Assembly (NCBI RefSeq): GCF_910592395.1
Contig: NC_088320.1
Span: 12,398,501-12,462,500 of the forward strand
Direction: 5' to 3'
Length of the DNA stretch: 64,000 nt
Source: Lineus longissimus
Lineage: Eukaryota > Nemertea > Pilidiophora > Heteronemertea > Lineidae
Of this stretch, positions 1 to 64,000 are shown in pieces (the first letter of the stretch is position 1; the number at the start of each line of letters is the position of its first letter). Below the pieces are notes generated by a model. It did no database searches, was not told the DNA's origin, and saw nothing but the letters and a program-made list of their open reading frames with translations. The position numbers and the translations under genes are program-made.

Positions 1-1015
1 TTTGGTACATATGTAGTATGTACCCCATGATGAGGTGATCTCGGAGACGAAAGTTCAGTTCACTCTGGTTTTGGCCACCAGGAAGTCAGATCTAAAAACA
101 TAAAAAAGTGCAATCATTCCTTTAAAACTACTTGCTTGATTGCCACAAATTGTATTTTTTTATTTTGCCTACTTTTCACAGGAGTCAAATGCCATGAACC
201 ACAGCTGTAGCTGTAATTATAATGGCCATAATTTTGGAAAACAATGCGCCCTACATGATATCATCTAGACGCAATTAATTATTTTAAGGGTCTGTCATGA
301 TTTTTTAACTCATTGGTATGGTGAGGCTATATAGTACCATAGTGTCCATCGACGTCTGTGACCTTTTTCAAAAACAGGGGCCTGTTACACATGGTCCCCT
401 AGGTCAGGTGACCTCTGACACTGAATTTTGGTTTGGTCTAATTCTTGACTTGGCCGCCAGCAGGCCAAAACTGAAAACCTAAAGTATCAGAACTCACCTG
501 TTACTGATTCGGTTTTGATAACATTTTTGTGGTAGGTGTACTCCTAGCAAGGATACATTGCATATCGTACGGGTTTGTGATTTGACGTATTTTTTCAAGG
601 TCACAGATGCCCTATGGCGTAAAAAATTGCAGAGTGTAATTATGGGACATTTCCTAACCACTGAGGTTATGGGTTTGAGACTTTAAATGTTTGACCCCCT
701 AGGTCAGTTGACCTTTGAAGCAAATTTTGGTTCAATGTGACCCTTAACTTGGCCACCAGGGGTCAAAAACTGAAATCAATTGTCCATGTACCACTTTGTC
801 AGGTGATCCGAGGGATAAAAGTTAAAAAAATGTCACTGACACATTGTAATTCAAACTGCAGGATATTTAACCCATTCGCTGCAGACAATGTTTTGTACCC
901 TTCTTGTCTCACCGGTCCGAGGACATGGAGGGGTCTACAAGTGCGGTGTCTGTCTTCCATAACCCCCTAAGTCCAATATCCTCTGACACTGAATTTCAGT
1001 TTGGTCCAGTCATTG
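1..1015 (+). repeat. R1 ~300-bp repeat, about three degenerate units
   Basis: Repeated cues mark the units: a 'tttgg..cacat' start, 'cctaggtcaggtgacctctgac', 'cttggccaccagg', 'tagcaaggatacat' and 'gtgtaactatgg'. They are in the opposite orientation to the array at 27405-28900. The left end is cut by the window. No coding exon is supported here; the short ORF at 737-970 lies inside the repeat. Confidence 0.8.
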
Positions 1016-2085
1016 CATGATGCGGCGGTCAATGTAAACCCATAACCGGTCGACATTTTTTAAAAAGTTGACAGTACCTATTTTTGGGGTCGACAAAGGG
1101 GGTGTTCAGTGTTGGCATTGCTGCTGATTTAGAAATTCAGACAGTCAGAACCCTTGACCCACTGGATCTGGCTGAAAGTTTCAGTGATGTTTGACTGAAC
1201 TCCCAAACTTCAGAACCAAAATTATCATAATATTTCAACTTCAGGAGTGCACCACCTGAATTACTTACTGATAGTGGACTGACAAGGGTATGTGTAAATT
1301 TCGCCACTGTTTTTCATTTGGGACACTCATGAAGAAGTTGAATACGATGGCGCCCAAAGTAGTTCCAGATGCCAATTTTCATGTTATTCTAATATTTATT
1401 ATTCCAATGCTTGGAAGCACTAGTATGTAGATGAGATACCAAAACATTTTAATTTATTTGGGGTTCTCATGAACTTATGAGACACAGGCAGTCTAAGTGG
1501 GCAAAATGGCCATATGTGGACACTTTTCCGGTTACTTCATGAGTCATCTGGCACATGTTACAAACAACATCACAGAACAGATTTCTAATTGGAAAAGACG
1601 CAATGAAACATTTTTTGGTCATGACTTATCTCCCTTCGAAGCTAAATGATTACCCTAATTTTGCCCAACCCCTGGAAGGACTTTCAAAACGGAGGGTCAA
1701 TAACCCTTTTTTATTTCCTGTTTTTTTCCTGCTTTGTTTTGCATGTAGGCAACTGAAAATATATTGTAGTTACACTGGTTGTACCATTCATTGTGGTTGA
1801 CATCTACATTCCTAGCCTCATCATAAATGATTACACAGGGTTCAATGAATTATGAAATGTAGACCTTCTGTATGTTCCTGTTGTATATATTTGTTCACTT
1901 GACTCTCATTGTATTTATCTCCTTTTGGTCTTGTGGAATTGTATTGCATTTAAGATATTTGCCCTTGCATGTGGTGGCTGGTTAGGCCTTTTTCTAATCA
2001 AAAATCTTTATGGGCCTCTGATCAAGTGCAAGTTTGTGATATGGTTCGAATGATGTATATCGAAGCAGTTTAATTTTAAGTAGCA
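1016..2085. other. No recognised feature
   Basis: AT-rich sequence with no exon that has convincing splice borders and no repeat that I can match elsewhere in the window. Confidence 0.5.
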
Positions 2086-2710
2086 TAAGATTTTGGCGCA
2101 CCGCAGGGGAGTCTATACAACGCTGCGGTGTCCGTCGTCGTCGTTCGAAACCTTCTTCAACAACAGTGGCTTGTTTTTTAACCACGAGTGCTATGAACTT
2201 GAAACTTTGTACACAGGACCCCCAGGTCAGGTGACCTCTGAAAATGAATTTCAGTCCGATCAAATTCTTGACTTGGCCACCATCTGGGTCAGAAGTGGAA
2301 ACCTAAAAAGTGTGATATCTCTCTGATGAGTTACTCCTTTTCGATAAAATCTTTATGCCATGGTAGGTTCTCCTAGCAAGGATACATCACATAACATATG
2401 GATTTTTGATTTGACCAAATGGCGTAAATTGGCCATTTGAGTGTAACTATGGCATGTTACTTAATTGATAAAGCTATGAACTTAAAATTTGGTACACATG
2501 ACTGCTCCGTCATATAGCCTCTGACACTGAATTTCGGTATGTTCTGATTCTCAACTTGGCCACCAGGGAGTCAAAACTAAAAAAGGTAAAAAGTGCAATA
2601 TCTCGCGTGTTTTCAATGATAGTTTTATAGTAGGTTCTCCAAGCAAGGATACATCACATATCCTATGGGTTTTGCTTTGACGTTTATGGCCTTAATATAC
2701 AACCATACAC
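2086..2710 (+). repeat. R1 repeat, two units with a (CGT)n head
   Basis: The head 'ggggagtctata..cgctg' followed by 'gtccgtcgtcgtcg' matches, in reverse, the end of the array near 28840-28910, so this is a real end of the repeat family. Two ~300-bp units follow, carrying 'aggtcaggtgacct' and 'cttggccacca'. Confidence 0.75.
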
Positions 2711-2987
2711 CATGATCTGTCTAAACACAGTATAGGCTACTCATTTTTTAGCGAGACATTTCTCTACTTCCACACCAGATCTACAGAACACAAAATCCAC
2801 CTGTTATGGTTAATAATTGAGACATTCTAGAATGTGTGCTTTACTCTGTTACGTTAGTTTCATAATGACAACCAATTTCGTGATTTCCACGGGCAAAAGA
2901 TTTTGGCCGATTACTGTTAGCACTGAAAACGTCCAATGCCTGTAAACAACAGAATTTGAAGGATGAGGACCACTTGAGAAAACCTAC

Positions 2988-3064
2988 CTCGAATTTTCCT
3001 GTTGTTGGGTTAAGGTCCTTGAGAGAATAGTCACCAATCATGTCACCATTCTCATCAACACTGA
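2988..3064 (-). CDS. Possible orphan exon
   Basis: A 77-bp open stretch on the minus strand lies between an AG acceptor (AAATTCAG) and a GTAGGT donor. It encodes about 25 residues ending NPTTGKFE. Phase is 1 in and 0 out, the same as two linker exons of the SET-YR gene at 25547 and 26957. It lies 9 kb beyond that gene's stop, so it would belong to another gene or be a stray exon. The acceptor lies in R1 repeat sequence, which weakens the call. Function unknown. Confidence 0.25.
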
Positions 3065-3400
3065 CTGAATTTTCAAGGTCACATAGGTCAAATGGCGTAA
3101 ATTGTCCGTTTGAGTGTAACTGTGGTGCATTTCTTAACCACTAAAGCTATGAATTTGAAATTTGGTACACATGACTCCCTACGTCATGTAACATTGGACA
3201 CCTGATTTCCATCTGATCTGTTTCTCGACATGGCCATCAGGAGGCCAAAACGAAAAGAGGTAAAAAGTGCAATATCGCTCTAATTAGTGACTTGTTTTCA
3301 ATGATATTTTTTTGGTAGGTACTCAAAGCAGCGATGCATCACATATCATACAAACTTTGGTTTAACCTATAATCTATAGATGTAGCATAAACCAGGATAA
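3065..3400 (+). repeat. R1 repeat, one unit
   Basis: Contains 'caaggtcacataggtcaaatggcg', 'ggtacacatgactcc' and 'tggccatcaggaggcc', in the same order as in the other units. Confidence 0.7.
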
Positions 3401-3540
3401 ATTCGTAACCACCAAATATCTAGACGGTAAGCAAAATGGCCCCTGGCCCCCACTTAAGTGAGCAGGAACCTTTGGCCATGGCCATTTTCAGTTTGATTAC
3501 GCTCATCGAAGTGTTTTATATTATGTACAGTGTAAATACA

Positions 3541-4135
3541 ACATTGGTGCAAAGGGGACATTTATCACATGGGAACATTTTTGGGAACGCTGCATCTCAA
3601 TCAATCACCGTATGTAGTGGACCAGCCTTCGTGTCCTCTTGATATAAAAACAACAACATTGAAGTCAACTAAACAGAGTGAACATCTTGGGATGCTGTAT
3701 CTCCATCAATCGAGGCATTGTAGCTCAACCGTAGCCTTCGTGTCCACTTAATAGAGTAAAGATAAAAAATGAAGTGAACTAAACTGAGAGTGAACAGCAT
3801 AGGTGCAAAGGGGACATCAATTACTGGTTATGGGGACATTTTTGGGGACGCTGCATCTCAATCGACAGTATAAAGTGGACCAGTCTTTGTGTCCACTAAA
3901 AAGAGTAGAAGAAATAAACATTCAAGCCAACTTAACAGAAATTGAACAACATTGGTGTAAACTATAGTAGCATCAGTCATCGGTTATGGGGACATTTTCG
4001 GGGACGCTGTATTCCCATTGATCACGGCATTAAGGCTTGACCACATAAAGTGGACGAGCCTACGTGTCCACTTAATAGAGTAAAAAACAATAAAATTGAA
4101 GTCAACTTAACAGAGAGTGTACAAAAACTGGCATG
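3541..4135 (+). repeat. R2 hairpin repeat, three tandem copies
   Basis: Three copies read 'ggttatggggacattt..ggggacgctg', then 'aagtggaccagcctt..gtgtccacttaatagagta', then 'gaagtcaacttaacagag'. GTGGAC and GTCCAC form a short stem in each copy. Further copies lie at 29536-29610, 30105-30245 and 36245-36425. It looks like a SINE- or MITE-type family, but no internal promoter boxes were confirmed. Confidence 0.7.
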
Positions 4136-4540
4136 AGAATAAGCGTGAATATTTTTTGTGTTTTAACGATCGAGTTAATGTAGGCCACACATAATGCTAT
4201 GAATATTCAAACTCAAGTTTTAAAGTTTAAAGTTTTCGACCAATTTCGAATGAACAGAGTGGACCTTCAGAAATAAAATACTAAACAACAAATAAAAGGC
4301 AAGTTTTCTTTCGAAACTCGCACGTCCAGCCGGAGCACTCATATTTCCCGCAATTTAACTTTGGTGACGTCACTGTAATATAATTCACAGAATACGAGAC
4401 ATTCTGACATTTCTGGAAGATGTAACAAGTCGCTGTACCAATGTATGCTGCTATTTACCCATCGTTTGGTTTGGTTCGGATATTTCCAATGATTGAAACC
4501 ATTGACCAATGAGGCAGTTTGTTTTCATTTACATCAAGCA

Positions 4541-4800
4541 CAAGCACACCGAATTTCGGTCCAATGCTCAACTTGGCTAACAGGGGGCCATAACCGAAAA
4601 GGTAAAAAGTGCACTATCTCGCTTTATTGGTGACTTGCTTTTAATAATATTTTTATGGTAGGTATTCCAAGCCAGGATACAACACATGTCATACCCATTT
4701 TTATTTGACCTATATACTATACACGTAGCATGTTCCTTGAACGGGATGAATTCCTAACCACCAACTATCTGTATGGTGAGCTCAGTGGCCCCTGGTTGAT
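4541..4800 (+). repeat. R1 repeat, partial unit
   Basis: 'cttggctaacagggggcc', 'aaaagtgcactatctcgc' and 'taggtattccaagccaggatacaacac' match the central part of R1, diverged. Confidence 0.65.
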
Positions 4801-6632
4801 AGTGTTGATACTTATGTATTGAAAAACTGAAATGAAATATAGAAGAACTCTTGCATTTTGATCCAAGCATGGAAGTTTGAATGCACTGGAGTGCATTATT
4901 TCAATCTGTGTTCACTGATCTCTTTCCATACATTTACACCCATGTTATTTTTGCATTTATTGCTTATCTGATCGATTTCTCTCTGTCCATTTTCTATACG
5001 TGTACTGTATTCCTATTACTGGTGACGTTTGTAGACTGTTGGTCAATTACAATATTATGATAACTATAATAGTTGTTTTTCTTAATTATTTTGATACAGT
5101 CATAGCACTGGACTTATTTCTGTCCCTTGCCAAGAGGAGGATGGATGCACATAGTGTTCTGTCCCATCCAAACCCCAATCCAGACCGAAGTTTGTAAAGC
5201 ATTGATTTGATGTTACATGGAAATGATGATTGAAGCTCAAAATTAGTACGAGTTATGTACCCATATCCTCGCCAAAGTCACACATGACCCCACGAATACC
5301 ATCACTTTCAACAGGCTTGTGCTGGTGCTGGTGGTGAAAGAACTGAATATTTGTTGAGGTCATGAGTTCGAATCTCGAAGGCCCCTGCCTCCCCCCCCCA
5401 CACATTCGAACCCATGATATATGTTAATACTGAAACTTCTTATTCGTATTGCACAGCTTAAGTGTTCTTAGCAGTCATATATATATGTTGTTTGTTTTTT
5501 CTCAAAACTTTACGGAGCTGGCAACTGGCCGAGTAGGGGTATCCAGTAAATTAGAAAAAGTCCCTTGAGCTATGTTTTAGCTTCGAGTTATTCACTCGGA
5601 GGTTTGAGGGTACCTTTTAGCCCTACATACATGTATTTGTTATCAAGTTAGGACTGAAATAAAGTTATATATACTAGCTATTTCAAATGCAAAATCTTGT
5701 GGTCTGGCATAACAGCGCATCGACTTTTTGCCAATAAATATGGATTTTGTCCAAAATGAGACTCGCCATTTTAAGCTCCATTACGAGGTCCTCTTCCATG
5801 ACCCCTTTATATTTCCATCAATGTATCCAAAATAATCGACATCTTGACAGTCACTTAAATAACATCATCCTTATCATTGCTGTGTTGCATAAAAATCGAT
5901 TCCGTGTTTAATATTAATATCTAATCATCCAGCAGTCCTTTTTTAAGGACAAAGTCACAATAAAAATTTAGGGACAAGTTAAATGTGATCCAAGTTCAGT
6001 GGTTTTATAAAATCCTTAAAACCTAGAGATTACTATGCATGATATATTTTACCTCATAACTTAATTCTTTCATACAATCTTACAATCTTACAATCATACA
6101 AACATACTCGAGAGTCATCAACGTTACCTCTAGGTTTTTAGGGGGACACTTACAAATTCCTGTGCAACACATTCCCGTTTCAAATAAGCAACATAAAACA
6201 AGAAACAACGATTGTATATTTCACTATGGTAATTTTTATTCATTTCCAACAAAGATTGTGGCATTTTCGCCAATCAATCGGTTCCCAATTCTGTCCTACG
6301 AAGACAAAAGGCAGTATGATAACGGACCATGTAATTTAGACATTTTGCTGATTTCGCGAATGCAACTTTTACATAATGAGTGATGAGCGGACAGTTTGAG
6401 TTAAGACTGATGTAAAAATTGCGTAGGAAGTGAAGCCATGCCTGGCCAAAAGTCTTATAATGGAGTCGTACAAAATATTAAAAATTGGTACATTTATTAC
6501 ATTTATTACATTTTTACATTTATTACATTTACAAATATTTTACAAACTAAAAATATCTGTTGTAATCCGTGTTGGTTTTGGCAAAGGCATTATCACCGTG
6601 GGTAGAGGTATTGGTTTACCTTTGTAACAAAA
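4801..6632. other. No recognised gene
   Basis: AT-rich, with short open frames only. The frames at 5000-5197, 6162-6383 and 6430-6627 lack splice context or protein-like composition. The last runs through an 'attacattt' microsatellite-like stretch near 6490-6535. Confidence 0.5.
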
Positions 6633-7368
6633 TGCGGGCCTTGCGCATCTCAAAATGAACTAATCTTTTGTCTGTTTCTTTTGCGTCATTATTTCCTCTC
6701 CGGCTAAGCACGTAGTTTTCCTGGGCAAACCGATACCTTAATAAAGACCGTGATTATAAGCGTAATCAAATTGGCACAGTTCGCATTGAAAATGTAGTGG
6801 ATAGCCGACCTTGTTACTGAAAACGGAGTGACTGTTTTGCATGTGTCTGAATTTTCGAACTCAGAAGAAGAAGAAGTCAATGAGGTATTGTAAAGTAACA
6901 TGACAAGTGTACGGATAATTTCGGTTAGCTCACTAGGCAACTCCTTTTCAAGGCAAGGCTCGTAAAACTGCAGGGTAATTTACTTTTGAAAATGAATAAG
7001 AAATATCTCAAGAAAAAACATGAAAACATACAAAAAATAGTACAACGTGTGATATAGTGCACGCATATGATTAATTATATCATCTTGCTGCATCTTGAGT
7101 AGCCTGGCAACCTATTTCAAGACGTGAAAGAAAATTTTTAACCCCACCCCTTTGTACCAAAAAAACATTATCAAATCGATACAAAATTATTGTCTCCTCA
7201 ACAAAAATTCAAAAATTCAAAAATTCAACCTCGAGTCAAATGCATACCATGAGAGCAGTTAATTTTTTAGACTGGGGCCCATCAAAAAATCACTTGTTTT
7301 TGAAGTGTCTGCTAAGTTATTTGCCAAAAATAACTGGGACTTGTTTTACAGTGTCTTGCACATAGAAT

Positions 7369-8004
7369 TTAGATTGGAAGATTTTGCAATGGTGATCTTT
7401 CAAAAGGGCCATAATACGGATTAGAATACGCATTCTCGTCGTTTTTAAACATCTGACGCAATCTCTCCGATTGATATTGGGAGCATGTTTTGCACCTGCA
7501 CCGAATCTGGCATTTGGTGACAAACCATTCATGGTGCCTTTTGGCGTTTCTGTAATTTTGTTTAAATTTGCGGTAACTTAGACTTACACATTTGCACAAA
7601 AAAGTAGGCAACCTGCACTTTCTGAAAATATTTTCGACTGTGTCACAATAGTTAGCGCAAAGGAGAGTATGCATCACTTTGAGATAGGGTGCCATTTGTC
7701 CATTTGGAATTATAGGTATCAAGTCACTAACTATCGACTCTTCTAACTGAAGATAACATATGATCTCTACAGTGAGATATAGTAAATTATCATAAAGCGG
7801 AACTTTTGCGCCTACATTCAGGCATGATATTAGACACTGAAATGCCTTTTTATCAAACTGTTCGAAGTTGAAATAAGAACATTTTCTATTTGTTAACATT
7901 CGAACTGCATTATCAGTAGTCACTAAAATCTTGTGAGCTATGATGGGGGGCTCAATGGTAACATCACCATTGTCACCAAAGCTGAACACAAGCATATCTC
8001 CCAT
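7369..8004 (-). CDS. BTB/POZ-like protein, intronless, 211 aa
   Basis: A single-exon ORF on the minus strand. Residues 8-100 follow the BTB pattern: a 'GDVTIE' strand, 'AHKILV' (the usual AHK-x-LA position), 'FEQFDKKAFQCLISCLNVG' in place of the F-x-x-LL-x-Y-x-Y-T-G helix, then 'LLYLTVEIICYLQLEESI' in place of the A-D-x-L helix. The C-terminal 55 residues are basic with a CRCKTC cluster. This reading is from pattern only and the fold is inferred. The ATG at 8004 is the first in frame, and a second Met follows three codons later. The upstream sequence is purine-rich, so an acceptor there is unlikely. No intron is seen, so a retrocopy or a mobile-element gene is possible. A near-identical copy with a stop lies 2158 bp away. 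Confidence 0.5.
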   Translation of the reverse strand: MGDMLVFSFGDNGDVTIEPPIIAHKILVTTDNAVRMLTNRKCSYFNFEQFDKKAFQCLISCLNVGAKVPLYDNLLYLTVEIICYLQLEESIVSDLIPIIPNGQMAPYLKVMHTLLCANYCDTVENIFRKCRLPTFLCKCVSLSYRKFKQNYRNAKRHHEWFVTKCQIRCRCKTCSQYQSERLRQMFKNDENAYSNPYYGPFERSPLQNLPI

Positions 8005-8339
8005 TTGTCTGGAACCTTTTTGTTTTTCTCTTTAAAATTCTAAATGATCCCACATTCCCGCCCCCAGAGCCAGGAAATATGCTTGTGATCACAATGACAA
8101 GTGCAATTCACGGTACGTAAAGAATAACATCAGTCAGACAAGTCAACGAGCCCTGTTTTGCAAGTTGTTAATTGGGCTACTGAAGATGAAAGTAAACTGA
8201 TCCAAGTTTTTTTGCACAAAATAACATAATTAAATCGATGGTAAGTACAATCATCCACTGTATTCATCAAAAGAGCAATCTCTTGTGACATTAAATGCAT
8301 ACAATGGGATATTCAGAAAGTTCCGGTCCATGAATTTGT

Positions 8340-8475
8340 AACCCTGAACCCAGGTTGTTGTCGCTGTAACATAGGCTGAAATATTTGCACAAAATTGTCG
8401 GCAACTTGCCCTTGAGTGTGTATCATTAAGAGATAGGGTGCCATTTGTCCATTACGATGAATTATGGGTATTGAA
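8340..8475 (-). pseudogene. Degraded fragment of the BTB-like gene (unit A)
   Basis: On the minus strand the frame reads 'IPIIHRNGQMAPYLLMIHT', close to 'IPIIPNGQMAPYLKVMHT' in the intact ORF. The bases 'agatagggtgccatttgtccatt' near 8430 repeat those near 7685. This is an older partial copy that lies upstream of the intact gene in each unit. Confidence 0.6.
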
Positions 8476-9526
8476 CCCTGAAAATCCCCCCCCCCACAAT
8501 TTTTGCTACCGCAGTATTGATGTCCTCATAAACAAAATTGCTGACTTGCTGTCCTTCACTCGGCTGACCCAAAAATTCCTGCAACATCAACCACCAAAAC
8601 AATATGTCCGAAGTACACATATTGCAATGACAGAATTTACCAGTACATTCAATTTGTATACATTTCTGGCAAAGGGGACCACAGCATTTCTATGAGGTCA
8701 TCACTTTCCCAACAAGAAGATATGTTGAAAAAAAAAAGGATTACACTTGCCAGAAACAGAACAATTGCCCTGCCGGGTTAACAATCACGGTAGTTGCTAA
8801 AAAGACACCACAAGGAAAACCTTTAAATCTATGCATATCTTTCAAAACAACACCCACCCCCCCCCCCCCTTCCCCTCAACATTACCAGTAACTTTAATAT
8901 ACATTTGATGAACCTTACTTTCTGAGTTTAGCGGAATCTTTTTGCGGGCCTTGCGCATCTCAAAATGAACTAATCTTTTGTCTGTTTCTTTTGCGTCATT
9001 ATTTCCTCTCCGGGTAAGCACGAAGAAGAAGAAGTCAATGAGGTATTGTAAAGTAACATGACACGTGTACGGATAATTTCGGTTAGCTCACTAGGCAACT
9101 CCTTTTCAAGGCAAGGCTCGTAAAACTGCAGGGTAATTTACTTTTGAAAATGAATAAGAAATATCTCAAGAAAAAACATAAAAACATACAAAAAATAGTA
9201 CAACGTGTGATATAGTGCACGCATATGATTAATTATATCATCTTGCTGCATCTTGAGTAGCCTGGCAACCTATTTCAAGACGTGAAAGAAAATTTTTAAC
9301 CCCACCCCTTTGTACCAAAAAAACATTATCAAATCGATACAAAATTATTGTCTCCTCAACAAAAATTCAAAAATTCAAAAATTCAACCTCGAGTCAAATG
9401 CATACCATGAGAGCAGTTAATTTTTTAGACTGGGGCCCATCAAAAAATCACTTGTTTTTGAAGTGTCTGCTAAGTTATTTGCCAAAAATAACTGGGACTT
9501 GTTTTACAGTGTCTTGCACATAGAAT

Positions 9527-10162
9527 TTAGATTGGAAGATTTTGCAATGGTGATCTTTCAAAAGGGCCATAATACGGATTAGAATACGCATTCTCGTCGT
9601 TTTTAAACATCTGACGCAATCTCTCCGATTGATATTGGGAGCATGTTTTGCACCTGCACCGAATCTGGCATTTGGTGACAAACCATTCATGGTGCCTTTA
9701 GGCGTTTCTGTAATTTTGTTTAAATTTGCGGTAACTTGGACTTACACATTTGCACAAAAAAGTAGGCAACCTGCACTTTCTGAAAATATTTTCGACTGTG
9801 TCACAATAGTTAGCGCAAAGGAGAGTATGCATCACTTTGAGATAGGGTGCCATTTGTCCATTTGGAATTATAGGTATCAAGTCACTAACTATCGACTCTT
9901 CTAACTGAAGATAACATATGATCTCTACAGTGAGATATAGTAAATTATCATAAAGCGGAACTTTTGCGCCTACATTCAGGCATGATATTAGACACTGAAA
10001 TGCCTTTTTATCAAACTGTTCGAAGTTGAAATAAGAACATTTTCTATTTGTTAACATTCGAACTGCATTATCAGTAGTCACTAAAATCTTGTGAGCTATG
10101 ATGGGGGGCTCAATGGTAACATCACCATTGTCACCAAAGCTGAACACAAGCATATCTCCCAT
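9527..10162 (-). pseudogene. BTB-like gene copy 2 with a nonsense codon
   Basis: Same frame as 7369-8004. One substitution (plus-strand t to a near 9699) turns Lys155 into TAA, leaving 154 residues. The remaining 57 codons stay open to the same stop. One more coding change is seen (Leu to Pro in 'FLCKCVS-L/P-SYRKF'). The BTB-like half remains intact, so a truncated product is possible. More likely it is an early pseudogene or a polymorphic copy. Confidence 0.75.
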
Positions 10163-10496
10163 TTGTCTGGAACCTTTTTGTTTTTCTCTTTAAAATTCTA
10201 AATGATCCCACATTCCCGCCCCCAGAGCCAGGAAATATGCTTGTGATCACAATGACAAGTGCAATTCACGGTACGTAAAGAATAACATCAGTCAGACAAG
10301 TCAACGAGCCCTGTTTTGCAAGTTGTTAATTGGGCTACTGAAGATGAAAGTAAACTGATCCAAGTTTTTTTGCACAAAATAACATAATTAAATCGATGGT
10401 AAGTACAATCATCCACTGTATTCATCAAAAGAGCAATCTCTTGTGACATTAAATGCATACAATGGGATATTCAGAAAGTTCCGGTCCATGAATTTG

Positions 10497-10635
10497 TAAC
10501 CCTGAACCCAGGTTGTTGTAGCTGTAACATAGGCTGAAATATTTGCACAAAATTGTCGGCAACTTGCCCTTGAGTGTGTATCATTAAGAGATAGGGTGCC
10601 ATTTGTCCATTACGATGAATTATGGGTATTGAACC
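10497..10635 (-). pseudogene. Degraded BTB-like fragment (unit B)
   Basis: Copy of 8340-8475 carried along by the tandem duplication, with the same 'GQMAPYLLMIHT' frame. Confidence 0.6.
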
Positions 10636-11264
10636 CTGAAAATCCCCCCCCCACAATTTTTGCTACCGCAGTATTGATGTCCTCATAAACAAAATTGCTG
10701 ACTTGCTGTCCTTCACTCGGCTGACCCAAAAATTCCTGCAACATCAACCACCAAAACAATATGTCCGAAGTACACATATTGCAATGACAGAATTTACCAG
10801 TACATTCAATTTGTATACATTTCTGGCAAAGGGGACCACAGCATTTCTATGAGGTCATCACTTTCCCAACAAGAAAATATGTTGAAAAAAAAAAGGATTA
10901 CACTTGCCAGAAACAGAACAATTGCCCTGCCGGGTTAACAATCACGGTAGTTGCTAAAAAGACACCACAAGGAAAACCTTTAAATCTATGCATATCTTTC
11001 AAAACAACACCCAGCCCCCCCCCCCTTCCCCTCAACATTACCAGTAACTTTAATATACATTTGATGAACCTTACTTTCTGAGTTTAGCGGAATCTTTTTG
11101 AACATATTAGTTGGTTCACCATAAATCAAGTCTGAGGGTATTTGAAAAAAAATGCAAATTACAAATGACTATTTACATCGAATGCCTCGAAGCACTAGCA
11201 TATCACCTTTCTCAAAAAGACTAATCTAATAACAAGTGATTTGGATTGATTGCCAATGCAACTA

Positions 11265-12205
11265 AAATACAAGTTACGGTATATGGATGGATTGCCATCA
11301 CATGTCAAATGCTATAACTTGCAACTCTAGCATTAGCGACAAGAAAATTAACATGAAAATAAAATACAAGTTGCGGTATATGGATGGATTGCCATCACAT
11401 GTCAAATGCTATAACTTGCAACTCTAGCATTAGCGACAAGAAAATCAACATGAAACTAAAATACAAGTTATGGTATATGGATGGATTGCCATCACATGTC
11501 AAATGCTATAACTTGCAACTCTAGCATTAGCGACAAGAAAATTAACATGAAAATAAAATACAAGTTGCGGTATATGGATGGATTGCCATCACATGTCAAA
11601 TGCTATAACTTGCAACTCTAGCATTAGCGACAAGAAAATTAACATGAAAATAAAATACAAGTTACGGTATATGGATGGATTGCCATCACATGTCAAATGC
11701 TATAACTTGCAACTCTAGCATTAGCGACAAGAAAATTAACATGAAAATAAAATACAAGTTACAGTATATGGATGGATTGCCATCACATGTCAAATGCTAT
11801 AACTTGCAACTCTAGCATTAGCGACAAGAAAATTAACATGAAACTAAAATACAAGTTATGGTATATGGATGGATTGCCATCACATGTCAAATGCTATGAC
11901 TTGCAACTCTAGTATTAGCGACAAGAAAATTAACATGAAACTAAAATACAAGTTACGGTATATGGATGGATTGCCATCACATGTAAATGCTATAACTTGC
12001 AACTCTAGCATTAGCGACAAGTAAATTAACATGAAACTAAAATACAAGTTACGGTATATGGATGGATTGCCATCACATGTAAATGCTATAACTTGCAACT
12101 CTAGTATTAGCGACAAGTAAATTAACATGAAACTAAAATACAAGTTACGGTATATGGATGGATTGCCATCACATGTAAATGCTATAACTTGCAACTCTAG
12201 TAAGC
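11265..12205. repeat. 97-bp minisatellite, about 10 copies
   Basis: Unit 'caagttacggtatatggatggattgccatcacatg..' repeats at 97 bp (11271, 11368, 11465, 11562, 11659, 11756, 11853, 11950). The last copies are 96 bp because of a one-base loss ('atgtcaaatg' to 'atgtaaatg'). Copies are over 95% alike. The 104-codon minus-strand ORF here is only the array read in frame. It ends about 200 bp past the stop codon of the SET-YR gene, so it may lie in that gene's 3' region. Confidence 0.95.
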
Positions 12206-12408
12206 GGCAAGAAAATGAGTGAATTTACATACCAACACCACACTTATCATCACAAACCTGAGCAGACATGATTTTGGTGGACAGCAAATAGAAGAAATTA
12301 TGATGGCCTTTCCAAGCAAGGAAATGCAATGCCTGGTCTTCGGGGAAAATTTCACCGATTTAGGACAATCTGAAAATGTGATTTGGTTGGTTGACCATTG
12401 CATATTAT

Positions 12409-13139
12409 TTAGATATTTCCCATTTTTTCCTTTGACTTTTTCAACAAGGCGTTTCGTGCATTGCTATCCGATTTGATCATATGCTGAACTCGACTTTTTA
12501 TCTGAGCATCAGTTCTGCTGCGCAGGACTGGAAAATTACCAACTACCCTCGAAATATCATTCTGGCGAGGGATTCGTTTATTCAAGAGGAGTCTCTTGAA
12601 TCCCAGTTCTAATGCAGTCAGTTCTTCCTTTGTCCATCTTACCCTCTGCGTCTTTCCTCTGACAGTTGCTTTACCTTTTTTTCTAGGCATCTCCATACTA
12701 TCATTTCCTGAATCACATTCAGATGATGAGCTGCTACTGCTTGCTTTATAATTTGAATCCATGGTTGAATCATTATGTTCATCAGAGTTCGGTTCTATAT
12801 TTCTAATCTTTTTTCCCTTTCGAGCTGTTCGTCTTGGAAGAGAATCCGGAGAACGGTCGGGTGAATCATCAGGCGGCAATTTATTGGATTTTCTCGGTTT
12901 TCCTTGTATTCCTGTCAACTTCTTTTTCAACTTCCGCTTTTTTGGTCTTCCTTTAGCCACTGAATCATCAGCATGTGGACCATCAACACCCTCTTCACCG
13001 TCACTGTTCTTTCGCTTTCGTCGTTTGTTCTTTGTCTTCTTAACCATACCATTGGAATCACTGGCATGTTCACTGCATTCACCATCATCCTCATCCCAAT
13101 CAACATCATCTTCTTCATCAAAAGCAGTCCTTGGAATAT
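12409..13139 (-). CDS. SET-YR gene, last exon: acidic/basic tail and Myb/SANT-like domain
   Basis: The exon opens after 'TTTCAG' with an Asp/Glu-rich stretch, then long Lys/Arg runs (nuclear-localisation type), a Ser run, and at the C terminus 'RVRWTKEELTALELGF', the start of a Myb/SANT-like helix set. A 'SRTDAQIKSRVQHMIK' recognition-helix-like end follows. Stop at 12409-12411. A C-terminal Myb-like domain after a YR core is, as I recall, common in an unnamed animal YR family. The role is probably sequence-specific DNA binding (inference). Confidence 0.8.
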
Positions 13140-16100
13140 CTGAAACAAGTTTATTTCGTAAATGTTAAAACGTTAAAGAAACAAATGTATCAACATTCCA
13201 AATTTGATCCCATATCACCTTGACATTGATCACAGAAAGCATAATGATGTAAGTCTGAAGCCGTGCAAGTGCCCTGCCATTTCATATTTGCCCAGACTCA
13301 AGTTCATCGTCCTCATAACACATAATCCACAAAGTACTCTACAAGGAGAGGAATCATTTTCCACTCTTGTTCTGGCATGGCACTAAAGTTTAAAGAAAGT
13401 CAGACTTACTGTCTATATCAATTTCGTCCAATGACTTTCCGCTGAAGTTTCCAACCACTCCCTGGTCAATGGCAAGTAACAGTTTGGACACTTTAGCCAT
13501 TTCTATAGTTGATTCGTGCAACCTGTAGGCTTCCTTGTGAATATCCACTGTGTGACCCATATGGTTGCTAAGCCATTCGACTTCACCAGGTGTAAGACCA
13601 AGGATCTGAAAATCAGGTAATGAAACATAATGAATTTCTAGAGTTACAATTAATTCTTACGTATGCTCAACTCTGGCATCGTTGGCACTCGGGAGTTCAA
13701 CACAGTGAGTTAATTTTATAATGATTTAATGAGTCGGACATAATAAAACTCGTCAGTTTCGTAACAATTTATCAAAATAATGAAAATATCATTCTTCTTT
13801 TGTACCATGACTATAGCCCCCAGACAGCTTAAATCAGATGACCACACAAACAATTTCCTGAAGCATTTTGTCCATATGAGACAAGCGCCTATTTGTTCCT
13901 AAGCAGGACACAATATTATATTTGCAGGAATAAATAACCATATTTATTGTCTAGATTACTGCTGGTAATATTTGCTTATCGTTTTGGAGAACGGGAAAGT
14001 GGTGCTGTGATGGAACCACAACACTGACTTATCCTCTGTGATTTTGCTGGGGAATTTTGTATTTGGAATTTGCTGAAACATGTTTCTGTGGCAATTTAGA
14101 AATGTTCATGGTTTTAACGTGTGGGGAAAATCATGTTCTTTTCATCTCTGAACAAAGACGATTCTTTTTGAAATCTCCGCCCAAAAGGGGTCAAATGATG
14201 GGACATTCCCGGCGATGCCAAGCTGTCAATTAAAAAAGTAGCCAATTTGCAATAAGGAAATCTGAAACTTATTTGACTCAAGTCCCGATTCTCTACTGTC
14301 TCTGCGGATTAACAAGTTGCTTAATATTCCAATCCAGAGTTTTGACGGAGATGTAACTTTGGTATAGTTACTGTGTCCGTTTTATGCGTTGATTGTAATC
14401 ATAGATGAAAGTTGTTAGACTGCACAGTGCATTGTAATAACGTGCACAATATCCTTTACAAAAAGATAAACCCAAGCTGATTGTAGAAAATCGTAAAAGA
14501 TAAACCCAAGCGGATTGTAGAAAATCGTATAAAAAAAATTGAAAATTACTGCTAAAACGTTCAATTCAGTTTATAGAAGAAACATCTTTAATTGAGGGTT
14601 GTAAAACATACCTGGGTTACTGTCGCAGTGTATTTTCGTAATCGTGTTGTGGATATCAGCTCTGGTCTTAGACAACCTGCAGCGACAGCAGTTTGGTTGA
14701 GAACCTGAAATATAGGAGATGCTACTTCAAAATATAGCTCATTTCAGGGAATTTGTTGAAAAGGCAAAACTTGAGACAATAATGTCTTGACTTATCAAAA
14801 CTTTTCAGTTATTGATCCCTCCTCATGAAATTAAGACTTGTTTGAAATTTCAGATTTGTCAGATGCCAGATACCTACCTTCCATGGTGCAAGATGATTTG
14901 TCTTGCATGGCTGTCCGAAAAAATATACATTGTTGACGACGTTGCAGGTCTCCCTGTTTCGAACAAGCAGGTCCATTGCTGTTACCCACTCTAGTTTAAG
15001 TAGGAGTGGGACCCTTCTGTTCCGTTTCCCAGGAAGCTGTACCATGTCCAGACTATAAATAAAAATGTGATGAAAAAATTAAGCTCAATTTCGAATTTTA
15101 ATTTCGGCTGAAATGCAACTGCCATGCCAAAAAATTCGAGCAGGCCGGCCCTAGGCCTGCTGGTGTGTAAACAGTTGAGGTCGGCAAAAGGGTTGATAAT
15201 CTTTCCCAAGCGATGTGAAACTTTAAAACATGATTGTTTTGGTGAATTTTTCTCACCGCATACAACTTGTTACTGCATATAGCGAGCGCAAGATCACGGT
15301 TTTCCTCTCCATGATTTGAAAAAGCAGTTGCCAAAATTCTGATATTAAAAGAATCGAAATCAACAGTCCTCACAACAACAATCTGTATAAATTTCGTTTA
15401 CGTAGATTTCTACACCTCCGATAACCACATGTTGTCTTGGATTCTATATCTTGATGTAATCAGTGGTTTGAAATATATTCTCAATATTTCTTTCAATATT
15501 CAGCCTTTCAATATTTCAATGTAGGAGAATAAAAATCCTGTATCTCAGGATGTGGGGATTCATTAAGCGTAGGCTAATGTCTGTATATGGTCTATAGTGT
15601 ATGGTCAGTTTATGGTCTGGAGTATGGTGGGTTCGATGGATTATGGAGTGGTGATGAATGGAAAAATGTCCCTTTTTTCAATCACCCTTACTTTTAGTAA
15701 ATATTCTCGGCCAAATCCCAGCATTTTTCAATTGCTGTGTCCATATTTGGACATGTAGCAAGGTATTTGAAGTGTCGTAGCATTTCCGTCAGTAGTCATT
15801 TGTATCAGAAGAAAAGAGAGGCTCGGCTCGGCTCAGGGGTAGCCGACTTCGATGTTTGATTTTCATGCATGGTGACAAGATTTAGAATGTAAATACGAAT
15901 GTCTATCGCTGGGGTTGCTGTGGTTGACATTCAAATCAGTTTTGATTTTTTTAGACATCTAGAAAGTTAGCTGTACTTTCAGATATATCCGCTGTGAAAT
16001 TTATGGTTGGGTGAAATTGATTGAGAGCCTTTATGGCCTTGTCTAGGGATTCCCTGCTATGGGTCGAAATCATGAAAATATTGTCAATGAACCGTTTCCA

Positions 16101-19100
16101 TAGAATTGGTTGGAACTCTTGGGTTTCCAAAAGTTGTGTTCTAGCATGTCTAGCCTGCCCATGAATAGGTTGCAGAAATTAGGGGCCATGCATGTGTCCA
16201 TGTGTGTGCTGTGAAGGAAGTTTTGTCATCAAAAGTGCAGTTGCATTTGAGGATACTGCATCATTTTTTGTCAGGGTTTCTGTCGGGACAGGTTAGATGT
16301 ATATACCGTCTAGGGCTCCCTTTGCAGCCAAAATCCATTCGGTGTGATGATTATTGGTGTAAAGAGAAGTAACATCTAAAGCGCTGAGACAAAATTTCCT
16401 AGGTATAGTAAGGGGTTTTCCACGTCCTCTTGTACGTGATTGAGAAAGTCAGTGGTATCTCTCAAATAGGAGGGTAGGAGGTACGAGGGCCTTGATTTGG
16501 GTTTCTACAACCTAGAGATATTCTCAGCTTTAATTGCCAGTATTGCTGGAGATAATCGGTCTGTTGGAGTTTCCGGGTTAATATGGGTTATTTTTTATTC
16601 TTGATAAAGAGGTCGTAAGGCATCAACCTATAAGGGCCTATACCAACATAAGCGATTTTCGGGAGCGTTTCACAGCCAAGGTACGCTTTTTTCGTTGGCA
16701 TGCAACGCGGCTAAAGATAACAAAGTCTTTGGTTCAAAGATAAATAGCTCAAGTATCGTAAATGTACTTACCTCTTCATCAGCTGTACCTCGAGAGGTGA
16801 TAGAGAGTTGACAATCTCTTCGTTGGCCAGTGCATTCCACTTCGGTCTATCTACGAAGCAAGACAAATTCATCTTGGCCACTTCTCCTCCCCTGCGCTTA
16901 TTGAATAATGTAACGAGGCAGAACAACACTTCTGACAACCTTCTCCATGAACAGGATGATTGATGGTCTTGAAGGTCCTGCACACTGGTCGCCAACTGCT
17001 GTTGCAGATAGTTCTTAAACGACAACAAGTCGCTAGTTAATGGAAGTATTTCTGTTGCATTATACCGGCGCTCCTTTAAGCTTTGCAAAGCCTGGGTTGA
17101 AATAGACTGGGTCCATTCTGCATTGAATAGTTTTAGGAATGTTCGTGATTGCTCATCTATGTCCCGATCTTTTTTTCTGAGACCCATGCCTCTTTTTATA
17201 AGGCCACACCGTTTAAGAGAGTGTCCGAGATGTAGACCGAGTGAAGGGGTTCCAAGTAAAGGGACCCCACTCATTGTGGTATCCTCACTTACACTACACA
17301 GTTCTTTTGTTACATTGACTGCATCATCAAAATAACATCCATCAATTATTTCAGTCAGTGAAATGTTTTTCTTTACACTATCACGAAATGCAATCAAGAA
17401 GCGTGCTAGTTGTCGCATTCTTTGGGATATGATATAATGTTTGTTTCTTCCTAATCTGTTGAGAAGTATCGACCCAAATTTCAATATCATGAAATCTTTC
17501 TCGACAGCTGACTTTATAGGACCATGGCGCATCCTACTGATTACCGCCTCCCTCAAGGTTACAATATCCTGGCTGAAAAGTGGCTCATTAGCCCGTGTAG
17601 CACCTTCCAGGAAAATCCGGCACTGAACCTTCATGGAATGGCTTCTGTTCGTTTCTGAAGTTGTTTTATCCGTATGATTTTCCTCCTCAGCTTCACTTTC
17701 AAGCAAACAGTCGTTATCTTCAGCTGATGCATCGCTATTTTTCCCTCGATCATTAAATATGCAGGTTTTTACATGCCTCCAACACTCATCTTGATGCAAG
17801 AATGCCAAACAATAAATGCATGGCAAGTACTCCTCTGCGTTTCTGGCTACAGATGGTCGGCGGGACACAATGAGACTACCTTCTCCTTTCTGGAGAACCT
17901 TGATATTATGGCTAAAGTCTCCCATGTGCCGCAAACGTTCTTTTTCTTTATCCTTATGGGCTTTGTCCGAAATTGCCTGAATTTTGGCCACCTCCATTTC
18001 GTCTTTGTGAGCCTTTCCCCAATGGCGGGACACTTTACTGTCTAAGGCCCCACAGAAATAACACGAGTGGCGTCGATCGTAGGTTCTTGCACCATCACTC
18101 TTTCTCTGGTACACAGGTACTGTAACTAGAGAAAAAAACATGTTCACTGATAGCGCGACTGAGAAAAAATCATCATAACATGAAAGAATAGAGCAATTTT
18201 GAGTTAAATTTTGTCGTGTCTGAAAAATGAAACGGAAATTAAATGTCATATTATAAAATCAACTTGGTTTAGAATGAACTACACATCACAGTGTTAATGC
18301 ACTATGTGCCAATGAACCATAACCGCTTTGGTTGGTGCAAAATGTAGAATTTGTACCATTTCAAAAGCATTCAAAACCACTTTATTCCTTATTTGATTTG
18401 AGATTAAGAATTGAAGTCGATACCTCACGGTCAGCATTGATTGTCTCACCTAAACCACTCGGTGGAGCAATTATTGGCCAAAACCTGGCACCGCCTCGGT
18501 CTACAACTTAGCGCCACCCTCACGGTTTTGGTGTGACAACCAATACCTCCAGTTTCATTGCAGTCACTAGCCGGTTATCAGCACTAGCATTAATAGCAAT
18601 GATACATTGTATACCGTTCCTCAATCAGTTATGGTATCAGCGATGCCATTGATTAGTTATTATATCAGTGATGCCAAAATGGTAAATGTCAACTTGGATT
18701 TCAAAACATTGCTCGACATAATTCAGCCTGACCCTATCACTCATCAATAACAGAAATTACAAAGAGCATCATGCTAAATCCCTCCAAGTTCACATATGCT
18801 GCCAAATTCCTGTCGGAATAGTGAAAGTTTTGCATGACATTTTTAAGTGGACAGTGGGCAGATTATGTGGTCAACCAGATACATGCCCCCCCCCCCCTTG
18901 AGCATACCAGACGGTCATAAGATATCTTGATAACTCCACAAGGCACATGGCGGATCGCCGGTGGGAGGGGAGGGGGATGGATGGCTTTGGGATATCACCA
19001 ATATTTTCTCATGAATACATTTCCATCTCAATCATATTAGGTACACCAGCGACCTCAAACATATTAGGTGGACACGCAATTGTCCACTTTATTGACTTGA

Positions 19101-22100
19101 TATGTTGAAACACTACCGTAAAACACTCATTCAAGGGTGCATGGTAAATATATCAGGTAGTCAAGATACAAACGGATAAGTCAGTTGCAATGGAGAAATA
19201 TTTGACAGAAGAAAATTTGTCATTATGGGGCAAAAATATCTATTGCTTTATCTGTTGTAATCTATAGCAGTAGTTTTGCATCCTCGGAAGCTTCTCAGCA
19301 AAACAGTCAAACTGATCACCTCATAGGGCCAAAAGGGTTAAATGGATTGCATTCCCCAATTTGCTCCCTACACACTAAGATATTGCCCATAAATGGCTTC
19401 TTACCTGATGGGTATTTCGACTCTGTTGATTTGGTCTTCATCTTCGTTGTTTTCTTCTTTCCTGCTGATGCACTGCTACAAGCTGTTTCACTCGTTGAGG
19501 CCTAAAAGCAAGAAAACTGAACTAAACACCTTCGAATATTACAAGTTTTATAATTTGAACATGTGTTGGATCAATGTTAAACATGGGCAAAAGTTGGACA
19601 TGACTGACATGTTCAAGCTGAATTTGTCACAGTATTGATATCCAAGAATTGGATGCATTAAATCGAAAAACAATGATTTCAAACATGTTACCATGAAATA
19701 GAATTTTCACATGGACACTACTCTTTTGCCCACTCTATCACTCAGAAGTCATAGGCATGAACAGAAATTGTTTTCTTAATCCCGTGTGTAAAGTACCTCT
19801 GGTCTCATATCGTTCCATCCATCAACTGCATCAGTGAGAAATCACCTAACAATGTACATGATTACGCTGTCGTCTCGGACACTAAATGCCTCATTTATGA
19901 CATGTATAATGGAGTATCTGGCACCTACCAGAGGCAAAATTGCCACAGAAACATACGCTAAATAGTGCTCTTACCTTCTCTTTCTCATTTGCTGGTGGCT
20001 CCGGCCCATTCCTCCTTTCGACACTATTTTGCTTTTTACACTGAAGCTCTGACTTCTTATGTTGAAGGAAGTCGTCTATTTTGAAGAAACTCAGCTTACA
20101 ATCTCCACACCGAAATATGTCTTGATTGTCTAATCCTGTCAACAAAAACAGCGGTTGCTTGAGAAATGCTGACATCAATTTTATTGCATCCATTGTGAAA
20201 TTAGACCAAAATTAGAAGGTGGTTTATGTGTAAAATTGTTCGATTTAATAAATCTGGTTGGATTATTATTGTCATGAGTGTATCTAAATGGTACCCAGAA
20301 CAAATAACATCAAGGGAAACAAATCACCAGGTCCAGGCACTAACATGTTGAAAACAGTGGAGTTTAGCAATTTGTCAGCACTCAATAGATTATGATAGGT
20401 ATGCCACATACAGCATCACGTTACTGTAGATGTTTAGCCCATTACACCTACTCTCATTGAGATTGTGTAACAGATAACATAACAAAAGCCTTTTGGCGCC
20501 CTGCGTTCCACACCGTATTTATCTTGAAATGCATTTCTAGACTAACCTTCTTGTTCGTTTCTCTTCTCTAATTCACCAGACTCTGAATAGGGTTTGGATC
20601 TAACTTCTTCTGTGTTTTCACATGTCTCATTCTCCTGGGAGCTACTATCTTGGGAGCTTTCATTTGGTGAGTGATTGTTTTCGTCCGTGTCTTGTTCGTT
20701 CTGAAATTGAATGATGTAAAAGAACTATGTGGCATACAGAATGCAATCAAGAGATTCACACATAAAGCGATAATCACAAAGCAGAGATGATCATTGGATG
20801 GCGAATATGTAGTCGTCTGTTGAATTCATGAAGATAAATCATGTACTGTGCAGAAGGCCATAATGTTATATTCGAATGCTTGACGCAAGGGCCCAACGCG
20901 CCGCGTAGCGGCAAAAAAGCGAAGCTGGCGAAACATTTATAACGGGTCACCGTCACTTATTATTGGACTTATAGCGCATTTACGGGGTTGCAACTATTTT
21001 GCTTTATAGTGTCACCAGGAAAGAAAAGCATGCGACCTAACGCCGATCTATTTGTATAAAGTGATAATTGGAAGGTATATAGTAGGAAATATCAATAAAA
21101 TAATCATTCCATGTCGTCTTTTGAGGGCATTTTTGATTGTAAAAAATATATGTGTACGTCACCGTAGTCTCGGCAATGATAATTTTATCAGAGCAGTCTC
21201 GCGCAAGTAGAAGTTCTTTACCTATTAGTTCTTCACTTATTAGTCTCAACGTCTGGCGCAAAGCCAGACGTTTTCCATTACGATTTCACTACGATGTTTG
21301 ACAAGAAGGAGCAGTGCGCGAGATATGCTAATGAGCAGACTTCCCTCGCTTGAGTTTCTGAAGAATGTTCCATATCGCGCTAAGCTCATCACTACTGATT
21401 ATGACAGGCGTGCAACGGTAGGTATCTGCTGGTACAATAAGTTACCATTTGATGGGAATGGGACAATGCCCTCACTGTGTATGGAGTCATAGGGATAAGA
21501 AGACATTATTCATTAGTGTTGGTACAAGTGATTTTGCCCAAAAAGCATGCGCATTCAAAAAACAAAATATGCAAGGTATCACGTACATGACCATGACGAC
21601 GTGCAGAAAGTGCACTGGCCAGTGCATACCCTATGGCTATGTACTAGTAAACATGGTAAACAAACATGAACAACATCATTATTCATCGGCAGTTCATTTT
21701 ACTCCGAGCTTTTCCTGAAACATATAGGCATGATGATTAGGCCTACCATGTACCATGTCCATGACCAATAACAGCACCAGATCATGTGGATGTCAACAAG
21801 TTCACATGAACCGTATAATCCCGCATGGCGCATGGGGCATGCGTCTAAACCAAAGCCCCAAAATCACTTGTTTTGGTCTATTTCAGTTTCACTTGTGTTT
21901 CCCCCCGTCCCCCAGTCCATAATACATTTACAGTTTACAATCCCCGATCATGGCCCAACAAAAGGTCATCGGTTGACTAAAGGAACACAACTGTTCAATG
22001 GATTTATAGTTGAATGCGATCAAACTACGTCTTTTCAATCGTGGATTGTAAATTTAACCCCATGGGCCTAGGGAAGGCCCTATAACAATACTTTCGACAC

Positions 22101-25100
22101 AGTTATTATCTCCGCTGCCTCCACCATGTTACACACAGTGCTCACTGCTGATTCTAAAATGCGCCACCTAGTCAAAACAGAACATATGTTCTTCTAGGAA
22201 TAGATCTCTTTCCAATATTTCGTCATTCCACTATCGTCATCACCTCATCATACTTTCATTGACATTACAGGCACACATCCACAGAGCACTCTTCAAATCA
22301 TCTACACAGTGGTTATCCAACTAGGATTATAAAGGTAATTTCTTAGCCCCGCACAGTGGGTTTCAGTCTTGATAAAGGGGCACTATTGCTAGCAGCTAGG
22401 TAGGCAAGATAAAGTTAGACGAAGTAGCCGATAGGGGTCTCTCACCCCTCAAAGTCCGTCACAACTATTCAAGCTTGTACAAGGAATACATGCAGCGCTG
22501 ACTCTAACAAGACCCAATGGGAATGTCGCACAGTCATCTGTCAAAAACAAGACCTTTGTTGCAGTATGATCTCTTGCCAATATTTAATAATTGCACTATC
22601 GTCATCACCTCATCATACTTCATTGACATTACAGGCACACATTGACATTGACCACTGTTCCAGTCAACGACACAGTCGCTATCCAAGTAGCATTATAGAG
22701 GTAATTATCATTATCATACCTCATTAGCATGTGAACCAATCACGTCGCGTCCTTTGCGATCACGGCAAAGCCTCATGGAATAATGTCTTTCACCGTTGAA
22801 TAACTTTTCATATTCCATGCCTACAACTTCAATTTCTTCATATTCCATGGCTAGAAGTTCAATACTAATATAATATCCAAGATAAAGTTACAAGAAGGGG
22901 TCTCTCACCTCTCACTGTATGTCCACACTATTCACGCTTGTACGAGGAATACATTCAATGCTGAATCTAACAACAGCCAGTGCCCTTACTCTGTATATTA
23001 GTCACTGGAAGATGGCCCATTTCACTCCTTGCTTCTACTTCACCTATAGTCTCATTGCAAACGCCTCAGTTCTATGATATCACATTCACTTTCAGCTGTC
23101 ATGCAACGCAACAGCTGTGCTATCTGCCATCGCACATCAAAGAAGAAGTGCAGCCGCCCACATTCCACCTCACGTCTGTCCGACCAGCTGCAATCCTCGA
23201 GGACGCCCCACTGTACCATGATTTCACTACGATGTTTGACAAGAAGGAGCAGTGCGCGAGATAGGCTAATGAGCAGACTTCCCTCGCTTGAGTTTCGGAA
23301 GAATGTTCCATATCGCGCTAAGCTGACCACTGCTGACCATGACAGGCGTGCATTGGACTGGTACAGGTTGGAACTAAACATTGAATATGCTGGTGGTGAC
23401 GCTTTCTGATGAGAAGTTGGTCGTGACTGATGCAGTATCCTTGGACTTGTCCACAGCATCGTTCAATCATTGCTCTCTGAGCTGCCTTGATTCTGTACTT
23501 ACCCAAATACTAAGACCAAATGCCTGTTGACGAGACAAGACCACTAATGAATATTCATAGGTTGGAGGGTCGAGGCCTATCAATTAGACGAGTGCATGTT
23601 TTTTACTCTCAAGTACATATTTGGAGAGGTATTGAAAAAATATTTGCTGTGGCAAGTCTACAGATATAAAGAAATTATTTGATGAAAAAATTAATTTCGA
23701 ATTTTGCTAATTGGGTAATAGGGGGCGTGTTTTGAGTTTTTTCTGCCAGTTGGCTGAAAACAGTGGAAATATCAAAGTCTGTCTAATTTGTCGATTATAA
23801 AAAAATTTCCGTGGTCAATCACCAATTTCCATCGCACCAGTTACTCGCAAGACTAACCCGTATATCATATCCGAATTTCAGTTTCACTACTTGACGCGTT
23901 CTTTGATGCGTCGCGGTCAAACATTGACAATTTAACTGCTAAAAGGCTTAAAAAATCAATTGTGGTCTTGTCTCTATTTACACTACATTTTGGGTCAATA
24001 TAGTGAAAAATTTGAATGTGCTCAAATCACTCTAATTCATTTAGAATATTGTATTGCTGATGATTTAAGGTCAAAACAAGCTAAAATAATGAGAAAAAAA
24101 CTTAATTTGACCCAAATAAGAGTCAACCTAACCCCGGTCTAAGTTCGGTTTCATTTTTACAAGTCTTGTTGTGTTGCCATTCATTTTGTAATTTCTTTGA
24201 AACTACTTAGATCTTGATTCTGAAAGTTGTGCCCTAAGCAGCAAAGATATTCCTAAATCACATCCTAAATTTTCAGCTCCATAGCTTGCATATTCTGGCC
24301 AGGGCAGGTCTTTGAATTTGGTGCTGTTGGCTGCAAAAGCATGACTTTTTGTCGATTTTGTCCTCTTTCGTCGCTTTGGCACAGTTGTACCACTCTTTGA
24401 AATGTATCTCATTTCTCCAAAAATGTCCAGATATGACTTTCCTTTGTTGGAGAGTTGTGGGATGTCATCTACATTAGTTTGAAAAAAATCTCAAAATGTT
24501 AACCCCTGAAATGTACCTTCATTGAGACAAGACCACTAATGAATATTTAATGAATATTCATAGGTTGGAGGGTCGAGGCCTATCAATTAGACGAGTGCAT
24601 GTTTTTTACTCTCAAGTACATATTTGGAGAGGTATTGAAAAAATATTTGCTGTGGCAAGTCTACAGATATAAAGAAATTATTTGATGAAAAAATTAATTT
24701 CGAATTTTGCTAATTGGGTAATAGGGGGCGTGTTTTGAGTTTTTTCTGCCAGTTGGCTGAAAACAGTGGAAATATCAAAGTCTGTCTAATTTGTCGATTA
24801 TAAAAAAATTTCCGTGGTCAATCACCAATTTCCATCGCACCAGTTACTCGCAAGACTAACCCGTATATCATATCCGAATTTCAGTTTCACTACTTGACGC
24901 GTTCTTTGATGCGTCGCGGTCAAACATTGACAATTTAACTGCTAAAAGGCTTAAAAAATCAATTGTGGTCTTGTCTCTGACTGTGCTTTAAGAGAGACTG
25001 GCGCCATGCCTAGAGATATGACTGACCCCTATTGGCAAATTTGTATGACTTTATCTTGCCTACCTAGCTGCTGCCTATAGTCTCCCTTTAACTGCGGAAC

Positions 25101-28100
25101 ACTTCAAAGTCGATAAAATGCCATGTTCCACCTTTTAATGTGTTCAGACCGCCATTTTCAAAATAATCAAGTCAGGACACTGCCTTCTAGTCTCATAATA
25201 AATTTTGCTTTCCTCAATAATAACATTTCTTCTTCTTTAATGCTTTCATCATTCCAAACTTCTCCTCCTCTGACTTTTACAGGGGTACAGTCATGGCAAT
25301 CAAAACCCAAATACTGAGACCAAATGCCTGTTGACTGTGCTTTAAGAGAGACTGGCGCCATGCCTAGTCTCTCTTAAAGCACAGTCAACAGACACCAACC
25401 CCCTCAGACTCAGAAACCACAAACACCCAACCCTTCCTGCTACCTTAATACTTCTGGATGGCTAGCGTAGCAATATCAGATCCTGATACTGGGGAATGGG
25501 ACTTACTAAACACCTCGTACCTGTGCATGTACATAAATTCCCTTACCTCGAACTTCATCATCCCATACTCCGATTCTGAGAGATTTAGTGACAAATTGTC
25601 TGAATGCAACCTTTGATCCATGAAAATCGTTGGAGATATTGGCAACCTTTGATCCATGAAAATCGTTGGAGATATTGGCAGGAGTTCAGCATATTCTGAA
25701 ATCACATAATTATTTATTTTCGTAGGTATGTACAGCAATTTATTTTATTTGGGATACAGTTTTTGCTGTAATATAATTTTTCTTAAGATCTGTATTTTGT
25801 ACTCCCAGATGATCACACAACATTGCAATTATTGTTTGATGTAAAGTCATTGTGACGTAGCTGTGACACCTCTGCTGTTTTATTCTATCACCTCATTATC
25901 GTCTGCTACAGTTACAATGTATAACAGCTCAGTGTATCAGTAACTTCGTCATAATTGGAAGCTTTGCAACATGCATGGATTAGAGAATGCTAAAAGTCGA
26001 TCCTCCTTGGCGTGCATCATTGATGTCACTTGTCAGCTGCCATGGCGTCCAGTAGGAGTAGTAGTAGTAGTAGTAAGAGCACTAATGATAATTACCTTTA
26101 GGTCTAGGTTCTTGTGTATTCTCAGTATCTTCTCCAATTTGAGCACTATCTGGCTGAATTACAGAATTGCCTCTGAACTCATTGGGCAGCAGTGGGATGA
26201 TTGGTTCTGGATGGCTTTGGATCTTGTCGACTTGGATTCTATTTTGCCGTGTTAGAACAGGGGTCGATGAACCTGAAATTTCAATTATATCAGCGTTCAT
26301 GCATGACTGATACTACACACTGGCGCCATACTACATTCCAAACATTATCTAGAATATCATTATGCTGACTGTGCCATTATATATTAAGGCGTTATTTTAC
26401 TCAAATTTAGTTTAATGCGCGAAGGCCAACATGATGGCTTTAATAGAGAAATATAACTGCAGCTATTGGAAATAACCCAAAATACATTAGTATGCCACCT
26501 GGAGAAGTTGGCGAAAACTTCATTTGGACGTAAGGGTAATTTTTCAGAATACAGGTATACACAGGATGGAATTATGAAATTACCTTTTGGATTTTCTCTT
26601 ATATCGATCTCTTCTTCAGCAAGCAATAATGTCTTATCAACTTGGGTGATATCCCTGGGAGTGTTGGTGTCTAACATCTGAAAAAAAGCGCGAACGTCTT
26701 GATTGTTCATCAAAAGCTGACCAGTCAAATAAAGAGGATAAAACATGATAATAATGAACTTGCTTGATAATAGATTATTTGGACACTCACAGGGTGTAAC
26801 AGCACTCAGCCACATGTTTGTGTTAAACTTTTCAGGGCAACATTATCAATGACAAGGAATTTAACAATATATTATGGCTTCGATCTATTTTGTAATCTGG
26901 CGAAAAAAACATTTTGACCTTTTATTGTCTCATAATGCGCATTCAAAGATTCCTACCTCATATTCACTGCCATCAAGATCTTTTCCAGGGCGCACATCAT
27001 TGGGAATCTGGGCTTCAGCACTTGGAATATCAGACAATTCGGTAGTGTTGATGACCAAACAAATAGGATGCGGTTCGGCTGACCCTTAAATGTTGAGTGA
27101 AGATTCTATCATTCTCTATTTTGACACTCTCTGGTATCATAATAAATGTTCCCTAGGAATGACTGTCTCAACCTATGCCACTGTAACGGATAGCAAAATG
27201 AAACGGCCAGGGGCCATTGTGCTCACCGTATACATCTTTTAGTAGGCAGGATCATGCTTAGTTTAGAGGTGAATATGGTGAACACAATCAGGCATGAAGA
27301 CTTTTTTTAGATGTGTATTGATTGTCAAGTAATAAGACAGGGCAGTATATATAAGTTTATGATCCAACCAATAATTGTCTATGACATCAACAAGATCAAT
27401 ATCGTGTGATTGCTAAGAGTCCCTGCAATAAAAAATTCATCGAAAAAAAGTCATTAATAAGCGAGATATTGCATGTCCTACTTTTTCAGTTTTGACTCCC
27501 TGGTGGCCGAATCAAGAATCAGATCAGGCCAAAATTCGGTGTCAGAGATTATCTGATGTAGGGGGTTACATGTACCAACTTTCAAGTTCATAGCTTCAGC
27601 AGTTAAGAAACGTGCCATAGTTACACTCTAATGGCCAATTTACGCCATTTGACCTCTGTGACCTAGAAAAGGAGGTCAAATCCAAAAATCGTAGGACATG
27701 TGGTGTATCCTTGCTAGAAGTCCCTGCCATAAAAATTTTATCGAAAACAATTCACTCAAATAAGCAAGATATTGCACTTCTTCCTTTTTCCATTATGGCC
27801 CCCTGGTGGCCGAATAAAGAATCAGATCAGGCCAAAATTCGGCATCAAAGGTTATCTGATGTAGGGGGTTATATGCACCAAGTTTCAAGTTCATAGCTTT
27901 ACTGGTTAAGAAACGTGCCATAGTTTACACTCTAACGGCCAATTTACGCCATATGACCTCTGTGACCTTGAAAAGTAGGTCAAATTGAAAACCCGTAAGA
28001 CATGTGATGTATTCTTCCTAAGAGTACCTACCATAAAAATTTTATCGAAAACAAGTCACTTATAAGCGAGATATCACACTTTTTAGATATCCACTTTTGG

Positions 28101-28836
28101 CCCCCTGGTGGCAAAGTTGAGAATCAGATCAAACTGAAATTCAGCACCAGAGGCTATGTGATATAGGGGGTTATATGTACCAAGTTTCAAGTTCATAGCT
28201 TTAGTGGTTAAGAAACGTGCCATAGTTTACACTCTAACGGCCAATTTACGCCATATGACCTCTGTGACCTTGAAAAGTAGGTCAAATTGAAAACCCGTAA
28301 GATATGTGATGTATTCTTCCTAAGAGTACCTACCATAAAAATTTTATCGAAAACAAGTCACTTATAAGCGAGATATCACACTTTTTAGATATCCACTTTT
28401 GGCCCCCTGGTGGCAAAGTGGAGAATCAGATCAAACCAAAATTCAGCACCAGAGGCTATGTGATATAGGGGGTTATATGTACCAAGTTTCAAGTTCATAG
28501 CTTTAGTGGTTAAGAAACGTGCCATAGTTTACACTCTAATGGCCAATTTACGCCATATGACCTCTGTGACCTTGAAAACAAGGTCAAATTAAAAACCCGT
28601 ATAATATAAAATGTATATTTGCTATGAGTACCTACAACAAAAGTTTTATCGAAAACAAGTCACTAATAAGCGAGATATCACACTTTTTAGATATCGACAT
28701 TTGGCCCCCTGGTGGCCAAACAGAGAATCAGATCGGACCGAAAATCAGTGTCAGAGGTCAGCTGACCTGGGGCATTCTGTGTACAAAGTTTCAAGTTCAT
28801 AGCCCTAGCAGTTAAGAAACGTGCCACTGTTAGGAT

Positions 28837-28876
<40 letters not shown>

Positions 28877-31800
28877 ACACAGCGCTATCGTATAGACTCC
28901 CCTTACGGTGAGCCAAAAAAAGTTTATCGCTTCTCCATTTTGCTCCACGTACCATTTTTCAAACCTACTTTAGAACAAGAATACTTCAAATGATAAGCTT
29001 CCGATATGTTAGAGGGGACTTCCCAAGGTAGAGGGGACTTTTTCAATATTGTAGATACAACACAAATATTATGGGGACACAGAATGTCACATACGGCAAA
29101 GGAAAGCCTCCCCCCTCTCCCCGAATCACAACGAAATGCCTGTGTTTTATCATGATTTTGGAACAAAAATACTTCAAATGATAAGTTTCCGATATGTTAG
29201 AGGGGACTTAGATACAACACAAATATTATGGGGACACAAAATATCACATACGGCAAAGGAAAGCCTCCCCCCTCCCCGAATCACAAAGAAATGCCTGTAT
29301 TTAATCATGATTTTGGCAATAAACATTCAGAAAAGTGTATGCGAGTTGTTGTTGTCCTTATACTGAAATGCCATGTCAAACCCTGTGTTGCAGCGCGTTT
29401 CTTCCCAAATAAATACATTATCATGAGTGTGCAGGTCTACTGTACTCTTATGGGTTAGATATTAGTACTTACCATTGGATGGCTGAGTCATGATCGCCCC
29501 CACTTCAGCATCAAGGATGATATCAGTTGCATGTATTCTGGCTTTAGGTGGACCAGCCTTCGACTTCTTAACGCAAGTGTGTCCACTTATAATAGAGTGA
29601 AGAGGACAGGGGTCCACTTACAGGGAAAATATGGTGAACTCTCACATTTCTTGAAAAAATGCACGTATGCTAACCATGTTGCTGGCTCCCCAGCCAAATC
29701 GCATTTTGATCTATGTTAGATCTCTTAATTCATAAATGAACTGCAGAAAAACATCAAATATCATGGGTTATCCAAAACCCAGTCGGTCATTGTACGATTT
29801 CTGCCAATTAAATTGTAATTTCCAGATCAACTGATATTCAGCTAGGTTGTAAAGTTGAAAGCAGAAGAGCTCCGAGCGGAGTAGTGACCAGATAACCTAA
29901 ACACGATTCGGAAAAAGTTTCAGTTCTAGTAAGTGACAATGTTTGTTTAGCAGACACTTGAAAACATACACATTATTTTGTCTGTCTCGCTCCATGATCA
30001 TGTTCTACCAATCATATTTCGGTGGGGGCACTTGCATGAAAAAATAACAACATTAGACTGGTAGTTTTAAAATCACTAATCACTTGGTCCTTCTTTATAT
30101 CGAAAATGCCATAGTTATGGGGACATTTCTTTCAGAAAGAGGCATTTTCAACCTAATGTCGAACTGGAACTTTTTTAAGTGGACCGGTCTTCAGCATAGC
30201 CGATCGCACTTCGTGTCCACTTAAACGTAATTAGTTCAACGTTCAGAAAGTGCATACACAAAAAGGGGAGACCTCTCATATTCTTGGATTTTTATGCATC
30301 AATAATATCACCAGTTCTATGTATGCTAAAATGCACGAGTAGTCTGTTTAAAAGAACTTGAGTCTTCGTGACAATGAATTTGTCAGAGGTTAATTGAATC
30401 ATCCAAGAACAACTGATTTTCCCTTGGTGTCATGCCACACTACGACAGGGTCTAATTATTGATAAAAAACAAAGCTTACTGGCTTGTCAGATGTTCGCCA
30501 TGGTAGATCTGTAACACCATAATCGTATCGTAATTCCTCGCCAATGCCAATGTTCCTGCTGGCAAATAAAGCCAAATATGGCTTCCCTTCCTTCGCAACC
30601 ATTCTCATTGAACAATTGTCCGACCCGTTCACGCCATCATTCACTAAGCGCCCAAGACTTCCATCGTCTCGTGTTGCATCGACACTGAAATTCAAACAAA
30701 TAAATTAGCCATGCAAGGTAATTACCCTCAGCAATCAAACCTCGTATAAAAAAATGCATTACAATATAAAGTAATCGAAAGTTCAAAGTTCGGGTGGAAC
30801 AAACTCTCCTATATAATTGATATATTGTCTGAAAGTTGTAGCATGCAAATATTCACGACATATGTTGGTAGTCCAGATTGTACCTGCCCCCTGACAAAGT
30901 CTCAGTGCATATTCAGAAGTAATTGTTTAACTCATAATATGTAGCTATGTCAGGAAGGAGCAACTGGATGACAATGGTCGAAGCGGGTGACGTTCTAGAT
31001 CAAAAAACAATACAGATACTCTTTACTCATCTCCAACATTCGAATTCGAATTCGAATTCGTATGAGCAATGCATTGTCCCTCCCGCGTGTCAGTCGGTAT
31101 CAAAGCAATTGATGCTTCATCAAGTCGTAAGCAAGTTCCTGAATGGCACCCTATTGCTTGCGGGCCTTATTGTCTTAATGTTTATTAGGTCTAATCTAGC
31201 TCACTGATCTGCGCCAGTTTTCAAACAGGGAATGAAAAGGTTCATTTTCACCGCCCAGGAACATGTAAAAAGGAGGCTGAATCGATTGTCGTGCGAAATT
31301 CCCTTTAACCGCATAATTTTTAAATGCAAACACATTAAAACTTACCACATCGTTTCACTTCCGAATTTGAAAAAATACATAAAGCTTCCTAAACCAGCCT
31401 CTTTGTAACGTTCTTCTCTAATTTCAGCTTCAGCTGTTTTTATCACCTCCCCCTTGTAAATCAAGAGGAAGTCACCCTTTTCAAAAGGGACTTCAGTGAA
31501 AACACCCCTACCTGAAATAAGAAAATATGATTTTTTGATAGGCCTAAAGATAAACGTGTGTTCGATGCAGCAGTGGAATGGTTGAAAATGGTTGCACCAT
31601 CTAAACTATGGTTAATATAGGGCACAAGCACTCTTAGTCTTAGAAATAAATGTTGGTGAGGTTCTGAAAAAATCTTTAAAAGTCTTTTGGAAACAAAATA
31701 CACACCCCGTAGAGGTTTTTGAGACTGTGGAAACCTTCTTACTCTGCTTTGTCGCGTCGCTGCACCTCCACGCAGGAGTGCATATTTGTGCTGGCCGAAA

Positions 31801-34800
31801 AACCAAGGTTTTCAAAAGGTCAAACATATTTACAAATATTTCAAAGAGTGTTCCTACGCTTCATTTCTCTGTTCACCAGAAAAACAATATGGGGAGGCTG
31901 ACTCTCAATCATAAGATGCATTGTTAAGGGTTATCAGTCTGATTATAAAATGCCTCCCGATACAGATGTCAAGGACTGATATATTGGTAGTTGTGATGCA
32001 CATCCGTTTTGGTAGGGGCACATAAAAAAGTTCAGCCCATGCAACACGGACATGCAGAACAAGACAGGACGGACTGACTCAAGCACACAAATGGTGAAGT
32101 CTACACTGTTTGTATATAGACTGTAATACAATGTTCTGTTAGGGGGCATTCATTGGCTGAAATAAAAGGTCGGCCTCTGTCACAGCATGGTCACAGGAAG
32201 ACCTGTATCGATAGCCCAATATCATGGGCATGGCGATCCTGCGGATTCTGCGGAATCTGGGCGGAATCAGCATAAAAACAGCTCGAGAATATCGATATTA
32301 TGATAAATTATCCTTATAATAAATATTTGTAATATTCCATAACTGTTAAATTGTCTAAACCGCTAAGATATCAAGCATTTCGGAAAAACCCCAACATGCA
32401 TGAAAAAAATGTCTGCATTCTATTATCGGACGATTTCCACATTGGTCTCGTTAGGGAGTTTTTCCCAAATGTACGCGATGATGACGTGCCCCATTAACAG
32501 GACGTAACATCTATTTTAAAATGCGTTTCCAAAGTGAATGCATGAGGACAACCCATTTGTGTCGTATATCACATATATGCCCCTGATTCTGCAGGATGTT
32601 AAATCGGGTATTTTATTTCTTTTAATAAATCATAAGCGTCACATTTGCTCCTAGCTCTGTTCACCATCCCAAATGGCAATATTGCGAATTGGGCCGGACA
32701 ATCACGAAAACCCCCAAATATTATACATTTTTTCCTGGATAATTCTTACAGTGACCATTCTCCCATGAAAGACAGTTGCTTACGCTACACAAAAATCCAA
32801 AAAAATCGAGGGTCAACCATTGAACTTTTGAGATATGTTGAATTTTGCATAAATCAGCGAAAAGCGCACCAACTGGCACTGGACGGCATTTCAAGACGGG
32901 GCCGACGCACATCCCAAGTTCAGTGTACACATACGTCGGCAACAACAGTATAAATGCGTAGTTTCTTGTTAGCCGCCTGTTGAGTAGCGCTCTAGGTTTC
33001 AGAAACTCAAAAAAAACATATCTTTGCCAAAACAACTGCTGAATCAACACTGACATACTGTAAGGACCGAGAAATCAATGATTTTAGGAACTACGGGGGC
33101 GCAACCCAGGCCGAGTTGGTAATAAAATAATAGGCCGAGTCACACGTCATTTTCGCTCATTCGTTAATTTGTTAATATCGTGCAGAATACAATAGGGATG
33201 ATGGACACTTTTTCCAGGGGACATTTTAAACTTCTACACTGGCCTGGTTGACACGTCTCTCTTTATTTTACAACATCGCAAAATCGTGCACGAGCAACAT
33301 ACGATTGCCTTGATGATCCATCATTAAGATATTCAAGTCACATGATGACTGATGATGTCCAGGACTCTCAGATGACAAATCAGTTTAAACAGAGAATTTC
33401 CCACTCTCATGATAATAAATAAAAGATTTTTCTAAAACGTCCACCGGAGTCAATCATCCCACTCTTGATGACCAAACAGCCAGCAAGATCATGCGATGAC
33501 AGGTGACAAGCCCGAGATCCTGGCAACGATCCTTAAAACACCCAAGTCCCAGGAGGCGAAACGACTAATTTTTGGGTAGAGTGACTCTCGGACACTCTCT
33601 TGATTTTAGCTTGATTACATTACATCACGGCAGCGGCCACCGTGGGGCCTAATGGTTTTAGGCTAAGTTTGGGGGCGAAAATGCTGGGGGCGAAAACGTC
33701 AGGGAGCGAAACTACCGGATACCAATCCGCTGCAGACCAGATTCCGCAGAATCCGCAGGATCCGCTAAATCGCCATGCCCCAATATCATTCACATTTGTT
33801 AAATGCTTTTCCATATTTTAGAACTTCGCGAAAATTATTGTCACGTCTGTGTTTAAGCCTTCGATAAACAATGAGAGAAACACCGCATGATGGATGGATT
33901 TACATGTTTAAAGGCAGTCAGATTACCTCACGTTGGAGTCGTATAACTAACATCTATTGCGTGAACATGACTAACTTCGGAACTTTTGAACGCCTTGATT
34001 TTAATCTATATTTTAGCCCCACCCTCGCGGTTTTGGTGAGACAACCAATACCTCCATTTGATCTAACAAACGTTTCAGTGTCATCAATAATCCCTTGGCA
34101 GTTCGCAATACGGAGAAGGATTAAAATGGTGCAAGTTGTCAACCATATATATCATGTGAGTCGTTCGAATGTGCGATGACAAATAATTTTTCTATCCCTG
34201 CACTCGGGTGAAAGCTCACTGGCAGCCTCATAGGGTAATACAGGCTGTCCTTGCCTATAACGTCTTTGAGTGACATTACAATGAGGCCCGACGGGGTACA
34301 TAATGATTATGTGTAGGCCTGACTTCGCATGTCACATGGATATGAAACCCAACGATATTGGTCAAATGTTCTTACGCCAGACTGCCACAGTCTGTGGACG
34401 GGGAAACTCATTCATTGAGTTGTACACATGTTTTTAAGATCGTTATTCGGGAGCGGTGCACAAACGACTCTTGGCGTCAACCATAAATTTGGCCTGCTTA
34501 ATATCAATTGCTATCTTACTCAAATGATCCCTCACAAATGATTGAAGAGCAACCCAATAAACGTGAAATTGACTTCTCTCATACTAGATAGGAATGAATA
34601 GTGGTTCTTGAATAAAAAAGAGGGAGGAGTTTATACTAAAAAGATTTCTTGAATATTCACACCCACTCCTGGTGATAACCCATTGTGGGCCTAATTAAAT
34701 GTATGGTACATCTTCAGTTGTACAAGAAGGTATAGAATACGTTATAGGCAAGGAAAACCTGTATTACAGGTCCGGCCCGCTGGTAAGAGCGTTCAGGATT

Positions 34801-35643
34801 TGGCATGCGTATCCATTTACCCCTGGGAGAGTCGAGGGGAGAAAATCTTGATCAAGTACACAAAGACGAATGAGCTCTCCTACCCAAGAGCCCAGAGCTC
34901 TAACCTCTATATGCCACATATTGCCCTTATTGAGAACCGTGAGGATGATCCACATCCTCTAACATGTAAAATCAGAACGTCATGAAACTAGAACACTGCA
35001 TTAACGACTAAAAGAAGGCAGTAGCTGTTTCACAGGTGTACACATCACTGCGACCCCCCCCCCCCCCGCACACAAACACAGACAGGCGACCGCAAATACC
35101 ATTTCCCCTACCGGAAATGGTAACTAGCAATTAATCGGTCGACACAAATGGGATTTATGAGGATCTTACTAGAAATCGCTCAATCTTAAATTCAGTCCTG
35201 TTGCTCAGCATCATAAAAATGCAAACAGAGCACAGCAATTACCGCTTAAGACAATGGGTATAGGTCATTTATCTCAGTCAAAAATTTGTTGTCCTAAAAA
35301 AGGGGTGTAGTGTAATAATGCCTCGTGTCAAGAAGAAAAACATACACATTTAGTTCGAAGCAGGGGGGACACCATTCAAATTTAGCCTACATTTACAAGA
35401 GAGGTAAAATATGTGGCGGGGGGGGGGAGCATTGCTAAGTAATTGGCTGTTGTTTTCAGAGCCAGGCCAAATGTAAACTAAAACTTTCTGGTGCAAAGTG
35501 TTTTTTTCTTAAAACTTACCGATATATTCATTGATGTATCTCTCCTGGAATCCTTGCAGATCACTTCCACTGTCAATAAATTCCTTCGCTTTGTCACAGG
35601 GAGGTATCCGTCGACGGCTGCGAAGACGGCTGCAATTTTTCAT
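12409..35643 (-). CDS. SET-domain / zinc-finger / tyrosine-recombinase / Myb-like fusion protein, 16 coding exons
   Basis: Exons (high to low): 35643-35520, 31511-31346, 30684-30480, 29566-29473, 27078-26957, 26677-26584, 26272-26096, 25695-25547, 20700-20547, 20135-19975, 19501-19405, 18125-16772, 15052-14878, 14704-14612, 13605-13410, 13139-12409. Every junction has AG/GT borders and matching phase. The total is 4092 bp, giving 1363 residues. Order: SET domain (about 40-165), acidic linker, C2HC finger (about 430-460), C2H2-like and C2HC motifs (about 525-620), YR core (about 880-1100), basic/Ser-rich tail, Myb/SANT-like domain (about 1290-1345). Likely nuclear and DNA-binding. The ATG at 35643 is provisional, because the exon is open upstream to an acceptor at 35655 whose phase fits a candidate exon ending at 41134. 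The weakest joins are 29566 and the 4.8-kb intron 25547-20700. Two adjacent genes read as one cannot be excluded without cDNA. Confidence 0.7.
13410..20700 (-). CDS. SET-YR gene, zinc-finger and tyrosine-recombinase exons
   Basis: Eight exons from 20700-20547 to 13605-13410, phases 0-1-0-1-2-0-0-1. Exon 20135-19975 has 'FRCGDCKLSFF..FLQHKK..LQC' (C2HC finger). The long exon 18125-16772 has 'CYFCGALDSKVSRHWGKAH' (C2H2), 'CIYCLAFLHQDECWRHVKTC' (C2HC) and ends with the first catalytic box 'LFNKRRGGEVAKM' (Arg925/926). 15052-14878 gives the beta-hairpin '..KRNRRVPLLLKLEW..'. 14704-14612 gives 'TTRLRKYTAT' (box II Arg1047, with Thr where His is usual). 13605-13410 gives 'LSNHMGHTVDIHKEAYRL' (His1073, nucleophile candidate Tyr1082). 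This is a full YR active site apart from the His-to-Thr change. The family resembles Crypton-type or domesticated YR proteins. Confidence 0.85.
15945..16520 (-). pseudogene. Penelope-like reverse transcriptase relic
   Basis: Read on the minus strand in broken frames, hallmark blocks appear in order: 'YLRDTTDFLNHV', 'LDVTSLYTNNHHTEWI', 'MAPNFCNLFMGRLDM' and 'LWKRFIDNIFMISTH'. These match the Penelope-like RT blocks DTTDFL, DVTSLYTNI, GPNxANLFM and RYIDDIF. The catalytic D-D pair is D-N, and stops and frame shifts interrupt it. A dead fragment in an intron of the SET-YR gene. Confidence 0.8.
21285..21425 (+). pseudogene. Exon-like coding relic, copy 1
   Basis: 'gatttcactacgatgtttga' onwards encodes 'DFTTMFDKKEQCARYANEQTSLA', then an extra T shifts the frame, after which 'EFLKNVPYRAKL..DRRA' continues. 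A homologous copy lies at 23060-23380. The source family is not recognised. Confidence 0.5.
22190..22980 (+). repeat. Tandem/nearby duplication, two copies
   Basis: 'cactatcgtcatcacctcat' with 'attgacattacaggcacaca' occurs at ~22240 and ~22600. The segment 'ggggtctctcacc..gcttgta..ggaatacat' occurs at ~22435 and ~22895. Offsets of ~365-460 bp show an imperfect duplication. Confidence 0.6.
23060..23380 (+). pseudogene. Exon-like coding relic, copy 2
   Basis: A longer homologue of 21285-21425: '..HIKEEVQPPTFHL', then 'DAPLYHDFTTMFDKKEQCAR', a stop in place of Tyr, then after the same one-base insertion 'EFRKNVPYRAKLTTADHDRR'. The shared frameshift means the break predates the duplication. Confidence 0.5.
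23532..23974. mobile_element. Composite element, left terminal copy (443 bp)
   Basis: TIR 13 bp (GAGACAAGACCAC/GTGGTCTTGTCTC). Almost identical to 24524-24977. Confidence 0.85.
24524..24977. mobile_element. Composite element, right terminal copy (454 bp)
   Basis: Same sequence as the left copy, apart from an 11-bp internal duplication of 'taatgaatatt' near 24540. Confidence 0.85.
25328..25391. repeat. Perfect foldback, 26-bp arms, 12-bp loop
   Basis: CTGTTGACTGTGCTTTAAGA (arm continues 6 bp) is followed by loop GGCGCCATGCCT and the exact inverted arm. The left arm plus flank also exists at 23525 and 24978, split there by the composite element. Confidence 0.9.
25547..27078 (-). CDS. SET-YR gene, linker exons
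   Basis: Four exons (27078-26957, 26677-26584, 26272-26096, 25695-25547) with phases 1-0-1-1-0, all with clean borders such as 'TTTTTTTCAG' and 'GTAATTTC'. They encode a Pro-, Asp/Glu- and Ser-rich linker without a recognised fold. Exon 25695-25547 contains a 36-nt in-frame tandem duplication (PISPTIFMDQRL twice). These exons connect the SET half to the zinc-finger/YR half. Weak domain content makes them the key test of the fusion. Confidence 0.65.
27405..28920 (-). repeat. R1 satellite array, five 301-bp units with (CGT)n end
   Basis: Unit starts near 27414, 27714, 28020, 28321 and 28622. The two middle units are nearly identical. Each unit contains 'ggccccctggtggc' and 'tgacctctgtgacct'. 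The array ends in (GAC)n at 28839-28875, then 'ggacacagcgctatcgtatagactcccctta', which matches in reverse the head at 2090. It lies in an intron of the SET-YR gene. Confidence 0.95.
28975..29320. repeat. Tandem duplication of ~165-180 bp
   Basis: 'atacttcaaatgataag..ttccgatatgttagaggggactt' to 'cctgt.tt.atcatgattttgg' occurs twice. The first copy has an extra ~25 bp. Confidence 0.85.
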
Positions 35644-35654
35644 CTTGGTTATAT
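29473..35654 (-). CDS. SET-YR gene, SET-domain exons (KMT5A-like)
   Basis: Exon 35654-35520 has '..KAKEFIDSGSDLQGFQERYI'. Exon 31511-31346 opens 'GRGVFTEVPFEKGDFLLIYKGE', the SET N-flank and first SET block. Exon 30684-30480 carries 'CVDATRDDGSLGRLVND' and 'GEELRYDYG', with the catalytic Tyr-type motif, then 'LPWR'. The order and wording match KMT5A (SET8)-like lysine methyltransferases, which act on histone H4 Lys20 in the standard enzyme. Here the usual 'NHS' reads 'VND', so activity is uncertain. No post-SET cysteine cluster is seen. Exon 29566-29473 continues into the linker; its acceptor (GTTAAG) is weak. Confidence 0.8.
29536..29610 (+). repeat. R2 repeat fragment overlapping an exon border
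   Basis: 'gtggaccagccttcgacttcttaacgc' and 'tgtccactta' match R2 at 36326-36370. The proposed acceptor at 29567 lies inside it. Confidence 0.65.
30105..30245 (+). repeat. R2 repeat copy
   Basis: 'gttatggggacatttc' and 'aagtggaccggtctt..gtgtccactta' in the family order. Confidence 0.7.
31090..31290 (+). repeat. Dispersed repeat, also at 61470-61650
   Basis: Shared cues are 'ggtatcaaagca', 'gcaagt..tgaatgg', 'aatctgcgc', 'tcattttcaccgccc' and 'aggctgaatc'. A short 'gaattc' run lies just before it, near 31038-31060. Confidence 0.6.
32226..33780. mobile_element. TIR element, 1555 bp, 9-bp target duplication (MULE-like)
   Basis: Ends GGGCATGGCGAT..ATCGCCATGCCC, with inverted similarity continuing about 35 bp ('cctgcggattctgcggaatctgg'). 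It is flanked by CAATATCAT at 32217-32225 and 33781-33789. A 9-bp duplication and long TIRs suit Mutator-like elements. No transposase is recognised, so it is non-autonomous. It contains the 100-bp repeat also seen at 49846. Confidence 0.8.
33790..35519. other. Intronic sequence, no recognised gene
   Basis: First intron of the SET half. 'ccaccctcgcggttttggtg' near 34020 repeats 18510-18545. A C-run lies at 35056. No exon is convincing here. Confidence 0.5.
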
Positions 35655-36244
35655 CTGAAATGAAAATAAAGAGTTTTTAGCCTATACAATATCTTGGGGT
35701 GTTAGACGGACTTCATTAATCCATCATTGCCTTAACAAAGCTGTATAAGTTAGGCCACAAGTTAATCACACCTGGAGTTATGTATAAATAGCTGAAAACA
35801 TATTATTGATAGTGTTAATAGTGTTCGGCTATTAAAGATCATTGTCATCTCTCCTAAAACTGCAGGCAAATGAAAGTATTTTGGCATTACGATATCAAAC
35901 ATGTTTAATTTAGTAGGGGTGTAAATTGTGCATTTTAAACTTCACAGATTAGAAAATATCGATATATGTGAAATTTATTTTGAACAGAAAAATATACACA
36001 GCGAAGTTAAGAGTACATCCCGCTATATGCAAAGTGTGAAAGGCTTGGGGGGGGGGGAATATATCATTGTTATATTGACTGCTTAATAGCGAATGTGATG
36101 GGTGCCCATCTACATATTTATCAAGGACATTTTTGTCGTCTGTTTAGTTTTACCTGCTCAGTTTTTGTTCCTTGTGACCCATGTTGTTAAGGGATAATAT
36201 AACTCGTTGTGTTGTACAAGAGATATTCTTGGAGGGCATACTTA

Positions 36245-36425
36245 TCATGGTTATGGGGACATTTTCCAGGACGCTGTATCTCCATCGATTAAGGCATTTT
36301 AAAGCGTTATGTCTCGACCGTATAAAGTGGACCAGCCTTTGGCAACTTAACGCACTTCGTGTCCACTTAATAGAGTAAAAAAACCATTGAAGTCAACTTA
36401 ACTGAGGGTGAACAAAAGTATTTCA
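36245..36425 (+). repeat. R2 repeat copy
   Basis: 'ggttatggggacattttcc', 'aaagtggaccagcctttggc', 'gtgtccacttaatagag' and 'gaagtcaacttaactgag'. Confidence 0.75.
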
Positions 36426-36774
36426 ATTCATCCAAGATGTTGGCCTTATGAGAAAAAAGTCACAATCGGTAAAAGGGACACTTAATGATCACAAAACATC
36501 CGTCACTGAACCCTATCATGAACAGGTCTATGGAATAAAAATGGTACTAAGGATTGCAAGCACACACTTCAATTTAGTTTAGCAAGCGTTAGTTGCTTCT
36601 CTAAAATAGAAATGTACCGAAAAAGGAAAACGATATCCAAAAAATAACACTACATTTGATCTACATTACATAAGAACTGTATTGTGGGGACACTTTGCTC
36701 CAACCTTGCAGTGTCATGCGTCCCTGTAATGATATCTAACGCCCGCCAGACGGAGAAAATAGAAGAATATTTAC

Positions 36775-36906
36775 CTCAGTCTCAAAATGAAAACGGCAAA
36801 GTCTAGTCCCTACTTCAAATTCATGCTGTTGAAGGAGGTATTCTGCTGACTGCTGTAGGCCTAGCAACTCAAGGGCCCGCGCTATACCACAACTTCTATT
36901 CTCCAC
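36775..36906 (-). CDS. Possible orphan exon, 44 codons
   Basis: Open stretch between 'ACATTTTCAG' and 'GAG|GTAAAT' on the minus strand, phase 0 on both sides. It encodes an acidic, helix-prone peptide with 'ALELLGLQQSAEYLLQQH' and 'TRLCRFHFETE'. The phase does not fit the SET exon at 35654 (phase 1), so it is an alternative or 5' exon, or belongs to another gene. Product not recognised. Confidence 0.4.
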
Positions 36907-37705
36907 CTGAAAATGTGCCGCTATATAGGCATGGTTGGGCGGTCCTATACGGCTTGAGCAGATATGAGTGGACATACGGGCCATAGCGCCGCCCCAAAAG
37001 TTCTACAAATGACAGCTAAGTGGCCATTTTTAATCAAAACTAATAACGAAATGCTGTGGGGACCTCCACGTGTACGTGGGCGTGAGTCAAATGAGCGCGT
37101 AGAGTTGTACACTGTGTACCGATTCCACAATCGGGGAGTCTGGCGGTTGTGGTTACCAATCTTATTCTAAATAGTCTTCAAAATTCGTCATAGATCGGTT
37201 TTGATATTTTCATGATACACTTTTTGCAAACAGTGACCGGGCGAAAAGCTAGGTTTGGCCTGCCTATATGGCTAGCTGTTTTACTATTCTCTTCCAACAA
37301 CTTGGCTCAACAGCCAATTTTCTCACATAAACTAACGTTTATGTCTACAAAAACTGAGTGCTTCTGTAGAAACCTCTAATGTAATATGATTTCACACGCC
37401 CCCACTTCAAACGTTTCAAGCTTGGTGGACTTTTGATTCTCATCCTATAGGTTTAATACGCTAGTACATAATCATCTCTATGAATTGACTCTTTTCTACT
37501 AGAAAATAGTACAATCAAAGCATCCTTATCTCACATTAATCCACAACATTGTATTTTCGTGTGATAAGAAAGCAGACCAAACTACTTTCTGTTCCTTCAA
37601 AAACCTTATCATAGCTGTGTGACCCGCAGAATGCAGGGCTACATGTATGTTCACTTGAAAAGGAGGCAAAAATGGAACACTGTATTCCAGCCTGGGATTG
37701 CGTAT

Positions 37706-38157
37706 AGCCCGCAGCACACTAGCCGCCAACTTCGGCGTTCACAGGCGTTTTTTGCCGCAAGAGTCCTGAACGCCTGAAAAATCCCTAGTCTGCTACGAAC
37801 GGCGTCGGCGAACGCGACTTGCCGCCACTTGCCGCAACTAAACGCCAAATATCTAACATGTTTGATTTTTGACGCGTGTCGCCGCGTTTGAACGCAAGAA
37901 GAAGCCAGGTGTGCTACGGATTGCCGCCTGACTTGGCGTCGGCGGCGAGGCTATAGCCAATCAGCTTGCGTCTTGATGTCACATGATTTCGCGCTGCATG
38001 GCCCAGGATGGGTTAAAGTGGCGGAAAAGACGCTACTGGACGCCAATTCTGGGCAGGTGTGCTCTGACCGGGATCCACTGGCCGCCAACTTTGCCGTCGA
38101 GAGGCGTCATCCGAACGCTTCTTGTCGCCAAAGTTGGCGGCTGGTGTGCTGCGGGCT
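37706..38157. mobile_element. MITE, 452 bp, TAT target duplication
   Basis: Ends AGCCCGCAGCACAC..GTGTGCTGCGGGCT, with inverted similarity continuing through 'agccgccaactt'. Flanked by TAT on both sides, which suits Harbinger-like insertion. The interior has many 'gccgcc' motifs and no ORF. Confidence 0.8.
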
Positions 38158-38769
38158 TATGCATATGGGGATCACACATGGGGTAGGGGGATGTCTAGCG
38201 TAAACGCCGAGTGCCATATTGTCTAAAGTATTGGGAAGACAGACTGACACTGTTTAGATACGACTGCATTGTTCAAAATTAGGGAAATAAATCTGACTTG
38301 GTCTTTGGGAAAAAAGCCTAAATTTCAACTTGGTTATATAAACTCCTCAGAACATAGGCTTAACGATAGTGCCGACTTGTAAAAATACAAAGTTAGGTGG
38401 ACATCGATTGGTTCAGTGGACAAAAGAGTTGACAGGTGGTTAAATTTTACTACTCCAGATTTTTTGTCTTCAGCGGATGTGCAGATTTGGGAATGACTCA
38501 TGACACTCAATGTATGACCCTGTTTTTTACGCTACTAATATTCACTTTAACCATTGGTTTCGAAGCTCCCACGAATAGTAACCTAAGAACAGTTTTGAGT
38601 TGAGTGCAGAGATTGATTATATCTTCAGAGCACTTCTATTCCCAATAAAAGTTCAAATTGACGCTGTGTTTGCAACTTGGTGTCAATATAATGTGATTTG
38701 TGAAAGGAAAACAAAACGCTTGCCACAAAAAGTGCACATCAAATCTAATTCTCGGACAGCCTGGCAAAG

Positions 38770-39180
38770 TTTTTACCCCTCAACCCAAATGGGCTAGAGG
38801 GGTATTGTCGAATTCATTTTTGGTATGTACGTTGGGGGTGACTAGAGGAAGGTTCCTTTCGAAAACCGGCTCGTTCTGAATCTCAATATGGTCACCAGGG
38901 CAACGTGCTTGAAATCGGTTTCCGTCAATTTCGAGGAGAACGGCTTGGAGGATGGAATCAATTTTAGTGGGCGTAGGCCTGATGCAGTTTTGTAAGGGGA
39001 AGGTTCCTTTCGAAAATCAGCGCGATTCGAAATTCAATATGGCCGCCACGCTCACATCCTCAAAATAGGTTTCCACAATTTTAATTTCCATATGCAAACT
39101 AGCCACTCCACTAAGCCAACTTCACCATTATCTCACCTTCAACCTTAATAGGCTGAGGGGTTATGCTCGCTTTGCGATTT
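38770..39180. repeat. Repeat region with paired motifs
   Basis: 'gaaggttcctttcgaaaa' followed by 'gattcgaaattcaatatggc' occurs twice (about 38850 and 39000). It is edged by 'acccctcaacccaaatgggctagaggggt' (a small hairpin) and 'aaccttaataggctgaggggtta'. It may be an old element. Confidence 0.5.
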
Positions 39181-41133
39181 TTTTTGTGATTGCGGCATGA
39201 CGAATACTGACATATTTTATCTCGCTACTTTGCTGCCTTGAATTAATGATAACCATGTTGAAGGATCACTGACATCTAACTATGGTTCCTGTGAAATACC
39301 TCAAACTTATAAGTAATGTGACAGCATGACAGCTGGCCTTTGGGTTTTACCACACCGAAATTAGAAAAATTTATAAATTTCATAATCTAATGGCCCACCC
39401 ATCTCTGCATGTTAAGTGAGTGCAACCATGTTTGCCTCCATGAGAACATTAAACCTGACGGTTCACAGCCTCCTTTTGCTCTTGTAATTTAGGCCACTGA
39501 TAGACATACTTGAAAATGATGCGTGGGCTGAAGTTGTGAACAATGGACAGGATGTAGCCTACACATTTATGTCCCCGCTACCAAGATTGACAATTAATCT
39601 ACAGACTGAAATGTCATCTCATAAGAATTATATCAAGAGCCAGATTTACATTCAGCTCGTTATTTAGCCCTTAGGTGAGACATTTTTGCCTGGATGTGCT
39701 GTAGTATTATTGCATTTTTGAAATATGAGACTCAGTCTGGTTCTTTCCCAACAAGCTCGTTCGGAAATCCGATTATTCAGTTCAGGGTGGTAACCATGTG
39801 CTTACATTCCACATTAAATGTTCGCGTCACAGTAGTTTTAGTCCAAAACATTGATAACTATATAAGCCCGTCAAGACATTATTATTGTCACCAGTGACCA
39901 GGAGTGGTCCTTACCAAACCCTATAATAAGGGTGTATGACACCCCCTATGTCAGAGAGACAATATAGGCGTTCAGTTGTTAATATTCGTAATCATTCAGT
40001 GATGAACGTAATCATTCAGTGATGATGAATGATCGTTTCGACGTAGTGTTTGATGTGTGCTGTGTACACAGCTCTTCTTTTGTACGGCGCGTCTTTTATG
40101 CTTCAGGACCTACATGTAAGCATCATGCTGAAACTTCGGCATAACTGTTGGCAGGACCCTTTCGTGGTCCAAGTTAAGTTATGTAGGCCATATATTTGGA
40201 AATACCGTTGTTAACCTTAAGCACAATTGAACTGTGGACAAAACAGGTGAAGTTTAGCCAGTTTTGTTATTTGAGAAGGCATAATTGTTCTTAAAAATGA
40301 GTTACGAGAGTTCCAACGCAACTACCACGTTTTTTTCGTATCATAGAACATGGTAGAAGCACGTTACCATGGTTACGTGGCCAAGCTCATTTATTCTGAA
40401 ATTTGCAGAAAGTGTGCACTGGTTTAACATGTTTGAAGCGGTCTACTAACAGAAATGGATGAGCGATTTGGACGACTCTAACAATCGTGACCAAGGCATA
40501 ATTAATAGATTTTCTCTTTGAATTCACCCGTTTTTGAGTATTCTGATACATACTTTTTTTACCTGTAACCATTGGCGAATGCTGTAGTTGACGAATTTGA
40601 CGCAGATTAACAACCAAGCGGACTCGTCTTCGAAATTGTATCAGTTGAACTGAGCTCTAAACGAATTTCAGATATCGTAGATGGTTAGTTCCACCACACC
40701 ATATTTTAAAATATTAGACGCTATCTTTAATCAAAAATAAGTAAGGGGGCTTTTTAATGGAGCTGCAGTTTTCGTATGTTTTGGAAGTTGTGGATAATTC
40801 TGTTTGGCACTTACATTGTATGTGCTCATGAAAGATGCATTTATAGGATAGACGTGTTATCAGATGTCTATGATAACCCCTGAAGAAAGGAACACCCTGT
40901 TTTCAAAAGTTATTGATCACACTCGTTTGAGGACGCAGTATCGAGTGCTCTACTGGATGCTTACATATGTATTCAGTTAATGATCTGTTACACCCCTCAT
41001 TTCTTGAGTGAAAAGAGCCATTACATTTCCAGGGCTTCTTTGCCAATGGGTTGCGTTACGATAGCTCGCTCGGCCTCCCTCAGATTTTTGCTTACACATG
41101 GCTGAAGCGCCAATGAGGAAAATGCTTACTTAC
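39181..41133. other. No recognised gene
   Basis: AT-rich with no supported exon. The 76-codon minus-strand frame at 40387-40617 has no protein-like pattern and no splice support. Confidence 0.5.
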
Positions 41134-41214
41134 CAGTCTTGCCTCTAGGCTGCCACACGATCCTCTTGTGAATACTCGCATAATCTTTTCCAAACTCAGT
41201 GGGTTGACTTCTTG
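41134..41214 (-). CDS. Possible upstream exon of the SET-YR gene
   Basis: Minus-strand open sequence ends at a strong donor (ACTG|GTAAGTAAG), phase 1, which fits the acceptor at 35655. Read through, it gives '..HKRIVWQPRGKT-D-ITKM', leading into the SET N-flank. There is no in-frame ATG. 'CTATAAAT' about 20 bp further upstream could be a TATA box, making this a 5' leader exon. The left limit is approximate. Confidence 0.35.
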
Positions 41215-41287
41215 CTGTCTTTATCACATCAATTTATAGTTGGATGGCGAAAAAACCCGATTGTTTTGCTTTAAGCTTCGGTCGAAG

Positions 41288-43232
41288 CTAAACGATGCCA
41301 GATATGAGATCCATAATCCTTGGTAACGATGGTCGAGATGAAGCACAATCAGACATGCATAGCAAGTGTAAATTCACAAATCGATCCGTTAGCAGGTGGC
41401 CATGATCCTGCATCTTTTGGATAAGGAAACCAATAGAAAAAATATCGCTTGCAATAGAGTAAGTCCCAGTGCCATCAATTACCTCCCTTGCAACCCAAGG
41501 ATATCGTTTCCTGTAATCTGATCTCTCTTTGCTGGGTATCACTCGCTTGGTGGCCTTACTTATTCTGCAACTTTTACCGAAGTCTATTATAACTACATTT
41601 AGTCTTGAACTATCATATTCTATGAGGATATTATCTTTTTTCAAATCATTATGTAGATATCCAATGCAATGAATTTCATTCAGACCAACACAAGTTTGCT
41701 CAAGCACGACACTCCATTCAGTTTTTTCAATTTCAATTTTGTTCAACAGTGCAGATTGTAAGGTAGTTGATTTGTAATTGATACCATGAAATGATGTCAC
41801 GAGTAGGTATGGAAAATCCTCCAGTGATATGCCAATTAGATACGGAAGATGCGGTGATGCTGTAAGGTTTAAGAGAACCTTTGCCTCTTTGAGGACCTCA
41901 TAACGCATACGACTTTCACATTGGGTAAACTGTTTAAATTGTTTAACAGATACTAGCATCCCTCTGAATGTTTGCAACACGCATTCACCAAAGGTTCCAC
42001 TGCCAAGGATCACCTTAGAATGTGACTCAGGCTCTCCAAGTTGTTGTTTTTTAATGTATAACGATGCTGGTATCTCAGTTCGAGTCAGTTGAACCTTCTC
42101 CAATTCAACTAGCAGACGTTCTTTTTCGAGTCTTTCCCGCCTGTACATATTCAGTGTGGAACGACACCTCTTTTCTACCTCCTGTAGATTACGGGTGTTT
42201 GAGACCTTTTTATCAGAGTTACTTGGAGGCGGTGCGATATCAGGGTCTAGCAAACGTAAACCGTAGTACCAGGATTTCCCATCACGCCCAGTGTTTCTCC
42301 TTACACCGCTTTCTCTGAATACTTTGTTTAGAAGTCTTCCTAAAACAACGTTACTGATGCTGCCAACTTCAATCCGATGAAGCTCTTGAATTACCTGACT
42401 TTGTGTTTTAGATGACTTACTCGGAATGAACCTCGTTTTGAGCCTGAAAAAGAAAGGTTCAGTAAAACAAAGAGAAGACTCGTGATCTCCCTTTTGTTAT
42501 AGACAAGTTCTATGAAGCATGGCCAGCCAAAACAGCTTTAACTACATCAAATGCATCACGCGCACAGGGTAACTCGAAAAAAAAACTTCATTCGAGTATA
42601 TAAAAGATGAAGCTGCCAAAAAAAGTATCAAAAAGCTAGAATACTCGACCGGAATTTCTTTCCTCTGGTAAACAGATGATTCTGTTGTTATGGTTTTATT
42701 CAAGGTCATTGGTACAGGGGACGACAATTCCTGATAGTCATAGGATATAAGATATAAGATATAGAAAAATGTAATGCTTGTAATTTGTATGGACTGTTTG
42801 AAAAAGTCCCTTGCCGGCCCGGGCCATAGCGACTAGCTCTTTAAAGTTACACTTCCGAGCTACTCTTTGCCCCTTAGGCCAGCTCGGATTATGATATGAT
42901 TTGAATAATTTTGTGGCCAATGAAAGGGTAGGATTTGCAAATCTTTGGGTAGTATTCTGCAGGAAATTGACGTAGGCCAGGCTAAATGCAATGGCATTGC
43001 AACTAGTGGGCCGACCTACTGCATCAAGACCAACTCGGATAATTTTCAGGGCCATTGGCTGAGCAACATACAATAGCACTAGTGAATAGTGATCTGACCC
43101 TTCCATGCGTCACACCTAGTAGCCTTTTGACCAACTCAGATTATAATAATATGTGCCTACTCACCATCTCAATGATTCTTTCTGAGGCTCCGACAGGTGA
43201 AGATGCGGCCGTTTTTTTGGCAGATCGTCCAT
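41288..43232 (-). CDS. RFX-like winged-helix / protein kinase fusion, 407 aa, two exons
   Basis: Exon 1 is 43232-43165 (ATG to GATG|GTGAGT, phase 2) and exon 2 is 42443-41288 (acceptor TTTTTCAG). Joined length is 1224 bp, so the model is complete. Residues about 40-95 read 'ISNVVLGRLLNKVF..', then 'GRDGKSWYYGLRL', close to the RFX winged-helix pattern (fGkLIr-vFp..RrlGtRG-SkYhYyGi). A basic/acidic coiled-coil-like stretch follows. The kinase domain (about 165-400) has the Gly loop 'GSGTFGE', Lys in 'VSVKQF', the alpha-C Glu, the catalytic loop 'HNDLKKDNIL' (HRD Arg replaced by Asn, Asp kept), 'IDFGKS', and 'VAREV' for APE. It is probably an active kinase of the invertebrate-expanded HNDLK type; substrate unknown. 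Confidence 0.8.
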
Positions 43233-44333
43233 TTTTGTAGCAGACAAGAAACTTTACAAAAATCGTGTCGCTTTAGCATAAAATTCCAAATGCGCATGAT
43301 GCAGATATTCCTGACGATAGATATAATCGCCCTCGCCAAGGCCTATATTTGAGCATGAATATAAACATCCATCCTCCGCACATGACTCTTAACTTCTGAA
43401 CGCCTCGTTCCATCCCTGGTTAGATAGACTGCCATATCCCCGAAATGGCGAAGATTGGGTCATTTCATTTTTTGACTTTTATTGCAGGTCTTTGATGCCT
43501 AATCCTGAGACATCGTTAGAATGGAGTAATAAAACATTAAAGTTGGCACAGCTGTGCACAATACAACATTGTGTTTTGTATTTCAACCCGAAATACTGTA
43601 CGGAACTATGGCTGTGACCTAATCTCAGCACAGGCAGAGAGACGTGAATAACATTTCTGTTTGGAGAATGCTTAACCTCATGACAACCACATGACAGAGT
43701 CATTTTGTGTGGACATTGTATATAACGTCGATAAGCAGCAGGTAAAGCTGCAACTTGTCCATACGTTTATGAATGCCCGCCAACAATAAAGGGATACACG
43801 ATCAGACAAAAAAAAACAATTACTAGGCCTATACTAATGATTAAGTTTTTCTGACCCTACCGAGTAATCTTTTAGGACTCAAAATAGTCCGTCAGTTTCC
43901 TGATATAATTCACTGAAGTGATACTGAATGGTTGGCAGTGATTATGATGTGATTTAATATCTTGCTGAAATGATGCGACATCGAGTAATAAATTGTTATG
44001 CAGTCTTAGAAGACATTACATATGGATCGGCAGCCACGGTATCTTGATATGATCATGTGAACACTGCTGGGACAGTCGTCGCCATCAGTACCGGCCAGCA
44101 TGTGTTGCGATTGCTTTCCCAGCTTTCAAGAACACACTTGCATGAGGATGAAACACTGCTGGTTTCTATTTCATTCCATGTTCATCAGAAAACGACCGAT
44201 AGCCGGTTTAATTTCTATCTTCGATGGTTAAACATACATTTACATGGTAATCGACAGGACTGGTTGACACATTAGCCGACAGCAGTTGTGATGCTGTCCC
44301 AATCAAATGGAAAGCACTTACATAAACACCAAT
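43233..44333. other. No recognised gene; upstream region of the kinase gene
   Basis: Upstream of the minus-strand kinase start. No clear TATA box or conserved site is identified, and the short plus-strand frame at 44057-44275 has no splice support. Confidence 0.45.
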
Positions 44334-46500
44334 AGGTTGTTACAATGTCCCCGTCTTAGCTTATGTTATACCTAAAGACCGATAAGTTGTTACTATGTCC
44401 CTGTCTTAGCTTACGCTATACATAAGGACCGAAAGGTTGTGACTATGTCCCCGTCTTAGGTTTCGCTAAAAATAATGACCGATAGGTTGTTGTGACTATG
44501 TCCCCATCTTAGCTTACACTATACACAATGACTGATATGTTGTGACTATGTCCCGACTTTAGCTTACACTATACACAATGACCGATATGTTGTGACTATG
44601 TCCCCATCTTAGGTTGCACTAAAACATAAGGACCGATATGTTGTGACTATGTCCCCATCATAGCTTACATTATACACAATGATCGATATGTTGTGATTAT
44701 GTCCCCACGTTAGCTTACACTATACAATGTGACCGATATGTTGTGACTATGTCCCCACGTTAGCTTACACTACACAATGACCGATATGTTGTGACTATGT
44801 CCCCATCTTAGCTTACACTATACACAATGACTGATGTTGTGACTATGTCCCCACGTTAGCTTTCATTATACACAATGACCGATATGTTGTGACTATGTCC
44901 CCATCTTAGCTTACACTATACACAATGACTGATGTTGTGACTATGTCCCCATCTTAGCTTACACTATACACAATGACCGATATGTTGTGACTATGTCCCC
45001 ATCTTAGCTTACACTTTACACAATGACCGATATGTTGTGACTATGTCCCCACCATAGCTTCCACTATACACAATGACCGATATGTTGTGACTATGTCCCC
45101 ACCATAGCTTCCACTATACACAATGATCGATATGTTGTGACTATGTCCCCATCTTAGCTTACACTATACACAATGACCGATATGTTGTGACTATGTCCCC
45201 ATCTTAGCTTACACTTTACACAATGACCGATATGTTGTGACTATGTCCCCATCTTAGCTTACACTATACACAATGACCGATGTTGTGACTATGTCCCCAT
45301 CTTAGCTTACACTATACACATTGACCGATATGTTGTGACTATGTCCCCATGTTAGCTTACATTATAGACAATGACCGATATGTTGTGATTATGTCCCCAC
45401 GTTAGCTTTCATTATAGACAATGACCGATATGTTGTGACTATGTCCCCATGTTAGCTTACATTATAGACAATGACCGATATGTTGTGATTATGTCCCCAC
45501 GTTAGCTTTCATTATAGACAATGACCGATATGTTGTGACTATGTCCCCATCTTAGCTTACACTATACACACTGACCGGTATGTTGTAATTATGTCCCAAC
45601 GTTAGCTTTCATTATACACAATGACCGATATGTTGTGATTATGTCCCCATCTTAGCTTTCATTATAGACAATGACCGATAGGTTGTGACTATGTCCCCAT
45701 CTTAGCTTACACTATACATAATGACCGATATGTTGTGACTATGTCCCCATCTTAGCTTCCACTATACACAATGACCGATATGTTGTGACTATGTCCCCAT
45801 CTTAGCTTCCACTATACACAATGACCGATATGTTGTGACTATGTCCCCGTCTTAGCTTACACTATACACCATGATCGATGTTGTGACTATGTCCCCATCT
45901 TAGCTTACACTATACACAATGACCGATGTTGTGACTATGTCCCCATCTTAGCTTTCATTATACACAATGACCGATGTTGTGACTATGTCCCCATCTTAGC
46001 TTACACTATACACACTGACCGATACGTTGTGACTATGTCCCCACCTCAGCTTTCATTATACACAATGACCGATATGTTGTGACTATGTCCCCATCTTAGC
46101 TTACACTATACACAATGACCGATATTGTGATTATGTCCCCATCTTAGCTTACATTATACACAATGACCGATATGTTGTGACTATGTCCCCATGTTAGCTT
46201 ACACTATACACAATGACCGATGTTGTGACTATGTCCCCATCTTAGCTTACACTATACACACTGATCGATATGTTGTGACTATGTCCCCACCATAGCTTCC
46301 ACTATACACAACGACCGATATGTTGTGACTATGTCCCCATCTTAGCTTACACTATACACAATGACCGATGTTGTGACTATGTCCCCATCTTAGCTTACAC
46401 TATACGCACTGATCGATATGTTGTGACTATGTCCTCTCTAAGTTTACGCTAAAAATAAGGACCGGTTGATACCATGTTCCATCTTAGCTTACGCAATACA
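44334..46500. repeat. 50-bp minisatellite, about 43 copies
   Basis: Unit 'ttgtgactatgtccccatct', then 'tagcttacactatacacaatgaccgatatg'. Most copies are 50 bp, and several are 47 bp through loss of 'ata' before 'tgttg'. Variants (acgttagctttcattata, accatagcttcc) recur in alternating blocks, a sign of multi-unit duplications. Edges are degenerate on both sides. Confidence 0.97.
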
Positions 46501-48123
46501 TGGGAGCTGAAATGCTGTTGTGTCCCTTGCCCCACGCATGAAGACCGACGAGTCTAAAGTTAAGAAGCACTAACATAAGGGCTGAGATATTGTCTCGGGC
46601 CGTAGTTAGTAAGACATTAACATGAAGGTTGTGATATTATCTTTAGCTCAAGGCATATCATGAGGACCGAGAGGTTTGTTACTACGTCCCCATCGACATA
46701 AACTAACACTCGGACACGTGGGCTGACAGGTTGTTCTGTCTCCAATCACTTAGATATGAAGGTACCTAACACGATGACCGACGAGATGGCAGTTACAAGA
46801 AGGCACACATGAGGACCGAGGGTTGTTACTGTGTGTCCGTCGAAGCTTATAATTATGTACTTACATCATGAGGGTCGATCGAGAGGTGGTTTTGTCACCA
46901 CCTGCTCAGACAAGTCACTGACGAAGGGGTCTCTTGTTATCAAAGATTAAGCACTGGAATGCTTGGTTTATATTATGGGAGGCAACCAAACAAGGCACTC
47001 GATCAGAACTGTCGATGGATTGTGATCATGTCATCAGCTGCATGAAAGACCATCACATAAATGCCGTTCGAAAGACAGGTTGTGGCCCATGTCTCGGCTT
47101 TATCATTGACCAGCCCATCAGGCTACAAGGATATGAGGTTCCGGCAGTACAGAAAACTATGTTGGACCAGGAAATTGTGACAATGCAGGAGTTGTGGGTC
47201 TATCCAAACTCCACTTCTTCTACATTACCACAGGTTGCTTCGATCCTCATGCCCGCAAGGTCGCAATATTCGTCGCACTGTCCAGTGAGGAAGACCACGA
47301 TGGCATGAATCAGGCAAACCCGCCAAATTTTGAACTAATGACGGGGACCGCGAGAATGGAAGTACTAAAACATCACACATGTGTACACTTACCTAAATAA
47401 GTAAAACATGAATACAAATACATTGTTTATCCAATGAATTTATTCTCGTGTATAAAAATTTAACAGTTGACGTCAATATGAAAGTTAGCAATTTTTTGGA
47501 AAACCTCAAACACTACATTAAAAAATGTACTAGACCAATGTTTAAACCATACATTTTGAATTTCGAATGATCCTTCTGTGCCTTCGTAATATTGAATTCA
47601 GTCAACTGCATGGTATTCTACCCGAAGTTCCAGACGAATTCGGCAAATGTCTCGTCTTAAAAGCCAGAGTGCTCGAGACCTCACCTGGCCGATCACTGGT
47701 TCAGAGGTCACCAGGATATTGGCAAGCTTTTTGACATGTTTGGTCGGTTTGTAAACAGTTCTCTTCAGTAGGCCGATAAAGATTTGGATTATAAATGCCC
47801 CTGATCGAGATCTAATACAAAAGAGTCCCGGTTATTTTAAGGGTGCATTAAATGGCAGATGATCCTGTGTGATAAATCTCAATGCCTCTTTGTTCCTATC
47901 AAACATGTCAAATGCGCCCCGCACCTTCAAGTTGGGAAGGATCTCTAGTTACAGATTTACTGCTTTTCTATGTCATCAAAGCAATGCTAAAAGTATGCCC
48001 TTACAGTGAACTTATCCCAGCATACTCTAGATAATAAACCTGCTAGCAAAAGACGACTAATTTACGACAAATGGATTCCCTCTCCGTGCAATACAAAAAA
48101 ACTAAAGGACTGTTCCTACTGCT
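46501..48123 (+). other. Unresolved region, possible coding relics
   Basis: Degenerate minisatellite edge until ~46900. A plus-strand frame follows 'attaccacag' near 47230 and encodes 'CFDPHARKVAIFVALSSEED', then '..TARMEVLKHHTCVHLPK' before a stop at 47398. Composition is protein-like, but the upstream frame at 46934-47308 is different and no donor was found. It may be an exon of the gene whose last exon lies at 48473, or a pseudogene. Not recognised. Confidence 0.3.
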
Positions 48124-48756
48124 TTGCCAGGTTAGTTGTGACCTTGTCTAAAGCACCAATCTTGATGTTTGTGTGCTTTGTATACATTCTTTCAATACAA
48201 TCCTGCAGATTCTTTGATGTTTTTGTTGTGATATCCCGTTCGTTGTAGGCTCCTATCCTAGTGTACTGTAACTGTACATGCTACACTGTTACTGTACATT
48301 TAACTGTGTACATTTATGTACGTGAAAATACACTGTGCAGTGTGTCTTGCCTACCTGTTTTGCTGTTTTATCATGATCATGTATTGTAGGCCTGTGTAGT
48401 GGTACTCATAGCCATGTCAGAAAACTATTGTGATGTACATAATACTGTTACACTATACGTCTTTGGTTTCAGGAAGTGTTCGCAAACATGCCTATCAGAA
48501 GCAGTCAACAGACAAGGCCATCGCAGAGAAAATGTCAACATGGTTCACGAATGCGCGTGATCGAGGACTAGGAGGAAAACGTGCGGCGAGAGGAGTTGAA
48601 GTCGTCAATGAACAACAATTGCCAGGTGGAAATGACCCTGCCATGCCAGAGCCACAAAACACTGATAGTGACAATTAAGAATATTATATAACCATAGTGA
48701 TGAACAGTGACTTGCCAAAACATGGAAATGCAGGACAAAATCTCAGGTTTTTGTTT
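48124..48756 (+). repeat. Tandem duplication, copy 1 (~630 bp)
   Basis: 'ttgccaggttagttgtgacc' to 'ggacaaaatctcaggttt', repeated directly downstream, with an offset of 623 bp at the exon. Confidence 0.95.
48473..48678 (+). CDS. Terminal exon, copy 1
   Basis: After 'ctttggtttcag' the frame (phase 1 in) encodes about 68 residues: '..SVRKHAYQKQSTDKAIAEKM', 'STWFTNARDRGLGGKRAARG' and an acidic, Pro-rich end, then a stop at 48676. The 'WFTNARDR' piece recalls a basic DNA-binding helix, but the family is not recognised. The upstream exons were not identified. Confidence 0.6.
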
Positions 48757-49373
48757 GCCAGGTTAGTTGTGACCTTGTCTACTAAAGCACCAATCTTGAT
48801 GTTTGTGTGCTTTATATACATTCTTTCAATACAATCCTGCAGATTCTTTGATGTTTTTGTTGTGATATCCCGTTCGTTGTAGGCTGCTAGTGTACTGTAA
48901 CTGTACATGCTACACTGTACATTTAACTGTTTACATTTATGTACGTGAAAATACACTGTGCAGTGTGTCTTGCCTACCTGTTTTGCTGTTTTATCATGAT
49001 CATGTATTGTAGACCTGTGTGGTGGTACTCGTAGCCTTGTCAGAAAACTATTGTGATGTACATAATACTGTTACACTATACGTCTTTGGTTTCAGGAAGT
49101 GTTCGCAAACATGCCTATCAGAAGCAGTCAACAGACAAGGCCATCGCAGAGAAAATGTCAACATGGTTCACGAATGCGCGTGATCGAGGACTAGGAGGAA
49201 AACGTGCGGCGAGAGGAGTTGAAGTCGTCAATGAACAACAATTGCCAGGTGGAAATGACCCTGCCCTGCCAGAGCCACAAAATACTGATAGTGACAATTA
49301 AGAATATTATATAACCATAGTGATGAACAGTGACTTGCCAAAACATGGAAATGCAGGACAAAATCTCAGGTTT
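48757..49373 (+). repeat. Tandem duplication, copy 2
   Basis: Second copy of 48124-48756, with a few substitutions and small indels ('gtctaaagc' to 'gtctactaaagc'). Confidence 0.95.
49096..49301 (+). CDS. Terminal exon, copy 2
   Basis: Identical reading to 48473-48678, with acceptor, frame and stop kept. The one coding change I saw is Met to Leu (AMPEP to ALPEP). An AATAAA at 49441 lies 140 bp past the stop and probably ends the transcript. Either copy could serve as the last exon. Confidence 0.6.
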
Positions 49374-49440
49374 ATTCAATGACATTGGTGCTTTGACATT
49401 GTTGATACTCAGTATCAACTGCAATTCATTATAGAAATCA

Positions 49441-49446
49441 AATAAA
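49441..49446 (+). terminator. Polyadenylation signal AATAAA
   Basis: Canonical hexamer downstream of both terminal exons; the first one I see after copy 2. Confidence 0.5.
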
Positions 49447-49639
49447 TATTTTCATTTTTTTATCATACATTTTGTTTCGTTTTTCCATTCTCAATGAACT
49501 CAACTCAGTGTCCCCATGCAATCCCTTTTTGAGACAACGTGTCTGGGGATGACATAGACTATTCAAAGAAGTGTAGAACACATCAGACCAGGTGGGCACT
49601 TACTGGGATTTACAGGGGTTTAAGGTGGTGCTTGCCCAT

Positions 49640-49845
49640 GCAACCCCCACGTCATACCCAGTTACCCCACTTTGCCCAGATGGTACCCACATGGGCGTCC
49701 ACGGTGCAAAACACATATGGGCCCCACATGGTTGAAGTGGGCCCCATGTTTCCCATCTGGGCCCCATATGGTTTGTTTAGATGGGGCCCATATTGGCAAC
49801 CCAGATTGCCCATTTGGCACCCATATGGGTCATATGTAATTTGCT
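49640..49845. repeat. Degenerate short-motif array
   Basis: Loose repeats of 'gggccccatatgg/cccatatgggc' type (many GGGCCC, CATATGG and CCCATTTGG). This looks like simple expansion rather than coding sequence, despite the 102-codon frame. Confidence 0.6.
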
Positions 49846-49945
49846 AGCTCTGTTCACCATCCCAAATAGCAATATTGCCAATTGGGCCGGACAATCACGA
49901 AAAACCCCAAATATTATACATTTCGTCCTGAATAATTCTTAGACA
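49846..49945 (+). repeat. Dispersed 100-bp repeat, also at 32650-32750
   Basis: 'agctctgttcaccatcccaa' to 'gataattctta' is shared with few differences. Confidence 0.85.
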
Positions 49946-50034
49946 AAGAAAACGTGCTCTTCTTCTCGATTTACGTACTTTACTTCAAAAAAGTCAGTTT
50001 TAACACTACTGCACAAATATAGAGTGGTCTTAAA

Positions 50035-50390
50035 GTTCCATTTGGATAGAGATTTGACGGACTGACTTGGAAATTCATTCCAACCATGCAACTGTTTCAG
50101 AAATGAGAAAAAGCTCCTGGGTGTCATGACATGCATGATGTGTCTTGCCTCTGCATTTTTGTACTCAGACATGTCAGAGGGTTTTCAACTTTCATATCAT
50201 TGAAGAAATAATTCATTCCAATCTACAAGTATATCAATCACATCATTTATTTAAAAATCGTCTGCTAGGACATACAGGACAACGTCGGTGGAGACAGTTG
50301 TGACATTTCAATTTTCATTGCATAGAGATTTGACGGACTGATTTGGAAATTCATTCCAACCATCCTGGGTGTCATGACATGCATTCAATT
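50035..50390. repeat. Local duplication
   Basis: 'agagatttgacggactga.ttggaaattcattccaacca' with 'ctgggtgtcatgacatgcat' occurs near 50045 and 50325; the second copy lacks the middle. Confidence 0.75.
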
Positions 50391-51537
50391 ATTATTTCAC
50401 CACAAAGAGCTGCTTCTGTCAGCAGATATGAGACAGCTACCGGGGCGGGGACTATTTCTTTATTGGGCCTTATTGTTGAACGTATCCAAGGAATTCTATT
50501 TTTAGAGTCCAATGGGGGGGGGGGGGCGTCCCCCAATGTACTGACTAAAACCTGTCACTTTCAGAGAACGGGGAGGGGGTTTGGGGGACTCATCCCTCAA
50601 TGTACTGGCTAAATATGTCAGAAGGACGGGGGTTTGGGGGGCTCCCCCATGTCAAACAGTTGTGTGAGTTCACTAGAGCTTGGTATCACGAAGTTCGTCG
50701 TCCAAGACTCGCAGAAGAGTAGCTTTGACGAGATTTGAATCGTATCTTGAACTGTTGAAGCCGAGGATAGGAAACTCCGAACAATAGTCCCTCGATCAGC
50801 TCACAGCCGAGAGCGACGACAGTCTTGTGCATGGTGACTTCTAGATCGAAATCTTTCTTTTCAGAGTCATTTTGGCCGATTCTGAGATCGCCCTCGGTGC
50901 AGCTGACGCTGCTCCAAACTGTTCAACACCCAGCCATGGGTACCCAGCAAGATAAGTTGGACTCCTTAGAGATGTTTTGCAGGTGACCCACCATCGATTT
51001 CACCAACTCTTGTACATGAACATTAACGAAGCAGCACGCATCTGTAAAACCTCGCACGTTTAATTGGAACATATACAAACGCTGATGGGTTTATGTTTCG
51101 TAGTCCAGCTGGTTTTCGCCGATGCCTCTATCTGCTTCCGTTAATGGTCGATCACACGGAATCAACGTGGACTCGAAATCAAATGTTGTAAAAAAACGGG
51201 TAAAAACGATTCTCATCGGTGATTCCGATGTGATCGAGCTCCTCAAATCTTCCATTTCCCTGGTAATTTCAACTTGGTAGCATTACTCCACGTCCACTGA
51301 TGCCTCAATAAGTTATGTATACACGTAAACATCTTGTCGCAATTGCGACATCTCAAACGTTTTGAATAATTGCCCAAGTCGGTTATCAAACTGACGTGAT
51401 CGCGAAAAACATTCAAATCCAATACGCTAGGATATCGGCCTAATTTCTACGACGATTTTTATATTATGATGACACTGGCATCTGGCCCCTGCTATTGAAC
51501 CCATGCTCCATAGCCTCAACAACCCCCTGCTCCGTAG
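50391..51537. other. No recognised gene
   Basis: G-runs at 50514-50526 and two imperfect copies of 'ccccaatgtactg.ctaaa' near 50530 and 50590. The rest has no supported exon. Confidence 0.5.
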
Positions 51538-51837
51538 CTACACCATCCCCTCGATCCCGTTATCCCCAACCACACCCTCCAATTGGTCATCGTTGTCGTC
51601 AGTCTGTAGGTCATTGTCCTGAGTCATCGAGTACATATTAATAGCCGTTTGAAAACCTTCCTCGGCTTTAGGAATGTCCATAATGTCAATGCCCCCGTAT
51701 TGATTAATTTGTTCGTGTCGACGACCAGAGAAATCTATCCATGTTTGTAAAAGTACCTTTGCCTCTTTGGTAAACGGCTTCTTCTTATCTTCGGGCCTTT
51801 TGCCGTGTGCTGCACGATGTCGCGAGATACCAAAAGC
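51538..51837 (-). CDS. Terminal exon, unknown protein
   Basis: After 'GCTTTTTCCAG' the frame (phase 0) encodes 99 residues, with 'ISRHRAAHGKRPEDKKKPFT' and 'KEAKVLLQTWIDFSGRRHEQ', then an Asp-rich end and a stop at 51538. The basic Lys/Arg start and 'FTKEAK' helix suggest a DNA-binding tail (weak). It lies on the same strand, downstream of exons at 57403-55532, and in phase 0. It may be that gene's end, but the linking donor was not found. Confidence 0.5.
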   Translation of the reverse strand, partial: AFGISRHRAAHGKRPEDKKKPFTKEAKVLLQTWIDFSGRRHEQINQYGGIDIMDIPKAEEGFQTAINMYSMTQDNDLQTDDNDDQLEGVVGDNGIEGMV

Positions 51838-52351
51838 CTGGAAAAAGCAAAGGTTATGTGAAAAGGATTTACCAGTTTTCGGATGATTATCAAGACTAAT
51901 TATCGAACGGTGATGTTTGATAAACTTTGGAAGCTGGACATTTGAACCGAGAGGGAAGGATGTCCCAACCAAGCCAATATATACACTTATGCACAAGCAA
52001 TCCGACATGCATACCCTATACTGGGATCAAACACCCAATGGAACCCATCACCCAAAAGTATTAACGTCTGGATCCTACACCAGAATTAACCAATGCTTCC
52101 AAACCCAGCACAATCCCACATGTTTTAATTTAAATACAACATCAAGAAATAGGGGGATAAACGATATTAAATTCGAAAAACCGTACCAAACTTGAAGAGC
52201 TCAAACACGGGCGCCATCAATCAAATTCTATGCGGTGACGTCACTCATCACGAGGATTGTCACTTGGGGTGCGACAAAATCCAGAATCTGGGGGTGACTT
52301 AGTGTGTTTGACCTCTGACCCGTCTAGTTGGCCGTTACGTGTCGCCCCTGT

Positions 52352-53304
52352 TAGGCCATGGGACGAGTGTGAAAAATGTGAAGTTCCGTTTGACAAATTA
52401 GTGTGCAAATTGAAAACAGTCGTTTTTGGGTAATATGGGGGTGCTGATTTAAAAAATCAATTTTTCTCCCGCGTCAAGTTGCACATTAAGTCAGAAATGA
52501 GACCCTTAATAGGGCCTAATGGTCCCAAAGTAGGGGTCAAAAAGTTGATGTCATCGAAACATGTCAACATGGGTATCAAAATGAAGGTCTATGGGGGTAC
52601 TTTAACATTGCATAGTTTTTGGCCCCCTTAACGAGCCGTGGGACCCCCAGGGAGGGTCAAAAAGGGCAAAAGTGGAAACTTTGACCGCCTCCCATGAGTT
52701 TCATGGGCACCGCATGTGGATAAAAACGTTTTTATTCGACAGTACTCACATAGACCTTTTCATAGATACCCATGACGACACCCTTGGGCAAAAGGTTTTC
52801 GAGATCTTAAATTTGGAGCCTAAAAAGGGGTCAAAATTACTATCTCGGCAACCCTTACCCCGAGAGTGTTGTCATGGGTATCATTTTGAAGGTCTATACG
52901 ATTACTGTCAAATAAAACAGTTTTTATCCATTTATAGTCCCTGAAGATCGTGGGACAGGGTCAAAGTTACCACTTTTGCCCTTTTTGACCCTCCCTGGGG
53001 GGTCCCACGGTTCGTTAAGGGGGTCAAAAACTATGCAATGTTAAAGTACCCCCATAGACCTTCATTTTGATACCCATGTTGACATGTTTCGATGACATCA
53101 ACTTTTTGACCCCTACTTTGGGACCATTAGGCCCTATTAAGGGTCTCATTTCTGACTTAATGTGCAACTTTACGCGGGAGAAAAATTGATTTTTGAAATC
53201 AGCACCCCCATATTACCCAAAAACGACTGTTTTCAATTTGCCCGCTAATTTGTCAAACGGAATCCTTTTTCTAGACACATTTTTGCCACTCGTCCCATGG
53301 CCTA
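52352..53304. repeat. 953-bp imperfect palindrome (foldback element)
   Basis: 'taggccatgggacgagtg' at the left pairs with 'cactcgtcccatggccta' at the right. The arms stay paired through 'gggtcaaaaagttgatgtca', 'cccttaacgagccgtgggac' and on to the centre near 52828, where 'ggataaaaac..' pairs with '..gtttttatcc'. Inner arms are more diverged than outer ones. No ORF is supported. Confidence 0.93.
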
Positions 53305-53473
53305 TGTTTCTACATGACAACAACATGTTTGTGGCCCACCAGATAAGTTTTGATTTGAGAACACGTCTCATGGTCGTCATAAATAAAGATACCCGACAGG
53401 AACATAAGAAAAAACCCTTTGTTGCTAATTGTAATTATAATATTTTGCCACTTGCTTAAAAGTACCACCATAT

Positions 53474-53850
53474 TGTTATGTATAGTTTAGACCCCTCCAT
53501 GAGGAGCCTCAGCATTAGGACCCTCCGTCACGTGACCACGTGGAAGGATGCTAGGCAAGGTATAAACTGGGTCAAGCCATCAGAAGTGCGCGGACCTCCG
53601 TCTGTATAGGCCATGCTTGAGTTTCCCTTGAGTTTCGGAGTTATCTTGCTGGTCATCCAACCTTGCCGTGAAGTGCACCGCTGTTAGGATTCTTGTGGTG
53701 AATAAACTATATAAAAGAATGTGATTCGTCAGCTCCATTTATGATGTACGATCCCAACATGACATGGTGGAGAACCGGCTTTTCGACACGGATAGATAAT
53801 AACTTTTCTTCGATCGGGACTTTCCTCTCGCACGTGCTATTTTCCGACTT
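53474..53850 (+). mobile_element. LTR (286 bp) and leader, retrotransposon relic
   Basis: TGTTATGTATAG..GATCCCAACA (53474-53759) has TG..CA ends, AATAAA and TATATAAA near its right side, and is followed within 5 bp by 'TGGTGGAGAACCGG', a primer-binding-site-like start. No pol sequence or second LTR is seen. A truncated or solo element. Confidence 0.55.
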
Positions 53851-54207
53851 TCGGATATTCCATCATTCTAGATGCCTTAGAATTACCCTCTAATGGCAAA
53901 TATATTCAAGTTGAACATCATAACGGCCTATATATATATATATGAAACCTATCGTAGAGATATAATTTTGCATTATATATTTTTGTTTTATTCATCTACA
54001 TAAAAATAGGCAGCTTTCTCTATAATACATAGCAATATATAAGGAGATCATATCATTTTTAAGCCATACATTTGCTGCACATGATCAAACATCATAAAGT
54101 GAAAATCCTTAGTGCCCGTGGAATGACAATATGAATGAACAATTTGTGAATACTTACTATACACGAACATGTACGAAAGTACCCAGAGGCTGAACCATCA
54201 TGGGACT

Positions 54208-54675
54208 TTAAAGCCGTGTTCACACTAAAGCCGTTTTCCATTAAATCATTCAAAATGCTCCCTCACCCAACGGTAAAAACGCTCCTATACTATTCACACT
54301 GCCCTGTATCATTTTAAAACTCGGGGATAACCATTCATACCGGCATTGTTATATCAATAGGGCAGTTATGAGCGATACATCCTGGCACCAGTGATTTTCA
54401 ATAAACATAACAGTACTCAAGTTGCCAATGCCATGAAAGGGATGTACGATCAGTTGCGTAAGCCTGGCGGTTAGGGTTCTACCCGTATTGCAGTGCTACA
54501 CTGTTGGGACTTACATCAATTAAACCAGAACTGTGGGAGGAAAACGCTTAAATTGGCGATTTAGCCCCGAGTATTTTCAATCGTTGTAGGCCTTGTGTAT
54601 CAATAGCTACATATCGTTATAACTCGCTGGAACGTTCCTATATCGTTTTAAAGCTCTAGTGTGAACACAGCTTAA
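54208..54675. mobile_element. MITE, ~468 bp
   Basis: 'ttaaagccgtgttcacacta' pairs with 'tagtgtgaacacagcttaa'. The interior is non-coding. The target duplication is unclear. Confidence 0.75.
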
Positions 54676-55295
54676 GACTTGTTTCATTGATGGAACGATG
54701 CACTAAAATGTTAACCAGCATAATTTACCTCCGCTCTAGCCAGAAATGAAAGGTCATAACCGGCCCTTTCCTAACATCCTGCTACAAAACTTTGTGTATG
54801 TCTGACAAATGGTTCTCGAATTACTGAACATCTTGCCCCACTAATGTATCCAATCACTCAACCAGGCTCTTTCCTCACCTGCAATAAGTAGATCAAGGTC
54901 CTAATCCCCGAAGGGGAAATTCAGAAGGCTCCACTCTATACACTGTGACACTAAATTTCTGCCTTTTCTATTGTGTGTTCATGTGTTCAGCCTTCCACCT
55001 CCAAAGTAGGATTTCCATAACTTTCTAAAAGTTAAGAGGCAGAAGCCTTTCAAATTGACTTCAGTGGTGATGGTGTGAAATCATGAAACTGGTTATTCGA
55101 ACAAGTTTCATATCCAACATATCTGGAATCCCTAATCTAAATGTAAAGGGTGAAGGGAGCACAGTTAAAAGAGCGTAGTGACCTTAGGAAGGATCATTGT
55201 GAAGAAAGCAAAAATCAAAAAAGATGATTGCCTGGCCCGCCAAATGGATTTTACACAGAGCAAAAACCAATTTGGTACCTCCCTTAAAATGCTCC

Positions 55296-57403
55296 CTAAT
55301 CCCTTAAAAATCCATGCAAAAGCTTGGGCAAGTGGGACTCAGCAGTGTCATTTGATAGGAACAGCAAGTACCGCATGATATATATCAACACACTACGATC
55401 ACTTCTTGCAAGCATATCATATGCTCTGGTATAATAGATAGTGGCAATATGAGGAGCATCTTCTCGTGGAGGCTTTTTCTGCACCTCTCTGAAGGCAGCA
55501 ACATCATTCAACTCCATACAGGTCAATCTCACCTGAAAAAAACGAGAAATACAAATTGGCAATTTTCTAAATGCGAGACACATACTAAGTAATCAAGGGC
55601 AAAGTCGAAATGACCCACCTTCAGTTTACAGTTCAGGTCAGAAATGACCCACCATCAGTTATCTGCAGCCAGTTCAGTTATTTCGCAGCAGGAGTTGCAG
55701 GACCAGTGTGCAGTCAGAGCATAATTCCTGCATAAGTCGAACAAATATCTATGCAAAAGCAACCTGAAGGATGAATTATCGGATAAAAGAAATACTTTTT
55801 ATGCTCATTCAACTTAGCAATTACTCAGATATGGTAGTATTTCATCCCAATCCCTCACCAACACCATAATCTGTCAGAACATGAAATAGTAAGATACTTT
55901 TCCCACACTTTTTTGGCATGAACGGACGGACATTCACGGCACGTGATGTAGATTAGATATCATGATACCTCAATATTCAAGGCCCTGAAAACAATGGCAA
56001 GGCCTTTTTTCAAACCTTGGTGTAATAACCTTGACAGGAGGAACAACTAAGTCGCTTCAAAGGTATCAGCATCGCCACCGCTGTTGCCCTGCTCTCGCAT
56101 TCAGCTGTCTTATGAAAATAGGATGAAACCTACCCACGTTGCCTCAACGGTCAGGCCAAGGATCATGCGCTTGTTGTTAACCTCTTTTAAACAGGAACGA
56201 TCAATGTCTGCTAGAAGTTCGATTCCGAGCTGTCCACGTAGTCTGCTGCTGAACTCAACCCTATCGTCATCAATAATATCTGAGGGGTTTCTGTCGCCAG
56301 TATCACCATCCTCATCATTATCAATATCATCATCATACTCATCATCATCAGCAGCAGCAGCAGCATTAACTCCTCCAACATTATCTCTTCCTTCGGTTCT
56401 TTGTACCTTTGAAATGCGTTGCTTTCTCTTTCGACAGTGAAGTTTCTTCCTTTTTGCTCCTTTTTTCACCTGAAAAATGACTTTATAACCTAAGATGCTT
56501 TTACTTTAAAAAACATCTCTGACTAAAAGAGTAGTCAGATAAGAAACAGGGAGGGTAGGTGCCTTCCCTATTCAAACATGTCTGAAGGAAGGGAAATTGT
56601 CCTTTTGGACCATATGCTCACCTGTAGAGCCAAGACAATAACAGAGATTGCGTTACTTCATGACGCACTTTATTTCGACCTCCATGACTATGAAAAGTAG
56701 GACTAATGAACAACAAAGAATCTCAGACTAGATGTCACATTCTTAGTTTGCACCATAAAAATCTCAGCTAATTATGCCACTAAAGCTAAGCGCACACGGG
56801 CGACAAAATGATGTTGCCCGTCTGCGGGCAACAAAAACAAATGCTTTTCGAAAACTGTTTCAAAACAAATGTTTTCTAAATGCAATTCATTTTTGACCTA
56901 GTCAAAATGTTTTTCATCAAAACGTCGCCCCCCCGTTTTGGGGTGACTGCAACGCAACGTAAAACATTTTTGCGTCATCGTCGTTGACATCAGCTAATCA
57001 TGAAGCAATCAGCGTCATGTGATACCATTACCAAGCCAGGTCAATGCGCGGGTGTGACGGATCACGCGCAACCAATGGTTACCCCTTGTTTTTGATGTGA
57101 CCTGTGACGTGACCATGACATTTTGTCTCCCGTGTGCGGGTGATCGAAACAAACACTACAAAAATGCAAAACAAACAACTGAAAACAAATGCTCTCAGTT
57201 TTGCTGTCAGTGTCATTTTGTCGCCTGTGTGCACTTAGCTTTGTGATCATGGATGATAAATGTTCACATACCTCCGCAACTGTGACAACTATTGTTGGGG
57301 CATCCTCACACCTGTCATAAGATTCATGATCTTCATAATCATAGCGGAGATCATTAATGGATGTTACCTCCATTCCACCCATCATCAAACTCCGCTTTAC
57401 CAT
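55296..57403 (-). CDS. Unknown acidic protein, 5' exons
   Basis: The first exon 57403-57272 has a good start context (GCCATGG) and ends VTVAE|GTATGT (44 codons). Exon 56469-56134 (112 codons) is very basic at first, then has a long Ala/Asp-rich acidic run and 'RVEFSSRLRGQLGIELLADI'. Exon 55532 onwards encodes 'VRLTCMELNDVAAFREV..' and 'IYYTRAYDMLARSDR'; its donor is not resolved (55296 is the stop if it runs on). All junctions are phase 0. No known family is recognised. The charge pattern suggests a nuclear protein (inference). The exon at 51837-51538 may finish it. Confidence 0.6.
56782..57242. mobile_element. MITE, ~461 bp, in an intron
   Basis: 'aaagctaagcgcacacgggc' pairs with the inverted end 'gcctgtgtgcacttagcttt', then 'gacaaaatga' continues the TIR. 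The interior has repeated 'aaaacaaatg' motifs and no ORF. Inserted between two exons of the 57403 gene. Confidence 0.85.
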
Positions 57404-57673
57404 GGCTGGACTGCAGTGGATTTAAAAGAAAAGGAAGAGGGGATGGTCACTCAGAAAGCCTTTTACAATCATTAGACACATTATAAAAACTTTACATACA
57501 CCGTCATTCAATATTCTACCGAATAAATAATAGTTATACTGCAAAACCATATAGACAGACTGGAATAAAATGCCAACACAGGCATGACTACATCACAACA
57601 ATTTCTCTAATCTTCTGAGCACAAAATATGTCTTTCCATTAACCACATGTTGTAATTTACAGAAAGTATGCAC

Positions 57674-60163
57674 TACTGTAAAACGGGAAATTTTTGCGGC
57701 TGGTTATTTTCGCGGATTTGCAAAAATTCATTGAAATAATTAAATTTTACGCTTCTTATTTTTGCGGATCAGACAACATCTTTCAATAATCTCTATCTAA
57801 AATTCCTATTTTGCGGTTTTTATTTTTGCAGATCACAGACACCTGCAAATATAGCAAAATGAACAAGCACAGACACTGCACTAACCCACAGCGCCATGGG
57901 CAAAGGTGAAGTGCGGGCTGTGAGGGTATTTGTTCTTTGTGATTGGGGATTACGAGAACTTAGGATGGTTCGTAGATTACACTCAAACAAAGCCCTGCTG
58001 AAATTGGCCTAACACCACTTTTAGGTAGGAAAATGAAGAAATCCAACATATCATCATGTATTATCATCAATAAAGGCTACAATGAAAATTTGGTGAGGAA
58101 CCGACCTTAACTGAGAGAGTAATGGCAGATTTTGTTCCATCACAATGCCTCCTGGAGGCTGAACCATGCATTGGGGCGGGGGAATTTCGGAAGGTAACTT
58201 TGTAACTTACACCAACACAGACTGTTGACAGAGCACTTAACTACAATATGAAAAGGAAATATTGAGGCGTTCTTGAATTATCAGTCGGATTGTGGTCAAT
58301 AAATGTTTTTCATGTCATACCACCTATTGGACAGAAAAATTGATAAAATCAAGACAATGTACGGTATATCATGTGGTATCACCAGTAATGCCTACCATAA
58401 AAATTTGGTGAAACACCGACCTTTACCTAGGGACTTATGGCAAAATTTGTTTTTTCAGAAAGTGCCCCTTAGTGGCTAAACTATGAATCGGATAGCGTTG
58501 GATTTCGTTCTTGAGTTATTGATTGGACGTCGCCCAATACAAGTTTTTCATGACACGCCACCTATAGGACAGAAAAATCAATAAAATCAGAAAATCGTAC
58601 GACATATAGTGGGGTATCAACAGTAAAGCCTACCATAAAAATTTGGGGGAAAACCGACATTACCTAGGAACCTGTGGCAAATATTGTTTTTACGCAAAGC
58701 GCCCCCTGGCTGCTAAACCATGAACCGGATCGGGTCAGATTTCGAAAGGAAACCACGTCTACTGACATAGCATACATGCACAAAAGATGAATCGAAAATA
58801 TTCAGTCGTTCTTAAGTTATCGATCGGACGTCGCCCAAGACGAGTTTTTCATGACACGCCACCTATGGGGCAGAAAAATCAATAAAATCAGAAAATCGTA
58901 CGTCATACAGTGTGGTATCACCAGTAGAGCCTACCATAAAAATTTGGTGAAAAACCGACATTTACCTAGGGACCTATGGCAAATTTTGTTTTTACACAAA
59001 GCGCCCCCTGGCTGCTAAACCATGAACCGGATCGGGTCGGATTTCAAAAGGGAAACCACGTCTACTGACATAGCATACATGCACAAAAGATGACTCGAAA
59101 ATATTCAGTCGTTCCTAAGTTATCGATCGGACTTCGCCCGATACGAGTTTTTCATGACACGCCACCTTTAGGGCAGAAAAATCAATAAAATCAGAAAATT
59201 GTACGTCACACATTGTGGTATCACCAGTAAAGCCTACCATAAAAATTTGGTGAAAAACCGACATTACCTAGGAACCTGTGGCAAATATTGTTTTTACGCA
59301 AAGCGCCCCCTGGCTGCTAAACCATGAACCGGATCGGGTCAGATTTCGAAAGGAAACCACGTCTACTGACATAGCATACATGCACAAAAGATGAATCGAA
59401 AATATTCAGTCGTTCTTAAGTTATCGATCGGACGTCGCCCAAGACGAGTTTTTCATGACACGCCACCCATGGGGCAGAAAAATCAATAAAATCAGAAAAT
59501 CGTACGTCATACAGTGTGGTATCACCAGTAGAGCCTACCATAAAAATTTGGTGAAAAACCGACATTTACCTAGGGACCTATGGCAAATTTTGTTTTTACA
59601 CAAAGCGCCCCCTGGCTGCTAAACCATGAACCGGATCGGGTCGGATTTCAAAAGGGAAACCACGTCTACTGACATAGCATACATGCACAAAAGATGACTC
59701 GAAAATATTCAGTCGTTCTTAAGTTATCGATCGGACTTCGCCCGATACGAGTTTTTCATGACACGCCACCTTTAGGGCAGAAAAATCAATAAAATCAGAA
59801 AATTGTACGTCACACAGTGTGGTATCACCAGTAAAGCCTACCATAAAAATTTGGTGAAAAATCTACCTTTACCTAGGGACCTATGGCAAATTTTGTTTTT
59901 ACACAAAGCGCCCCCTGGCTGCTAAACCATGAACCGGATCGGGTCGGATTTCGAAAGGAAACCACGTCTACTGACATAGCATACATGCACAAAAGATGAA
60001 TCGAAAATATTCAGTCGTTCTTAAGTTATTTATCGGACAAGCGAAATGTCCCATGATCAAGTGATCAAGTGATCAAGTGATCCAATGACTCCTATACACT
60101 GTCACGTCAAGCCCACACCTGCGCTGTAGGAAAAATACCGCGAAAATTTCCAGTTTTACAGTA
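57674..60163. mobile_element. 2.49-kb TIR element with a satellite core
   Basis: Ends TACTGTAAAAC..GTTTTACAGTA and is flanked by TGCAC at 57669-57673 and 60164-60168. The left subterminal part is 'ttttgcggctggttattttcgcgg'. The interior from about 58050 is a tandem satellite. No transposase was found. Confidence 0.8.
58050..60060 (+). repeat. ~302-bp satellite, six to seven units, with 604-bp higher-order pattern
   Basis: Cue 'cctaccataaaaattt' occurs at 58391, 58629, 58930, 59233, 59534 and 59837. Units at 58629 and 59233 share one set of variants ('gacattacctaggaacctgt'). Those at 58930 and 59534 share another ('tttacctagggacctatgg'). Unit length and the 'gcgccccctgg..g' and 'ggatcgg' positions recall R1, so the two satellites are probably distant relatives. 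Confidence 0.95.
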
Positions 60164-60168
60164 TGCAC

Positions 60169-60926
60169 CTGTATCATTCTTCCACATGACTACACTCTGG
60201 GGAAGCGATAGTGCAGTAGAAGCAAGTCATTCTCATGTTCAAGAGGTCTCCCGACTCAGTCACTGATTGGTTCGTCTACTTAGCATTTTCAAGTTAGCGC
60301 ATTCTGGTTGGCCCCAGTACTGTTTTAAAAACAGATACTATTTTTGCGTGCAGGATATTTTCGCGAATTACGCAGTTGCAAAATCTCTTGCTTTTCATGT
60401 TTTTTTTACTAGAATTCCATGTCAATTGTCATTGTTGCCACATTTACACAGAGGCAAACACTGTATCATCCAGCTAGGTTCAGATGCCAGTATCTGTCTC
60501 ATGCTGTTCATTCTGGCATGTCTGGATCCGAATTGGAAAGGTTTTCCAGAGAGTGCTCTCCCGAATACCACTAAAAATGGGTATGTACACTTTTCAAAAC
60601 GGCTGCACCACACTTGGCCCAATGCGCATTCGATTCGATTTGAAATTTTCGTACTTAGGACACGCAAGATAGATTTACCCGCCCTCACACAACAGTTTTA
60701 CTAGCTTTCGTCCAGTCTTAGACTTTTTTTTATACAGAAATGATGAACTAAAAATGGTGTCCGACATTCAAATGAGGACTGCCTAAGAATTTAGATTTGT
60801 CAAAACAAGTGCGAATAGCCAATATATCATGTGTAGTCGTTTTTCAGGACTTTATGCAGACAAATGCCCCCGCCCTTTCAAGAAGATCATCAAGACAGAA
60901 ACTACCTTTTGCGCATTTGCACTGAA
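60169..60926. other. No recognised gene
   Basis: A 145-codon plus-strand frame (60267-60704) overlaps an equally open minus-strand frame. It shows no motif and no splice context, so coding is not supported. Confidence 0.5.
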
Positions 60927-61365
60927 AATTGTGAGGGGCTCTGGCAAAACCAGGCGCTTCTCGCTTTTAGAGAAAAGGGAGAAAAAGGGGAAAAGTAAAA
61001 AAAAAAAAAAAATTAATTTTTTTTTTCTTTTTGGAAAATATTTGTATGAGTCCTGTGAACCCTCTGAAAGCATGTGTACTATGTCTAGACACCACCTAAA
61101 GTGATTTAAACAATGTATAAGGTGTAGCTTCTAATGCTTATCCTACTGAATGAGTTCCCTATAAATGAAGTTTTCTCAAAATAATTGTAACTAAAAACCT
61201 TGAACAACAGTGAACTCAATCATTCATATCTCAGTTATTTGTCAACCGATAGTCAAGTATGATACCTTAATTTAAACATGATTTCCTGCAGAAACAGCTC
61301 ATACCAATAACTCATTTTCAAAATCTGGAGAGAAGTGCCTGGTTTTGCCAGAGTGCCTCACAATT
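60927..61365. mobile_element. MITE, ~439 bp
   Basis: 'aattgtgaggggctctggca' pairs with 'tgccagagtgcctcacaatt', and 'aaaccaggc' extends it. The poly-A/poly-T stretch at 60997-61026 is inside. No ORF. Confidence 0.8.
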
Positions 61366-61469
61366 GACTGCGTTAATACGTATTAACACGACACTACAAG
61401 TAAAAGTATCCATGAAAATCATTTAATGCAAATTCGTTAAAGTGATCCTTGCACACTAATGATAAGCCA

Positions 61470-61650
61470 CATCAGGTATCAAAGCATCACTGAGTCATAC
61501 GCAAGTTATTGAATGGAACCAAATGGTCCACACACGTTAAGCAGGCCTAATCTGTTAACTACCTAATCTGCGCGAGACTTGTGAATAGGAAGTGAGACGG
61601 GTCATTTTCACCGCCCGAGAAAATGCTAAGAATAGGCTGAATCATTAGCG
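61470..61650 (+). repeat. Dispersed repeat, partner of 31090-31290
   Basis: See the matching cues at 31090. Confidence 0.6.
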
Positions 61651-61791
61651 GTTTAAGGCCACTTTATGCGGTTGCAATTGAATACTACTTTCGTAGTCAG
61701 TGGTAGATGGGAAGACCCCCCTGTTCTTTCCAGGTGTCGTCTGCAAATTCATTGTGACATCCTTATTACTGCTTGTTTGATGATATTTTTG

Positions 61792-62011
61792 TCTGTAAAA
61801 CTGGAAATTTTCGCTGTATTTTTAATTTTGCTATTTTTGCGGGTGTCTGTAATCCGCCAAAATAAAAACCGCAAAATAAGAATTTTAAATAGAGTTTATT
61901 GACAGATGCTGTCTGATCAGCAAAATTAATCGGCGTAAAATTAAATTATTTCAAGGAATTAATGCAAATCCGCGAAAATAACCAGCCGCAAAAATTTCCC
62001 GTTTTAGAGTA
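61792..62011. mobile_element. 220-bp MITE related to 57674-60163, without the satellite
   Basis: 'tctgtaaaactggaaatttt' and 'aaaatttcccgttttagagta' are the same termini. 'cgcgaaaataaccagccgc' matches the subterminal region of the large element in reverse. Confidence 0.8.
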
Positions 62012-62095
62012 CCTACCACAGAAGTTTTATCGAAAACAAGTCATTGATGAGTGAGATATAACACTTTTCTGATATCCACATTTGGCCCCCTGCAC
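62012..62095 (-). repeat. R1 fragment
   Basis: 'acctaccacagaagttttatcgaaaacaagtcat' to 'ttggccccctg' follows the R1 unit, then breaks. Confidence 0.8.
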
Positions 62096-62199
62096 TGCAC
62101 GAAATGGCATTGAATACTGAGTATCGCAGCCCAGGTATTTCCAAGTATTATTTGTTTATAATGAGTTATCCTGACTAGTATATTTTATGTATCCTTACA

Positions 62200-62530
62200 A
62201 TACCCACAGCAGGATAACATTGGATCCGGAACATTCGTTTCCTGTGTTTTCCTGTGTTATACCTCATTGGTATTTTGGATGGATTGAGCATGGGATATCC
62301 CAGTATTTGTTGGGTTTTGTTGGGTATCCCCTCAGCATAAGTCAGGATTACCATATGGTATACATGACGTGCCTCCCCGTTTTCCCTGCGAGCATAACTG
62401 AATATACTACAGATATACCATGCAGGATTACATCGTTTGCTCTCTGTATACGTGACGAATCCTCCTTGGTTTCTCCTCTCATTTGCTGTAGGATACCACA
62501 TATATACTGGGGAGAGGCATGTTGGGTATT
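62200..62530. repeat. Degenerate short-motif region
   Basis: Many 'ggat(a/t)tac/ggatatccc/gtatccc' motifs are loosely spaced. Both strands stay open for over 130 codons for this reason, and no coding support is seen. Confidence 0.45.
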
Positions 62531-62788
62531 CGTGGGTTTGGGGGGGGGGGCTTGCCCCAGGCGGGGCAGGGCAGGAAATTTTCATTCTAGGTTCGAGCGT
62601 TCTCGCTACTTCTCACAGGCAGGATTACCCGAGTGAAAGCTCAAGATGGAAACATTGGGCAATAACATATTCAAGGATTGTGTACCATCAAGGTCAATTT
62701 ATTGCCTCAAAATCAGATTATACTTATTACATGTATATCATGTCTTTGACAAGAGTCACCCGATGACCAACCAAAGGCAAAGGGCTGT

Positions 62789-63753
62789 CTATACACGGCG
62801 GTATTTTGGTCCGCAACTCTCACTTTTCGAAAGTCTGTCGTCCAGCTTCTTAATTAGTTCGTTACATTCCGCACTCCTCTTGCCTGCGTGTGATCTTCTC
62901 CGGAGGACCTTTTCTCCCTCCAAGTCGGTTGTCTCCTCCTCCGACATGTCTTGCTGCTTGAGCTTTTTCCACACTTCCCTCTCCCTAGTGTCTGACTTCA
63001 ACCTTTTCTCCCGGGCTTCGAAGAGCTGAAAGAAAAAGTCAATTTTGAATCTCCTTAGATTTAGAATAAAGTCATATCTGACTGAGGTATTCACAATCCA
63101 AACAGCAGGACAAACCTCATTATTAGGTCGACTGTGGTTTAACAAGGCTCTTTGGAGGATATGGGGTTCGGTCTAAGCTTGGCGTAAAATGTTATTACTC
63201 CAAGGTCGAAGGTAGTCTACATGGTCTAGATATCTTGGTTAAAAACTCACCCTTCTTTGCCGAGACCGCAGCAGTCGTTTCTTCTTCATCTGCTCCTGCT
63301 GATTGGATGCAGCCTCTTTCTTAGCCTTTTTCAAACTGGTATAGTAGGTGTGACAGGCAACTGCAAGAAGAATGCGATTAGGATTCAGTGACAGTCCTAT
63401 ACTCCTATACGGCTATACAGTCCTATACGGCTACCAGCCGCAAGATGTCGTCACGGGTCTCTAGGGCTAAGATAAACATAACGCAACTGCAACGGCTGCC
63501 GAATCAGCTGAATTTTTACTACACAACCACACAAACCTTGCTGGAGTAAATCATGGAAAAAATTACGTTCGGAGTTATTAGCCCCACCCCAGCCGCCTCT
63601 CCCCTCCGCTATGTGCGCCCCTGATCACTGTAGTAAATGTACTATCTATCTCTGAACTCACCTCTTATCACGTTCACTGCTGTCCCTTCCTGCTTGTCTC
63701 CAACAAGAGCTACTAAATGGGCTGTAACCCTTTCGTTGCACGCAGCCTTGAAC
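62789..63753 (-). CDS. Unknown basic coiled-coil protein, last three exons (5' part outside the window)
   Basis: Exons 63753-63662 (phase 2 in, 1 out), 63360-63251 (1 to 0) and 63025-62789 (0 to stop) have clean borders ('TTTTCAG', 'TTGCAG', 'TTTCTTTCAG'). They encode about 146 residues: 'ERVTAHLVALVGDKQEGTAV', 'RVACHTYYTSLKKAKKEAA', a Lys/Arg-rich helix, 'LFEAREKRLKSDTREREVWK' and 'ELIKKLDDRLSKSES'. It is highly charged, helical and probably nuclear. The wording resembles uncharacterised proteins of invertebrate multi-copy families, but I cannot name one. The upstream exon must lie beyond 63754, probably past 64000. Confidence 0.7.
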
Positions 63754-64000
63754 CTGAAAATCACACTATAACCATTAGTACCGGTACTGCTAACTATTGT
63801 GAAACCACTAGGGGTTTTTAAACGTACCGCCCCCGAAATAACCCAATCGCCAGACACGGTCTGGAACACTCCGAGTATTTTGAACGCTGCAATAGTAAGG
63901 CCTAGTGATTCTGTATTTCTGGGCGGTACGTAGAATGCAAGCTTGAATATCTAGAAGGTGTGTTATTGAGAAGAAACTAGTGCACTATCAGTGCACGTAT

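Follow-up and report, generated by a model that had tools for sequence, protein, structure and literature searches.

KMT5A-like genes are numerous in some animals. According to the main text of a study of Hydractinia embryos, up to 65 such genes are found in Hydractinia, most of them with an N-terminal SET domain, and these genes are divergent and not adjacent to one another (PMC10368294). For Hydra, the same text gives 24 genes whose SET domain is SETD8-like, and it gives a single KMT5A gene for Nematostella and 61 KMT5A-like genes for the sea urchin, 24 of which are expressed in the early embryo. Within this early-embryo set, SET is C-terminal in two genes, which is the canonical arrangement, and N-terminal in most of the others (PMC10368294). 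The longer genes of Hydractinia and of the urchin are alike in their SET domains and also in their C-terminal ends (PMC10368294). The predicted gene described here, located in a 64-kb stretch of DNA (hereafter, the window), shares the general outline of this group, namely an N-terminal SET domain followed by a long C-terminal part. It should be noted that the likeness is one of architecture only, since the main text of that study names no recombinase for the C-terminal ends; the terms recombinase, integrase, Crypton and Myb do not occur in it (PMC10368294).

Two other described systems can be compared with this locus. In SETMAR, a SET domain is likewise fused to a transposition enzyme from a mobile element (PMC2203978). 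That enzyme is, however, a mariner transposase (PMC2203978), whereas the one considered here would be of the tyrosine recombinase (YR) type and the window SET domain is nearest to that of KMT5A. The second comparison concerns the DUF3504 genes KCTD1, KIAA1958, ZMYM2/3/4, QRICH1 and WOC, which the main text of a study of Cryptons presents as host genes with a YR-derived domain, as the window gene would be; many of them have added DNA-binding domains, and the WOC/ZMYM group has introns (PMC3212892). All seven human DUF3504 domains have lost the catalytic Tyr and the second Arg (PMC3212892), whereas the window protein keeps both. Moreover, the DUF3504 profile has no match in the window protein. 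The animal Cryptons themselves (CryptonA and CryptonI) have a YR-type enzyme and no terminal repeats (PMC3212892); the window gene has a YR-like core, and no terminal repeats were recognised around it in the window. Animal Cryptons lack a C-terminal domain, and only the YR is recognisable in them (PMC3212892), whereas the window gene is rich in introns and combines a SET domain with zinc-finger-like and Myb-like parts. Neither 'SET domain' nor 'methyltransferase' occurs in the main text of that study (PMC3212892). In the passages found in the open literature on Cryptons and SET domains, subscription journals and Repbase reports aside, no SET-YR fusion is described.

Gene Model

Eleven exons on the minus strand were rebuilt from the sequence and give one open frame of 1151 codons, with GT-AG borders at all 10 introns (Table 1). 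The start codon (ATG 35643) lies 11 nt downstream of the acceptor of exon A and is thus placed as it would be after an intron in the 5' leader; the stop codon is at 12411-12409. Two optional exons, X and D, may be inserted between exons C and E. Together they add 81 codons and the frame stays open, which leads to a model with 13 exons and 1232 codons. As exon D is open in phase 1 only, it fits only behind X. Both can be skipped, because exon C joins 20700 in phase. The first-pass annotation had joined 30480 directly to 25695; this junction is out of phase and the frame stops after 201 codons, so that exon X has to come first. The same annotation had assembled sixteen exons and 1364 codons, counts that the rebuilt chain does not reproduce. 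Its single frame running from SET to a YR-like core and a Myb-like end is recovered here, in a shorter form. Its observation is partly confirmed in this sense: the main point is real and the details were overdrawn.

Table 1. Exons of the predicted gene, in order of transcription (A to C, E to I and K to M form the 11-exon chain).
Feature	Coordinates	Strand	Basis
Exon A, pre-SET part	35520..35654	-	Splice scores 7.3/6.2; single open phase
Exon B, SET domain first half, GRGVFTE	31346..31511	-	Exon chain, ranking, PDB and Pfam matches
Exon C, SET domain second half; ends in phase 0	30480..30684	-	Exon chain, PDB and Pfam matches
Exon X (optional), 94 nt, begins with ATG	26584..26677	-	Open in phase 0 only; rank 16
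Exon D (optional), 149 nt, with 36-bp direct repeat	25547..25695	-	Open in phase 1 only
Exon E, acidic/serine-rich linker	20547..20700	-	Open in phase 0 only; without in-frame ATG
Exon F, C2HC zinc-finger-like motif	19975..20135	-	Motif by eye
Exon G, basic/serine-rich linker	19405..19501	-	Exon chain, ranking
Exon H, YR box I preceded by two zinc-finger-like motifs	16772..18125	-	Motifs by eye
Exon I, beta-hairpin-like GKRNRRVP	14878..15052	-	Motif by eye
Exon K, YR box II TRLR	14612..14704	-	Exon chain, profile alignment
Exon L, YR MGH and Tyr	13410..13605	-	Exon chain, profile alignment
Exon M, acidic/basic linker and weak Myb-like domain	12409..13139	-	PF00249 E 0.018, under cut-off

Reading phases agree with this chain. 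Only one of the three phases is open in each of exons A, B, C, E, F, G, H, I and L, and two are open in exon K; along E, F, G and H, the single open phases agree with one another. Candidate internal exons were also ranked, by scoring acceptor/donor pairs on both strands for splice signals, with generic weights, and for codon use. Exons A, B, C, H, I, K, L and M served as the training set of the codon table and are therefore favoured in the ranking; E, F, G, X and D were outside this training. Among the best 45 candidates listed, the 11 chain exons take ranks 1, 2, 5, 6, 8, 9, 10, 13, 14, 21 and 22, exon M being ranked with an internal donor. The scores of exons E, F and G are 18.2, 19.1 and 19.8, respectively, versus 17.1 for the top plus-strand candidate. 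This plus-strand candidate sits on a triplet repeat. Several minus-strand candidates beyond this gene score equally high. Exon D, whose codon score is slightly negative, is absent from these 45, and an overlapping candidate (25575-25507) has rank 27. An automatic assembly yielded a chain of 64 mostly short exons, the intron penalty being too small, and only its strong exons were retained. Finally, the Pfam scan of open reading frames covered 117 of the 151 in the window that are at least 68 aa long; the other 34, many of them nested or in repeats, were omitted by choice, the longest of these being covered by a separate Pfam scan.

The SET Domain

The KMT5A-like SET domain that had been proposed at the start of the protein, in exons A to C, is borne out by both searches. 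Pfam SET matches residues 42-153 of the 1151 encoded by the spliced model (E 3.7e-15). Among the best 60 of 93 PDB matches, the first 14 are all KMT5A/SETD8/SET8 (E 6e-27 to 1.5e-25) and the next one is KMT2A (E 2.4e-14). The domain is thus closest to that of KMT5A/SETD8. In KMT5A/SETD8, however, SET is at the C-terminus of a short protein, whereas it would be N-terminal in a protein of 1151 residues here, if the window contains one gene.

Two positions in the domain deserve attention. In the PDB alignment, NDG is found opposite the NHS of KMT5A, so that an Asp (30636-30638, exon C) replaces the His, and YDYG is followed by a Val (residue 154). In KMT5A, mutations of the NHS His and of the Asp that follows YDYG have been used to inactivate the enzyme. 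The activity of the window domain is uncertain because both are replaced, and whether it methylates can only be guessed from its residues, the NHS His being Asp.

A Tyrosine-Recombinase-Like Core

The C-terminal half of the protein probably contains a YR-like active site, as judged from its sequence. The core spans exons H, I, K and L, the former two delineated by eye and the latter two by alignment. Read by eye, the YR boxes follow one another in the expected order: KRRGGE, GKRNRRVP, TRLRKYTAT and MGH, with a Tyr nine residues further on. Box I is carried by exon H (Arg codons 16896-16891), the Lys of GKRNRRVP by exon I (15027-15025), the box II Arg by exon K (14638-14636), and the His of MGH and the Tyr by exon L (13554-13552 and 13527-13525). 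Tyrosine recombinases carry an R-H-R-Y tetrad together with a Lys and one more His/Trp; in the window protein, Arg, Lys, Arg, His and Tyr are present in order. The box II His is replaced by a Thr (14647-14645, exon K), which is aligned with lambda Int His308.

So that the test would not depend on a hand-picked motif, 233 residues of the window protein were aligned, using hhalign, with a profile built from 12 phage and E. coli recombinases. In the top alignment, R, H and Y fall opposite Arg311, His333 and Tyr342 of lambda Int, and none of 520 shuffled sequences matches even two of these three positions. Arg212 and Lys235 of lambda Int fall outside the profile alignment, so that box I and the Lys are assigned by eye only. 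The residue letters behind this lambda Int numbering (Arg311, His333, Tyr342, His308, Arg212 and Lys235) were checked in the alignment.

The overall scores are less distinctive. The hhalign score is reached by 18 of the 520 shuffles, and the plain HMM score, which 101 of 3000 shuffles attain, is ordinary. Pairwise scores to the 12 recombinases are near shuffle level. The top one is obtained with the phage Pan3 integrase and is attained by 4 of 400 shuffles when the shorter stretch is used and by 11 of 400 when the longer one is; for scores summed over the 12 recombinases, the corresponding counts are 26 and 107 of 400. In the pairwise XerD and XerC alignments, the boxes are out of register. 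Zero matches were obtained with the YR core in Pfam, NCBIfam and PHROGs. In a Pfam scan of the spliced model (default HMMER filters, E up to 10), neither Phage_integrase nor DUF3504 was found, the only matches being SET and a zinc-finger one (E 6.5). A PDB search with the YR core returned one chance-level row (E 0.27), and exon H folded alone, without relatives, has a mean pLDDT of 34.1. Taken at sequence level, the window protein thus appears distant from bacterial recombinases.

Three ordered-motif regular expressions, designed after the window had been inspected, were given no weight: of 20000 shuffles, 54 contain pattern A and none contains B or C, and on the 12 real recombinases A, B and C give only 2, 1 and 0 matches, respectively. 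In viral contigs, exon H gave 8 pattern matches and the SET part 19, with no relative among them, and the degenerate YR motif gave 0. In prokaryote genome contigs, the YR motif gave 0 and the SET and YR pieces 18 pattern matches, again with no relative. As these collections are not expected to contain animal genes, their null results say little.

The core had initially been described as Crypton-like. The residues R, H and Y in register support a YR-like core, whereas the Crypton label is left without any profile match, and a Crypton origin is not shown by these data. Whether the YR part would still cut DNA is likewise a guess from the residues, with R, K, R, H and Y kept and the box II His being Thr.

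Zinc Fingers and Myb-Like End

Three zinc-finger-like motifs were recognised by eye in exons F and H (Table 1). At the other end of the C-terminal half, the Myb-like domain of the original description retains a weak match in exon M and stays under the Pfam cut-off: PF00249 gives 15.6 bits versus 24.4 required when the end is scanned alone. The domain is absent from the Pfam matches of the whole spliced model. A UBA_NBR1_C match (E 0.065) overlaps the Myb-like one.

One Gene or Two Neighbouring Genes

The sequence supports a model in which the SET domain and the YR-like core lie in one open, spliceable frame. That SET and YR belong to one gene is a proposal. We favour, with slightly better than even confidence, one intron-rich host gene for a presumably nuclear protein in which an N-terminal KMT5A-like SET domain is followed by zinc fingers, a YR-derived core and a Myb-like end, and which most likely belongs to the N-terminal-SET group expanded in Hydractinia and the sea urchin. 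This reading starts from what can be seen directly in the window, namely an open frame across the spliced exons, a SET domain and active-site residues in a YR-like arrangement.

The window could instead hold two neighbours in the same orientation. One would be a short KMT5A-like gene made of exons A to C plus an unseen last exon, and the other a zinc-finger/YR/Myb gene starting at exon X (ATG 26677) or just before exon F. This is unlikely, although it carries real weight. A separate downstream start may exist, since exon X begins with ATG and since an ATG in good context (20193; -3 A, +4 G), located upstream of the exon F acceptor, reads in frame into exon F with no stop between. Exons C and E are also about 9.8 kb apart, and this gap contains a 302-bp tandem array. 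Moreover, the exons from E to M may form one gene regardless, so that the phase evidence for the fusion comes down to the C-to-E or C-to-X junction, where agreement is a 1-in-3 coincidence. Several features point the other way. Exon E has an acceptor and no in-frame ATG, so that it needs an upstream exon ending in phase 0, and exon C supplies one. As exon C ends in a donor, a SET-only gene would need a further exon. Finally, the predicted proteins in the main text of the Hydractinia study pair an N-terminal SET domain with a long conserved C-terminal part (PMC10368294).

Host Gene or Mobile Element

According to a further explanation, the window holds one copy of a mobile element of the YR class bearing its own SET gene, an idea also raised in the first-pass annotation. 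Most YR active-site residues are kept, unlike in the seven human DUF3504 domains covered by the main text of the Crypton study (PMC3212892), and the KMT5A-like genes described in the Hydractinia study are many, non-adjacent and divergent, as element copies would be (PMC10368294). This explanation nevertheless appears quite improbable. The gene has 10-12 introns, three of which interrupt the YR core, and within the 64-kb window no second copy of any coding exon was found and no terminal repeats were recognised. The absence of terminal repeats counts for less, as animal Cryptons also lack them; on the other hand, YR is the sole recognisable domain of these elements, at least in the main text describing them (PMC3212892). 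The other repeats of the window, the 302-bp tandem array and an exact 431-bp direct repeat, are located in introns. A reverse-transcriptase-like piece, recognised by eye, is also found inside an intron. Neither the repeated copies nor the element ends that had been sought are thus seen in the window, and the notion of an element carrying its own chromatin enzyme finds no backing there. Taken as a whole, the earlier interpretation is partly supported.

That the YR-like motifs are a chance resemblance, the C-terminal half being another kind of DNA-binding protein, is very improbable: the want of a curated profile match and the shuffle-level pairwise scores would fit it, but R, H and Y align with the active-site positions of bacterial recombinases, and none of 520 shuffles reproduces this for two or three of them.

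Possible Function and Significance

If the favoured reading of a single host gene is correct, the SET and YR exons would be spliced into one transcript. The YR part, the zinc fingers and the Myb-like end may then bind particular DNA, and this DNA-binding C-terminal half could bring the SET domain to the bound site. Fish genomes hold many KMT5A-like SET genes, as well as many YR proteins whose zinc fingers and Myb-like end are similar to those described here, which is mentioned only as a lead. More speculatively, a KMT5A-like SET domain might have been taken up by a lineage of YR elements and carried by it across animal genomes. The dozens of N-terminal-SET genes of Hydractinia and the urchin would then be copies or domesticated remains of these elements, and the enzyme would mark chromatin at the targets of the element or at its copies. 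We regard this scenario as rather improbable.

Only a few proteins are known in which a chromatin enzyme is fused to a transposition enzyme. If confirmed, the gene would tie a YR-type recombinase to a histone methyltransferase domain. As the window SET domain lacks the usual NHS motif, it would also advise caution before expansions of this kind are counted as extra H4K20 methyltransferases. Moreover, it would offer a simple, testable reason for the numerous and scattered KMT5A-like genes of some animals, which a mobile element may have spread or given rise to.

Repeated sequences in and around the putative SET-recombinase gene

The repeats and the additional open frame found in the window are collected in the table below. 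The two copies of the tandem duplication are 99.6% identical, and a long minus-strand open frame is found in either copy. Within the introns of the main gene, the two identical 431-bp stretches are 572 bp apart and are flanked by GAGACAAGACCAC-type inverted ends. The 302-bp unit is also represented by diverged copies at 383-4795 and by a short match at 62006-62092. The large inverted repeat is possibly a foldback element.

Repeats and kinase open frame in the window
Feature	Coordinates	Strand	Description
Tandem duplication	6864-8944; 9022-11100		~2.08 kb
Identical stretches	23545-24978		431 bp, n = 2; long intron preceding exon E (linker)
Tandem array	27413-28826		302-bp unit x 4.7; intron following exon C (end of SET domain)
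Open frame	41291-42496	-	402 aa; protein kinase domain by Pfam
Satellite-like array	44328-46434		50-bp unit x 42.5
Large inverted repeat	52352-53304		966 aligned bases, 87%
Satellite-like array	58505-60038		303-bp unit x 5.1

Other reading frames and published KMT5A-like genes

The kinase domain occupies residues 160-363 of its frame (Pfam E 3.1e-23). By eye, the stretch N-terminal to it has a winged-helix/RFX-type look, for which Pfam gave no match. Also by eye, broken frames at 15900-16440 (minus strand), in the intron between exons H (zinc-finger-like motifs and YR box I) and I, resemble a Penelope-type reverse transcriptase; a Pfam scan of one piece of this region (15954-16178) returned no match.

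In Hydractinia and sea urchin, the longer published KMT5A-like genes have C-terminal ends in common, the nature of which is given no name in the main text (PMC10368294).
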